Assembly (NCBI GenBank): GCA_036936605.1
Contig: JAUPFV010000005.1
Location: 129,391,961-129,455,960 of the forward strand
Source: Limnanthes douglasii subsp. nivea
Taxonomy: Eukaryota > Streptophyta > Magnoliopsida > Brassicales > Limnanthaceae
DNA length: 64,000 nt
Direction: 5' to 3'
The translations under genes and the position numbers were made by a program. The notes under the pieces are model-generated. The model did no database searches. It saw only the letters and a list, made by a program, of their open reading frames with translations, and was not told where the DNA came from. Of the stretch, positions 1 through 64,000 are shown piece by piece (position 1 is the first letter of the stretch; each line of letters begins with the position of its first letter).

Positions 1-229
1 ACTCTACTATATTGATGTAGTGGTTCACTAGGGTACAACCTTACTTTAATACTGAACATCTAATAGACAAATTTCGTTTTGGCACCAACACTTAGGTCAT
101 CCCTCCTTTAGTTATCTTCATATTTTATTTCTTATTCTTTATCAAAATAATAGTGCCCAAAATAATGTCCATTTGTCATGTGAAACTTGTTTATTGTCAA
201 AAAGTCATTGAACTTCTTTCAGCCCAAGT

Positions 230-365
230 AATACTCAAGTTGAGTCTATGTTTTCCTTGGTATACTCACATTTATGCGGCCCCGTACCACATTCGAATAA
301 GAATGGATTTCAATATTTTGTGTTATTTGTTGATTACTCTGTTGGATGACTTGGGTAGAGTTCTT
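230..365 (+). pseudogene. Possible copia integrase scrap
   Basis: One plus-strand frame gives VESMFSLVYSHLCGPVPHSN and NGFQYFVLFVDYS, which resembles the start of the copia integrase core (compare VHSDVWGPCPVV at about 32.5 kb). It is short, degraded and without supporting neighbours. Confidence 0.35.
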
Positions 366-594
366 AAAATACAAATCTGAAGTGTATGGGGTGATCTTCC
401 AGAGATGACTCAAGACAAAATGCAGAAGCTGGAAGACATTGTGAAATTCATTACACTATTCTTTTATGCCCACTCAGATAGTTTGGCGAAGGTATGTTTG
501 GTAGCAACTTGGTGGATTTTGTATCGCCTCAGAATATCTACATGGAACGTTAATGAACAAAGGATTTGGAAGACAACACAATTATAGTTCAAAT

Positions 595-1455
595 AAAAAA
601 AGGTTGTATCACTTACTGGTTCTTTTCCACTTAAGGTTTAGCTTCAAATGGTTCTCCTCATAAATTTATTTCCCATTTTCCCAAGCTCCATAGATAGGGA
701 AACATCTCTACTTCTAAAATTTATCAACTTCGAGGAGATCATCAATCATTTTGAAGGATTCTCCTAGCGTGAGATAGTAGAAAGGTAGCACCGGATTTTT
801 GGAGAGGCCAATTAGCGCGATAAATTATTTGATTGGGAGGGGTATTTGGAAAAGTCTTAAAGCCATTATGTTGGATAAGAGTGTAAACCACAGGTTTGGA
901 CTTGCTTGTGTCGGACATAATCCGATGATCTCAAAGTACTCTACTATCATTAGGTCTAACAGAAATCGAAGGCCCCAGTTTATGATCTCAAGATAGACCA
1001 CGAGTTCATTTTCTCCACAAGACAGTGGAGTCTCTTCCAATACCGGTAGCTGAAGCGTTACATTATCTAGAATGCCCCATTTATTTTTTAGAGTCTCTGC
1101 CTCAGATTGATTGTAGTACTCATATTGAACATTTTTTAGTGAAATAAGGTATTCAGGAGGGCTTGCTTCAGATTTATGCTCAAGTTTGCAGTGATGTCCT
1201 CAAGTAAAGTGATTCTTTCTTCTTCTTTTTTTCCTTTTTCTTTGGAGCTGGTTTCTTTGGAATCTGAGGGAGGAGTGCTTTCTGTATTTTCGATATTGAA
1301 GTCAGTCTCTGTCCTCGGGTCTGACTCAGTATTCTCTTTAGAGGTTTCATCTCGAAGTTGAGGAAGGATAGTGTTGGTACTAGCAGCTTGTGAATTATTT
1401 GGGGCTCTTTTGATGTTGAATATAAATAGTAAGAGCTACAAGTGCAATTTAGCAT
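595..1455 (-). pseudogene. Gag-like/gypsy-type transposon protein remnant, copy D
   Basis: Minus-strand pieces: a Lys-rich linker (PKKPAPKKKEKKKKKE), then PLSCGENELVVYLEIINWGL, LCPTQASPNLWFTLLSNIM and LGESFKMIDDLLEVDKF, broken by stops and shifts. These match the copies at 16.6-18.8, 53.3-57.0 and 60.5-63.4 kb. The central block resembles the family Pfam calls putative gypsy-type transposon (Transposase_28), recalled rather than searched. The C-terminal coiled coil is not visible here. Confidence 0.7.
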
Positions 1456-2300
1456 AATTTATAATTCTGTTATTCACCCCTTTCTCTTATAAATAGGAGG
1501 GAGAGTTATGAAATAAAAGATAATTAACATTACGTATTCATACTTGATTACAAACTATTTCTCTTTCTAAAGTATACAAGTTATTTTCTTTTATTTTAAT
1601 TATTTCATCGTTTGATTTTCACAGAGAAAATCTAATACTTAACAACATATACTTGGAACAACCTCCAAATATAGAAAGGTAAAAATTAAACTTAATATAA
1701 ACATAAATAAAAACTTCTATATTTCTAAAACAACCAAATATATTACCGTTTTAATAATTATTTTTATAACTCTTTTAATTAAATCATTTTAATAACAATA
1801 ATGTTATTTGCTATTAAAATCATTTAATTATATTCCAACCTTTTTAATTTTTAAAAAAGCGATTTCTTGTAATTCCTTTATCAAATCACCTTAATAACTA
1901 TTTTTAACTTCTTTAACCGAATAACAATAACATTATTTTCTATTAATGTCATTTAATAAAATTAAACCCTCTTTTAATGGCTGTGGTTGTAACATTATTG
2001 AAGTTTTTTTATTATTGTTCTTGTATTCATATCACGCTCTTCCGCTATTTGTGGAAGAGCATGACAATGCTCAAGCTGGCTCTCCAACCTTTAAGTCTCG
2101 TTACCAAACACAAGGTCAAGAATTCTAACGGGTTGTCATACCCAACACAAGGTCAAAAATGGGAGTCAGGAATTCTAACGAGTTGTCCAACCCAATAGAA
2201 TCCTCGGTTCTATTCTCACTTATCACATCAAGCTCTTCTCTTGTTTGTATTATGATCATTCTTAGCCTGCAGTTTTTTCGAGACATCTATATTTATTGCC
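1456..2300. other. AT-rich stretch without genes
   Basis: Contains an imperfect duplication of about 125 bp (around 1740-1960: AATAACAATAA, TTATTT, CTATTAA, CATTTAAT recur) and a short repeat ACACAAGGTCAA (2109 and 2140) followed by GAATTCTAACG. No coding signal recognised. Confidence 0.6.
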
Positions 2301-3700
2301 CTTTAATTTTCTTCAAAACCAAAAGTTAGATAATCCGCAAGACTCATGGTAACCGTATATCCTTTTGGAATAGATGCCTCACCATCCACAACTCTAGGTT
2401 CCTCCGAGTTGACACCTTTTTTAGCAAGCCCTTCAACTTTTTCTGTTCATTCAAATCAAAGGCTACTGTTTGATGATTAAGTTTATCGGTTTGCGCATCT
2501 CGTCACGTACCAGATCGCTCATAATCGATTCATCTTCAATAACCATAATCCTTATAGGCACAATGTTTTCACCTGCAGGTCATGACCTTTGTTTTCTTCT
2601 CGAAAAATTGGTCATCCCTATGGCCACAAGAAGCACTTCCTTTTATCGTCTTTTTCATCTCACGTACCTCCCGTGCAACTCTAACTTGTTCAGCATCAGA
2701 TAAATAAAACATTTTGCGAGGTGTTTGCATTTTTTTCTTATGTGGTTGAAGGGGATTCTTTCGTCCTCGCCGCTATCGGTTCTGCCGCAAAGCTAGCCAT
2801 CATCAGCAGCCAAGTCAATATTATCGACATCCATATATGGAAATGAACCTACATATATTGTATGCTGCTACACCACATTCATCTCAAGTGTGCTCAGCAC
2901 TAACAACCTAGTAAAACTCATTCTAATCTCATCAGCCTTGGGCTGCAACACTCTATACACCACATTTGTTAGCCTAAATAATTCTTTGTAATCATACTTC
3001 ACAACTCTGAAAAAGTAAATTTAAAAATAATACATAATGCTTACACTATTAACTGGAGAAAACAAAAATTATCTAAAATCTCCTACATACCTTTTGGTTT
3101 CCATTTATGTGAACAAATCATCTCATATACTGGGTTCTCCCAGAATTCGGATGTATACATATATTGGTTTTTCCACATCTTGTTGACATCAGGAAGATTT
3201 TCTAGCACTTTGCATTCAGAATCAGAAATGATGTGGAAATATTGGTGATTCGTATTCCTCAAAAACAATTTCACCGCTAGGAAATCATGAATTTCAAACC
3301 TCTTTAGCGGATTCCGCCATAATATAGTATTTGCAAAAAAAAACCTTCAATGAGTTAGGAACCAATTAAGTGGGTTACTATTGTGTTACTTTAAAGAACT
3401 ATAACAGGTTTTAGGTTCAGCGGGGAACAAATCATGTGATCAAGCATATACGTGAAAAACACATCATCTTTCTCCATGATAATGAATGAGGCCTCACCTT
3501 TTCTGTATGTTAACAACTAGAAGAATACACTAGTACCATTGTTTATGAGCTCATTTGGCTTCTCCAACCTACTTATACGAGCGTGTTCTCACATCTTTCA
3601 CCACTCCTTGTTCAAGTTCATCCCATTTAGTCATGTTTACGCCCCAAATGACAGATTAAATTACCACAACTCTCCCATCAATACGTGATGATGCAACAAC
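2300..3700 (-). pseudogene. Second gag-like transposon remnant, minus strand
   Basis: A 63-codon frame at 3083-3274 (VLENLPDVNKMWKNQYMYTS, then EFWENPVYEM) lines up loosely with the LLEADKLWKKRFFFIFGAWE block of the family copy at 55.3 kb. Further along on the same strand come ADEIRMSFTRLLVLSTLEMN (about 2885-2950) and IMVIEDESIMSDLVRDEMRK (about 2490-2560). Many stops. Similarity to the family is suggestive only. Confidence 0.4.
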
Positions 3701-4576
3701 ATCTGATAGGAAAGCACACGGGTTGCAACCGGCATCGTGCTTTGGCGATGATTTGCTAATGGAACCTCGTTAACGGATATGTCACCGGAGCGATAGACTA
3801 AGCGATATTAGAAGTATAATCATTTTTATTAAGACCCATAAAGATAGTAGAGAGATAAAAAAAATTCTTTAAGAGATTTTCAAATGCAGAAAAACACAAC
3901 ACAACATCCCTCTTTTATAAAAAAATGTAAGTCATGTTCTAACACTTGATTTGTTTTAATCCAACAAACGACATCTACATATAATTTATGGGCACGATTA
4001 AAAGCATCCAACATATACAATGATAGCAAATGAAACACCCGAGATCATTACGTGTCTGATATTACATAACTTTCTTTGTCACGTATTACTAAGACCCTTG
4101 CTCTTCCATGGCATGCATAATATTAACTCCACAGTCCTTCTAGTTTTTAGGCTAACCTACATCTGATAAAAAAAAATTATTTTCCTTCACACATTTAATA
4201 ATTATTGAAGCATCTAATTTTCAAACGTGGCACAATAATCTTTGTGCCAACTCCCTTATCCCGTTATCCGTAATAAAGAGTAAATAAACAATTCAATACT
4301 CTCTTAAACTCCTTTCATACTTTAAAAACGATAAGAGACGATATTACACTATGGTGTGACACAAAAACAAATGTTCTCTTCAGACCTTCATTTACACTTC
4401 AACAACAACTATCTTCACTTATGCCGATCCTAAAGCCGAACCATATTTAAAATATCAATAAGATACAAACAAAATAATAAAAGGTAATATCCAAAAACTT
4501 TGGCAGCCTGTTATATGATATGGTACTTTTTCTCTTGAACAAATAGAGAAATTTATCATCAATGGAGGTTTTTGAC
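3701..4576. other. Intergenic DNA, nothing recognised
   Basis: AT-rich, no open frame with family resemblance, no clear repeat structure. Confidence 0.5.
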
Positions 4577-4993
4577 ATGCAGAGGTTTTTTTAGCATAGG
4601 TCGGAATTTCTCACTCCCAAACATATTTTTATGGGATAAAGTAGATAATTAGTCTAAGATATTTTTAGTGAGGATGATGAGATTTTTTAGAGAGAGAAAA
4701 TTAGTTAATTATTCTAAAGAGGGAAGTTGTCAAAACTAAAAGTCAAATAATGATTGTGTGTCATTCGCAAAAACTAGTACAACTATTTATAGTAGAGTTG
4801 GTTACCCGCTGAACCTACATGAATGGTTCCTTTTGATACCTCACCCTAGTATTTTACTAAGTATAATTTTTTACATTATATACCCTCTATGTTTCTCATA
4901 TGCTAAAATCAGTCTTACATATTAAATATATATAATTTTATTACATTAGACCAATATGTGGGTCGGATAAATCCTACTTTTATCAGGAACCAC
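4577..4993 (-). repeat. 3' LTR of gypsy element
   Basis: Pairs with the right-hand LTR through AGTCTAAGATATTTTTAG, TTTTTTAGAGAGAGAAA, AAAGTCAAATAATGATT, TTGATACCTCACCCTAG and TATCAGGAACCA. Boundaries are uncertain by a few tens of bases. Confidence 0.7.
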
Positions 4994-5422
4994 ACCACTT
5001 GAGATTCATTATTTCGAAGACAACGAAACAATGTCATGCTTAAGGATTTTTTGGCAAAAAAAATCACATGAACATTCTTTTTTTAATAAGAAGAGGTCTC
5101 TCGAGCCACTTCTTTTTGCTCGAGTTCTTGTTGGAGAGCGAGGTCCTGTTATTTCTGGTCGCTCAAGCCACATTATTTATGTAATTCCTTGATCTGATCG
5201 GAACCTTACCAAGTGAACTGGTATAGATCCATCCCCCGAAGGAACCGAACATGATAATTTTTCATCATCCGGCTCGCGACTGCCTTAGTAGTAGGGACAA
5301 CTCGGTTAGGTCACACTATATCTCTATCCCGGTCTTTGATTGGATGAAGAATTTGTTTGTATTCCATGTGGAAAAAATATTTTCCTAACTTTTTGGTAGG
5401 ATCAGCAGGGACTTCTATAAAG

Positions 5423-6120
5423 TCACAGCATGGGAGGCTCGGAAAAAGAACGAGAATCGGCGTCGCGAAGGAGAATAGGCTCTTGAGCTATTGGTAGTGG
5501 CTCAGAAGAAATATCTCTGAGAACTATAAACCCATGTGCCTTAAATTTTAATTTTTTAGTCAACACCTTATCAACTGGTAATCTTCTCTTAACCAAGAAT
5601 TCTTTCAGGTCATGCCTCCAATCTCTATCCTCATCCACCGAAATTTAAAAAAAAATCAGGTAATACTGACACTGTTTGGATCCCATAATTTTTATTGGGT
5701 TTTCTTGTGCAAATATCCACAGGTACCCCTCAGAGTATGTCATTGTTTCCAATGAATCAATAATAGAATTATGACCCTTGTGCACATGCTCATACTTGAC
5801 ATTCTCAAACAATACTGCAAATCCTCTTAATACTTTAAATACTTCACCAACTGATCATTCTTTGTCTCAGATTATCCAGATGCATGATTTACCAAAAGCT
5901 TCAAATCACTTACCCACAGCACACTTCTGGCATTGCAAATTTTGCAAGTCGCAATCCTGCTAGAGAAGCTTCATATTTTGCCTAATTATTTGACGCTTTA
6001 AAGCCAAAACGTATTGCCTGATACATTACTTCTCATGTCGAAGCTAGCTAGACTCCTTCTCCACAACCCAAGATACTAGACCCTCTATCAGTTCAAACAA
6101 CCCAATCGCTTTTGGATTCC
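5423..6120 (-). pseudogene. Gypsy RNase H and spacer remnant
   Basis: Reading the minus strand from 6120 gives a broken RNase H with RFGFKASNN and YEASLAGLRLAKFA, interrupted by several stops. After it, at 5638-5423, comes DWRHDLKEFLVKRRLPVDK, the spacer that usually precedes integrase in gypsy polyproteins. No integrase core is readable between 5420 and 4993. Confidence 0.7.
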
Positions 6121-6549
6121 TCTTTCCCTTTTTAATATTTGGCCTCTCCGAAGGAAATTCAACTAGAAAATCAGCCAAATCATGAGCCTTAATCGTTGCC
6201 CTCGGCGTAAAATCAATATCGTAATCTATGAATTCTACATACCATTTTCTTGTTCTTCCTAAAATATCTGGCTTTCACAAAATCCTTTTTAATGGAAAAG
6301 AAGTTCAAACTATAATTGAGTGTGCTTAAAAATAAGGATGCATCTTCCAAGCAGCTGTGATTAAATCTAACTTCAAATTCCTCTTTTTAGCATCTAGAAA
6401 TAATTTTAATCAACATAATACATCAGTTATGGATATCCCTCAATTTCCCTCACCAAAAATATGCTTACTGCAATATCCAAAACCACAATATAGAAAAGTA
6501 ATATTTCATCCAAAACTTGCTTAGTTAAAACTTACAGAGAGGATAAATG

Positions 6550-7543
6550 TTATTTCATTTTGAAAAATGCTTCAGCACATTCTAGGTTCCAGCAAAAATG
6601 ATTGGTCTGCCTGAAAACTTGAAAAAATATGGCACATTTGTCAAACGATCTGAAGATATACTTGTTCAGTGTTGACAGCCTTCTAATTAGCATTTGTACC
6701 TCTTTTATTGACCTAAGAGGGTCCATGCTTGTTAAAGTGTTCAACTAATCTGGTTCAGCTTCAATTATATTCTCTCACTCATTATATATCCCAAGAACTT
6801 CCCTGATGGTACACCGAAGGTACACTTCTCAGGATTTGATTTCAAACGGATAGCTTTCAGGTTATGAAAAGTATGTTCTAAGTTGTAAAAATGATTTTCA
6901 TCTTTAACAATTTTGACCAACATGTTATCAATGTATACCTCCATATTTCTATCAATATAGCTAGCAAAAGCTTTGTTTACCAACCGTTGGTAAGTAGCTC
7001 CACCATTTTTAAGGCCAAAAGGTATCACCCTGTAACAGTGAAAACCCCTGTTTGTGATGAATGTTGTGCTTTGTTGATCCCTCGGATCCATCTGGATTTG
7101 TTTATACTATGCTTCTATGAAGGAAATAAGTATATTACCCAACATCGAATCCACTAGTTGGTCTATTTTTGGGACAAGGAAAGGATCCTTTGAACCAAGT
7201 CTATTCAAATTCTTGAAGTCCACACACATTCTCCATTGAATATTTTTTTCTTAACAAGCATTGGGTTTTATGTCCACATTAGATACTGAACCTCTAAAAT
7301 ATGGCCAACCTTTGATAACTGATCCACGTCTGCCATAATTGCCTCAAATGTTTTAATAGAAAAGGTTCTCATCTTTTGAATCTTTGATTGCTTGTTCAGT
7401 TTTATAGCCAAGACATGACAAATTATAGTCGACGGTACCCAAATTATATTTTCAAGACTCCAAGCAAACATGTGTAATTTTTTTGACAATAAGTGTATCA
7501 GCCGTTCTTTGATCCCTTGTGATAATAAAGTGCATATCTTCAA
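6550..7543 (-). pseudogene. Gypsy reverse transcriptase fragments
   Basis: From 7543 to 7268: FAWSLENI, ICHVLAIKLN and DQLSKVGHILEVQY, the pre-RT part. From 7091 to 6765: FHCYRVIPFGLKNGGATYQR, then YIDNMLVK where the catalytic motif is normally Tyr-Val-Asp-Asp, so the second Asp is Asn. From 6744 to 6550: DPLRSIKEVQMLIRRLSTLN, the connection region. These pieces are in different frames with stops between them. The wording is closest to Tat-type gypsy elements as I recall them. Confidence 0.85.
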
Positions 7544-7549
7544 ACTTTT

Positions 7550-8100
7550 CCCATTAGGAGAAACATAAACTTGTATAGATGCAACCCGAGGGTCTCCTTC
7601 AAATCATCCACTCCTTCCGACTATGTGGAAACCCCGTTTAATTGTTATTCTTTCTTTGATTTATTTTGAATATAGAGCTGTGATGTTGGCCGCTCCGAAC
7701 CGTTTCCATTTGATCCCCATCTGCATATTTCAAACATTTATGAATCATAGAAGTAATAACATGCATTTTTGATAACCATAATCAACCAAAATTACGTTGT
7801 AAATTGTTAGGCAGAATATTATAAGATTTTGAACTTTTTATTTGTACAAAATATATATAGTTTGTAAGATTTTTAAAACTATACTCATTATAAGATACCA
7901 ACATTTTATTTTTATATTTATTAGACATTTTAATAAAATGTTTAATATTTGTCAAAATAATCGTATATATTATCAATATTTTTTCCAATTATATATATTT
8001 ATTTAATATATATCTAATTTACAAAGTATTTATGAATAAGGAGACTTACCAATAAAGACTCATTCAACAAACCTATTACGGATAAAGACCTAAAAATTTA
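7550..8100. other. AT-rich interior of the gypsy element
   Basis: Very AT-rich between the RT and protease remnants, with no readable domain; it may be a separate small insertion. Confidence 0.4.
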
Positions 8101-9850
8101 AGTGATTTTATACATTAAATACCCTTCTATATAAAATACAGTAACCAACTTCTCTTTCTTTGTTTTATTTTAATTTTAATTTTTAAAGGTCCGTATTTTT
8201 TAAACCGTATTTCGAAAAAAAGAGTCCGAAAATACCATTGGTTTTGTTTTTTTAAGACGAACAAAACTAGTACCATTCATGATATGTTTTGAATTTTTTA
8301 AAAAAAAATTATATTTTACACACGTTTCTCATTTATATGGTTTCGCATCCACTACCACAAACAATACGCTTACCATATTTCTGAATGGTCTTCGACCCAA
8401 TAACACTTCTCCTTCGAATTGGCTAATAAAATTAGTTGTTTCTCCAATAAAACCTATTATTTTAGGTTCTATTCGAATGATAATCGGAGGATCTTGCATA
8501 TTTTCATAGGTTGACATAAACAGAACATTAGCGCAGCTACATGTACAATGAGTATTCTTTTGATTTCACTTCATGCACTATATGATCCAATCACTACTGC
8601 TCCTCACGAAGTCCAGCTACCTCCCTCAAATCATCATCATAAAAAAGTTAAAAGGAAATGGATTTTTTTTATAAAGATGAGTTGATACTCTGCCGACCAA
8701 CTACGTTGTTGAACTTACAATATGCATTTTCCTAGAGAATCTAGTGTTTCCAACCATCGTGTCCCCTCAAAAAATTGTCAATGACTAAAAATATTCACAC
8801 AAACTTCTGACCTTATTAAGAGGTCTCGGTTTATTTACTACCAGGAAAACCCTCTGATCATTATTGGGATCAAGATATTCAGAAGATATATAAAAACCAT
8901 CAATAGGCTCGGTTATCACCATCCTATTTTCTTGCTTTGATCTGTATTGGCTGCCTGACTCATCTGTTGGTTTAAATTCAGAACCTTGTTGGGTTTCGTA
9001 TCTCTTTTTTAACAAAGGTTGTTAATTTTCAATTCTCACTCAGTATTTAAATTTTATTACGTAGATGAATTGATTATTGACCTTATTTACAAGAATATGA
9101 TCCTAAAAATCTATGAAGGGCCACAACCTATGTTTGGAACACCGCAAGATCATTCTGACATATCTCAACAGATAGTTTGTTCCTTATTTCAGATATTAGT
9201 TCGGGTTTGTCCCAACTTGTACTGTTTTTGTACATGTGCTCCCTTTAGTAACTTTTGCCCTGACTAGCACGTTTCTTTGAATAACACATGTCATAAGAGT
9301 CCATTCTTTTCTTATGACCATGAGCTCGTCCATGAGATTGAGAATAACCTTCAAAATATGAACTAGGTGAATCACTAGATTCTGATGGAGCATATGTGTG
9401 TTTTGCTTTGCTTTTTATTCTCGAAGAATGGTAGTTTTGAATTTGTAAATAGGAGAATAAATCCTGATTTCGTAAAGTTTTAAATTTGGCATCACCATTG
9501 TCTTCAATTGTATTTCTTCAACTACTTACTCTTTAAACCTCATAGCAAACCCTCCATGGTTGATCCGACACGGTCTGTTCTTTGAGAGCTAGCTAATCAT
9601 TTAACGCATCGATGTGCTCTAATAACAATTTTTTATGGTCTTTCAAAGCTAGTTGATTTCATTGTTCTTCCAAATGTTGTTCAGTTTAAGTTACTCCTTC
9701 CAGCTGTCCATAGCCCACTTTGACTACTTCTTATTCGAAAAATACTGCAGGGTCTACTTGCATTTTAGAATTCATGTCTCGCTATAATTCGAACATGAGG
9801 TTTCAACGAGTTTAATATTTATATAGTTTTGGATTTGATATTTTGGTACC
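8100..9850 (-). pseudogene. Gypsy gag/protease region, heavily decayed
   Basis: Minus-strand fragments at 8785-9015 and 9196-9393 are hydrophilic and in the right position for gag. A piece at 8329-8517 (IGFIGETTNFISQFEGEVLL, then FVVVDAKPY) resembles the post-catalytic half of a gypsy aspartic protease. No active-site triplet or zinc knuckle is recognisable. Assignment rests mainly on position within the element. Confidence 0.45.
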
Positions 9851-10104
9851 AAGCGTACCTCCCAATGTGGTCTTCATTGGTCGCTCCCAATAACATTTGA
9901 GGGGTAAACTAAATAATTGGTCTAAGATATTTTTGGAGGGGATGATCAGATTGTTTAGAGAGAGAAATGAGATAACTATTCTAGAGAGAGAAGTTATCAA
10001 AAGTAAAAGTCAAAATAATGATTATTTCTCATTCTCAAGAAATAGTACACCTATGTATGGTTCATTTGGATACCTCACCCTTGTATTCTACTATGTATAA
10101 ACAT

Positions 10105-10426
10105 AGGGTAAAAAACACCGGTCGTCCTTCACGTTTACCACTTGTAACAAGTTAGTCCCTTTCCTTTGAGGCTGTAATAAAGCGGTCCTTCATGTTTCAA
10201 AACCAGAATAAAACCATCCTTTTCGACCTCAGCCCAACTTTTATACCCTTAATACCCTTTGACCAGCCACATCAGTGATCCATGTAGGATGATGATGTGG
10301 CAATAGTAAAAAAAAGTAAAAACAAAATTTAATTTTACCCTATTTTGAAACCTAAACCTAGCCCAATTAAATAAAATAACCCGATTAGCCCAAATCCTAC
10401 TCTTATCCGGCCCAACTTCTAACCCT
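10105..10426 (+). repeat. Left terminal inverted repeat
   Basis: About 322 bp; matches the reverse complement of 11886-12219 with scattered differences, including blocks such as TCCTTCACGTTTACCACTTG and GGTTATTTTATTTAATTGGG in reverse complement. Confidence 0.93.
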
Positions 10427-10576
10427 AAATCGAATAAGTCACAGAGCCTTTCCCTTTCTTATTCGAACCTAAACCCCAAATCTAATCCTAAATTTCATCT
10501 TCTTATACTCTATCATTCCAACCTATACCAGAAATCTAACCATATTCCCAATTCCTTCTCCTCTCTCATCTATTCT

Positions 10577-10780
10577 CCCAGTCTTCACAGGCCTTGACGA
10601 TTTCTCGCAAATCTCTTGTCTTTTCCCATCGACGTTTCCGATTCCGGCGAGAGATATGACTGGAATCTTGGAATTGAAGATGTTGTAAGCTAATTTGGGT
10701 TGTTCGTCTTCGTCTCGGGAGAATTGGAGGTTTAAGGTTTTGTCATCATCAAAATCAGTGAGTGTTGTTGATGGAGTCAT
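10577..10780 (-). pseudogene. F3H: Flavanone 3-hydroxylase (F3H) 5' coding fragment captured by the TIR element
   Basis: F3H is a 2-oxoglutarate/Fe(II) dioxygenase that converts flavanones to dihydroflavonols in the flavonoid pathway. From the ATG at 10780 the fragment reads MTPSTTLTDFDDDKTLNLQF, RDEDEQPKLAYN and IPVISLAGI, characteristic of the F3H N-terminus. A one-base deletion after EICEK (about 10607) shifts the frame; in the restored frame the residues VKACEDW follow before similarity stops at about 10577. Only about 68 of some 360 codons are present and no catalytic residue is included. It cannot encode an enzyme but keeps homology to the functional gene. Confidence 0.88.
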
Positions 10781-10880
10781 AGTTAGGGTTTTGGAAGTTG
10801 GGGATTTTGAGTTGCGTTAATGGTGATGGATGCATGAGGTATTTATAGGAGGTTTTGAGAATAGCAGAGCCAACTACCAT
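10781..10880 (-). promoter_or_regulatory. Captured F3H 5' UTR and core promoter with TATA box
   Basis: On the minus strand a perfect TATAAATA (10840-10847) lies about 60 bp upstream of the F3H ATG, normal spacing for a plant core promoter and short 5' UTR. GGTAGTTGG at about 10873-10881 (minus) resembles an R2R3-MYB box, as found in phenylpropanoid gene promoters. Retention of the promoter is inferred; activity is unknown. Confidence 0.65.
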
Positions 10881-10896
10881 CTCCATGGTAAAGGTT
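10881..10896. repeat. Retrocopy flanking direct repeat, 3' copy
   Basis: On the minus strand AACCTTTACCATGGAG, directly after the A tail; identical to 11403-11418. It begins with AA, as expected from L1-type target-primed cleavage. Confidence 0.9.
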
Positions 10897-11402
10897 TTTT
10901 TTTATTTTATTTCATGAAATCACAGGGAAGATATTTTGGCAGATCTATGCAGAGTTCTGATTATGGAGGTAACCCAAAAAAAACTTCAAAAAAATTACAA
11001 AACAGGAAGCCATAGACAGTAGAACTGCAGGCCAAGTAAGGATTAACCCGAGATAGCAGTGTTGAGAGCACTGTGAACATCGAATCCAATCTAAGCTTCG
11101 GCTTTCTCTAATTCAGTTGTAGCCGAACTCAGCTTCTGGGTAAACTCTGCAAGGCCTTTCTCAACAAGGGCAGGGTCAATTTTGTCAATCGGCACTGCCT
11201 CCACGACTATAATATCAGCAACAGAGTTAGCATGAATGAAAGCAAACCCACTGTTGAGGAAATACTTCTTGGTTTTACTCCCTTCGTGGACGGACATGAC
11301 ACCGGGTTGCAGCTCTGTAATTGTTGTAACATGCCCTGGAAAAACACCCATGTGCCCTGTTGTTGCTGGAATAATCACCATGTCAACCTCATTTCTAGCA
11401 AG
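10895..11402 (-). pseudogene. Retrocopy of mitochondrial ATP synthase delta-prime subunit, 5'-truncated
   Basis: The plant mitochondrial F1 delta-prime subunit (homologue of bacterial epsilon) is part of the ATP synthase central stalk. The copy reads [40 protein letters not shown] and [24 protein letters not shown]-to-TAG change (11091-11093) stops it 14 codons early; the old C-terminus IGFDVHSALNTAISG and TAA (11043) remain readable. A 3'-UTR-like segment ends in an A-rich tail (9 A at 10895-10903, preceded by AAATAAAAT). No intron is visible, and perfect 16-bp repeats flank it (10881-10896, 11403-11418). These are hallmarks of LINE-mediated retroposition. Confidence 0.88.
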
Positions 11403-11408
11403 CTCCAT
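11091..11408 (-). CDS. Chimeric 105-codon ORF: target-site ATG joined to ATP synthase delta-prime
   Basis: The ATG at 11408 lies in the 16-bp repeat that belongs to the insertion target, not to the ATP synthase mRNA. It reads in frame into the subunit as [10 protein letters not shown] and runs to the premature TAG. Its context on the minus strand is ACCATGG, strong for plant initiation. The product would hold most of the beta-sandwich and part of the helical hairpin but no mitochondrial presequence. Whether it is transcribed is unknown; F3H-derived sequence at 11419-11885 lies upstream of it. Confidence 0.45.
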
Positions 11409-11418
11409 GGTAAAGGTT
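11403..11418. repeat. Retrocopy flanking direct repeat, 5' copy
   Basis: Identical to 10881-10896. The last three bases (GAG) could also belong to the ATP synthase sequence, so the true target duplication is 13-16 bp. Confidence 0.9.
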
Positions 11419-11885
11419 GTGAAGAAGGCACGATACTAGCTACCAGACTGTCTTGGCTTTGAAAATCTTTAGTCAATTTTAGATTTTTTTTAGGGTAAAT
11501 GTGAAAGAAATCTTCTGAAAATTAGCATGAAATCTTAGTTTTGATGTTTACATTAGCTAATATATGCGTATATTCATCTGAAAAATAATTTTCAAAACAT
11601 CCTTCTAATTCTTAAATATTTCTTAAAAATCATCGTATCCATATTTTCTAACTTAATGTAATTACAATTTCTGAAATACATTAAGTATTATTTTTTATAA
11701 TAAAATGAAATCATTAAATTTTTCTCCAATAAAATAAATATTTAAAAATCGATCCCATTTAACTCGTAATAATTAAGCTCTTATCTGTAAATGGAGCTAA
11801 GAGGACACATGTGTCATTTTGTACTGATGCTTATAAAAAACCAGCAAAAGCAAAGGATAAAACGGATAACAACGACCCCTTATAA
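11419..11885 (-). other. Probable continuation of captured F3H upstream sequence
   Basis: AT-rich, without coding potential. If the retrocopy is removed, this segment joins directly to the F3H core promoter, so it is probably the distal F3H promoter. This follows from the nesting order, not from a recognised motif. Confidence 0.4.
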
Positions 11886-12219
11886 GGGGTTAAAATGTTG
11901 GGCCGGATAAGAGAAGGATTTGGGCTAATCGGGTTATTTTATTTAATTGGGTCGGGTTTAGGTTTCAAAATAAGGTAAAATGACGGATAAAAGTAAATTT
12001 TGTTTTTACTTTTTTTACTGTTGCCACATCAGCATCCTACGTGGATCGCTGGTGTGGTTGGTCAAAGGGTATTAAGGGTATAAAAGTTGGGCTGAAGTCG
12101 AAAAGGATGGTTTTATTCTGGTTTTGAAACATGAAGGATCGCTTTATTACAGCCTCAAAGGAAAGGGACTAACCTGTTACAAGTGGTAAACGTGAAGGAC
12201 GACGGGTGTTTTTTACCCT
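11886..12219 (-). repeat. Right terminal inverted repeat
   Basis: About 334 bp, ending TTTTTTACCCT. Its inner edge adjoins a small palindrome (CCCCTTATAAGGGG, 11876-11889). Confidence 0.93.
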
Positions 12220-12356
12220 ATAAACATATTTATTCCTTTTTACATTACATACCCTTCATATTTCTCATATGCTAAAATCAACCGTGCATATTAAATACAG
12301 ATCATTGTATTATATTATACCAATATTTCAGATAAATCCTACCCTTATCAGGAACA

Positions 12357-13049
12357 AGATCAACTCATATTAAATCTAGAGACGTCTTTAAGACTAGCTT
12401 TGCTAGAGTAGTAAACCAGTTTACCACGATATGTACAAAATCTTCAAAATCTAGCTAAAATTGGCACTATACCACTTGGTATACTTTAGGATCAGATATC
12501 CAGGGTTAAAGACAATCGGCAATGCACACAATAAAATAAAGGAAATAATCTTCATCAAAGTAATCATTCCTCAATTCTTTTGCAAAGACTGAGGATGGGA
12601 TCTAGTGATAAGGGCATATTTCAACACCACAACCAAAGCCGAGTAGCAACGGATGTACCTGCAGCTGACACTCTGGTCGATAGCCTTAGTCAATGCCCCT
12701 CTTTAGATGGCTTCTTCTGACCGATGGCCTCTCAGAAATCCCACCAATCGGTCGACATTACAATATAACCTTCATAATTAAAGCTCCAATAGGTACACTT
12801 AGACTGCATTACCACATGTAAATGAATGTATCAGGTTGTTACAGTCTTTTATGATCATGAAACCAATTAATTGTATGTACTAAATATAAATTGTTACAAC
12901 ATCCCATATATAAAGGAGACAAACTTATTAATAAAATCAATCTATAACATTTATATTACTTTTAATACTATTTACACTCATTATATATGGTTGTAATTGC
13001 TTTAACGAATCTTTTCCCCGTACCAATAATTAACTTTTTCATATAACAT
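12357..13049. other. Intergenic DNA between two gypsy remnants
   Basis: No coding similarity recognised. A somewhat GC-richer part at 12600-12760 has no identifiable origin. Confidence 0.45.
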
Positions 13050-13850
13050 CGGTCAAATATCATATTTTAATCTTTGTTGGGGCAGATAGATTTATGAAGA
13101 TGACACATTTTATACCATGTTCTGGGATCCATTATGCTTCTCAAATAGCAAACTTATTCTTCAAAGAAGTGGTGCATTTACATGAAATGCAAAGAACTAT
13201 TATCTCAGATCGAGACACCAAATTATGAGCCAGTTTTGGAAGAGGCTATGGGGACTAAAATGTTATTTACAACAACATTTCATTCCCAAACAAATGTTAT
13301 GGTAAAAATGTGAGCAATCGGTTGGGATGTTTACAATTCATTGAGTTTGTTTATAATCATGCTACCCACTCTACTACTAAACTGTATTTTTTTAAGTTAT
13401 GTATGAATTAAAGCCTTTGACTTTATTGGACTTATCTCTACTACCAGCATCAACGTATTCAGGCTAAGATGTTATAAACAAGGTTGAACTTTTTATAAAA
13501 TAGACAAGAAGGTTAAGGAGAAGATAGAAACGAAAATAGAGTAGTATAATCGTCAAGGACATAAATAACCCAAAAACTTAATCTTTAGACCTTGGATACA
13601 CATGAGACCCGAAAGATTCCACAAAAAAAGCTCTAAGCTTCTATCTCGTGGAGATGGTCCATTCAAAGTTTTGGAGTTAATCAATGATAATGCCTACAAA
13701 TTGGAGCTTCTATAAGATATGAACATTTCTACAAGTTTTAATGTTTTCTATTTATCTCCATTTGAGACAGATGAACCAAACAAATCTGATTGAAGACCAA
13801 TATGAGATCTTCAAAGTACCACTGATGGAATTGGTCGTATAACATGCTCA
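13050..13850 (+). pseudogene. Ty3/gypsy integrase remnant, plus strand
   Basis: Plus-strand frames give [20 protein letters not shown] and [15 protein letters not shown], the gypsy integrase core with its second catalytic Asp. Then comes the C-terminal GPY-like region: KLLSRGDGPFKVLELINDNA, YKLELL and FNVFYLSPFE. Stops and shifts interrupt it throughout. It is a different lineage and opposite strand from the 4.6-12.4 kb element. Confidence 0.8.
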
Positions 13851-14009
13851 AGAGAAAATATATTTTGCTTAAAGTTCAACAAGGTTGTGGAGAGCCTTAT
13901 AAGTCGAATGGAAAATCAATCAACTTATAGTTTAGCTACTACCCATTAAATGTCTTTAATTGGAGAAACTAATGTGAAACGTTTTTTAAAATTTGCACCA
14001 ACAAGAGTT

Positions 14010-14340
14010 CAAAATGATATTAATAAGTTTGAAAGATAGTTAGGGAGATATATTATCTATTTATTATCTAAAATTTACTTTTTAAATCTTTATATTCGGT
14101 TTTATTATAGTTAAGAAGAATTATTGGATATTTATTATCCAAGATTTACTCTTTCTCTATTTCAATTCCTTACACTCATTTAATTCTCTTTTAGAAGAGT
14201 TAAAGATAATTATTTTGTTTCTTTTATTGGTTTTTTTATATAGCTGTATATAAAGCCTAGATATGCGTAATAGTTAGATTCATTCAAGTAATAAAAAAAT
14301 ATTTTATTCAAATTATATGTCCGAAACAAATTTAGTTTCT
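14010..14340 (+). repeat. Possible 3' LTR of the plus-strand gypsy remnant
   Basis: Follows the integrase remnant at the expected distance and contains TATATAAAGCC (14247-14257) as a possible LTR TATA box. There is no second copy in the window to confirm it. Confidence 0.3.
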
Positions 14341-16170
14341 ATTTATCAAATGTTTTCCATCTCATTTGTGCCACATTTTAATCTCTTATTTTTCTATCAT
14401 TTTCATCTATCTGATTTCTTTTGTGAGGGTTTTCCAAACAACATCGAGTTAAACTAAGACTTCATTTACTGCTATACGCATCATCCAAGTTGCAAACTTC
14501 TACGGACCACACCGCTTCCGTGCTTCTATCAAATAACATTAATATTATAAAATGATAAAAAAAACGCTGATAAAATATAATAAACTTGAATTAAAATTTG
14601 TTTTCATTTGAAACAATAAAAATATACAGTTAGAAAAAATATTTATGTAAAATTTCTAAAAGAATAATAATTATATATATGAAGAGATAAATTTGATATC
14701 AATGTATATAGGAATTTGGTAGCTTAAATTATGTCACTAATATAATTATCCATATTTCTTTTACTTCAGTGTAAATAAATATTATTAGAAAATTAAAATA
14801 AAATGACTCACAAAAAGGTATATATGATGCAGTAGTATTACCATTAAAGTCAAAAACCATAACCAGATAGTGGGGTAATGCTATTGTGTTGGTTTGGCCT
14901 GTATTTTATCATGAATAAGTAAATATGTATAAAGATATGTTATTGATGTAACATATATTAAACTAATTTATTGACTCCACAAATTTTGTTATGTGATGAT
15001 ATCATTTTAGATGAAAGATTCATGCTGACCCTCAAAACAATTATTTGAACTTAGAATTCCATATTTTCCATAATTTACTTTAATGTAAATGGCTCAATCT
15101 CAATTATCTATATTTTAGGTCATGAAATTCGATATATAATATTTACAATTGTAAGCAATTTATTTAATCAGGTGACTTGTCTTTGTAACATAAACTTTAT
15201 GCAATCAATCAGGTGTTCCCACCTTTTACTTATATTCTAGTAAAGCAAGCTTAATTCACTTTCAAGAATTATATGTTTTCTAAAGGTATTTGTAATTATA
15301 CCTAGTTTTAAATCAGTTCATAGTTACTAATATTGGGGCTATTTTAGTCAACCCATCTAGGTCTTAAATTTTAGTTTATTGTTATAAGATAAAAAAAAAA
15401 TGAGGTAAAAACATTTTTTTATATATCTTGTTTTATATTAAAAAAAATATTTAAATATTTAATTAATAATAACTCTATAAATATTACCTTTTTAATGTAT
15501 ACTAATCTTAAAATAGGACTTACAACATCCAATTGATTCAAAACAAAGATTATACTTAATTATCAAGTTCTTTTTTTGTTTTTTATTAATAATTAATTAA
15601 ACATCAAAATGACGATTAGACTTTAACATAATTAATAACAATAATAATAAGATATAAACTATTTAAAAGGAAGGACGGTAATCCCAAAATGAAACCAAGC
15701 AAAACAAAATCTTTGTGACCATTTTATAATTCAGCTTCCACTCAAATTAACATTTATTGTGAGATTTGTTTTTGGGTTAGATGTCCTAACACATTCAAAA
15801 AGTTGATGTGTGTCGTATATCTTCACGCTTTTGAAATATATCCCACCAAAAACAACATTATTTTCAAACTATTTAGTGCGTTAAAAATTCAAAACTTGTT
15901 CATAATAATTATTATTATTTTCTTTTTTTGTCGCATTATTATTATTTTCTTTTCTTTGCCGCATTATTATTATTTTCTTTTTTCCTGTCGTCGTTATTCA
16001 ACGGGATGACGCAATAGCTTGTAAATCAACTTCAGAAGATAAACTACAAAAAGTGACAGATTCAGACAAAAAAACGTTTGTAAAGGGAATCAAATTCATA
16101 ACTACTGATAACAAGCTATGCTTACTCCACCAACTCGGCTACTGATAAAGTGTTTATGCCTTTATTCATA
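14341..16170. other. AT-rich intergenic DNA
   Basis: No gene recognised. At 15904-15985 a roughly 34-bp unit (CGCATTATTATTATTTTCTT) occurs about three times. Confidence 0.6.
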
Positions 16171-16174
16171 TCTA

Positions 16175-16181
<7 letters not shown>

Positions 16182-16221
<40 letters not shown>
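16182..16221. repeat. TA microsatellite
   Basis: About twenty uninterrupted TA units. Confidence 0.95.
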
Positions 16222-16225
<4 letters not shown>

Positions 16226-16400
16226 TTTGGTCAATAATTTTTATATTTTTGGATTCGAATGATCTTTTAACTTTGGTTGGTCAACACATTTTATATTTTG
16301 GATCTGAGGGATCTTTCAACTTTGGATGGTCAATAAATTTTATACTTTTAGATTTAAAGGATCTTCCACCTTCTGTTAGTTAACTGTTTTTATATTTTTG
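16222..16400. repeat. Three imperfect ~58-bp repeats beside the TA tract
   Basis: The pattern TTTATATTTTTGGATT, GGATCTTTCAACTTTGG, TGGTCAAT recurs three times with substitutions. Confidence 0.75.
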
Positions 16401-16555
16401 CAGTTTTATAATACATAAGGCATTTAGGTTATCTTCGTATTAAAAACTAGTCACTTTAAGATAGACAAAAGTGAGACACAACAAGAACATTCTGAATACA
16501 AAACGCCTTGATTAAAGGACTTCCAAAACAAAAAAGGAAAAAAAAGATGGTCATT

Positions 16556-18780
16556 ACTCTGAAGCTTCAGGATCACTGTCAGTAAGGACTACGTCTGAAT
16601 AACCTTTGCAGTCTCCTTCCTCAGATTATTCATTTGATTATTTATTCGATTTTTTATCTAATGATCCCTCGTTGCTTCGACTATCATCTTCGTACGAAAT
16701 GTTCGGAGGATGATCCACATCGGGAATTACTTTCCAATACAAGCCTAATTTCAAATTAGGGAACATTTTGTGAAGGTCGAGAATTGGCAGAGATTTGGCC
16801 CCGGTTTTTTAGTTAGCTAACTTTTACAAGTAGCCTTGAGCATAGGATTTCACTACGGCCGCTTTATATTTTTCAGCTTGCGCTTTAAAGGTAGTTAAGG
16901 CAGCAACTCAGTCTTCCTTATATTTAGCTTTAAATCAAGTGAGCTTTTGAATAGCTTTATCTCTTACCCTCTCGGATTTTACAACGGTTGCCTCTAGCTC
17001 ATCTGTTCTTTTAAAGTGAAGGTCCATAATAAATTTGTATACTCTATCTTGCGCTTGCATCTCCTTATATTAATAATTAAGTTCTTTTCGATGAGTTTTC
17101 CCATTTTTTGAGATCTTTTGGAGTAGTACGAGCTCATATTTTAGCTTTGTTGTCAAGGAAATGATGATCCGAGGACAATCGATTAACCACCTCGACCAGT
17201 TGTTCCAAAACCTTGTTATTTTCCTCAAGCTTTGATATCCAGAAATCTTCTCTTTTTTTGCCACCGGTTTGACCTTTTAACTTGGGCACGGTTTTTCTCT
17301 ATTTCAAGACCCGGGTGATTTTATTTTCTTTATCAATTGTCAGGTTGGCATCAACCACCTCGGTCACTTGTTCGATTTTAGTGGCATCAATCTTGGGTTT
17401 TTCATAGCAGGCCCTCCTGTAATTTCTTTCTTCATCCTGTGATTGGGAATCATCTTCAATATAAACAGAGCAAATTACCTTTGCACGTCCATATTATTGG
17501 AAGTCGCCTTGGGTTATTTTTCTTCAAATGAGACCGACCATTTTTCCAAGCGCCGCTAATAAAGAAAAATTGTTATTTCTAGGTTTTGATTGCCTCTAGC
17601 AGATTGTTAACAATATTATAGTTATTTCTAATTATGACTTAGAAGAATGGAGTTGGGGATTCTTGTACAGTGTAGTTATAGAACGAACTCTTCTATCGAT
17701 ATTGGAATTTGGGAAAAGTATGAGGTCATGATGCAGGATATTAGTATGAACTACGCGTTAGGACTGGCTTGGTTGGGATGCAACCCTACTAGTTCGAAGT
17801 TCCGGGTAATTGAAGGGTCCATGGGCAAACAAAGCCCCCAATTTAAGACTTCGAGAAAAACTACTAGCTCATGCTTTCTTACGGAGAGTGGTGTTTCTCT
17901 AGTGCTAGGAAGGCGTATGGAAATAGATTTTGGGATCCCCCAACGTGTCTTCTGATCTGGGCCTTCATCTTCCGCATAATGATGGTGCTTACAAGTTTAT
18001 AACTAGATAAGATATTTTGTCAAGACCACAAAGGTTACTCCCGAAAACCTTAGATATCTCTGAGGAGCGCGCATTATCGTGTCATCCTTTGGAAGGTCTT
18101 AATCAGCAGTTGGTTCTTTACCCTCTGTTTGGTTTTTGATGTTTTCGAGCTCCTCAACCAAGTGCCTCGGAGTGTTGAAGGAAGATTTTTCAACCCCGAG
18201 CCTAGCGGTTGTGTTGGGAATGGTCCGTTGAGCAACATGGATTGGCTTAACTCCTTCATTCGTCCCCTCAGACTTCGTTAATCCCTTGGGGAATAGGGGA
18301 GTATTAAAGGATACTTTGATATGTTGTGAATTACCCTTGGGAAAATCTTTGGAGTCGGAATCGCCTATCGGTAGAAAACACGATTTCTAGGGGGTTCCTT
18401 ATAACGAGCTTCGGGTAAAAACTTGGGTGTCTGTGGTAAAAGATTTGGGAGCTTGAGGTAAAGATTGGGACGCTGGTGTGGTTTTGGCCGTTTTGAAAGC
18501 TTCATATTTCTTGGGTAAGGGTTTTGCGTTTTCTGGTAAAGATCATACCAGACCGGAGGCAGACGGTGGGGCTACTTCAGGTTGTTTCTTGTTTAGGTCA
18601 AAGTTACTGTATGTGAAAACAGGGTGATTGTTTTAAGTGAGTCGTCTATTATCCCTGCAACTCTCCTTTCCTCGACTCTAGTAGCTATCAAAAACCAATC
18701 AAGAGCGTTAAACTTGGTTAACATAAAGAGTGGCACTTCGGAGGTGGTTGTCGCAACGATGAAGACTTTCTCTCTCTAAA
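16556..18780 (-). pseudogene. Gag-like/gypsy-type transposon protein remnant, copy C
   Basis: Minus-strand frames read from about 18780: a Pro/Lys-rich N-terminus, then at about 17950-17650 WGIPKSISIRLPSTRETPLS, HELVVFLEVLNWGLCLPMDP and GLHPNQASPNA. A predicted coiled coil follows (about 17260-16860: KRTDELEATVVKSERVRDKA), then MFPNLKLGLYWKVIPDVDHP and an acidic end SDPEASE with stop at 16556. Several stops and shifts. It has the same architecture as the copies at 53.3-57.0 and 60.5-63.4 kb but lies on the other strand. Confidence 0.75.
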
Positions 18781-20016
18781 AATCGGAGGTAGGTTTACAC
18801 TCTCTCTCTAGAAATATTTTGATGAAGAATACATGCGGAAGTGGAAGAGACGTTATCATATGGGAGAACAATAGTCTCAATACCAAATTCTCAAGAAACC
18901 TAGCCCGAGTATTATTACGACACATGTAACGGGTTGTGCAAACACAATATTAACTAATTTGTATCGGTACCAAACATATCTGACCCGACGTTCCACAACG
19001 CTTACTTCGATATCCTTTAGCTAAATTATCCGGGTATGTGTCACGCATTAATCTGAAGCAGTGCCAATACTAGTCTTTCCTGAGAGTTTCACAAAAACTA
19101 AAGAGGTTACTAATAAGGGTGTGATTTATCCGAACCACAGACCGGATCGACAAGATATTAGCCTAATTTTATTTTTTATATGTATGATAAAACAATCTCA
19201 ACAACTCGGTCACGTTGAGAATATATTATGCAAGTAACAAATAGGTCAACATATGGCCTTTAAACTTACTGTCATTACTATATAACGTAATATTTATCTT
19301 TTGGAAGGATGAACGATTATTATTATATTAAACCCTTCTAACAACATCTCTATAAAAACAAACTCACGTTCTTTTCTCTCTAACATCATTTTCAATTCAA
19401 TTATTTGAGATTTTGGTGAATGTGGTTAGGCATATTTTCTTTTAAATTTAAAAGTGTGGAATGAAAAATATATAAAATTAATTATTCAAAATAAACATAA
19501 TCTAATTTAAAACCTAGTATTTTAGTTAGATTGAAGGGAGATATAGCGAACATCTAAAACACTATAAGAACTCCGATAATTTTGATTTTTTTATCCCGTA
19601 TAAGTTTTTACTATACTTTATTTTTCTAATTTTCTACTATCCCTTAATTTTAGATGGTTTGTTTATGTCGAATGTTTTACAAATTATATTAAATAATATT
19701 TTCATAAATTAATTTTAATATTAAAAATTTAAAGGTTGGAACATTTGAGTTAGGTATATAATTTTTCTCTTATTTCCAAAACCCATTTGACCTTTATTAA
19801 TAAAACTTTAAAGTTACCGGGCTTGCATACAAGCTTTGAAGCTCTCACAGAAAAACGGAAATGAAATAAAGACCCCGTCATTGTCTTCAACCTAACACCA
19901 TTCTTGACAAACCAAATCAGCCCAGCATTAATTACAAGTCTCCAAGTTCCTGAACTATTTCTATCGTCATAGCTTCATAGCTAAAAGCCTTAATGTATCA
20001 AACCCCTCAATTTCCT
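18781..20016. other. Intergenic DNA, nothing recognised
   Basis: AT-rich, especially 19440-19760. No coding similarity. Confidence 0.5.
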
Positions 20017-20676
20017 TCAGAGTACCTTGACGTAACCTAATCCAATGCTCTCGAGGAAGACAATTTCTCTTAAATGATTAGGAGCAGAATTGTGGTTGAA
20101 TCTTAAGTTTTCTTTTACCTGCAACGTATGCTTAGCCACCCAATTTGCAGCCTCGTTCTGCTCCCGGAATCTATGTTTGATCGTCATTTCAGGGTTTATA
20201 AATTTCCTGTCGTAACCTAAGAGCGGATCCAAGAACCAGATTGACTTGCCGCTTCCAATCAGATATACCAGTGTGCTAGAATCCACTTCAATGTCTAACT
20301 TCGAAATGTTTAGAGTTTTGCATAAGAGTAACCCGTCAAATAGAGCTCTAGATTCTGCTACCATTGTTGAGTTCTTCCCGTAAGTTCTCTTGAAACCTTC
20401 GATTATGGTGCCCTTATGATTTCTTATCACACCTCTGTCATTGGGCTCGCCTGATGCTCCAGTGTTCAAATCATAGATTGAGCTTAGAAGTAGACCATTT
20501 GCTAAACATTGCAATCCAAGGAGTATGCTATATTGATATCCTTCCCCCGAATGTTTTTTTAAAGAAGATTCGAGTTGCTTAGCCCAATTATAATTTGAGT
20601 CACATAATCGATCAAAAATGCTAGAGTTGTGTGAATTTTCTGATGCTTCTTCGGATTCCTTGCTTCCCAAATTGAC
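20017..20676 (-). pseudogene. RNase H-like (RVT_3 type) ORF, likely LINE remnant
   Basis: An open 219-codon frame. The RNase H fold is seen as DLNTGASGEPNDRGVIRNHK, MVAESRALFDGLLLCKTLNI, KLDIEVDSSTLVYLI and FREQNEAANWVAKH, with acidic residues at the three usual positions. The first Asp motif, usually Asp-Gly-Ala, is Asn-Thr-Gly-Ala. The first in-frame Met is about residue 106, inside the domain, so the frame has no usable start. Plant LINEs end in such a domain, and free-standing copies are common; I favour a 5'-truncated LINE tail. It lies about 1 kb beyond the VPS13 stop, on the same strand. Confidence 0.65.
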
Positions 20677-20679
20677 CAA

Positions 20680-21635
20680 GTTATAATTACAAAAATAATC
20701 GATCTTATACCGCAGAATTTAGTCGAAGTGGTATATAATTAATTATATCACTAATTTATCATTCTATTGCAAACAATTTGATTTTAAAATTATTGTAAAA
20801 GAAATTATTTAATGGGTTCAAAGTTCTATTTTGATCCTCCTAATATATATTAGTTGCATACTAAACATAAGTTTTATACATATTATTTATATTTATGGTC
20901 AATAGAGCTCCAAATGGTCGCTAGCTATAAATATAAAATATTACCCTACTTGAACCCAAAAAAAAGATTATCTTATAGTAGTTCTTTTCCTTCTCTAATA
21001 ATCTTCTCTCTCTATATTAACTCTCTAACCAATACTTCTTTCTCTATATTAACTCTCTAACCAATTGGTATAAACCAAACCCGGATTCATCGTCACCAAT
21101 TCGTAAAAACCAAACCCGGACTCATCACTGTTCAAGTCTGTACCCGAAAGTCAGTTTTCAAACTAAACTACATGTTATTCAGAGTCGCTTTTAGACCGAG
21201 CTACAATTCAATGTCTATTCAAAGAGCAACTAGCACACCTCCCCTCGAAAAATGACTATTCAAAAAGGTCGGCTCACAAAGCCCCTGATTATTCTCTCAC
21301 TCCAACTTAGTTAGAAGGGATGGGATTCAATAAAATATGATTCATATATAATGTATTAATATGCTTTAATCATTGATTGTAATCGCCAATTAATTGATAA
21401 TTAATCATGAAATTTCAAATTATTACGAAGTAATCATACTAAATGTGATGTCAGTCAATCATCCAGATGACATTTTGTTGTATGCTTGGTATACCACTTA
21501 GAGGTGAATTTTAGCAACAACTCTCAACTTAAATTCTTAAAGAGCAAAATCACATAAGTGGAGCGTTAGTTCATTAAAGAATTACAGACAGAAAACTTTG
21601 AATTTACAAAAAGGAAAGCAACCCAAAAAGGCTAT
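20680..21635. other. VPS13 3' flank
   Basis: No gene. Small local duplications: CTCTATATTAACTCTCTAAC (around 21010 and 21040) and AAACCAAACCCGGA (21074 and 21107). The VPS13 3' UTR must lie at the upper end. Confidence 0.5.
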
Positions 21636-24600
21636 TCACTGGCTATCGTTTCTGTCAAGCAAACTCAACAAGAAGCCGCTAACAATTCTTCGGGCTATGG
21701 GATTAGGGATACAACGACACAACCTTCCATCGATATAAGCTATAATGCCAGACAAAATAAATTTACTAACTCCCCATTTCCAAATAAATTTCCCCTTCTG
21801 ATCTTTGCTCGGGGATATAGGGACAATTGCTTTAAGATCAACACCCTCTAGTTTGTTTGTTTTTGACTTGATGCTGGTGATAAACTTACCTGCGTGTTTC
21901 GTCAGCATACGGATTGCATAACAAACAAAAAGATGCTCACATAATGTGACCACTGTTGGTCCGATTTTCCAGTCCTGAAACCCAAATTCACAAAGTTACT
22001 TCCTTTTTCAAGTATTCTGTACTATCCAGACCCTAACTTCAACGGCATTACAAAGCCAGGCCAGCATGGTAGAGCCTATTAGTGGTCTAGCCACAAGCAG
22101 TTAAAGGACTGCTTTTTTTGTCTAATCTATCACTAATCGCCATGATGCTAACAGGCAAAGCAAGTAAACTAAAATGTAGAAAGGAAAAAGGAAAAAGGAA
22201 AAAGGAAATAGGAAAAAGAACAAAAAGTTTTCTTTCCAATATGTTTGGTCAGCAAAAAGTTTGGTTAGCCTGTTGGGATGAAGTTCAATGTGAAAAGACA
22301 ATGCTTGAGAATAGATTTCACACTATGAAGGAGAAAAGCATAAACGCTTAATTGAGGGCTACACTTACACTTTCTCCTCGAAGATGACGTAAAGGACGGG
22401 AAGTCGAAGGATCTCCTTTTAACAATGCCTTGCTTACAAGAAATGCCTTTACACGATCTATAATCTCATTTATGAGAGAATTATTTGGAGGCAGGTTCTT
22501 TAGCAAGACCTGAGTGCATAGATTTGTTAGAAATAGCATAATTTTGTACAAGTACAAGCTTAAGGATTAAAGCTAAAGCCTGTTAAATTTTATAGGATAC
22601 TTGTCAGACGGTTTTCACTCAATCATTTCTAAGAAACTTTTATCTTTCAGAATGATACTTGTTGGTCACACATAGTATTTATTAGTAGTTCAAATTAAGC
22701 TTTCTGGATCATAAAATCTCACTCCACTACCTGATCATCAATTACTCTGACTCTAATATATTCTTGACCGTACATCGTATCCAACATAGCTTGGAGGTAT
22801 CCTTCAATATATAACTGCAATATTCAAGCTTAATAGTGAGCTGTATTGAATAAAATATAACACTAGATGAACTGCTCAGTAATTTTAAAACATAAATCGA
22901 GAGAAGGATAGTAATTTATATAGCTCAATCAGCTAAATCAGCAATAGTTCGGTCAGCAAACGACACAGCAGCAGTGTCACTACGCAATTAACTTTAAACT
23001 TTAAGATAGGTTGAAAAATAGTTGTATAAGTCTCGTGTAGAGGAGGCCTTACATTCAATTGTCACTTATAGAAATATAATAACAACGACATAATCAGATA
23101 AATGGTAGGTAAGATTACCTCATCAACACCTGGAAGGCAATCGAGCTTGATTGTTCTATCTGGTCCACCTTCCATCAAAGCTGTACCCAAAAATGATGGC
23201 TCCATAGCAAGCTTTAGTACACCTTGGCGGAAACCACTCACCTTGGGAACAAAAGGAATAATAAAATATGTAAAGTATGCAGGTGAGAAATCCATTCCCC
23301 AGAACATTTGTGTTAGTTAAGGAAAGATTAGAAGTTTTAATATTATATTACTCTTCCAGTTATGAATATATCTTATTTGTATTTTGGGTTCTAGGTTTCC
23401 AATTCTAAGAGGACTAAGTTGTAAGCCTTATGGGCATATTATAGCAAGCTAACAATAAAATTATGTTCCTTTCAAACATGGTGTCAGTGCGTAGGTTTGC
23501 GTGTACCAGTTGAGAAAATTAATAATAAAATCACCATCCAATCTTTCCTTCGTTTTGAGTACATCTTTGTTTTGTTTCCCGTTCTCGTATGTGTTTCTGA
23601 GGTTGAGTCTGATCGTCTCTAGTTAGTTGGTTAGCTTCGGTCGTTTCTAGGATGAGAACCGATTGATTGAAGTTTTGTTTTTTGTTTTTTTGTCTTTTTT
23701 GTCTTTTTGGTGTTTTGGGAATTGGGTTAGCTTTATGTGGTTTGGTGTGGGTTAGATTGGTATGGGTGATTAGTTTTGGATACAAGTTTAAATGTTCATG
23801 GGTTTAGATTTAGTTTGGATTGCTAAAAGTTGCAATATTTTATCAAGTTTGATTTGCTAAGTTTCATGACAATTTTACAAGTAGGACACTGCAAGAACAG
23901 ATAATCAAAGATAACTTGAAAAGTACCATTCCATCAATACCACTTGTTTCTGCTCCCTTCAACACAGAGTCAGAGATTTCAGTTACAGCAGCAAAGAGCA
24001 CATTCGACCCTGCTGCTCTCAACTACATTGAGGGAATTGTTAGTAGCTTTAATGAGATTACTGTATACTCAATTCACTTGTGAACTTACAGTTTTTCCCA
24101 AATCACCGAAGTAACGTTTCGTTCCGGAGAGTCCTTTATTATCGATGCATTTGCTGATGATTTTGAAGGTACCTGAACTCAAAGAGCATGTCGATGTGCA
24201 CGAATTATTTCAAAGCTTAGTCAATAGAAAACTTCGATTGAATGAATATTAGAAACAAAAGAAATTAAACAATCAATTACCTATAGTCAAACCGGGAATA
24301 TTCATCAGTCCACGCGAGGGGTCAAAAAAGGCATCGAGAGAGGATGATGCCAAATCATCAAACATAGATGCAAAAGCAGGAGGAAGTAAGGGGCTCCCTT
24401 TTGCAATGTAGATTGCTCTCATAGCATACCTGGTTGATGTCAAATGATTTGTGCAAGTACCATAGAGCTGAAAAGGATTCTAAAGTGATAAAAAAATAAT
24501 GAAGAGCATAAAAAAGCAATCAGCTCACCATGAATAATGTTGTGCACATCTAAATAATAATTCACGAAATGTTATCAAAGCATGAGTAACCATGACGCCA

Positions 24601-25688
24601 TTCAGCTCAACAGACATATTTTTTATATGGGGCACCTACAAAATGATAATGAACAAGTGACATATACAATTATGCAAGAGAACTTAGACACTAACAAAAG
24701 CCATATCAAAAGTGATACTATATAAACAAGATTAACATTCGAATGCATTTATCGATGTAAATTATGTTGAAGTTAGCTTCACACCTTAACCACACTGTGT
24801 AATAGTGATCTCAGAGTTTCCTGGGATGTATTGTAGCTTGAATATGACTCTCCCGGAAGAAAATTAACAATAATCTGAAAACCATTCGAAGTAGGTCCCC
24901 TTAGTAGTATAACATAATTTTTGGAAAATATCTTGGGATATGTAAAAGCAACATACCTTCACGGGATGGATTTCAAAATGATCAAAATAGAACTGCCGAC
25001 TCTCAGAATTGGAGTCACTATGAGATGTTCTCCAAAATGGAACAAGTTTCATTAATGTCTCCTCGTCAAGGTTCAAATCAATTGGCTGTGTTTAACCAAA
25101 TTACAGATCAGAACTGCTGTCACATGCCTGTGTTTTTTTACTTCACACCCAAGCAATTTATTATCCACTCCTTAGCAGTTTTACCAACCCAAAATATTAT
25201 TGCAACAGCCATAAGAGAAATAATGCAATAGCCGTATGATAGATTTGGGAGAACTAAAAGTGTATACAGGGATGCTATAGAATTATACCTGCAAAACTAC
25301 TGCTGAATATTTTACTTGCATAACATTGGAGCTGCACGAAGGTAAAACAACAACAAATTTGAATAGACAATCGTTTCTGTCATTAGAATCTGTTCGATGT
25401 CTACGAAGCATTGACGCAAACGGTGCTCCTGCCCACTTTTGATCCATATGCAGTGACTACATCAATTTTAAAGTATCATTCCTTAACTAATACAGAATAT
25501 CTAGGATTCGCAGGTCTTGTCAAGCAAGAACTCAAAATGAGTCACTAAATCATCAAATATAAGATTATTACCTGTATGCAAATCTGGTTATATTTCTGCT
25601 TGTCCGTAAGTATAGAGTCAAGATCGATATTGTCAACCCTTCCCACTAGGATTGGTGTAAGAGATGGCAATCTGTTCTCGTTAATATC
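21636..25688 (-). other. VPS13: VPS13 exons 25-36: C-terminal ATG2-C/APT1-like region and stop
   Basis: Exons: 25572-25688, 25289-25456, 24957-25085, 24785-24874, 24529-24635, 24281-24429, 24090-24172, 23927-24022, 23119-23241, 22731-22814, 22369-22509, 21636-21974 (residues about 2645-3185). Conserved strings include LNGVMVTHALITFRELLFR, AIYIAKGSPLLPPAFAS, GTFKIISKCIDNKG, RYFGDLGKT, EGGPDRTIKLDCLPGVDE and LPPNNSLINEIIDRVKAF. In the family this part carries the amphipathic-helix and PH-like membrane-binding modules. The last exon ends RNDSQ then TGA at 21636-21638. Confidence 0.9.
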
Positions 25689-28600
25689 CTAAATCAAGAC
25701 TATTAGTTAACGAAAGTGGCACCTTGTACATAGGATCATGCTTCTATGGCTATATATTCCAAATTTCTAAATATAAGTACAGTGGAAACTCAAGTGAGGA
25801 GTTGGACCAAATGTTCCTAGCAATTCAAAGTTAAACATTATGCAGAACCACGCTAGACTCTCCAACTAAAAACAATAAATCTCCGTTAACCTATTTTCCC
25901 TTCATTTGCTATTAATTAGATTAGAATGACTCAATTGCAAAATCTAGCTTTCAATAAAGTGTACTTGACAAATAAAACAAAAAAGAAAAGTTTTCATGTC
26001 AGCAAACAACAAAAATTCCACTATACATTTTGATAGATGATATGTGTTTCACGCATCACTCAACATAATAAGCTTCTAAAAACATGATTATTATCTAGAT
26101 AAGCTCATATAGCTGCTTTTGAAAAACACAAGACGGCTTTCAGCTCCCATATGCTACTGAGGTTTACCTAATTATTATAATTGCACAGAGCCTGTGGATG
26201 CATAATCCAAAATATCCACATTTAATTATAAAAAAAACGAAAAAAGTAAAGCCTCTTTACAGTATCCGGTGTCTTAGTAATGGTAAGTTTTATATAAAGG
26301 TATTTGTTATACTTTCTGACCAATACATGTTTTGACATCTTTGGCTGTTTAGTCCAATATAATAATATCTTATGATACCTAAATGTACATCTTTTTTAGC
26401 TTTTCCTTAACTAGCAACATGATGCATGTATTACCAGTTTAGATCAGCATCAAAGGGGGTGCAACAGTTGACAACTTGTGTTTTCAATTCCCCTTTTTTT
26501 ATATTCAAGTTCTTTATTGTAGCATTTGTTAAAACCAAATGACTTCAATGCATTTGACGAGTTCGAAGTATGGACATAAATTATATAGGAAAACTTCTCA
26601 AATTAGTTCTAGTAATTTAAAAGGATATCGATATAAGAAAATGATTTAAATATCAGGCAAAAATTAACTTCAGTGAAGACATTCCAACAAATAACTTAGT
26701 TGCAGAATATTTTACCAGCTTTTCATGTTCGAGCAAGTGGATTGCCAACTGGGATAATCTGAATTGGAGCTTTGCATGAGAACGAGATGCCATGTTTACC
26801 ATCCGACAGTCAGAAGACTCACAAAGGCGTAATACTCGGGTGGGACCTTCTGCATATACTTCGTATCCTACCTTCACTGGCTCTTTTCTCCCAGATCCCC
26901 CTTTATTAGTTCTATGGCCTCTGGATTGCTTGTCAAACATTGAGTTCGTTGACAAGGCTCTATTTAGTGTCGCCTTTAAAAGCGGTTTCCATGGCCGCAC
27001 CTTATCGAGCCTAATCTCTCGTAATGGATGCATATCTGCAAAATATGTCAATGACCAATTTCAGCAAAATGTTCTTAAGCACCACTAAGCACTGAATCAA
27101 TTCTAATCACTGACAGTTAGAAGAGTAGTTTAAGTGCAGTTGCTACCATTGATTATAATGACTAGTTTATGTGGAAGGGTCACATCATCCCAGACATAAT
27201 CAGCTCTACATCCAGGTCCTAGAAATTCTAGCTCCGCGGACCCCTAAAGATTTCAAACAAACAATTAATCGAAACATAAGGGGAAAGAAACCATCAACTG
27301 TTAAATATGTAGCTGATGATAACGTGAAAGAGAACTATAACCTTTTGATAGTAAGTAAGAGAAATCCCCTGCAAGCAATTATCAATACGGTATGGTAGAT
27401 TGATATTTGGAGGCTTGTGGAATTGGACAGCTAGAGTTGAGCCTTCTTCTGTCACAGTAATACAGGCAAACTCAGCTACATGTTCTTCTTCCTTCTTGGC
27501 ATCCTTCCTAAATTTAAGGAAAAAGCGACCAAGAGACGTGATGCATAAAGGCCCAGACCAAGTCAGGTTAGGATCGCTCAGCCGGAATTGGATATATGCT
27601 AAAGAGTTATCATTGTCGCTACGGTGCTTTCTGATGAATTTTTCAAATAAACTGAATTCTGTCCTCTTGATAAATCCATGGCGCAACTGCAGCACTGCTT
27701 TATGTGAGCCATTGATGGAAACTATACCAGCAGTGTCATCCTTTTGAACATACAAAAAGGAAAGAAAGAGAAATGTGCAATTAAGTGCTAAGTAAACATT
27801 GTTAATATTCAGAAAAGATCAGGCAATTAAGATGAATGAATATGAACCTCAAGATTACATTGCCGGACCAAAATGGTTTCCGAGGACTCGTTAAGTATGA
27901 TATGTCTGGGCACCAAAGTCAAAAGTTGTGATGGTACAAGCCCCATAATTGCCAATGATGGTCCAATAGACACTCCAAACTTTGTAATATATTTGATTCC
28001 AGAATTATCAACTGTTTCCAAAGTTATCTCTGTTAGGGCAGATAAAGCGTCAAGGTCCAAAAGTGACTCCGATGCAGAATCTTCCAACATTTTAATCCGC
28101 ACCTTGTGGGATCTGGTAAATAGAGTAACATAAGAAGTCTATACAAAGATAATAAGTAATAACATATAACAAAAATAACATGAAAAAGGATGAAGTTTGC
28201 GAATCATGACCTCAAAAACCACGACGATGTCGACTTTCCGGGCAAAAACAATCCCAAATCCGGAGGAATGCTGGGACCAAATTTCTCTACTTCTTCTCTA
28301 CATTTAATTACCATAATCAATTCAGAAAGTGCATAAAAGGTATATAGTGTCCATTGACCAAACTCGGACCCAATACCTAGATATAGTCTTTTGCTTAGGA
28401 GCCAAAAGAAACAAACAAAATTCGGTATCATTCTTTAGTGCATATTTTGTAAAGATAGCTGCCTGCAAACAGATACAAAGTTCATCTTTCCAAACATACA
28501 AGTAACAAAACTCGTACAATATGAACCATAACAACTAACTTCAGAAAAAACAGACATTAACCAATATAAAAAAAATCAGATAAGAATTATATAAGTACAA

Positions 28601-31600
28601 TAATAACATATGATATTGACACTGCATTAAAACCTCTAATATGCCCCTGTCTCCCCGTGACAATCTCAAAGTTGCATAGTATTTTCCACCACCAAAATCC
28701 AGATCAATATCCAAAAGCCGAAGATTCTTCTTACGTTTATCTAACTTCTTGACCCATTCACCACTGTTAACAGGTTTGCAGCTCGAACCAAAAGCAGTTA
28801 AAGTAGCACTGAAGAAAATAATGGAAGGATTGACAAAAAAATCAACTGTTGATCCATTCAGTATACTCGCCTGTTTGCAAATATTTCCGCAGCCCACAGG
28901 GGGACATTGTTCTGCAATAAAATAGAAGTCAAAAGAAATCAAGTACAACATCAATGCAGATATTTATCTTCTTTTACCTGTCTCGCTTAAGAGGACATGT
29001 ATCTCCATATGCAATAAGTTGGCCACCCGTACAGTAGGCAGAAGAAATATTTCCTTTTGCTCTTGAAATGCAATTGGTGAGTTTAACTTTTTGAAACCAT
29101 CAGCCGATATTTCCGGTTGAATTATAGGTACATCTCTTACAATTGTTTGGGTCAAAAAATGCATGTCATCCACACTGACATCTTCAGATCTGAGGGTACA
29201 GTGTGTACTACTGAAGGAACACTTCATTGATTCCACCGATAAAGCTCTTCTCGCTCCATAGCTTAATTTTTCAAAAATACCAGATACACGAGCAGCGTTT
29301 CCACCTTTAAGCTCTTCTGACCATTCCACTGAAAGAGGACCCTCAGGCCTAATCAAGTAATCTGAAATTTCTGGTTTAAAAGAAAAGAAGAAGTTACCTG
29401 CAAATAAGTTTACACGCATAAGTTCATAATTCCACGGACTTTATATCAATATTAAAAAATCATATAGCCACTAGTTTGCATACTGAGATCTTGAGGGTCA
29501 AAACTATACTTGCTAGCATATAGCTAATTCTGAAACAACCAGGATAATATAAATCAAGTGACAATATTTAGAGCCAAAAAAGCGTTAAAACAAAATTTGG
29601 TGATCTTAAGAAACCGAAAAATACGTTAAAAAAAAAACTATTCATGACGAGTGAACCATAAGAATTGAAAAGACATAAAAAACACTTTTCTGCTGCAATT
29701 GTAAATATAGTATCAAAAAAATTACCAAAATCCTTAATCTCCTTGGTTCTTATCTTGTTTGGCTTTCCAAAATATTTTGTAAGAGAATAGGGGAAAAAAG
29801 AAGGGAGAAAAGGAAAAAAAACACAAATAGAACCATCAAGTAATGTAGAAGGAAATAATTTCCTGACATCCCCTTGGTTTTAAAGAGAGAAAAATCTTTC
29901 TTCAGCTTTTACATAACTTTGCCTATAGGCAATTAAAACTTCCTTTTTATATTTTCAGTATAAACAAACATTAAAAAAACTCCGTATATCTTTAATTCCT
30001 CAAATTATGAGCTTTCATACGCCATTTAAAAAATTGTTATAAAGGCAGATGTCTAGCTTTGCCCGTCACTTTGTTCCAATGTATTCACCTCGAGAAGTAA
30101 AGTTCAAGACAAGACTAGGGTAGCAGAATAAAGAAATTTCATTTCTGAGGGTATTATTCTAAAAGTACAGTTACTAGATTAAAAAATATTGCATCTTCAA
30201 TTATCCATGCAAAAAATAAATAAATAAATGAATACTGGCTCCAATTTCATTCATGATGTAGCAAAAGGTGCAACTCAGAGAAAAGAGAAATAATTATACT
30301 GTCGGCAATAGGTGATAAAATACTTCTAACTGAAAAAAAATTGAGAATAATCAAGTCCACGGGCCAATAATGTTGTGAAGAGAGTTGAGATAGAAATAAT
30401 CCTGTAACCATATACGTTTCAGTTGGTTAAACTTTTAAAGACATGAATTGACAGTACATACCGACACTTAAGGATGTCAACGCCTTCTTTAATTCTCCAG
30501 GCTCATTTATAGCATTAAAAGCTGCTATTGAATCATCAACTATATCACCTGCCTGTAACCTCACAGTAGCAAAATCATCATGATTTTGATGAGGACATCG
30601 GATACGTAGCACCATGGTAAATTGAGTGTCATTATGTATCCTTATCAAAGGTGACACCGTCACTGACAAACCCTCCTACAAGGTTTTACCGATATTTGTA
30701 AAGGAAATAACTAATACACTTAGACAAACATTTCATGGGTGATTTCATCTACAAAGGTTTAAAAGAGTAAAAGATACCTCAGATCTATTTGAAGTACGAA
30801 CCACAATGAATGGCCCTGGGTAAGTCCTAGAATCTGTACAAAGAGAATCTTTTAGGGTAACACACTTTCGAAACTATCACACAGAAAAAGATGCATAAAT
30901 TATTCTTTTAACCTTTAACATTAAGACAGCATACAAATTAGTTTACTGAGATTAAACCAAGCTTTTCTCATCAGCTTCAACTTTGGAGCTATTTGGTCAA
31001 CCAAACATTTATTTGGCATGCTATTTATAGGTCTTGAAGTTCAAATACATGAACCTATGTGAAACCCAATCTCTAATACATCTAATGCCTTGCCCAAATT
31101 TGTGCCTCCAGTAACAACTGATATAGTCTCGCAACCAAAAATTTGCACTTGGTTCTATACACAAAACCACGACATACTCGCAGATATGTTCGAATGTAAT
31201 TCAGTAATTTAGATCATTTGCAATAGCAGATTAGTTTGAAGCTTGTTAAAGGAAATAATAATATATATTGACTAAATAATTTATTATAGTCAATATTCAA
31301 ACGTAATCTATTATAGATATTATTAGATTAGATTTTATTAGAGTAGACTAGTATAATAATAAGATATTTTCAGAGCCTATATATATGGCTTTAACTTATA
31401 CTGAAATTCTAAGTTATAATAAATCTTTTCTAGTTTTTACTTGTATCAGAGCCATTAGGGTTTCTATAAAAAATCTAGATAAAAAAAATCTAGATGGGTG
31501 TTCGTGGTGGATATAATGATTATGGTAGTCATGGTAGATCAAACTATCGTGGTAATCACGATTATGGTAGTTGTGTTAGATCAAGCGATTATGGTAGTTG

Positions 31601-34600
31601 TGGTAGATCAAACTATCGTGGTAATCGTGGTGGGTACGGTAATCGCAGTCGTGGTGGGTACGGTAATCGCAGTAGTCGTGGTGGATACAATAGTCAAGAT
31701 GGATACAATAGACATAACAGTTCTGGTAACCATGGTGGTGATCTAAACAATGTTCAATTTGCTAATATGACAACGAACGAGGAACCTCATGTGCTTTCCG
31801 CCGAGGAATATGCTCAATTTTCCAAGTACCAAGAGTCTCTAAAGTCACAAGATCTTAAAAACCCTGCAGCTTGTGTGTCAGGTGCAGCTTGTGTGTCAGG
31901 TAACTCAACTACATGTCTTATTTCTTCTTCCTCTGATTGGGTCATTGATTATGCTGCCACAGAACATATGACAGGTAATAAACAAGTTTTTACTTCTCTT
32001 TCAAATACACATCATTCTAATGTCACATTGGCAGATGGATCATCATCTCGTGTTTTAGGTTCATCTCGTGTTTTAGGTTCAGGGACTGTCAATCCCACCA
32101 AAAATCTCTTTGACATCTGTTTTACATCTCCCTCAGTTTTCATTCAACCTTATTTCTATTAGCCAACTCACTAAAACACTAAATTGTGTTGTTACCTTTT
32201 ATTCTGATCATTGTTTGTTTCAGGATCTTACGACGAATAAAATAATTAGTAGAGGGCATGAGAGTGGAGATCTCTACTATCTTGATAAAGACTGTCATAC
32301 ATCTACTGCATGTTCTAGTATTACATCTCCATTTGAAGCACATTGTCGTATGGGTCATCCATCTTTAATCTCTTTAAAACAACTTTATCCTAAATTTCGG
32401 CATTTGACATCATTAGAATGTGAGTCATGTAGATTTGCTAAACATCATCGTCTTCCATCATATCCTCGTATTAATAAGCGGGCTGCATTTCCTTTTGAAA
32501 TTGTTCATTCAGATGTTTGGGGTCCTTGTCCTGTTGTTTCTAACACTGGTTTTAAATATTTTGTTAGTTTTGTTGATGATTATTCCCGTGTTACATGGCT
32601 GTATTTAATGAAAAATCGTTCTGAGTTATTTTTAATATTTTGCACGTTTACTGCAGAAATAAATACCCAATTTAATTGTCCTATTCGTATTTTAAGAAGT
32701 GATAATGGTAAAGAATATTGCTCAAATGCATTTCAATTATTTATGGAACAAAAAGGAATGATTCACCAAACTTCGTGTGTGGACACGCCATCTCAAAATG
32801 GTGTTGCTGAAAGAAAAAAATAGACATCTTTTAGAGGTTACTCGTGCACTTCTTTTCCAAATGAAAGTACCAAAATTATTTTGGGCAGATGCTGTTTCCA
32901 CTGCATGTTTTTTAATTAATCGTATGTCATCTACTATCCTTTCAAATAAAATTCCATATTCCGTGCTTTTTCCATCTAAACCTCTATTTCCTATTGAACC
33001 ACGCATTTTTGGCTGTACTTGCTTTGTTAGGGATGTAAGTCCTACTCGTACAAAATTAGATCCCAAATCCTTAAAATGTGTTTTTCTTGGATATTCTAGG
33101 TTTTAAAAAGGCTATAAATATTTTTCCCCATCTCTTGATCGTTACATAGTACTAAGGATGTTACATTTTTAGAACATGTTCCATTTTTTCCTGGTTTGTC
33201 TAATGTCGATCCAGAAACCACTACTGTGGATGATGATTTACTCATGTACACCACCGTTCAAAGATCTGATGTACCACCTCCACCATATCGACCTCCTATT
33301 AGATATGTTTATTCTCGACGTAAAGCACCTCCTCCATCATGTCCACTACCAATTCCTTCGTCTCCAGATCCTGCTACAAACGATAATGAGTCCACTCCTG
33401 ATCTTCCTATTGCTCTTCGAAAAGGTAAACGACAATGTACTTATCTAATTTCTTATTTCGCAAAATATGATCAATTAACTTCTTCTACCCGAGCTTTTAT
33501 TGCATCTCTTGATTCTATTTCTATTCCAAAAACTGTCCACGAAGTATTAAGTCATTCTGGCTGGCAAGCTGCAATGTTTGAAGAGATTAGAGCATTAGAA
33601 GACACTGGTACTCTTGGAAGTTGGTTGATTTACCCACTGGAAAGAAAGCTATCGGTTGTAGATGGGTGTTTAATGTAAAAATGAATCCAGATGGGACGCT
33701 AGCTCGTCTCAAAGCACGACTTGTTGCAAAAGGATATACTCAAACCTATGGTGTTGATTACTCTGAAACCTTTTCTACGGTAGCTAAGTTTACTTCTATA
33801 CGTTTATTTATTTCCTTAGCAGCATCAAATGATTGGCCATTACATCAGTTAGATATTACAAATGCATTTTTACACGAAGAGCTTCAAGAAGAAGTCTATA
33901 TGGAGCAACCACCTGGATTTGTTGCTCAGGGGGAGAGAGGAAAGGTATGTCGTTTGTATAAATCATTGTACGGATTAAAACAAAGTCCCCGTGCTTGGTT
34001 CGGCAAGTTTAGTGATGCATTAAATGAATTTGGGTTGAAGAAGAGCAGTTGTGATCACTCTGTCTTTTATAAACGTTCTGCAAATGAAATTATACTCGTT
34101 GTTGTATATGTAGATGACATCATTATTACTGGGAATGATACTAAAGGCATTTCATTGCTTAAAATATTTTTACATTCGCGATTTCAAACAAAAGATTTAG
34201 GACCATTGAAGTATTTTTTGGGGGTTGAAATAACAAGAAGCAACAAAGGTAATCTTTTATCGCAGAGAAAATATGTTCTAGATTTGTTGATGGAAACAGG
34301 AAAGCTAGGAGCAAAACCATGTAATACACCAATGGTTCCTAATTCGCAATTACTGAAAGATGACGGAGAATTGTTTAGTGATCCAGAAAAGTATCGTCGA
34401 TTAGTAGGAAAACTCAATTACCTTACAGTAACTCGACCAGATATTGCATATCCAGTCAGTGTTGTAAGTCAGTTTATGTCTTCTCCAACAGTTAATCACT
34501 GGGCAGCACTAGAACATATCTTGTGTTATCTCAAATCAGCTCATGGACTAGGATTGTGGTATGGCAGTATTGGTCATACAAATATAGAGTGTTTTGCAGA

Positions 34601-37600
34601 TGCAGATTGGACTGGATCTAAAACTGATAGAAGATCGACCACTGGTTACTGTGTTTTTGTAGGGGGTAATTTGGTATCTTGGAAGAGTAAGAAACAAAAT
34701 GTTGTATCGCGATCAAGTGCTGAAGCTGAATATAGAGCCATGGCTCAATCTACTTGTGAGATAATTTGGATTTTCCAATTATTAAATGATATTGGCATCA
34801 AGACTACCATGCCTGCGCAATTATGGTGTGATAATCAAGCGGCGCTGCACATTGCGTCTAATCCTGTCTTTCACGAAAGAACGAAGTATATTGAAATTGA
34901 TTGTCATTTTATCCGCGAAAAGATTCAAGAAAAATCTCATTCATACGAGATATGTCAAAACAGGAGAACAACTAGGAGATATATTCACAAAAGCGCTCAA
35001 TGGATCACGGATTACTTATATTTGTAACAAGTTGGGCATGATTAATATATATGCTCCAGGTTGAGGGGGAGTGTGATTTCGTTTCAGTCTTTCGATCAAG
35101 CTTGCACTTCAAGTACTTCAGTTAAAGCACTTTCGCACAAGCTTGAGGGGGAGTGTTAAAGGAAATAATAATATATATTGACTAAATAATTTATTATAGT
35201 CAATATTCAAACGTAATCTATTATAGATATTATTAGATTATAGATATTATTAGATTAGATTTTATTACAGTAGATTAGTATAATAATAAGATATTTTCAG
35301 AGCTTATATATATGGCTTTAACTTGTATTGAAATTCTAAGTTATAATAAATCTTTTCTAGTTTTTACAAAGCTTGACAAGTAGTTGTCCAAAGTATTATT
35401 GCCACAGTTAACAAAGATAAAATCTGAGTGCATAAACAAATCTTAAGTGAAAGAGTAATCTTATCATATCAAAGTTATTTGAACGTACACACAAGGGTGC
35501 CTAATATCCAGTGACTTTGAACGAGTAGAAAAAGAAGGTCTAAGTACTCACCCAATGATCTGGATATACTAAATGTGAACCCGACTAAATAACACAGTTC
35601 TTGGGCAAATTTATTTGTATATAATAATTCTCCAAAGAAACTTCAACACAGACCAAAAAGGTATTTACATACCTTGAACTATTTGCGTTCTCCAAGCAAG
35701 TGCTTGAGTTTCTAAAAGGGATATATTAACTGAACTAGTTGTAGACGATCCGACTGAAAGTTGGACTGAAACAACTGGAGCAGCGTCTGGAGCTTCATTT
35801 GCGAAAGCGGCGTGCCTATACATTAAGATTAGCCAATCTATTATAAAATTATCTCCAGAAACACAGACAGGTGAAGGGGGTGTGTGTGTACAAGCATGCA
35901 TGTACACGCTTTCATGCCTGTCTATAAGATTCTAACTAATAATTATCTCTATGATAGTAAATCTTTCGATGCAGTTGATCACTTGACTGTGCAAGCAAGT
36001 GCATTCATAGAACTGAACACGCGCTAGAAAAAATTTGTTCAATTAAAATTATGATGATCATGCAAGGCTTCAAATCCATCGGCTTATAGAGAAGTATGTA
36101 AGTGTCCAGATAGTTTTTATGGCTTACCTTGGAGGAATCAGAGTTTGCTTTTTATTACATTGAAATAGAAGGCTCAATCCTATTTGGTTTTCAACCTGCG
36201 TAAATAGAAATTTTCAGTCTCATGCAGCAAAAAAGCTCCATTGGAGTCGGAGTCCTATATACGAAGATGCATTTTCTGAACCGTGATGTAACAGACCTTG
36301 ATACAATGGGCAAATATTGCAGAGCTTCTAACTGAAAAGGGACCAGCCAAGTCTAACTTCCCAATCACAAAGAGAAGTATGTCCAATGAAGCCTCAGTCA
36401 GAAAGATCTCCATCTGTTTACATGCCACAGTTACAACTTTGGATGTAGCAAGACGCAAAAATTATCATATAAGAAACATGATACCTTGTTAGTCCGACAG
36501 TAGATATGAACAGGCATTTTACGCAAATTATTTTCTGAATCCCCAGTCTGGAATGTAGAACGTAAAACCATACAAACTTCAAGTGGCTGAATAAATTCTC
36601 TCCTGTGGCCATTCATTAATCAAAATAGAAAACTAATTATAACTTGGCTCTTTGCGAAACTTAGACAAGAGAAAAGAGGGAAAAGACACATGGACATCAG
36701 AAGAACACTGACCATATATTCCTCTGGGTGTCATAGTAGTTCAGCAAAGCCTCTAATGTTCCAACAACCCTGACTTTAGTAGATAGAATCTGTACAGTTA
36801 ACTGGGTTTTCTTTAATGAACCGTGAAGGAGAGAAAATCTATCCTTTGACTCTACAAGTTCATCCACAACAGTCAGAGAAACTTCATCAATTGTAATTTT
36901 AACACAGGGGAGAACTCCAATCTGTGCAGAAGTTTCCCTTTCAATTTTGTGGGCTCCACCAGGCATGTGACTATTTGAAAACTCCAGACCGAATGTTTCA
37001 AGCACAGAAAAATCACCAAATAGTTTCAACTTGAATGGATTTCCTGGCTTCTTGATAAACTCTGGAATACCATCAATAAAAGCAACAGCATATTCACTCT
37101 TCTTGTTGACAAGGTAAAAGGTGCCTTGAACCAACTGATTGTAAGGCTCCCAATCAATGTCACTATTATACCTCTCAGGTTCACGAGAAAGTGCTCTCCA
37201 AAGTGATGATGCATTGTCATAAGTACCAGATATGTCAACAAAACCTGATCCTGGGCAGTAGTTCAATTTTAACGGCTCCCCTGCTTCATTTTTAGCATAC
37301 AGTGATGTCAACGAGAACCACAAAATTGATGACTTCCACATCTTCTGCTTATGGTATTGGACCTATGCATAAATTTGAGAAAAGATTATATAAGGCATTA
37401 ATATATTAAGGCCATCTACGATGAAATTTAAAAGTAATAATCAGTTAATAAATCAAAGAGATGGAAAGTCCTTAGAGCATTGTATGTTTACAGTTCTACA
37501 TTCAGCTCTTCATAGCATGGAAAATATATAAAAAACAGGGAATCGGTGAGGATCAGATATTAACAGAATCAGTAGAGATAAAAGGCGGGCACTCTGTCTA

Positions 37601-40600
37601 TAATCAGTTAATACATCAAAGAGATGGAAAGTCCTTAGAATATTGTTTGTTTACAGTTCTACATTCAACTCTTCATAGCATGGAAAAGAAATAAAAAGCA
37701 GGAAATCGATGAGGATCAGATATTAACAGAATCAGCACAGGTAAAATTAATGGGTACTCTGACAAGAAGAAGATCAATACCCATAGTTTTAAAACATACC
37801 GCATTCACCCTGATGCAACTATGCAATATCATATAAAGATACAAACATACCGTACACCAGACACAAATACTCTAGGCATACAGATGGAATTTTCAAAACT
37901 TCATAATTGATCAATCGTGTGTATATATATATATATATAATACAGTGCAGAGAAAAACATCTTTTGATTGATTACAGAAAAGAGTTCTTTATCATACCCT
38001 GAAAAGAGCTTTTTCTCCTACGAGCGAATAATGAAGTGCACCAGCTAAAGTATACTTGTCACACACACCTTCAACTGTCAAGTACAAGTGTTGGTGTACA
38101 TCTTGAATTGCAACAATTGCTCCTATATATAATGATTAGTTAAGTTATCGGAAGTCTGCAAAATAAAAACAACGTACCAGAACATCTAAATATAAAGTAC
38201 CATCAAGAACAATAGCCTCAAAACTTTTGTCAATTTTAATGCTGCTGGATCCTTGCCTCACGTCAAGGAGATTACTTGTCTCACTGCTCCACAGGCCACC
38301 AAAGGTAGACACCATAGACAGGATCATCTGATGTAATAAAGTAGATTACATACATACATGTTTAACCATTGTAATTCAAAACTTATGTCTTTAAATGGTG
38401 GTACTGAATAAAGTGTTCACGTGCAGGAAAATATGTAATGTTGGACATCCCTTCAAAGTTGTATTTTAAATAACTTCTCTTACCTGGAATTCGGGCAGAG
38501 AAAGGATTGCATCAAAACCTGAAACAGAACCAGAGCCGACCCAAGCCTGGCTTAACTGCAGAGGCCAATTATAAGGCCCATCAACAGAAACAAAAGCACC
38601 AAGATGTCGCAATATGTAGTTCTGATTTTTTATATTCAAAATGTCAGATACGCAATCTTTCACAGCAAACTCTTTCTCAGAGACAGGATCTCTCAAAAAC
38701 CTAGCACCATCAGCTGAAGCATTTTCATGTCCCTGCTGGGACGCTCGAAAAATAACTTCAGATGCAGAATAGATAGATGATTCATTTGTTGTCAGTGAAG
38801 AGAAATAAGGGATTTTGTTTTCATTTTCAGAATTCTCGCAAAGGTCTTGAGAAAGAATTGATAAACGAGCAAGATCACAAACAAGTTTTTGCTGCATGCT
38901 AACGATCTCGAAGTCCATATGGATATCCACTTCAAGAACAAGCTCCTGGACACCACCTATATAAATCACCAACTTTTGTTGACCTACTGTCCAAGCATAA
39001 TAACGAAATTTAGACTACATTGAAAGTACCAGTTTCATTTTCGCCAACAAAGACAAGTGAGAACTTAGACGCATCAATAGAAAGAGTTTCCAACAAATTT
39101 GATTTTACTTGCTGAGAACAAAGAAGTGGCTCCTGACCATGACCATACTCCGTCAAAGAACGATCATTGTGCCCAGACATACCTAAACCAGCTTCAGTTT
39201 TCTCAAGGCATGCAGTCGATGTAGGTAAATTTGATAAGACACTTGTTACGTAGTGCAAGAATGAAGAAAAACCTAAAAGTAATGTCACCGCAGCTATAGG
39301 TTCAAGGACAAAAAGACCACCCTGCCAGCAGCAGCATACATCTCATTAGAAGTATTTAAGGACTTGAATATATAATAAATTTAATATGTTACATTCTAAG
39401 TACTGAATGAGACAGAAGAACTACTGATTAAAACCAATAAAGCAGGGTTTCTAGTAAAGTATAAAGCTCTAGATAAGACAGTTTGCACCTGGATACTCAA
39501 AGTGATTGTCTGAAATTTCGCCCCTACAGAAACCGAGATTAGAAGCTGAGTAGACTGATGAGCGCCAGCCAAAACATTCTTTATTGAGCACCTTGATACA
39601 AAAACCTCACTCAATGCTACATTTATGAGTATCCAATTGGTTAAGGCAAGTGTGGGAATATCTGAGACAGCCCCTGACTTTTCGCCAAAGCTAAATGATT
39701 GAACGGTCGATATCTCAGGTTCCTTTGTCATAAATATATTCCTGACAGTGTATGATGAACAATCCCTTGATGCTGAACCATCAGGTGCATAGCTTAATCT
39801 TCTAGGAGATGATGAATCCCCAGGTTTTCCTAACCATATGGTAAAGATTAAACTAGCAACACATATTTCATACAAGCAATTATCCGAATTCAGCGGGAAT
39901 TTCTTTGATAGAAAGTAATCAAAATATTTCAATTTCTCTTCCTGATATCTGAAAAGTAGAGACTGAATTTCCGACAAATCAATTCGGAAGCCAAGCTTCT
40001 TTTCTTCATAAGATATCTCGAGACATGTTTGATTAACAGAACACCAAATTCCACAGTTGCCCGCGTCATGATGTGCTAACTTTCTAATGGTATCCGCGGC
40101 CGTCAAAAATCTCTTTACCTTGTCATCTACCCTATAAATTTGAAGAATCATATCCATCGGCATCAACTTAAACTCCACATTAGCTAACAAAAGAGTTTTA
40201 GTACAAAGAAAGGAAGAATCTTCAGAAAAAGTTGCATCAAGCTCATGTTCCACGGGGACCACAACAGATCTTTGACTGGGTAGATAACCAACAGAACTGT
40301 AGCTGTTAAAAGCGTTCGATAAAGCCGAATATGAACGTACAAATACCTGGCATAGATTAACCGAGTTCAGTTATTGAAATGCTGTAAATGTAAGAAACAC
40401 TGTCTTGTTTGGTATTCTTCAGTAGTCGACAACAACTAAAAAGCACGTGCTACCCAATTACAAATTAAGCGAAATAAGTCTTTTATAATGAATTAAGTAA
40501 CCAGTCCTCTCTAGCCATTCAGTTGTGTACCGAAGGGTCTATCTGTTATTAATTATAAGCATCCATTATCAATTATATTGACTACTAACATCACATAAAC

Positions 40601-43600
40601 AATCATGATACTCTCTGCTTTGACCTAAAGTAGTGTATATACACACTCTCCGGGGCCACAAACAAGGCACCAAGTCGCTCGAGACAGCAAATGAAAGAGT
40701 GAGTGAGAGAATAGTTAACTCTAGTCTTACTTTCTTTCTCGCTGATACAGATTTATCGTGAGATACGGCATCTGTAATGGAACCCAGCGATTTATATTAA
40801 GATACATTTACGTTGGGTTTCAAAATTAAGTTACGTATCACAAGTCACGATAAGTGCGATACCGATCGCAATATTTGGCAACTATATAATATAGTAAACA
40901 AGGGCTACATATAAGAAGAGAGCAGGTAACAGAAAAGAAACAACAATTACCTGAAAGAACATGTACAACTCATCCACAAATGGTGCAAAAAATAATCCAA
41001 AAGCCAACCCATTCAGAGCTGTTGAGAAAGCAGTAACAGCTGTTCCGAAACTATAAACAGACTCCCTGCATGGCATTATATCCCTACTTAAGATGCAAAC
41101 TACTTTAACTTTCAATATCAACTACAGTCATGATGCAAACACGTCCCCTCAAGCAAAGTAAATAAACGAGTAAACATCTTTAGCATGCCATAGTACATTT
41201 TAGCATGCTTTGATACAGGATCCCAGAAACGAAAATATAACTCAAATATAATTTTAAGCATTTTCATATAAACAAGTAAGAACAGAAATATAAAAGCAAA
41301 ATACGAGGCTGTCAAGTATTCACATTTCACTGAAAAAGGCTTCAGTTTCTCCTCTACGATGCAAAAAAGAAAACATCATAGTGAGAAAGGTAAAGGTCAC
41401 CAAAGTTTCTAATTCATGAACATTAATGACCCAAACTACTACCTGAAGAGCAACAGCTGTAGAGTTATAGGCTTCAATGCAAGAATTTGCCTCTGTCGAT
41501 TTTCTGCAAAGTCCCAAACAAAAGCATCCAGTCCAATGACTCTCATGTATGAAAACAGTGATACCAACCCATGAGATGCATACTTGTCATTATATAATTT
41601 TGGAAGATCAATCATCTGGAACTTCTGAAAGGTGGCGCACTCTGAGTCAGCACCATCATGTCTTGAGCAAATGTCTAACGCAATTGAACCAATATTTGAA
41701 GCTGGGCAGACAACAACTTCAATGTTATGTATGTTAATCATGAGATTCAAATCCTCTTGGACAATCACATCATTTGCCTTTTTTTTGTTGCTGCCTGCTT
41801 CATTATTTCCTAGTGATATCTGGATATGAGGACCGACGATGAATATGGCAAGTTCAACAAGTTGCTCCGAAATAATCCTATGCAAGGCCATCTTCGTCCT
41901 TGTAGAATAGAGCTCATATTGGTCATACAAAGTAATTATTTCCGCCTCCTTAATGCTTTCTTGGTGACCAATACTTGCTTGTGGACAGCATGAGAAAAGT
42001 CTAGCCCTCACATTGTCTGTAGCCAAGCATTGCGCATATTGTATCTGCCCAAGAAGTAATATAATTGATTGAATTGATGAGTATCCGAAAGTAAAGTTCA
42101 CCTTCCCAAGTGTTATATTGCATTTCCAAGATCCAGAATTTTTATTCTTGGTATCGCATAATGTTAAAAACTTTTTGGTCTCCCACAAAAACCACGGAGA
42201 CTCACAATACTCAATCTTGTATTCTTCATATGTCATACAAGCCCTATGCCACCCCAACCACATTTCTCTGGTAAACCTCTCGAGATGTGAAGCACCTTCA
42301 TTTTGACTGGTGGAACCATTCCTATCACATTCGTCATGCAGAAACAATTGCATGGGCTCAGACCACAATATAGTCGAAGTTTTATCTTCCATTTTATTTC
42401 CATTTACAGAATTATGAAAATCCTCTGAACTATTCTTTATACAAGGAGGCTCACTAAAGGTTAATGTTTTAGCCATCAAATGTCCACATGACATTGATAG
42501 ATATTGTTTAGAATCAGCTTTATTGTACATGAGTAGAAACTCTTTAACTGAAAAGCTAAATGAACAGAAATCTTGATACAGACACCCACTAGGAGAATCT
42601 AAATTTTCAATATACAGATTAGTTTTACCTTCTGGATATACCGTGACAAAAACCTTCCCAAGATTTAGAATGAAGTGCGGTTGCGAAGAAGAGTAATCAG
42701 AATCAATTCCTTCGTCATTTTCAGTTTCTGGTGGTTTAGGAATATATTTCCTTGGAAAAAGTAATAGTTGCACTACCTGAAATAATCCACACAAAAATCT
42801 CCAGAAAGATGCTGGTACTTGAAGGGCCTTGTAAAATATTTGATACCGTCTATAAACAAAGGAGTCACTAAAGCTATCTCCAGCATCTTGATGATCTAAT
42901 GTGGCTCTGTATCTGGCTACTCGCCTAGCACGTGCAATAGCTTCAGAAGGCAGCTTTTCTTCAATCTTAGAAATAGCCTCCCACTTACGTGCAATTGAAG
43001 TTGAGAGCATTTTATCTTTTGATAGCTTAACAACGAACCTACTCTTGTCATAGGAGTGTACAGTTACTGAGAGCAAATACTCATAAGCATTTACATACTG
43101 CAGCCAGAGAATTGCAGTGGCCACTGTATTGTGCAGTGACAATCTCAGATTGCCTATTCTGCTTGCGGCTACTTTCCATAGATACCGGCCACTTCTAGTG
43201 AATTTATCTTTTTTGAAAGATAACATTTCAAGTGCTTTAATAACAGGAAGGTCGGCAGGAGACAACAAGAAATTTAATTCTGGGATACGAAGACTGACAC
43301 CAACAAGCTGAAGATCATGCAATTTGATGCAAATGAAAAAAAGAGTTACAGCACAAACATATATGGCACGGTCAGCACTCTTATACCCAATCGCAAAACC
43401 ACGGCTCTTGATAGTAAAAGTGTTCTTCTTAAGAGGTCGAAAAAGCGCATAGACAAGTCCCCCTAGAAGATTTCCATTTACACAGTTTTGGGATTCAGCA
43501 TTGAGCTCCTTAATTTGCAACAAGTACACCAAACTATCATTCAGAATAAGGTGCCGCAATTCCAGATCAAAGTTAAATATTTCCAAATGACATTGTCTAA

Positions 43601-44414
43601 GTAGAAGATTCAGAAAAGAAGTTTTAAGCTGGTTTCTCCGAGAATTTCTAACCAGGACCCTTTCCAAAATGCCGTGTAAAGCAAAACCCTGAGAAAGAAA
43701 AAACAATGGTGGCCCTAGGTGAATTTAGCTAGTAGTAGTAGTTAAAACACAGACTTACCTACTTGCTATGCCGCGTAGGTCAGTTTAAGCATGAGATAAT
43801 AACTCAATATCAACACAATTGGCGATATTGTTATTAAATATCTTTGCCGCTACAGAGCTTGTTGATATAAATCCAAACAAAAAAGCAAATCTAAAATCCC
43901 AAAATGTAGGAATATAAAATGATACACGGTACCTCAGGGTCGATCAATGAAAGAACCTCGTTTATCCTGCTGGAGGATCCTTTGAGCAAACTTCTCGGTC
44001 TTCTCGAGCTCCCATTCTCCATTTCCCTTCAAATAATGCATGACCACTATAAAACACAATCCACAGTGCTAGAGACCGGTGCATATACACAATCAAATAT
44101 AGTGACAATTGCTGTTCTACATCGAATTACCTAGCCGATAACGTCACGTGAAAACCGCGAACCTCGATAGAAAACGCAGGGCTAGACCAGGCGGAGAAGC
44201 AAACGCTCAGGTGATCTACGGTAACTATCTCGAAGGAGAAAGGAGAAGAGCCGTCCTCTACTAACTGATTGACAAAGGAAACATCGAGATGGATGTTCTT
44301 TAAGATGATGCGGGAACTGAAAAGCCCTAATTTCAGCTCCAATGGTGGTTCTTCTTGCAGCCATGGCTGTAGAAGAGAAACGAGTTTTTTTTGGATTATG
44401 TTGTGAAAGAACAT
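21636..44414 (-). CDS. VPS13: VPS13/chorein-family bridge-like lipid transfer protein, 36 exons, intact
   Basis: VPS13 proteins form long hydrophobic grooves that move glycerolipids between membranes at contact sites. I joined 36 exons with GT-AG boundaries; lengths sum to 9558 nt, a multiple of three, giving 3185 residues plus TGA, a normal size for the family. The start is the ATG at 44414: in the longer open frame the upstream codons are non-ATG and an in-frame TAA lies at 44456. Diagnostic stretches are the N-terminal chorein region (LELKLGLFSSRIILKNIHL), GAIVAIQDVHQH near residue 1497, YVWDDVTLPHKL near 2525, DLNLDEETLMKLVPFWR near 2745, and RYFGDLGKT near 2920. It resembles the plant VPS13 most like Arabidopsis At3g50380 (recalled, not aligned); which plant paralogue it is remains uncertain. 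No inactivating lesion was found. Exon coordinates are in the four block entries. Confidence 0.93.
23311..23810 (+). mobile_element. Possible copia 5' LTR plus leader fragment in VPS13 intron 32
   Basis: A 168-bp segment (23311-23478) starts TGTTAGTTAAGG and ends TTTCAAACA, the usual outline of a small copia LTR. It is followed directly by TGGTGTCAGTGC, close to the tRNA-Met primer binding site. About 330 bp of T/G-rich leader-like sequence follows. I found no second LTR and no coding domain, so this is a truncated copy or a lookalike. Confidence 0.5.
26716..30833 (-). other. VPS13: VPS13 exons 15-24: SHR-BD/VAB-like region
   Basis: Exons: 30778-30833, 30462-30675, 28978-29397, 28634-28911, 28377-28462, 28211-28297, 27848-28112, 27342-27740, 27147-27243, 26716-27035 (residues about 1905-2644). 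The run includes DSRTYPGPFIVVRTSNRSE, VEWSEELKGGNAARVSGIF, QEQKEIFLLPTVRVANLLH, DDTAGIVSINGSHK and YVWDDVTLPHKLVI. This matches the region annotated in plant homologues as SHR-binding/DUF1162, corresponding to the VPS13 adaptor-binding beta repeats. Phases agree at every join. Confidence 0.88.
31244..31440 (+). repeat. 5' LTR of intronic copia element
   Basis: About 197 bp, beginning TGTTAAAGG and containing CTATATATATGG as a likely TATA box. It is followed at once by TTGTATCAGAGCCA, a one-mismatch match to the initiator-tRNA-Met primer binding site (31441-31454). Confidence 0.93.
31494..32106 (+). pseudogene. copia gag C-terminal remnant fused to a mutated protease
   Basis: The reading frame starts only about 50 bp after the LTR, with an RGG/NYRGN/GYGNR low-complexity tract of the kind found near the nucleocapsid end of gag. 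The N-terminal gag domain and any CCHC knuckle are absent. The protease follows: WVIDYAATEHMTG, where the family has an Asp-Ser-Gly catalytic triplet, here Asp-Tyr-Ala. A small deletion near 32107 shifts the frame, so the next block is read in another frame. Not functional as it stands. Confidence 0.85.
32107..33620 (+). pseudogene. copia integrase, frameshifted
   Basis: Reads SVLHLPQFSFNLISISQLTK, then the GAG-pre-integrase block (HCRMGHPSLISLKQLYPKF) with CESCRFAKHHR, then the catalytic core (VHSDVWGPCPVV, FVDDYSRVTWLY, LRSDNGKEYCSNAF, TPSQNGVAERK) with the DDE residues visible. An extra A in the run near 32815 ends this frame at TAG; the continuation from 32822 (HLLEVTRALLFQM) is in another frame. 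An in-frame stop at 33104 and another shift near 33150 follow. The Pro-rich linker to reverse transcriptase (about 33196-33600) is in a third frame. Confidence 0.88.
33621..35064 (+). pseudogene. copia reverse transcriptase and RNase H
   Basis: The longest open piece of the element, 468 codons to 35027. It opens with VDLPTGKKAIGCRWVFNVK, contains the RT catalytic motif YVDDIII and GLKQSPRAWFGKF, and then RNase H (CFADADWTGSKTDRRSTTGY, SSAEAEYRAMA). A +1 shift near 34925 moves the last 45 codons (VKTGEQLGDIFTKALNGS, NKLGMINIYAPG) into the next frame, ending at 35064. RT itself looks undamaged, but with five or more lesions overall the polyprotein cannot be made. Confidence 0.9.
35154..35368 (+). 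repeat. 3' LTR of intronic copia element
   Basis: 215 bp. It is longer than the 5' LTR because ATAGATATTATTAGATT is tandemly duplicated. The polypurine tract TTGAGGGGGAGTG lies directly upstream (35142-35153), and a second copy of the same tract lies at 35062-35075. Confidence 0.93.
37438..37746. repeat. 163-bp tandem duplication in VPS13 intron 9
   Basis: TAATCAGTTAATA begins at 37438 and again at 37601; the following roughly 145 bp align with scattered substitutions. Both copies lie inside the intron between exons 9 and 10, so coding is not affected. Confidence 0.9.
37920..37940. repeat. TA microsatellite in VPS13 intron 9
   Basis: A run of about nine to ten TA dinucleotides. Confidence 0.9.
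41443..44414 (-). other. VPS13: VPS13 exons 1-3: chorein N-terminus
   Basis: Exons 44131-44414, 43933-44026 and 41443-43688 encode residues 1 to about 875. Exon 1 (MFFHNIIQKKLVSLLQPW) is the chorein_N domain, which in the family forms the capped entry of the lipid groove. Exon 2 encodes a basic Ser/Arg-rich linker ending IDPE. Exon 3 is an unusually long 2246-nt exon, open throughout, with an Arg-rich stretch (AIARARRVARYRATL) and basic KKK patches. Exon 1 ends in phase 2, exon 2 restores phase 0, and exon 3 ends in phase 2, so all three joins are consistent. Confidence 0.9.
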
Positions 44415-44668
44415 CAGCCCGTGGCGCACTGAGAAATCGAAAGTTTCAAGCAATTAGATGACGAAGTCGTGATTTAGCCGTCAGAATTCTTTTGACTAAC
44501 AAACAGGAAAATCATGCGGTTGCCAAAACTACTGCCTCGCGAACACTATCGGATCGGTGTCTATAGTGACCCTCGGATAACAAACAGACAGAAAACGGCA
44601 GAATTGTCTCAGTATCACGGTAACATATAAGTTCACATTAAGTCAAAAACACTCAACTGTCAACGGGT
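44415..44668 (-). promoter_or_regulatory. Presumed VPS13 5' UTR and promoter-proximal region
   Basis: Only about 250 bp separate the VPS13 ATG from the ACCGAA-rich repeat. The interval is less AT-rich than its surroundings and shows no clear TATA box. Inferred from position only. Confidence 0.4.
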
Positions 44669-45315
44669 GCTCCAGAACCGAGAACGGATCAAACCGATAA
44701 GACCGAGAACCGGACCGAACCTTAAACGTATGGTTTGCGGTTTCATTCTCAAAATCGATAAAGAACCGAAACAAAAATCGGTTAGGAACCGAATACATAA
44801 AATTGATAAATCGATAGGACCGATATGGAACCGAACGATAAACCGATAGGAACGATATGGAATCAAACCGATAAAATCGATACGGAATCGAACCGATAAA
44901 ACCGGTTATTATTTATTATTATTTATTTTTTTATAAATTATAATACCAAAATTAATGATTAATTACCAATTTTTTTAAAAAAATTCTAATTTATAAACTT
45001 TAGTTTTTATATCATTTACTTCAATAAAAAAATTAAAAATCAAATTTTAATTGAATTCTTTTTAAGTGGACTGAACCGAAACTGAACCGGACCGAAACGG
45101 AACCGGGTCGAACTCGGACCGAACCAAACTCGGACCGAAACGGAACCAAACCGAATCGTATCGAACCGGATCGGACCAAACCGAACCGAAAACTTAACGG
45201 TTCGGTCCGGTTCCAAAAATTAGAACCGAAAACTTAACAGTCCGGTCCGAAACGATAAAGCTTAGCGGTCCGGTTCTTTCAGAATCCGGACCGAACCGGA
45301 CCGATAGCAATCCTA
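44668..45315. mobile_element. ACCGAA-rich repeat element, possibly hAT-type, upstream of VPS13
   Basis: Two flanks dense in ACCGAACCG, CCGATA and GGACCGAAC motifs enclose an AT-rich core (about 44905-45060). The right edge reads CCGATAGCAATCCTA, a hAT-like end in reverse complement. The left edge is degraded and I found no certain target duplication. Its composition matches the better-bounded element at 54095-54985. Confidence 0.55.
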
Positions 45316-45700
45316 AACGCAAGAGAACGTGATTCATGTTACGTTACGGCTAATAACTTCACTTATTATAAGGAAATATTACGAGCAATATGAAAATAAT
45401 TTTTTATGGATGTAGCTATGAATGTGCAAACATATAAATTTATTAAAAAATTGTAGTTAATATATTTTGATTGTTTTAGGATCAAAATATTTTTGAACTT
45501 CCAATTAATTATAGAGTTGTCATTAAGTAAAAGAAATCACTCAGTATATTCTACATATATCAAAAATCACAAAACATTAGATATTCTATATAGCTAACTT
45601 ATCCAAGAAAAATATTATTCTAACTAGATCAAACTCCATAGCAGTATTTTTTTTGAAGATCTTCAAAATCAACTTCAACATTTTAACTCTCAAGAACATT
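45316..45700. other. Possible left flank of the MULE remnant
   Basis: At 45320-45400 the sequence GTGATTCATGTTACGTTACG, followed by TTCACTTATTATAAG, matches in direct orientation the block at 50603-50660 next to the 79-bp array. No coding content. Confidence 0.4.
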
Positions 45701-45711
45701 CAACCGCAACC

Positions 45712-47548
45712 TTGAAGAAAAACACAAAATCGATTATGATTGAGCCGAAGCTAAGGATTAGCATAGAGGAGTTGATGTCATCGGAGAAGGAGGCAAATTC
45801 ACGGGAAAAACTTATCTGGTCGAAAGCACCATCTGTTTTGGGCCTTGAAACCGATGGTTGTCTATTTGACCTAAAAGGGTTGTTGGTGGAAGTTGATCGA
45901 TGGAAGTTAGAAGTTGTTTGTGGGATTCACAACCATGAAAGTTCGAAACAGCTTGACGATCATTCTTACTCAGGTCGTTTGAACGAAAAGGAGATGAAAT
46001 TGTTGAAAGGGCGACTTCTATTGTAATATGCCCTAGAGAAATATTGAACAGTTTTAAGAAGATAGATGTCGATAATTTTTCTTCTATGCGCAAGTCATGT
46101 TGGGAGAGCTTAAGATGCATAATTATTACGAATGACAAAAATCTGGTGAAGACGACAGACAATTCATTATTGATATATTTTTTGCGCATCTAGTTAGTGT
46201 TGATCTGTTGCAGACATTTCCAATAGTGTTGATCATAGATAGCACATACAAGATCATAAGATATGGTATGTCGTTGTTTGAGATAGTAGGCGTGACGTCT
46301 ACTGGTTTGACATACTGTGCGGCTTTTGCTTTCATGTCTAGTGAGAATATAACAACTTCAAATGAGTGTTAGAATGTTTGAAGTCGTTGATTGTCGTTCA
46401 CGGGTTTAAAGAACCGTTTGTTATTTTGAACGACAGAGATTTAGCCTTAATGAATTCCATAACAGTAGTATTCCCAAAGACAACGCATATGATATGCTGC
46501 TGGCACATAAACCAAAACGTTCAGGAGTATTTCCATGAGAAAACCGATCATGTGAAATTTGTTTCTGCTTCGAAGAAGATAGCGTATGCGACATCAGAAA
46601 TTGAACTCGATCACGTCAGACGTGAGATGCAACTGGACTACAAAGAATACTTTCTAGCAATCAAATACACTAAAAAGTCATGGCTTTATAAATACACTAT
46701 AAGTTCGTTGTTTGGAAAACAAACAACTCCATGCATTTGGGATATTGTACCACTAACCGGGTAAACTAAACTTTGAAGTCATTACCTACGTACGAGCAAA
46801 CTAAACTTTGAGTTATTTTGGGTGAGGATGCATTCACTTGTCAAAATACAATATTCTTTAATTAAAGCTTCATTTGAAAAGAGTCGTTACATAGCACAAT
46901 ATAGATTCGCTGACAAACTATTTAACAAAATTCGAGGCAATGTTTCCACATGGCGTTAGAAATCTTTTATACTGAATTAGAGATGATTCACGATATATCG
47001 TAAGAAAATTCGAGGCAATGTTTCCCACATGGCGTTAGAAATCTTTTATACTGAATTAGAGATGAATTAGAGGCAATCTTTTATATTGTAAGAAAATCGT
47101 TATCGAATATGGGGTGGATGCTAAACACGATACAAGCGATGACATTTGCATATGCGCGATAAGATCTACACACGGTATATCTGCTACCACTAGATTCACG
47201 AGTGGCGTAAAAATGGACAAGTTGCATCTTTAGATGCGTTTCACGGTAATTGGAGAAGGTTAGAAATATAGCCCCGTAAGAACCGAACAACAATGAAAAT
47301 TCTTAAAGATGATTTGGAAAAACTTGTAATCGATATTATGGAGACAAAAGACGAAATTCGTATAAAACACATTTACAAGAAATGGTTTGAAATTATTTAT
47401 CCGTAGACATCCTCCTTACTAGAGCCATTGGAGAAGCAGAAACACCGCGGGCGTCCACATCTGAAACGAAAACTTGTTGTTGATACATCATCCACCAAAC
47501 GAGATAAATGTCACTGGGTGCAGAGTAGTGTGCACCATTGGTTCTCAT
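45712..47548 (+). pseudogene. Mutator-like (MULE) transposase, broken
   Basis: MULE transposases are DDE enzymes that move Mutator-type elements. Plus-strand fragments in order: WKLEVVCGIHNHESSKQL (DNA-binding segment), a shifted stretch with VLIIDSTYKIIRYGMSLFEI, VGVTSTGLTYCAAFAFMSSE (first catalytic Asp in the DST motif), then 46366-46764 with VILNDRDLALMNSITVVFP (second Asp) and MICCWHINQNVQEYF (the family Cys/His motif). SFEKSRYIAQYRFADKLFNK and a late segment with WFEIIYP and KQKHRGRPHLKRK follow. At least four frame breaks. The third catalytic residue cannot be placed. Confidence 0.85.
46931..47070. repeat. 78-bp tandem duplication inside the MULE remnant
   Basis: TTCGAGGCAATGTTTC begins at 46931 and again at 47009, followed in both by ACATGGCGTTAGAAATC. 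The unit length is a multiple of three, but one copy has an extra C. Confidence 0.9.
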
Positions 47549-48039
47549 GACTAAGCACCCATGGTGCACAAATCTTGTAATTTTTATTTTTTGCATTCCA
47601 ATATTATTGGTCTATGTGTTTTTCTAGGAATTTTTGACCGTTTAGTATTACTCTTAATCATATTGGTTATTTTAGTACTTTTAAGATTAAAGTTAAGACA
47701 AATCATTAGGTTTTCAAAGTTTATATTGGTTTAAATCATATTAGTTTTTCTCGTAGTTTTTAGGTTTCTGAATTTTAGTGTAATGTTTTTGTCTAGTTTT
47801 GAACATAATTTATAGGCTCGAGTAAAAGATATAAGTTGACAATTCGATAAAACATATAAAGATGAATGAAAACAAAATAACGTTCAAATCATAATAACAA
47901 AGTACTAATACAAATCAATAATAAATCGTCCAATGCAATACCAAAACATAATTGTCCAAGGCGATACCAAAATACAAACACAAAGAGAAACAAATATTAA
48001 CCTAGCATAACTAAAAAAAAGTCCAATAATAAGAACAAC

Positions 48040-50230
48040 TATCCAAGGAGAGAATAGATGCAAAACTTGTTTCCTCCACTAGAGTGCACCCTCCAAATCT
48101 CGAAGTATAGGCAAAGTGGTCAAAGATTTAACTGCCTTCAACAGTCTATCGACGGTAGTGCGTGGGGGCGGGGTGATCATATGTCAACCATACTTAGCCA
48201 AGTACCTCCAGTATGTGTTTGTCGTTGATTGTACGTATCGACGGTAACGGTCAACCTCTCATCTGGAATTAACTGATGGCGCCAGTCTAGCCACACACTC
48301 TCATGCCACGTGTATCGAGCCACATCTCATTTCTTGTACCCGGGTTTAAGTACGAATAGGAGTTCGGGTTCAGGACCACACACTCTCATGTCGCGTGTAT
48401 CGAGCCATATCTCCCTTCTTGTACCCAGGTTTAAGTACGAATGGGAGTTAAGGTTCCTCCTGAACCCGTCCAAACTGACGTATGACTCGATCGTGCATGT
48501 ATCCCTTTACAGTGACCATCATTCACAAAGGATAAGCGATGGTGCAGATATCTTACACGGAGAACTGAACCCGAATGCCCTCATATGGATGGAAGACCAC
48601 CTGTTAAAAATATAATAACAAATAAAATATAATAAAAAAATAAAATAGATAAGTTGCTAATAAAAATGTGGTTATTTACCTATGTCTCCTTTTGATCTTG
48701 AAGAATCGAATACATCGTCGATTTTGGGCGGACGTTTGCTCCGACAATCCTCTTTGGTAGCCACCTCACAATCTCCGGCTGCCTCGCTACGTGATATGCG
48801 TTCTCTAGGGCTTTAAATGCGGGGAAGTGATCGTAAATCCAGCAGTCTAACATGGCAACGAATTCATAAAGTTTATGATTCAATCCTTTTGAAGCACCAC
48901 CCAAAGCACGGAACAGATCGGCCAATGCACTGGTAGCTCATGTGATGTCCCATAAACCCGAGTCCACGTTCTCCAAATCATAAAGGTAATCAGCCTTGAT
49001 ACTCTTCTGATTGGTATCTGCAAATACAGTGCAACCAAATAAGAACATCATCTATCCTCATAATACCTGGCCAGATAGTGTCGACGTTAGTCTGCTCGAG
49101 GTAGCAGCCTTTTATAAACGTCTCTCGCAACCACTTAATCTTGAACTCAACGCCTCGTGTGGACTCCAGATCCACGTGGACCTTTGCAATGCTCAACCCC
49201 AACATAGTCGCGTAATAAGTATAAGCCTCGTCCTGTGGAGTCGTAACCACGTCCAAAGTCCTATCCAATACAGCGAGACCTGTAATGCAGCTAACATCAT
49301 CGAGAGTGATGATCATCTCTCTGAAGCTGAAGTGGAACGTATTGGTCTCGTGATGCTAACGCTCGACAAATACCTCATTTAGTACGGAATGCATGAAGTA
49401 CTAAGGCAAGTGAACAATAAGGGTCTGAAAGGAGTGTGCGCTAAGTGTTGTTGCACCTCTGGCTGAGCGCTCAGGTCCAACATACGTAACACATTATAAT
49501 GTACATGTATGTCTCACGATGTACGAGCCTATAAATAAAAGAGTAAGTAAAATTACATACAAGGTGAAACTTAACTACCGAAAACGTACAAAAAGTTAAT
49601 ACTAACTTGTTCGACGAATACGTGGAACGCCTCGTTATCCTTATAGTCAGGAAAGAGAGGTATCTTGTTGTATTTCAAAAATACAAACATCTGTCTTTGC
49701 TTCTCTTTGTGGATGTCATCAACCGCCTAAGAATCCAAAACATCATGCTCAGAATCACTAGTAGCATCCACCCTATCGCTAACTGGTGGTGGTCGTGCCG
49801 ATATATGTGATGGGGGCGGTGAACGAGCAGCGTACGGTAACGGTAACACAACAGATGGTCGGTAGACAGTAGGTGATCGCACTGGTTGTGCATCACTTCG
49901 TGAAGAGCCCCCAGCTATATCGTCAACTGTTTTGTCGATAATTTTTTTCTTTCCTGGTTACTTTGTTGATGCAGCGCAATGACCGATCGCTACGAAACCT
50001 CTACGCCTTGTCTTCCATCAAACGCTGATTTTCCGTCTCGTCCATTATCAAGGATGGTCCGCGTTTTTTTTTCGCGGATCCTCTCATCTTCCACATTTTT
50101 TACGGTTTTCAAATTCTTCCCCTGGTCATCAATAAACTCGGTACTAAAATGAACAAATAAAAATAAGGTTAGTCGCATAAAACCTATAAAAAATCTTAAA
50201 AATTGAACAGAATAAAATAGAAAATTATTC
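48040..50230 (-). pseudogene. Plant mobile domain (PMD, MAIL1/MAIN-like) protein remnant
   Basis: PMD proteins include cellular MAIN/MAIL1 and many transposon-borne relatives. Minus-strand order: a Pro/Ser-rich N-terminus (about 49900-49700), MIITLDDVSCITGLAV (about 49316), LRETFIKGCYL and MRIDDVLIWLHCICRYQ (to 48990). Then 48925-48680 reads MADLFRALGGASKGLN, LYEFVAMLDCWIYDHFPAFK and EIVRWLPKRI, and near 48480 DRVIRQFGRVQEE, the family hallmark. Introns or gaps separate the blocks. An 85-bp tandem duplication (unit starts 48301 and 48386) breaks the frame near the C-terminus, so the gene is likely dead. Confidence 0.8.
48297..48455. repeat. 85-bp tandem duplication in the PMD remnant
   Basis: CTCATGCCACGTGTATCGAG and its near copy start 85 bp apart (48300 and 48385) and stay similar through TTTAAGTACGAAT.GGAGTT. 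The length is not a multiple of three. Confidence 0.88.
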
Positions 50231-50322
50231 ATTTAAAAAAAATAGAAACGTATACATTTTAAACTTATATAATATTAAATTATTCAAAAACAAAATTTAA
50301 AATTTTTGATTGTTTTTTAAAA

Positions 50323-50352
50323 GTATGGTTGTGCACTATTGGTGCACAACCA
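50323..50352. repeat. Short palindrome, candidate element end
   Basis: Arms GGTTGTGCAC and GTGCACAACC are separated by a few bases. A related motif pair (GTGCACCATTGGTT, CATGGTGCACAA) occurs at 47529-47572. It could mark degraded ends of the PMD-bearing unit. Confidence 0.4.
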
Positions 50353-50399
50353 ATGTACGGGTGGGTACATGCCCTACACATTTTATACAAATTATTTCA

Positions 50400-51255
50400 C
50401 ATATCATAACTAAAGTAAAATAAAAGTTTCATCTACGAAATATTAATTATAAACAAATAATTTCACATACGATAAGAAAGTAATACAAAAAAAATAAAAA
50501 ATAAATTCACATGCCAAGTTGAAATCCAAAAAATATATTTTAATATACAATAAAAAAAAGTAATCAGAAGAAGGTGAAATAACAAACACTCACAATAGAA
50601 CATGACGTGATCCATGTTACATTACGTAAAATATTTTTACTTATCATAAGAAAGTAATACAATAAAGGTATAATAAAATTGTCAACTTACGAAATTGAAA
50701 TCTAAAACATATAATTTCACATCTCCGACAAAAGTAATACAAGAAATGTCAAATAAAATTTCTAGATGCAAAGTATAAATTCTGAACCAATAATTTCACT
50801 TACCATAAGAAAGTAATACAATAAAGGTACAATAAAAGTTTAATCTACCAAGTATAAATTCTAAACAAATAATTTCAGCTACTATAAGAAAGTAATACAA
50901 GGAAGGTAAAATAAAAAATTCACATGCGAAATTTACATACAAAGCAAATAATTTTACCTTTAATAAGAAAGTGACCCGAGAATGGTGACATAAAAATTTC
51001 ACCTACCAAGTATAAATTCGAAACAAATAATTTCACCTACTATAATAAAGTAATACGAGAAAGGTTAAATATAAATTTGACCTACCAAGTTGAAATAAAA
51101 AAACAAATATATCACATACTATAAGAAATAGTACAAGGAAGATAAAATAGAATTTTCACATGTCAAGTCTAAATTCTAAACAAATAATTTCACATATCGT
51201 AAAAAGTTATAGAAAGAAGGTGAAATAAAATTTATATACACCACGTACCCGTAAG
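50400..51255. repeat. Tandem array, ~79-bp unit, about ten copies
   Basis: The unit carries AATTTCAC, ATAAGAAAGTAATAC, AAATAAA and TATAAATTC. The anchor AGTAATAC or a close variant occurs at 50479, 50559, 50653, 50733, 50812, 50891, 50970, 51049, 51129 and 51205. Apart from the 94-bp third step, spacing is 76-80 bp. Units differ by substitutions. No ORF. Confidence 0.88.
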
Positions 51256-51990
51256 ATACATAAAATAATTTAAAATTCTCCTTTAGTGGGCTTTAGTTTT
51301 GCTAATTATATGCTTTCTTGTATGAACTAAGTCTTGCTCAGCTATCTATAATATTTATATGAAAATCACTCTTATTTTGAAACCTTTATATGAAAAGACC
51401 GTACAAAGTGAATTTGTTGCCTTATATATCCAAAGCCAAAATTGATAGGCATCAAATTCTAAAGTAAAAACCTCTTTATTTCTAACCTGTTGGATTATCG
51501 AAATGAGTATGTCGACGGTTACTAGATCGAGTTGTCTCACCATCGTTTGTACGATTTCGCCAAACTTGCCCTAATCAAGATCTTCGTTCATCCCTACACC
51601 ACAGGTCGTGCCATTTTTATACTCATACCAACCTAGAATAAGATACAATGTTGTTTATCAAGGGTGGTTTTGAAAAAATATGTCAAGGTATGTGTATTAT
51701 ACTGGGGAGGAGCAGCTGACAAAGACAAGTGGAACGGAGCTCCGATTGGAAACTACATCAAAATTGGTATCAGTATCATTTGTGTATATGTGTATGAGTA
51801 TGATGATAGATAACTAGTGTGTTAATTAACGCATTTGTGTTATAGATGTATCGAAATCGGGAATAAGTGAGGTTTGAGAAGCATGGGAGAGTCAGAGGAA
51901 GAACTACGATGTGATGCAGGATAGAAAGATCAGAAGTCCTAAAAACTACTCTAAAGAATCCTAATAGATTTAAAATTTTAAAGAGTCGCA
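51256..51990. other. Intergenic DNA, nothing recognised
   Basis: No domain similarity or repeat structure seen. Confidence 0.45.
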
Positions 51991-52421
51991 ATTAAGTGAA
52001 GTTCTCATTATGCGTCTTTATTATATGTCTTTTAGGAGTTATAGTAGACCATATCGATTCTATATATCTCCTATATAAATGGTCTAGAGTCGTTTTGTAT
52101 CGGCAGTTGAATTTGAATAAAAAAATGAGTTTTACTTTATCATGCGAAAGGAAAATTCAGGCGTAAGCCTTGAGAGTGAAGCTCTAAACCTAGGTGCGAA
52201 GCCTTGAGCGTGAAGCTCGTTGGAGCGATTCCAACTCTATCAATCTGTTTATTTCTGTTTTACGTCAGTTTTAGTATCAGATTCGAAAGACCTCTCTGTT
52301 TCTTTTATATAGCAAAAGAAAAGATGGATCTTACCCAAGTTACTCAACTGTTGGAGAAGTTAAGCAACCAGATCACACTAGTGCAAGAAGAGTCAACCCA
52401 AATGCGTTTAAATTCCCTTTG
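51990..52421 (+). mobile_element. Possible LTR retrotransposon 5' end (LTR tail, PBS, gag start)
   Basis: CTATATAAATGG (52071-52082) looks like an LTR TATA box. TAGTATCAGATTCGAAAG (about 52273) resembles a tRNA-Met primer site. A 33-codon frame from the ATG at 52324 (MDLTQVTQLLEKLSNQITL) reads like the start of a gag and stops at 52420. CTTGAG.GTGAAGCT is duplicated just upstream (about 52170 and 52205). Nothing of pol follows. Confidence 0.4.
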
Positions 52422-53300
52422 ATAAGTTTATAAAACTATTTATTACAACTTTTCTCTAATTGTATTAAGTCCTTAATAATTTGTATGCTTATGAGTAGCC
52501 CCCTACTCCTTATGAAGAATGATGAATAAGGACTAAAAATTTCAAAGCCAATTCGGACCAACACTACCAATTTTCATACTTTAAGTTCCCTCGAATACAA
52601 ACCACCCATAATTACTTATTAAACCATATTACACCAAGATTGCTTATTTATATACTTATCAGCCTTGAACCAGACTATATTTAAGATTACCTCGAATAAA
52701 GACTATTCGTTATTATACTTATGGTCGTCTCGAATCTTTATTCGATTTTTTAGGTTTACTTTGAATGTACACGTGGTTTTTCAATCATTTCTCTAATGAT
52801 AACTGAAAACGCATTGAGTGCCCTAGTGCGCGTGCAACACTATATTAACTCTGAAAATTGACAGGTGTTACTCTATTTCAGAGTAGGCAACCATTTGCGA
52901 GTTCACATTCAACTAATAGCCGTTGTCAACCTTTCATCACCTCTTCCCACTTTCTTCTTTATTTACTCTTCTATAAATATTCTTCCATTAGTCATTTTTT
53001 CTTGACACACAATTTTTATAGAGAGAAAGAGAAAACAACCTGAAAACTATATTCTACCGCATCGTTCATCTGAAAATTCATCTTCTCTGATTCACCTTCA
53101 ACTTTCTGCAGTGTAATTTGAAAAGTTCTCTTTATTATTGTTTATGAAAAAATCACAATCTACTAAAAAAATCCATTTTTGGTATTTACGATTATTTGTG
53201 TATCAGTGAAAAAGCTGTTGAATATCGTGCTACAAAAGTAATAGATAACTAACCTAATCTTTCAACTCATACCACAGTATATGATAATTTCATCCCTCGT
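52422..53300. other. Upstream flank of gag-like copy B
   Basis: Non-coding. It contains a TAGCCCC motif (about 52496) also present near 60000 and 63605, and an AGCCGTT block (about 52917) shared with the copy-A leader at about 60220. This suggests common leader or LTR sequence of that family. Confidence 0.4.
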
Positions 53301-56300
53301 CAAAGTTATTCTGGGTATCAAAACCTTTCAACCCAATTCTTAACCTTAACTCCCCACAATCCCCTTAACAATCAAAAGGAGACCGCTTTAAAATCCTTCA
53401 CAAACATCTTCTGGGACCGCGTCTACTCCTCCTCGAGTTAATCGCAAAGAAACACAAGGTAAATATTCTCAAATAACTTTAGGAACATTTCATGTAGAGG
53501 CCTTTAATCCTCCTAGAATTACTCGGAAAGAAACGCCTCGAATTCAATTAGAAAATCAGTCTTGCCAAAACCAACATCCTCGGAACAGTGCATTCGTGGC
53601 CATGGGAGATTCTGAGGACATCAATGCTTCAAAGGATCCTAAATCTTATCCTCCTCAATAGGAAATGGTTGTAACCCATAAAAACTCACAAGCAACTCCT
53701 TCAGAGACCCAACAATAAAACATAACAACTGTACCCTCCAGTTCACGAGGTACTACTAGCGACAAAGCCCCACCTTAACTCCAAGATGAAGCCTCTAACA
53801 AAGATGTTGAATCAGAATCGATGACATAAATTGATTTTAATATTGAAAAAACAGGAATTACTGCTGCTTCAGAATCCGAGGACAATGTTTCTAGGAAACC
53901 GACTATAGAGAAAAAAAAGCAAAGAAAAATAAAGAGCCAGTCGAATTACTCGAGGACATTGCGACAACCTTAAGTGTGAGACCAAAAAAATACTCCCCAA
54001 ATTCCTTATTGTATTGACAAATGTACAATATGAATACTACAATCAATCACATGCAGAATATTTGAAAAAAATAATGGGGACTTCCAGATAACGTTAGGGG
54101 TGAGCAAAAACCGAAAAAAACCGAAACGACCGACCAAACCAAACCGAAATTTGTCGGTTTGGTCGGTCTAAAATTAATAATATTCGGTTTCGGTTTTAAA
54201 ATTTCAAACCGAAATAAATTCGGTCGGTTTTCGGTTTTTCGGTAGTAGGAACCGAATAAAACCGAAGCCGACCGAAGTTATATATAGTTTTATACCACTT
54301 CTTTAACTATTCCATCCCTTATCCTAGTGGTCCCATACAAATATTTAAACTACTTGTGGCATATGGGGGCATGGTTTCAAACCCCACACAAGTGACTTTT
54401 TGAACAAATTTATATATTTTTGCCCGTTCATCCTCGGGAGGAATGCCCAGCAACTGTACAATCAACACCAGCTGCCCAAACATGATTAGCCATGTGTTTC
54501 AAATTGAACCTAATAATATTTGCAGACTGTGCGTACTTTAAACCGCAGAGGATCTGATGCAATAGTAGTCGGAAAGGCGAATTCCGCTGTGTATAACATT
54601 ATGCAAGTTCAAATTCAACATTTCGTATGCCAAATAAACTTCCTGTAAACCAGGCGAATTCAACATTTTTTTGCAACTTTTTTTTTAAAATTCTTCAACT
54701 AAATAAATAATTCGAAAAAAACCGGACCGAACTGCACCGAACTGCACCGAACCGCACCGACCGAACCGAACCGAACCGACCGAACCGCACCGACCGAACG
54801 AACCGAACCGCATTTTTGTTAAAACCGAAAAACCGACCGAAACCGACCGAAACCGAAAAAACCGAAACCGAAAAAAACCGATTTTTTTATTACTAAATCG
54901 GTTTAATAATATACAAACCGAATTATTTCGGTTCGGTTTAAAAATTTATAAAAAAACCGACCGAACCGACCGAATCTCACCCCTAGATAACGTTGTACTT
55001 CGTTTACCAGAAGTAGGAGAGATTTCACTCTCTTGTGGAGCAAAATAACTTGTGATATACCCTGAAATCATAAACTGGGGACTTCGACTCCTGTTGGACC
55101 CAATGATAGTTGAATATTTTAAACTCATCGACTCATGTCGCAAGCGAGCCCAAACCTATGGCTAACCCGCTTATCCACCAGTATGGCTTCTAGACTTGGC
55201 GAAATTCCCGTCTCCATCAAAGATTTCATTGCAACCACTTACCTTTCCAAAACTCCAGTGCTACCTTTCTACTACCTCACCCTTAGAGATTTCTTCAAGC
55301 TAATTGACAATCTCCTCGAAGCTGATAAGTTGTGGAAAAAAAGGTTTTTCTTTATCTTTGGAGCCTAGTAAAATGGCAAGGGAATTTTGGAAAAAAATGC
55401 ATCGCATATCAATCTTGAATGGAAAAGTACCCATTAAGTTAGTCAATTCTTCTTTGTTTTTCTTGTTTTATAATTCAATTTATTTTATATACCGTTGTTA
55501 TATGTAGAAATTCTGAGGCGATATAAATCCCTTCGAAAAACTGCCACAAATATCTTTGCCAAACTGTCTACATTGGCAAAAAATGCATGACGTAACAAAT
55601 TTCATGTTGCCTTTCAACCTTGGAATTTTATCAACAACCATCTATGGAGGATCTCTTCGGATTCTATTGTCCCAGAAGAAGAACTATTGGAGCCCCCAAA
55701 CCCAGATGATGTTATGAAAAGATTGGTAGATACTAATGGACGAGTCATACTTCCAGTTCGAAATAGATTGCAAAGTCACTTACTCGCGAAGAAGAAAGGA
55801 AAAAAGAAAAAAAACAGAGACCAGCTCTTCCACAAACCTGAAGCCAAAGAAAAGACAGAGGAAGCCCAAAAGGAAAGCGATCGAAACTAATCTTCTAACA
55901 ACTGAAGAAGGAACTGAGGCTGATCTTTCAAAGAAAAGAAAAAATAGTGATGTTCCGAAGAAAAAGAAAAGTTCTTCGAAAAATCTCAAACAGAATGGCT
56001 ATAGAATAACGTCGAAATTCCTCTCCCAAATCTGACTGTAGATATCGAAGAGATAAATAAAATACAAGAATTTGTTGAAGTAGACCATCAAATAGATGAT
56101 AACTTAATGGACGATGAGGCAATTGGTGAAGATAAAATTCAAGATCTTTACAAGGACATGAATCCTGAAGTTTAACACATCAAGGAGCTAATTCGATAAC
56201 TCAAAAATCAAATTATCACGACCAATTTTCCGTAAGTTGTAAGTTCGAATCCTTCACAAGCTTCCTCATCAGCTGCTCTTGCTATTTATGAAAATTCTCC

Positions 56301-57033
56301 TTCTCTCCATGATGGGGATCCCTCTGAAGAAGTATTATATGTTCTCCAACCATTTTCTAACCTAGAAGATACACCAAAGCATTTATGCACATAAGTTAAA
56401 TCCGCTCGAATTAAACTGGAGGATATGGCTGAAGATGTGCTCTGATCGAGAAAAAAGTCTGATGGTGATAAAAAGATGAGAGACATTTTCGTTAGACATA
56501 TCCTCGAAAAATTCCAAGTCTTCCAAGTTGATAGATCAGAGTTCCTAAAAAGAGCCATCCAAATAAAATGTTGTGTGAGAGAAATTAATGAACAAGAAAA
56601 AATAGAGTTGAACACCTCCCATCAACGTGAGTTGGATGAATTAAAAAAAAACATGAAAGGGAGATGGGCGAAGAACAAAAACGAAGTACTCCTCTTGAAA
56701 AGAGTCACTTAACAAAAGTGAGGAAGAGAAAAAGAAGACGGTTGACGAGATGAAATCACTCATGGAAAAAGTCAAAGAAGAGAAACACCTTGTTGTAAAG
56801 GCTGCTAAAACCTTATGCGGGCTAGATAGCCTTGAGGTTATAAAAATTATCGAAGAACAAAGAACAATTAATTTACTCCGCGAATTATATGTGATGTTTC
56901 CAAAAGCAATTTTATCAGGCTTTTGGAAATCAATTCCCATAGAATAAGGCCCTAACGAAGCTTTTGAGCCCATACTCACTGAATCCTCTAAGGGAACTGA
57001 ATCAAAGGAAGATGAAGAGGCCTCTGATCAATG
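53300..57033 (+). pseudogene. Gag-like/gypsy-type transposon protein remnant, copy B, split by a hAT-type insertion
   Basis: The N-terminal Ser/Thr/Lys-rich part (about 53400-53990, PPRVNRKETQ, FVAMGDSED) leads to GLPDN at 54080, where the 54095-54985 element interrupts. It resumes LRLPEVGEISLSCGAK, then YPEIINWGLRLLLDPMIVEY, WLTRL and LWKKRFFFIFGA. A conserved intron position follows (GTTAGT near 55437, TAG at about 55508). Next come EPPNPDDVMKRLVDTNGRVI, a Lys-rich stretch, a coiled coil (56480-56710), MFPKAILSGFWKSIPIE and an acidic tail EDEEASDQ with TGA near 57033. Several stops. Orientation and order match copy A. Confidence 0.75.
54095..54985. mobile_element. hAT-type non-autonomous element, 891 bp, ACCGAA-rich
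   Basis: Ends TAGGGGTGAG and CTCACCCCTA, a typical plant hAT terminus, with a perfect 8-bp duplication GATAACGT (54087-54094 and 54986-54993). Subterminal regions are packed with ACCGAACCG/CCGACCGAA motifs in both orientations. The core (about 54290-54720) has no transposase. Removing it with one target copy restores the frame of the interrupted protein across GLPDNVVLRLP. Confidence 0.92.
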
Positions 57034-57234
57034 AAGAAGCTCATCGAAAGGAAGCTTTTGTGTTGTTTATTGTTATGTCTGTACTATCTATTGTAAGTAC
57101 TTAAACGTTTGGCACTTGAACTTCACTTTTTGTATGGCTTAAAACTGCATTTTATTTGTCTAAGGAACAACGTCTTTTTTTATTGCATATCTTATCTCAC
57201 ATTACATAATTTATCTTTTATGAACAAGACATTA

Positions 57235-57665
57235 GTACTTCGAACAATAACTCCACTCTAATTAATGATTTTTATGAGCATTCATACCTTCAATATTATC
57301 ATTACTTGAAATAGTGCTTTTCAATGAGCGTTAGAACGTCGAATACTACTACCTCTTCAAATAGTGCGTTTAACGAACATTAGCACCTCAAATATTAACA
57401 TCACATGCAATGATGCTTTCAATGAATGTTTAACACTTCAAATATTATCATTACGTGAAATATTCCGTTTAATGATTGTTAGCACCTCGAATATTAACAC
57501 CACTTGCAATATTCTGATTACGTGAAATAGTGCGTTTAACGAACATTATATTTTCGAACAATGCTTTAAATGGACATGTAGCACTTTGAATATTACTATA
57601 TCTTTGAATAGTGCTTTAAATGGTCTGTACCACTTCGAATATTACTATCTCTTAAATTATTTTTT
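57235..57665. repeat. Tandem array, ~50-bp unit, about eight copies
   Basis: AATATTA or close variants recur at about 57291, 57340, 57390, 57440, 57489, 57539, 57588 and 57638, each with nearby GAACATTAGCACCTCGA-like and AATAGTGCGTTTAA-like blocks. Confidence 0.82.
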
Positions 57666-57779
57666 GTTAACTACTTCAAAGATGATCAATCTTTGCTTAA
57701 TTCTTAAAAATAACTTAAGTCTTTTAGTCTAAAATAATGATTGGCCAAGAAAAATAATTTTATTGATACTTATGAATGT

Positions 57780-59640
57780 AAATGTCTGTATAATCGGATT
57801 TTTTAATTCCACATTAATTGTTTTATATCTACGTGATGGTAATGTTTCGGTATTTTTTAACTAATGTAGAAAAATTAGAATTCTGGATATGACCCGGTAC
57901 ACGCGATTTTTGTTCTCACCATCACCTGTGCAAGTCCATAACTTTGGCTTCGAATGCCAATATAATTATATTTTAATTCCACATTAATTTTTTATATCTA
58001 CGTGATTAGTAAAATTATAGTATTTTTTAACCATTGTCGAAAAATAAAATTTTGCAGATGAACACCTACTAACGATTTTTTATTGTTACCTTTCACCTTC
58101 GCAAGTCCGTAACTTTTTCTTTGGATATTGGAATAATCTGATCTTTTTAATTCTACAATAATTTTGGATATTTACGTGATGGTAAAGTTTCGGTATTTTT
58201 AACTAATGTTAAAGTCGAAAAATAGGAATTCTAGAGATGAACAGATACTCACGATTTGTTTTTGTTACTATCACCGTTGCAAGTTCGTAACTTTGGCTTC
58301 AGATGTCGAAATAATCTAATATTTTTAATTCCTTATTAATTTTTGATATCAACGCGATACTAAAGTTTTGTTATTTTTTAACTAATATCGAAAAATAAGA
58401 ATTCCACAGATGAACCCGTACTCACGATTTGTTTTTAGTACCAGCACATTTCCAAGTCCGTCACTTTGGCTTCGGATGTTGGAATAATATGATTTTTTAA
58501 TTCAACATCAATTTTGGATTATCTATGTGATGGAAAAGTTTCAGTATTTTTTAACTAATGTCAAAAATTTGGAATTCTGGAGATGACCCGATACTCACGG
58601 TTTTTTGTTGTTACCATCACATTTGCAAGTCTGTTACTTTGGCTGCAGATGTCGGTAAATCTCAATTTGGTTAATTCAACATGAATTTTGGATATCTACG
58701 TGATGGTAAAGTTTCGATATTTTTTAACTAATGTCGAAAATTGGGACTTTTGAAGATGAATACCTACTAACCATTTTTATGGTTACCATCATCTTTGCAA
58801 GTCTGTTACTTTTACTTATGATGTGGGAATAATCTGATTTTTTTAATTCCATATTAATTTTGGATTTTACTTGTAATGTTCGGCATTTTTTTAATTAATA
58901 TCGAAACATGGGAATTTTGGAGATGAACTGATACTCACGATTTGTTTTTGTTACAATCACTTAACTCCGTAACTTTGGCTTCAGATGTCGGAATCATATG
59001 TTTTTTTAATTCTAAATTATCTTTCGATATATACGTGATGGAAAAGTTTTAGTATTTTTAACTAATGTCGAAATATTGAAATGCTAGAGATGACCCAGTA
59101 CTCACCATTTTTGTTATTACTATCACGTTTGCAAGTCCATAACTTTGGCTTCAGATGTCAGTATAATCTAGTTTTTTTTAATTCCATATTAATTTTTGGT
59201 AATGTTTCGGTATTTTAACTAATGTCGAAAAATAAGAATTTTGGAGACGAGTTGGTACTCATGATTTATTTTTGTTACCATCACCTTTGCAAGTCCATAA
59301 CCTTCGCTTCGGATTTCAGAATAACCAGATTTTGTTTTAACTCCAAATTAATTTTGGATATATATATATATAATGGTAAATTTTCTTGAGACGAACTGAT
59401 ACTCAAGATTTCTTTTTGTTACCGTCACCTTTGAAAGTCCGTAACTTTGGCTTCAGATGTCAGAATCATATGATTATTTTTAATTCTACTTTATTTTTCG
59501 ATATCTACGTGATAGTAAAGTTTTGGTACTTTTTTAATTAATGTTAAAAATTGGAATTCTGGATATGCCCCGGTACTCACGATGTTTGTTGTTACCATCA
59601 CCTTTTGAAGTTCTTAACTTTGGCTTCAGATGTCGGAATT
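57780..59640. repeat. Tandem array, ~172-bp unit, about eleven copies
   Basis: Each unit holds TTTTTAATTCCA.ATTAATTTT, ATCTACGTGATGGTAAAGTT, TATTTTTTAACTAATGTCGA, TACTCACGATTTGTTTTTGT and GCAAGTCCGTAACTTTGGCT. The CAAGTCC anchor occurs at 57931, 58102, 58280, 58453, 58626, 58798, about 58964, 59132, 59290, 59434 and 59607. Most steps are 171-178 bp; the shorter ones reflect internal deletions. No coding content. Confidence 0.9.
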
Positions 59641-60458
59641 GGTTTGGTTTATTTTGGGCTGGAGGTAATTTTGTAAAGTATTTTGAGTATTAAGTGTTTG
59701 GTGTATAAAGTAGTGAGAGATTTGAGCAGCCTGGTTGTATTAAATGTTTATTACTCACATTAATGAGAGTGGATGAGATATTTAAACCTTTAATTAAATA
59801 CCCATGGGCTTACGGGTCGAATTATGAAACTGGGTCGAGTTTAAGGACCCAAAGTAGATTAGCACATAGCTTAGTCAAAAGGTGTTTAAGTGTTTTTACT
59901 TTTGTCCTGTTCGGATAATTTAGTGGCATGTTATTGTCCGAATTGCCCTTGTCCGGATCATGCAGTGGGTTGTGACTGAATATTCCGAACTCATCAGTAG
60001 CCCCTTTTTTAGGGCTTGCTAAATATCTTTGGGAGGACTAAAAAATCCATCAAGCCATTAATGACTTTGTCCGATCTGCTTGAGTGGTCCGTACTAGGGA
60101 GTTTATTTTCATCATTAACCCAGTTCGAAGTCTGTCCGAACTGATTTCTCTTTCCAGAATTCTAAGACTTTTCTTCTTGGATTGTGGGACACGTGTCAAT
60201 ATCTGGTTCAACCTACCAGCCGTTATTCTTCCTAGATCGGCGCACCCAGTAAGTCTAGAAAGTTACCAAGGCATTTAATCCTTCACACGTTTGCGCCATC
60301 TTTAATCATTCCCAAACCATCTTCAACTTCTCCTCGGTAATAATTACTTTTTTTTATTGTTATATAAATCTTTTTTCACTATTTCATTGTCTTTATTACT
60401 CAAAGCCTTTCTAGAGAGATTTTCACTCTTATCTTCAAACTTCTTCTTAAAGAGTTTT
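59640..60458 (+). promoter_or_regulatory. Leader/promoter-like region of gag-like copy A
   Basis: Contains GACACGTGTC (about 60189, a G-box) and TATATAAATC (60361-60370), about 90 bp before the first ATG of copy A at 60459. It may be an LTR or leader; no second copy in the window proves this. Confidence 0.4.
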
Positions 60459-63368
60459 ATGTTCACATCCAGAAACACACTTGTTAAAGGCGGTTGGTTA
60501 AACTTATCCGAGCTAAAAGGGCAAAAAAAGTTGAAAGGGAGAATCGCATTGCTGCTGGCCTCTCAGTTTTCCCAAGTGAGAAATCTAGTGAACCGACTCC
60601 CAGAAGTTGACCAACGATCATCCTCTTCCAGAAACCCCAGGCCTAGACAGTTATTCAAACCAAGCCTTTCTCCCCTTCCCTCAGGCTCTTCTGCTCAAGA
60701 GTCTCAACCTTCTGTTGCTAAAGAAAAGAAGGTTTTGAGTGTTAGAAAACCTTCCCCCTTCATAGCCATGGGTCCTAACGCTGAGAAGTCTCTGGAGAAG
60801 TCAACTCCTCGTCGGACGACTCGTCTAACTAAAGCCTAAACTACTACTTCACTGCCGAATCCCTTCGGATCGGAGGCATCTAAAGCAACCTCAAGAGATA
60901 AGCCCTCCAGATCGGAGGCATCTAAAGTATCCCCAAGGCCAAGCCCTCCGGATCCCAACCTTAACCGGACATCAGGCCTTCAGAAACAACAGTCGCTCAT
61001 CCATCCGAGCAGCCTTCGATGCAAGAAAGCTGATCCCCATCCATCGAGAGCAATTGATAAACCTTCCACAGTAATGGAAGAAGTAATGGAAGACAGTATC
61101 GAGGAGGCTCCCTTTGAAACTGAAGCATCAGGTCAAACGGGGGATGGTGCTTCTGACAAGAAGGGCAAAAGCAAAGTCAAGGTCTGTTCGACTCATCCGG
61201 AGCTTCCGGAGTTCCTAGAGGGCAAGGTAGGCCCTTGCTTTAAAAATGTCAGTGTTAAATACCTGTTGGCTCTACAAAATATAAACTACATATACACCCA
61301 AACTACTGAGTTGGGCCGGATCCGGACGAAATGGGGGATTCCAAAGTCAGTGAAGGTAAGGATACCTGTCACTCCAGAGACTCCTATGGACTGCAAACTC
61401 AACGAGGTGGTTATTTTCACTAAGGTGCTAAACTGGGGACTTCGGTTACCGTTGGACCCATAAATCGTCAGGTATTTCCACCTGGTTAAACTCTGCCCAA
61501 GCCAGCTAAGCCCAAATACCTGGTATTCCCTCCTTGCTTGCATAATGGCATCAAGGTTATCAAAACTCCCGCTCCTAATGGAGAAATTTGCCGCTACGGA
61601 AAGTTTATGCAAGAATCACCAGATTCCATTCGACCATCATAATATGGGGAACAACTTCAAGGTGGTAGATGACTTGCTGGAGTCCGAGAAAAACTGGAGG
61701 ACACACTTTCTGTTTGTCGGTGGGACATGGGAGAATGGTAGGAAGATCAGGGCCAACACCAATCCCAGCATGTTAACTAGGAGGTGGAAAAGTACTGGTG
61801 AGTTTTTTCTATCTTTGTTTTTCATGCTTTTCTTTTTAAAACATAAGTATTCCCTTTTTGATTAATTTGTCACTCCTTTTTAGTGCTGCCGAAGGAGTTC
61901 AGCGGACACCTAGTGGAGGGGCAAAAAACCTGTGCCAAGTTTAACGCATGGCCTGTGGAGCGTTGGGGGAATGCCTTCCACAATTGCTTCACCTCGGGCA
62001 ATCTTGCGAGGTCCCATCTGTGGAACCACATGTCGGAGGGACCTCTCATGGGAAGAGCTAACTACAACGCCTCCTCCTGGTGTAATTCTCAAACGAACGG
62101 TGGCCAAGGATGGTAAATTGGTCTTACCTTCCAGAGAAAAAGCTCCGAGCAAAATAAAAGGGAAGAAGAAGAAAGCTGCAATAGAGCCGGTTCAAGCAGC
62201 CACAGAGGGGACTGGTTCGGGGAACCAATGGGGAATTGACGCTGCCCTGCTCAAAGTGGTAGAGGCTGAAACTGTAAGGGAGGTGGGAGAGTCACAAAAC
62301 CCACAAAAGCCTCCCAAAAAGGACCGGAAAAGAAGGTCCAGCAGCGACGAAAAGGCTGCCAAAAAGGAGAGTCACCTTAGGAGAAGAAATAATTATTCGC
62401 CCTTCGGAGACTCTACCTCCACCAGCCCTTGTTGATCCTACTTTACAAGAGAAGATCCCAACAGGTCTGTAGTCCAGAGAGTTTGCTGGGGGGGGACTGA
62501 AGAAGTTGACATTAGTGCCCTCAAGACATTGATTTATACTTCAATGATTCCAAGAAGGATGATTTCGTAGGTCCCTACCGCCCTTCGAGCTCTGCTAACA
62601 TGGTGACCTTCAATGGTAAGTCTTTCTCCGTCTCCGGAGAGCAAGATTTTATAAGCCATTCTCTTCTCGGTCACATCCAGCCAGTGCTTGACTTGGAGAC
62701 AACTGAAAAGCCAAACCACTCTCATCAATTCCCGCACCACTGACAAGGAATCTCTATCAACCAACCTTCTTAATGCCAATCAGAGTATAAAAGAACTGAA
62801 GAAGGAGATAAAAGCATTGAGGAAGGACAAGGAAAATTTATCAACCAAGTTAGCGACTTCAGACACTGCCAGTACTGATCTCCAAACTAAGTACTCTGGT
62901 TTGGAAAAGGATCTTACAACATTAAAGGAGGACCTGAAGACCAAAGATGGTGTCATTTAAACCCTATATGGTGAGAAGACTTCCTTAGAAGATACTGGGT
63001 CGAAGATAGGCAAGGAGAAAGAGGAGTTTGTGAAGCACCATGAGCAAGCTATCCAGGCAGGTATTGATAAATATACCAACGAAGTGATAGATTCCCTTGA
63101 GAAAAGATACGATGAAGTCAGGTCTGACATGGTGTTGCTCTTTCATGAGACCTTTCCGAAGAGGACCCTTGATCCCCTATGGAAATATGTGGAATACGAA
63201 GACCTTCCTCATTACGCAATGGCAGCTGGTGATAAGTACAACTACTCCAGTGGAATTGACTCCACTACTGATGATGAAGAGGGAACTGGTGAGAGTTCTA
63301 GTGCTGAGCCAAAAATTCCCAAGAAAGATGGTGGTGGTGAAGGGACATCCGAAGGGAACAAGCCCTAA
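60459..63368 (+). pseudogene. Gag-like/gypsy-type transposon protein, copy A (best preserved)
   Basis: Starts MFTSRNTLVKGGWLNLSEL. A Ser/Pro/Lys-rich N-terminus stops at TAA 60837; the family resumes with EFLEGKVGPCFKNVSVKYLL, KLNEVVIFTKVLNWGLRLPL, LDP then TAA (61460), and CPSQLSPNTWYSLLACIMAS. An 86-nt intron (61798-61883, GTGAGT...TTTTAG) precedes VLPKEFSGHLVEGQK. After a shift near 62060 come GVILKRTVAKDGKLVLPS and a Lys-rich linker; after another, a coiled coil (62688-62960) and FPKRTLDPLWKYVEYEDLP with an acidic tail ending at 63368. The C-terminal coiled coil suggests a gag-like structural role, by inference. At least four lesions make it non-functional. Confidence 0.78.
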
Positions 63369-64000
63369 GGATTAATAATATTTTTTATCTTTTCAGAATA
63401 GTTAAAGTCCTTAGACGGCCAAGGCATATTTTGTAATGTTATCCGACCAGAGTTCGGATAAGCCTTTGAAATACTTAAAGTCCTTGGATGGCCAAGGCAT
63501 GTTTTGTTCTTCCTATTCGGTTAAAGTCCGAATAAGTTTATTTATCAAATCTTCGTTTATTTAACACTTTCTTTCCTTTAAATTTTAATGGCTAATGTTT
63601 AAATAGCCCCTAGTTTTTCAGAAGCATTATAGTGAGAGTGTTTAATATCTCCGATGACATGTATTTAATAGTCATCACTTAACCAGGTTTATCCGATCTA
63701 TCAAAGATCCAAAGTGTTGAACTAATGATTTGTACTTGAACTGAATTGTAGTTAAATCATACCGGATGTTTTAAGAAGGCATCACATTTTATTGAATGAA
63801 AAAACCAGACACCTCATTAAAACCTCCCTGCGCCACCACTGTAGGAAAGAGTATGCCACCTAATATTTACAGTGATATCTAACAAATAAATTTTATTCTA
63901 AATATAACCTAAGATGTTCAATATTCCATGGGTGCTTCAAAACCCTTCCTTCTTTGTCATGAAGCCTATATGTCCCAGGCTTAAGCTTTTCGGAGACCTC
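63369..64000. other. 3' flank of gag-like copy A
   Basis: Non-coding. TTAAAGTCCTT and GGCCAAGGCAT recur 73 bp apart (63402 and 63475). The motif AATAGCCCCTAG (about 63602) echoes the leader regions near 52.5 and 60.0 kb. Confidence 0.45.

Follow-up and report, generated by a model that had tools for sequence, protein, structure and literature searches.

A delta' retrocopy inside an F3H-carrying Mutator-like element of Limnanthes douglasii: evidence for retroposition after capture

The window analysed here is a stretch of 64,000 nucleotides from Limnanthes douglasii subsp. nivea (assembly GCA_036936605.1, contig JAUPFV010000005.1, positions 129,391,961 to 129,455,960 of the forward strand). 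It contains a Mutator-like element (MULE) of 2.1 kb (window 10106-12218), which lies within one long terminal repeat (LTR) of a decayed Ty3/gypsy element. The MULE carries the 5' end of the flavonoid gene for flavanone 3-hydroxylase (F3H), a dehydrin promoter and, inside the captured F3H promoter, a spliced, 5'-truncated and A-tailed copy of the mRNA for mitochondrial ATP synthase delta'. A sequence-only reading of this DNA had described four nested layers, the LTR, a terminal inverted repeat (TIR) element, the F3H promoter and the delta' retrocopy, and all four are real. The features are as follows, in window coordinates:

4611..4990, strand not given: partner LTR copy, an uninterrupted (pre-insertion) LTR, 80-82% to the MULE flanks
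6768..7106, minus: reverse transcriptase fragment between the two LTR copies, PF00078 at 7.6e-18
9881..10105, strand not given: interrupted LTR, left part
10096..10105, plus: MULE target-site duplication TATAAACATA, left copy
10106..10577, plus: left terminal arm, with the TIR proper at 10106-10425
10577..10780, minus: captured F3H exon 1, codons 1-68, ATG at 10780; the window copy has lost 1 bp
10781..10896, minus: 5'UTR and core promoter of the captured F3H, with TATA CCTATAAATACC at 10838-10849
10881..10896, strand not given: 16-bp target-site duplication of the retrocopy, left copy
10897..11402, minus: delta' retrocopy, with 15 nt from exon 1 spliced to exon 2, plus 3'UTR and A tail
10903-10897, minus: A tail of the retrocopy
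11045-11043, minus: parental stop TAA in the retrocopy
11093-11091, minus: stop TAG in the retrocopy
11403..11418, strand not given: 16-bp target-site duplication of the retrocopy, right copy
11403..11545, minus: captured F3H promoter upstream of the retrocopy insertion, homology to ~11550
11536..11873, plus: captured dehydrin promoter and start of the 5'UTR, TATA at 11831-11838, directed toward the right TIR
11887..12218, minus: right TIR, by inverted-repeat match
12219..12228, plus: MULE target-site duplication TATAAACATA, right copy
12229..12355, strand not given: interrupted LTR, right part

The genome assembly comprises 1.78 Gb, of which five sequences of 293-405 Mb make up about 96%. Elsewhere in the window, long open frames on the minus strand at 27000-44000 (one of 761 aa) resemble a VPS13-type gene, and the self-matches at 57760-59640 and 50410-51250 are typical of diverged tandem repeats, with about 67-82% between copies.

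The LTR homology that had been read on both sides of the TIR element is present: 9881-10074 matches 4611-4806 at 80% and 12237-12355 matches 4868-4990 at 82%. The partner LTR supplies a pre-insertion site near 4.8 kb, which is supported though not letter-perfect, as an 11-12-bp indel falls right at the insertion point. The two LTRs enclose a reverse transcriptase of the Ty3 type, which identifies the host element as Ty3/gypsy; in a search of the PDB the fragment at 6768-7106 matched three sequences, including Ty3-G Gag-Pol (7q5b, 2e-13). Two gypsy pieces compared with NCBIfam had no match. To the right of the LTR, plus-strand pieces at window 13034-13712 apparently belong to a second Ty3/gypsy element: 13569-13712 (plus) matches SH3_Tf2-1 (PF24626, 2.4e-11), and 13034-13225 (plus) looks integrase-like by eye and has no Pfam match.

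The inverted repeats of the MULE (10103-10425 and 11887-12221) are 91% identical over 336 columns, giving a TIR of about 320 bp, in line with the length of over 320 bp read earlier. The element begins with GGGT and ends with ACCC, and it is flanked by a perfect duplication of 10 bp, not of 8 bp as first read. For Pack-MULEs the accessible part of PMC3903597 gives a TIR identity cut-off of >75% and target duplications of 8-11 bp, and the window element falls within both.

F3H homology in the window is confined to 10574-10896 and 11403 to ~11550. The best database match of the coding fragment is a Pistacia naringenin dioxygenase (68% over 68 residues; four of the 25 candidate proteins passed), and the fragment has no match in Pfam or PDB. 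The genome holds a single F3H gene at 78-88%, a three-exon locus at C441:149498905-149500705. Its highest-scoring named protein matches are from Xanthoceras, Acer and Dipteronia (85-86%), a match from Trema is at 87%, and none of the proteins among the matches listed is near-identical. No TIR match was found in the 7.0 kb examined at this donor locus.

A census with the F3H 5' region as query (36 of 36 first-look candidates scored) returned 42 rows: the gene itself, 16 elements, and 19 hits on the distal promoter that are short and weak. Eleven of the 16 F3H-carrying elements are without the retrocopy and five have it. The widest captured segment corresponds to L032:3005-3717 and is unbroken in L025 and L026. 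The junction between arm and F3H lies at L032:3005 in 14 of the 16 elements by BLAST, and in L029 and L030 by alignment. The dN/dS of the F3H fragment against the gene is 0.15-0.65 in 12 elements and 0.61 when pooled among those elements; these values come from few changes and include constraint on the gene itself.

The sequence-only reading had taken 11419-11885 as F3H upstream sequence. This holds as far as ~11550, and the F3H homology claimed for 10781-10880 is present too; 11551-11885 has a different donor. Window 11551-11886 aligns with C441:153857292-153857546 (88%) and 153857625-153857664 (93%), and the donor locus (C441:153857292-153857664) has an open frame with its ATG 130 bp past a TATA and a Pfam Dehydrin domain (PF00257, 1e-20). 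No match to the TIR arm was found in the 3.4 kb examined there; the F3H and dehydrin fragments thus both have donors without the ends of the element. Nine of the 16 elements have dehydrin sequence in place of the distal F3H promoter: the five with the retrocopy and L022, L023, L024 and L027. L021 has only a remnant of the piece and is placed in this group mainly from the tree, and L025, L026 and L028-L031 are without it. We infer that the dehydrin piece was captured later than F3H.

The delta' sequence on the minus strand matches PF02823 (6.4e-16, one TAG read through), and its best protein matches are plant mitochondrial delta' proteins (80%). The delta' gene is present at one locus, C1:293754974-293756968. 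The sequence-only reading had named both this gene and F3H correctly. Exon 1 of the gene ends at L033:2613 and exon 2 starts at L033:4003; the intron of 1,389 bp between them is absent from the retrocopy, in which the final 15 nt of exon 1 run directly into exon 2. The A tail is short and is not encoded in the parent, which reads TTTTATTG at this place. The retroposition signature described earlier, a perfect 16-bp repeat with an A tail, is exact: CTCCATGGTAAAGGTT occurs in the window, with both strands checked, only at 10881-10896 and 11403-11418, and the tail occupies 10897-10903. Processed retrocopies of the L1 type are expected to have target duplications of about 7-20 bp, a span that includes the 16 bp seen here. 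In the copy sense, the final three bases of the repeat (GAG) are the same as in the parent, a small microhomology, and the target reads CAC/AACC by eye, where the textbook L1 site is TT/AAAA.

Besides the gene, the genome contains five delta' copies (six of six candidates scored), every one within an element of this MULE family. The TAG stop is common to four of the five, and L019 is open. The dN/dS of the retrocopies against the gene is 0.62-2.15, and pooled among the five it is 1.52. With dN/dS about 1, selection on the retrocopy was rejected as an explanation, and the retrocopy looks neutral by this measure. The target duplication starts about 30 bp, and the retrocopy 47 bp, upstream of the F3H TATA; as it lies upstream and not downstream, the retrocopy is not placed for drive by the F3H core promoter.

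In the window the dehydrin piece reads rightward and the F3H piece leftward, therefore both captured promoters point outward. The dehydrin TATA is kept in seven copies (window, L017, L018, L019, L023, L024 and L027) and is not kept in L020, L021 and L022; L023 has a change within the F3H TATA. The L021 row in the alignment of the dehydrin piece had been cut at a misplaced point and was left out of use. The dehydrin-carrying elements might be mobile pairs of opposed host promoters, one directed out of each end, and the delta' retrogene between the two TATA boxes might in this way have gained a chance of expression, a speculative suggestion with the odds well against it. Still less probable is that the elements are functional mobile regulatory units, whose F3H and dehydrin promoters drive neighbours and for which the family has been kept. 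The outward orientation of the TATA-bearing promoters, the seven intact dehydrin TATA boxes and the F3H frame, which is open in several copies, would all fit such a role. ACGT cores respond to ABA, and a donor stretch with two of them is missing in eight copies that span that point; the deletions in copies and the dN/dS of about 1 of the retrocopy also speak against regulatory units.

The order in which the layers came together can be read from the empty sites. In the F3H gene the retrocopy is absent and the 16-bp target occurs a single time, without any change, as the earlier reading had expected of an empty target. Each of the 11 empty elements likewise has the target once, exact in five and with one or two changes in six. 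A rooted tree, in which a composite outgroup row combined the F3H gene with L036, places the retrocopy-bearing elements in one clade (support 99.1/100), joins this clade with four empty copies (93.5/94) and places both within a ten-element group (95.8/98). Support within the retrocopy clade is poor, and the nesting rests on the rooted tree, as outgroup-free trees alone cannot show nesting. Because the F3H gene and 11 elements are empty and the retrocopy clade is nested, the retrocopy most probably entered a copy of the transposon and not the F3H gene. We put a probability of about 0.93 on the order capture, amplification, second capture, retroposition into one transposon copy and re-amplification.

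The divergences agree with retroposition after the capture of F3H. In the same five elements K between retrocopy and delta' gene is 0.021-0.059, and K between the F3H segment and the F3H gene is 0.082-0.107; in L017 and L020, with ratios of 1.5 and 1.9, the contrast taken alone is weak and could be explained by constraint on the delta' gene.

In the opposite order, proposed from the sequence alone, retroposition of delta' mRNA into the F3H gene's promoter came first, and the TIR element then captured both and inserted into the LTR. The empty elements would on this view have lost the retrocopy later. The nested structure of one copy, taken by itself, permits this. It would have the promoter of the gene hold the retrocopy, and the promoter is empty; the retrocopy would have to be lost exactly, along with one copy of the duplication, in several lineages and in the gene. 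The copies with the retrocopy carry the dehydrin piece, which is absent in L025, L026 and L028-L031, and in a comparison of two trees the one in which the 11 empty elements were forced into one clade, with the retrocopy-bearing copies basal, was rejected (AU p = 0.0007). We consider this order very improbable. The same small chance attaches to independent captures, in which a now-lost F3H allele holding the retrocopy was captured apart from a plain allele: alleles can be lost, but the junction between arm and F3H is common to the F3H-carrying elements, and nine elements, all five with the retrocopy included, hold dehydrin sequence at the same place.

A target duplication was found in 15 of the 18 elements examined, perfect in 12 (8-10 bp) and with one mismatch in three (L024, L030 and L031); in L025, L029 and L035 none was found. 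The duplications are mostly of 9-10 bp and all 15 differ from one another, including those of the five retrocopy-bearing elements. The copy number of the TIR is a lower bound, with 40 of 1875 candidates scored. One relative with the same ends (C112:307923755-307929071) has both TIRs, a perfect 10-bp target duplication (TTGGGATTGG) and a MULE transposase domain (PF10551, 2.2e-13) in a fragmentary frame. The longest transposase frames among the relatives are of 203 and 211 aa, and no active source of transposase was found among them. The window element is a MULE because of its GGGT ends, its 10-bp duplication and this relative with both TIRs and a transposase domain; as it carries host DNA it is a Pack-MULE, and non-autonomous. 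Membership of the hAT superfamily, with its 8-bp duplication and short TIRs, has practically no chance: the ends do allow an 8-bp repeat (ATAAACAT) to be read, but the duplication is a perfect 10 bp next to GGGT, the family mostly has 9-10 bp, the TIRs are of 320 bp and a same-ended relative has a MULE transposase domain.

The family also carries other cargo. L035 and L036, which are 90% alike, have the same MULE ends and the left arm to ~10577 with no F3H, and L053 has the same ends without F3H and matches the L035 cargo at 87-92%. A piece of the L035 cargo was considered as an EF-hand and rejected, the likeness being weak and below the Pfam cut-offs; the L053 piece had no EF-hand match in Pfam. 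In L028-L031 most of the F3H coding part is replaced by about 560 bp (L028:1500-2070), which matches C112:215352918-215353409 at 87% (eight of eight candidates scored). This match presumably comes from a TIME FOR COFFEE gene; the cargo had no match in a Pfam search.

The MULE family appears to add cargo in stages, including two outward host promoters. A MULE with arms of about 480 bp would have gained the F3H 5' end (about 713 bp: promoter, TATA, 5'UTR and codons 1-68) and spread. One lineage probably exchanged the distal F3H promoter for the opposed dehydrin promoter, by what may have been a second capture. Target-primed retroposition of the L1 type, presumably using L1 machinery, would then have placed a copy of the delta' mRNA in the F3H promoter of a single element of this kind. 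The retrocopy-bearing element would have transposed again, giving five copies; the distinct insertions suggest mobilisation in trans by a MURA-type transposase of same-ended relatives. The window copy would finally have entered the LTR of the old gypsy element. The idea that a transposon moves a promoter holding a retrogene is borne out, as retrocopy and element occur together at five places.

Two routes, in which a transposon captures a retrogene or a retrogene lands in a transposon and is then spread, look the same in one nested copy and can be separated here. A single genome holds the donors, the empty sites and copies of both classes, so that the order is readable stepwise. Seven insertions keep the dehydrin TATA, so that effects on neighbours are testable. 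In the literature searched, which was without most subscription journals, we found no example of a retrocopy that inserted into a Pack-MULE and was then spread.

Pack-MULEs are MULEs that carry host gene fragments (Jiang et al. 2004, as cited in the accessible part of PMC13317346). The family described here resembles them in having long TIRs, duplications of 8-11 bp, the 5' end of a host gene, donors elsewhere and transposase-bearing relatives, and differs in the stepwise addition of host DNA, the two outward host promoters and a retrocopy that appears to have arrived later and then spread. Tgm-Express1 of soybean is likewise a TIR element that packs gene fragments and is linked to F3H; it is a CACTA element which sits in intron 2 of F3H, and its cargo comes from five other genes and not from F3H (PMC1947982, in the portion accessible). 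Rice coding MULEs with the nested MITE Os0548 likewise contain an insertion that has multiplied with the MULE; that passenger is another transposon, whereas here it is a processed gene copy (excerpts of PMC3903597). The MER20 transposon with an ARF6 retrogene is likewise a case of a retrogene inside a DNA transposon, for which the excerpted text names retrogene capture or possibly recurrent retroposition (PMC8277862). By comparison with that account, the empty sites and donors described here resolve what was probably retroposition into the transposon and later spread.
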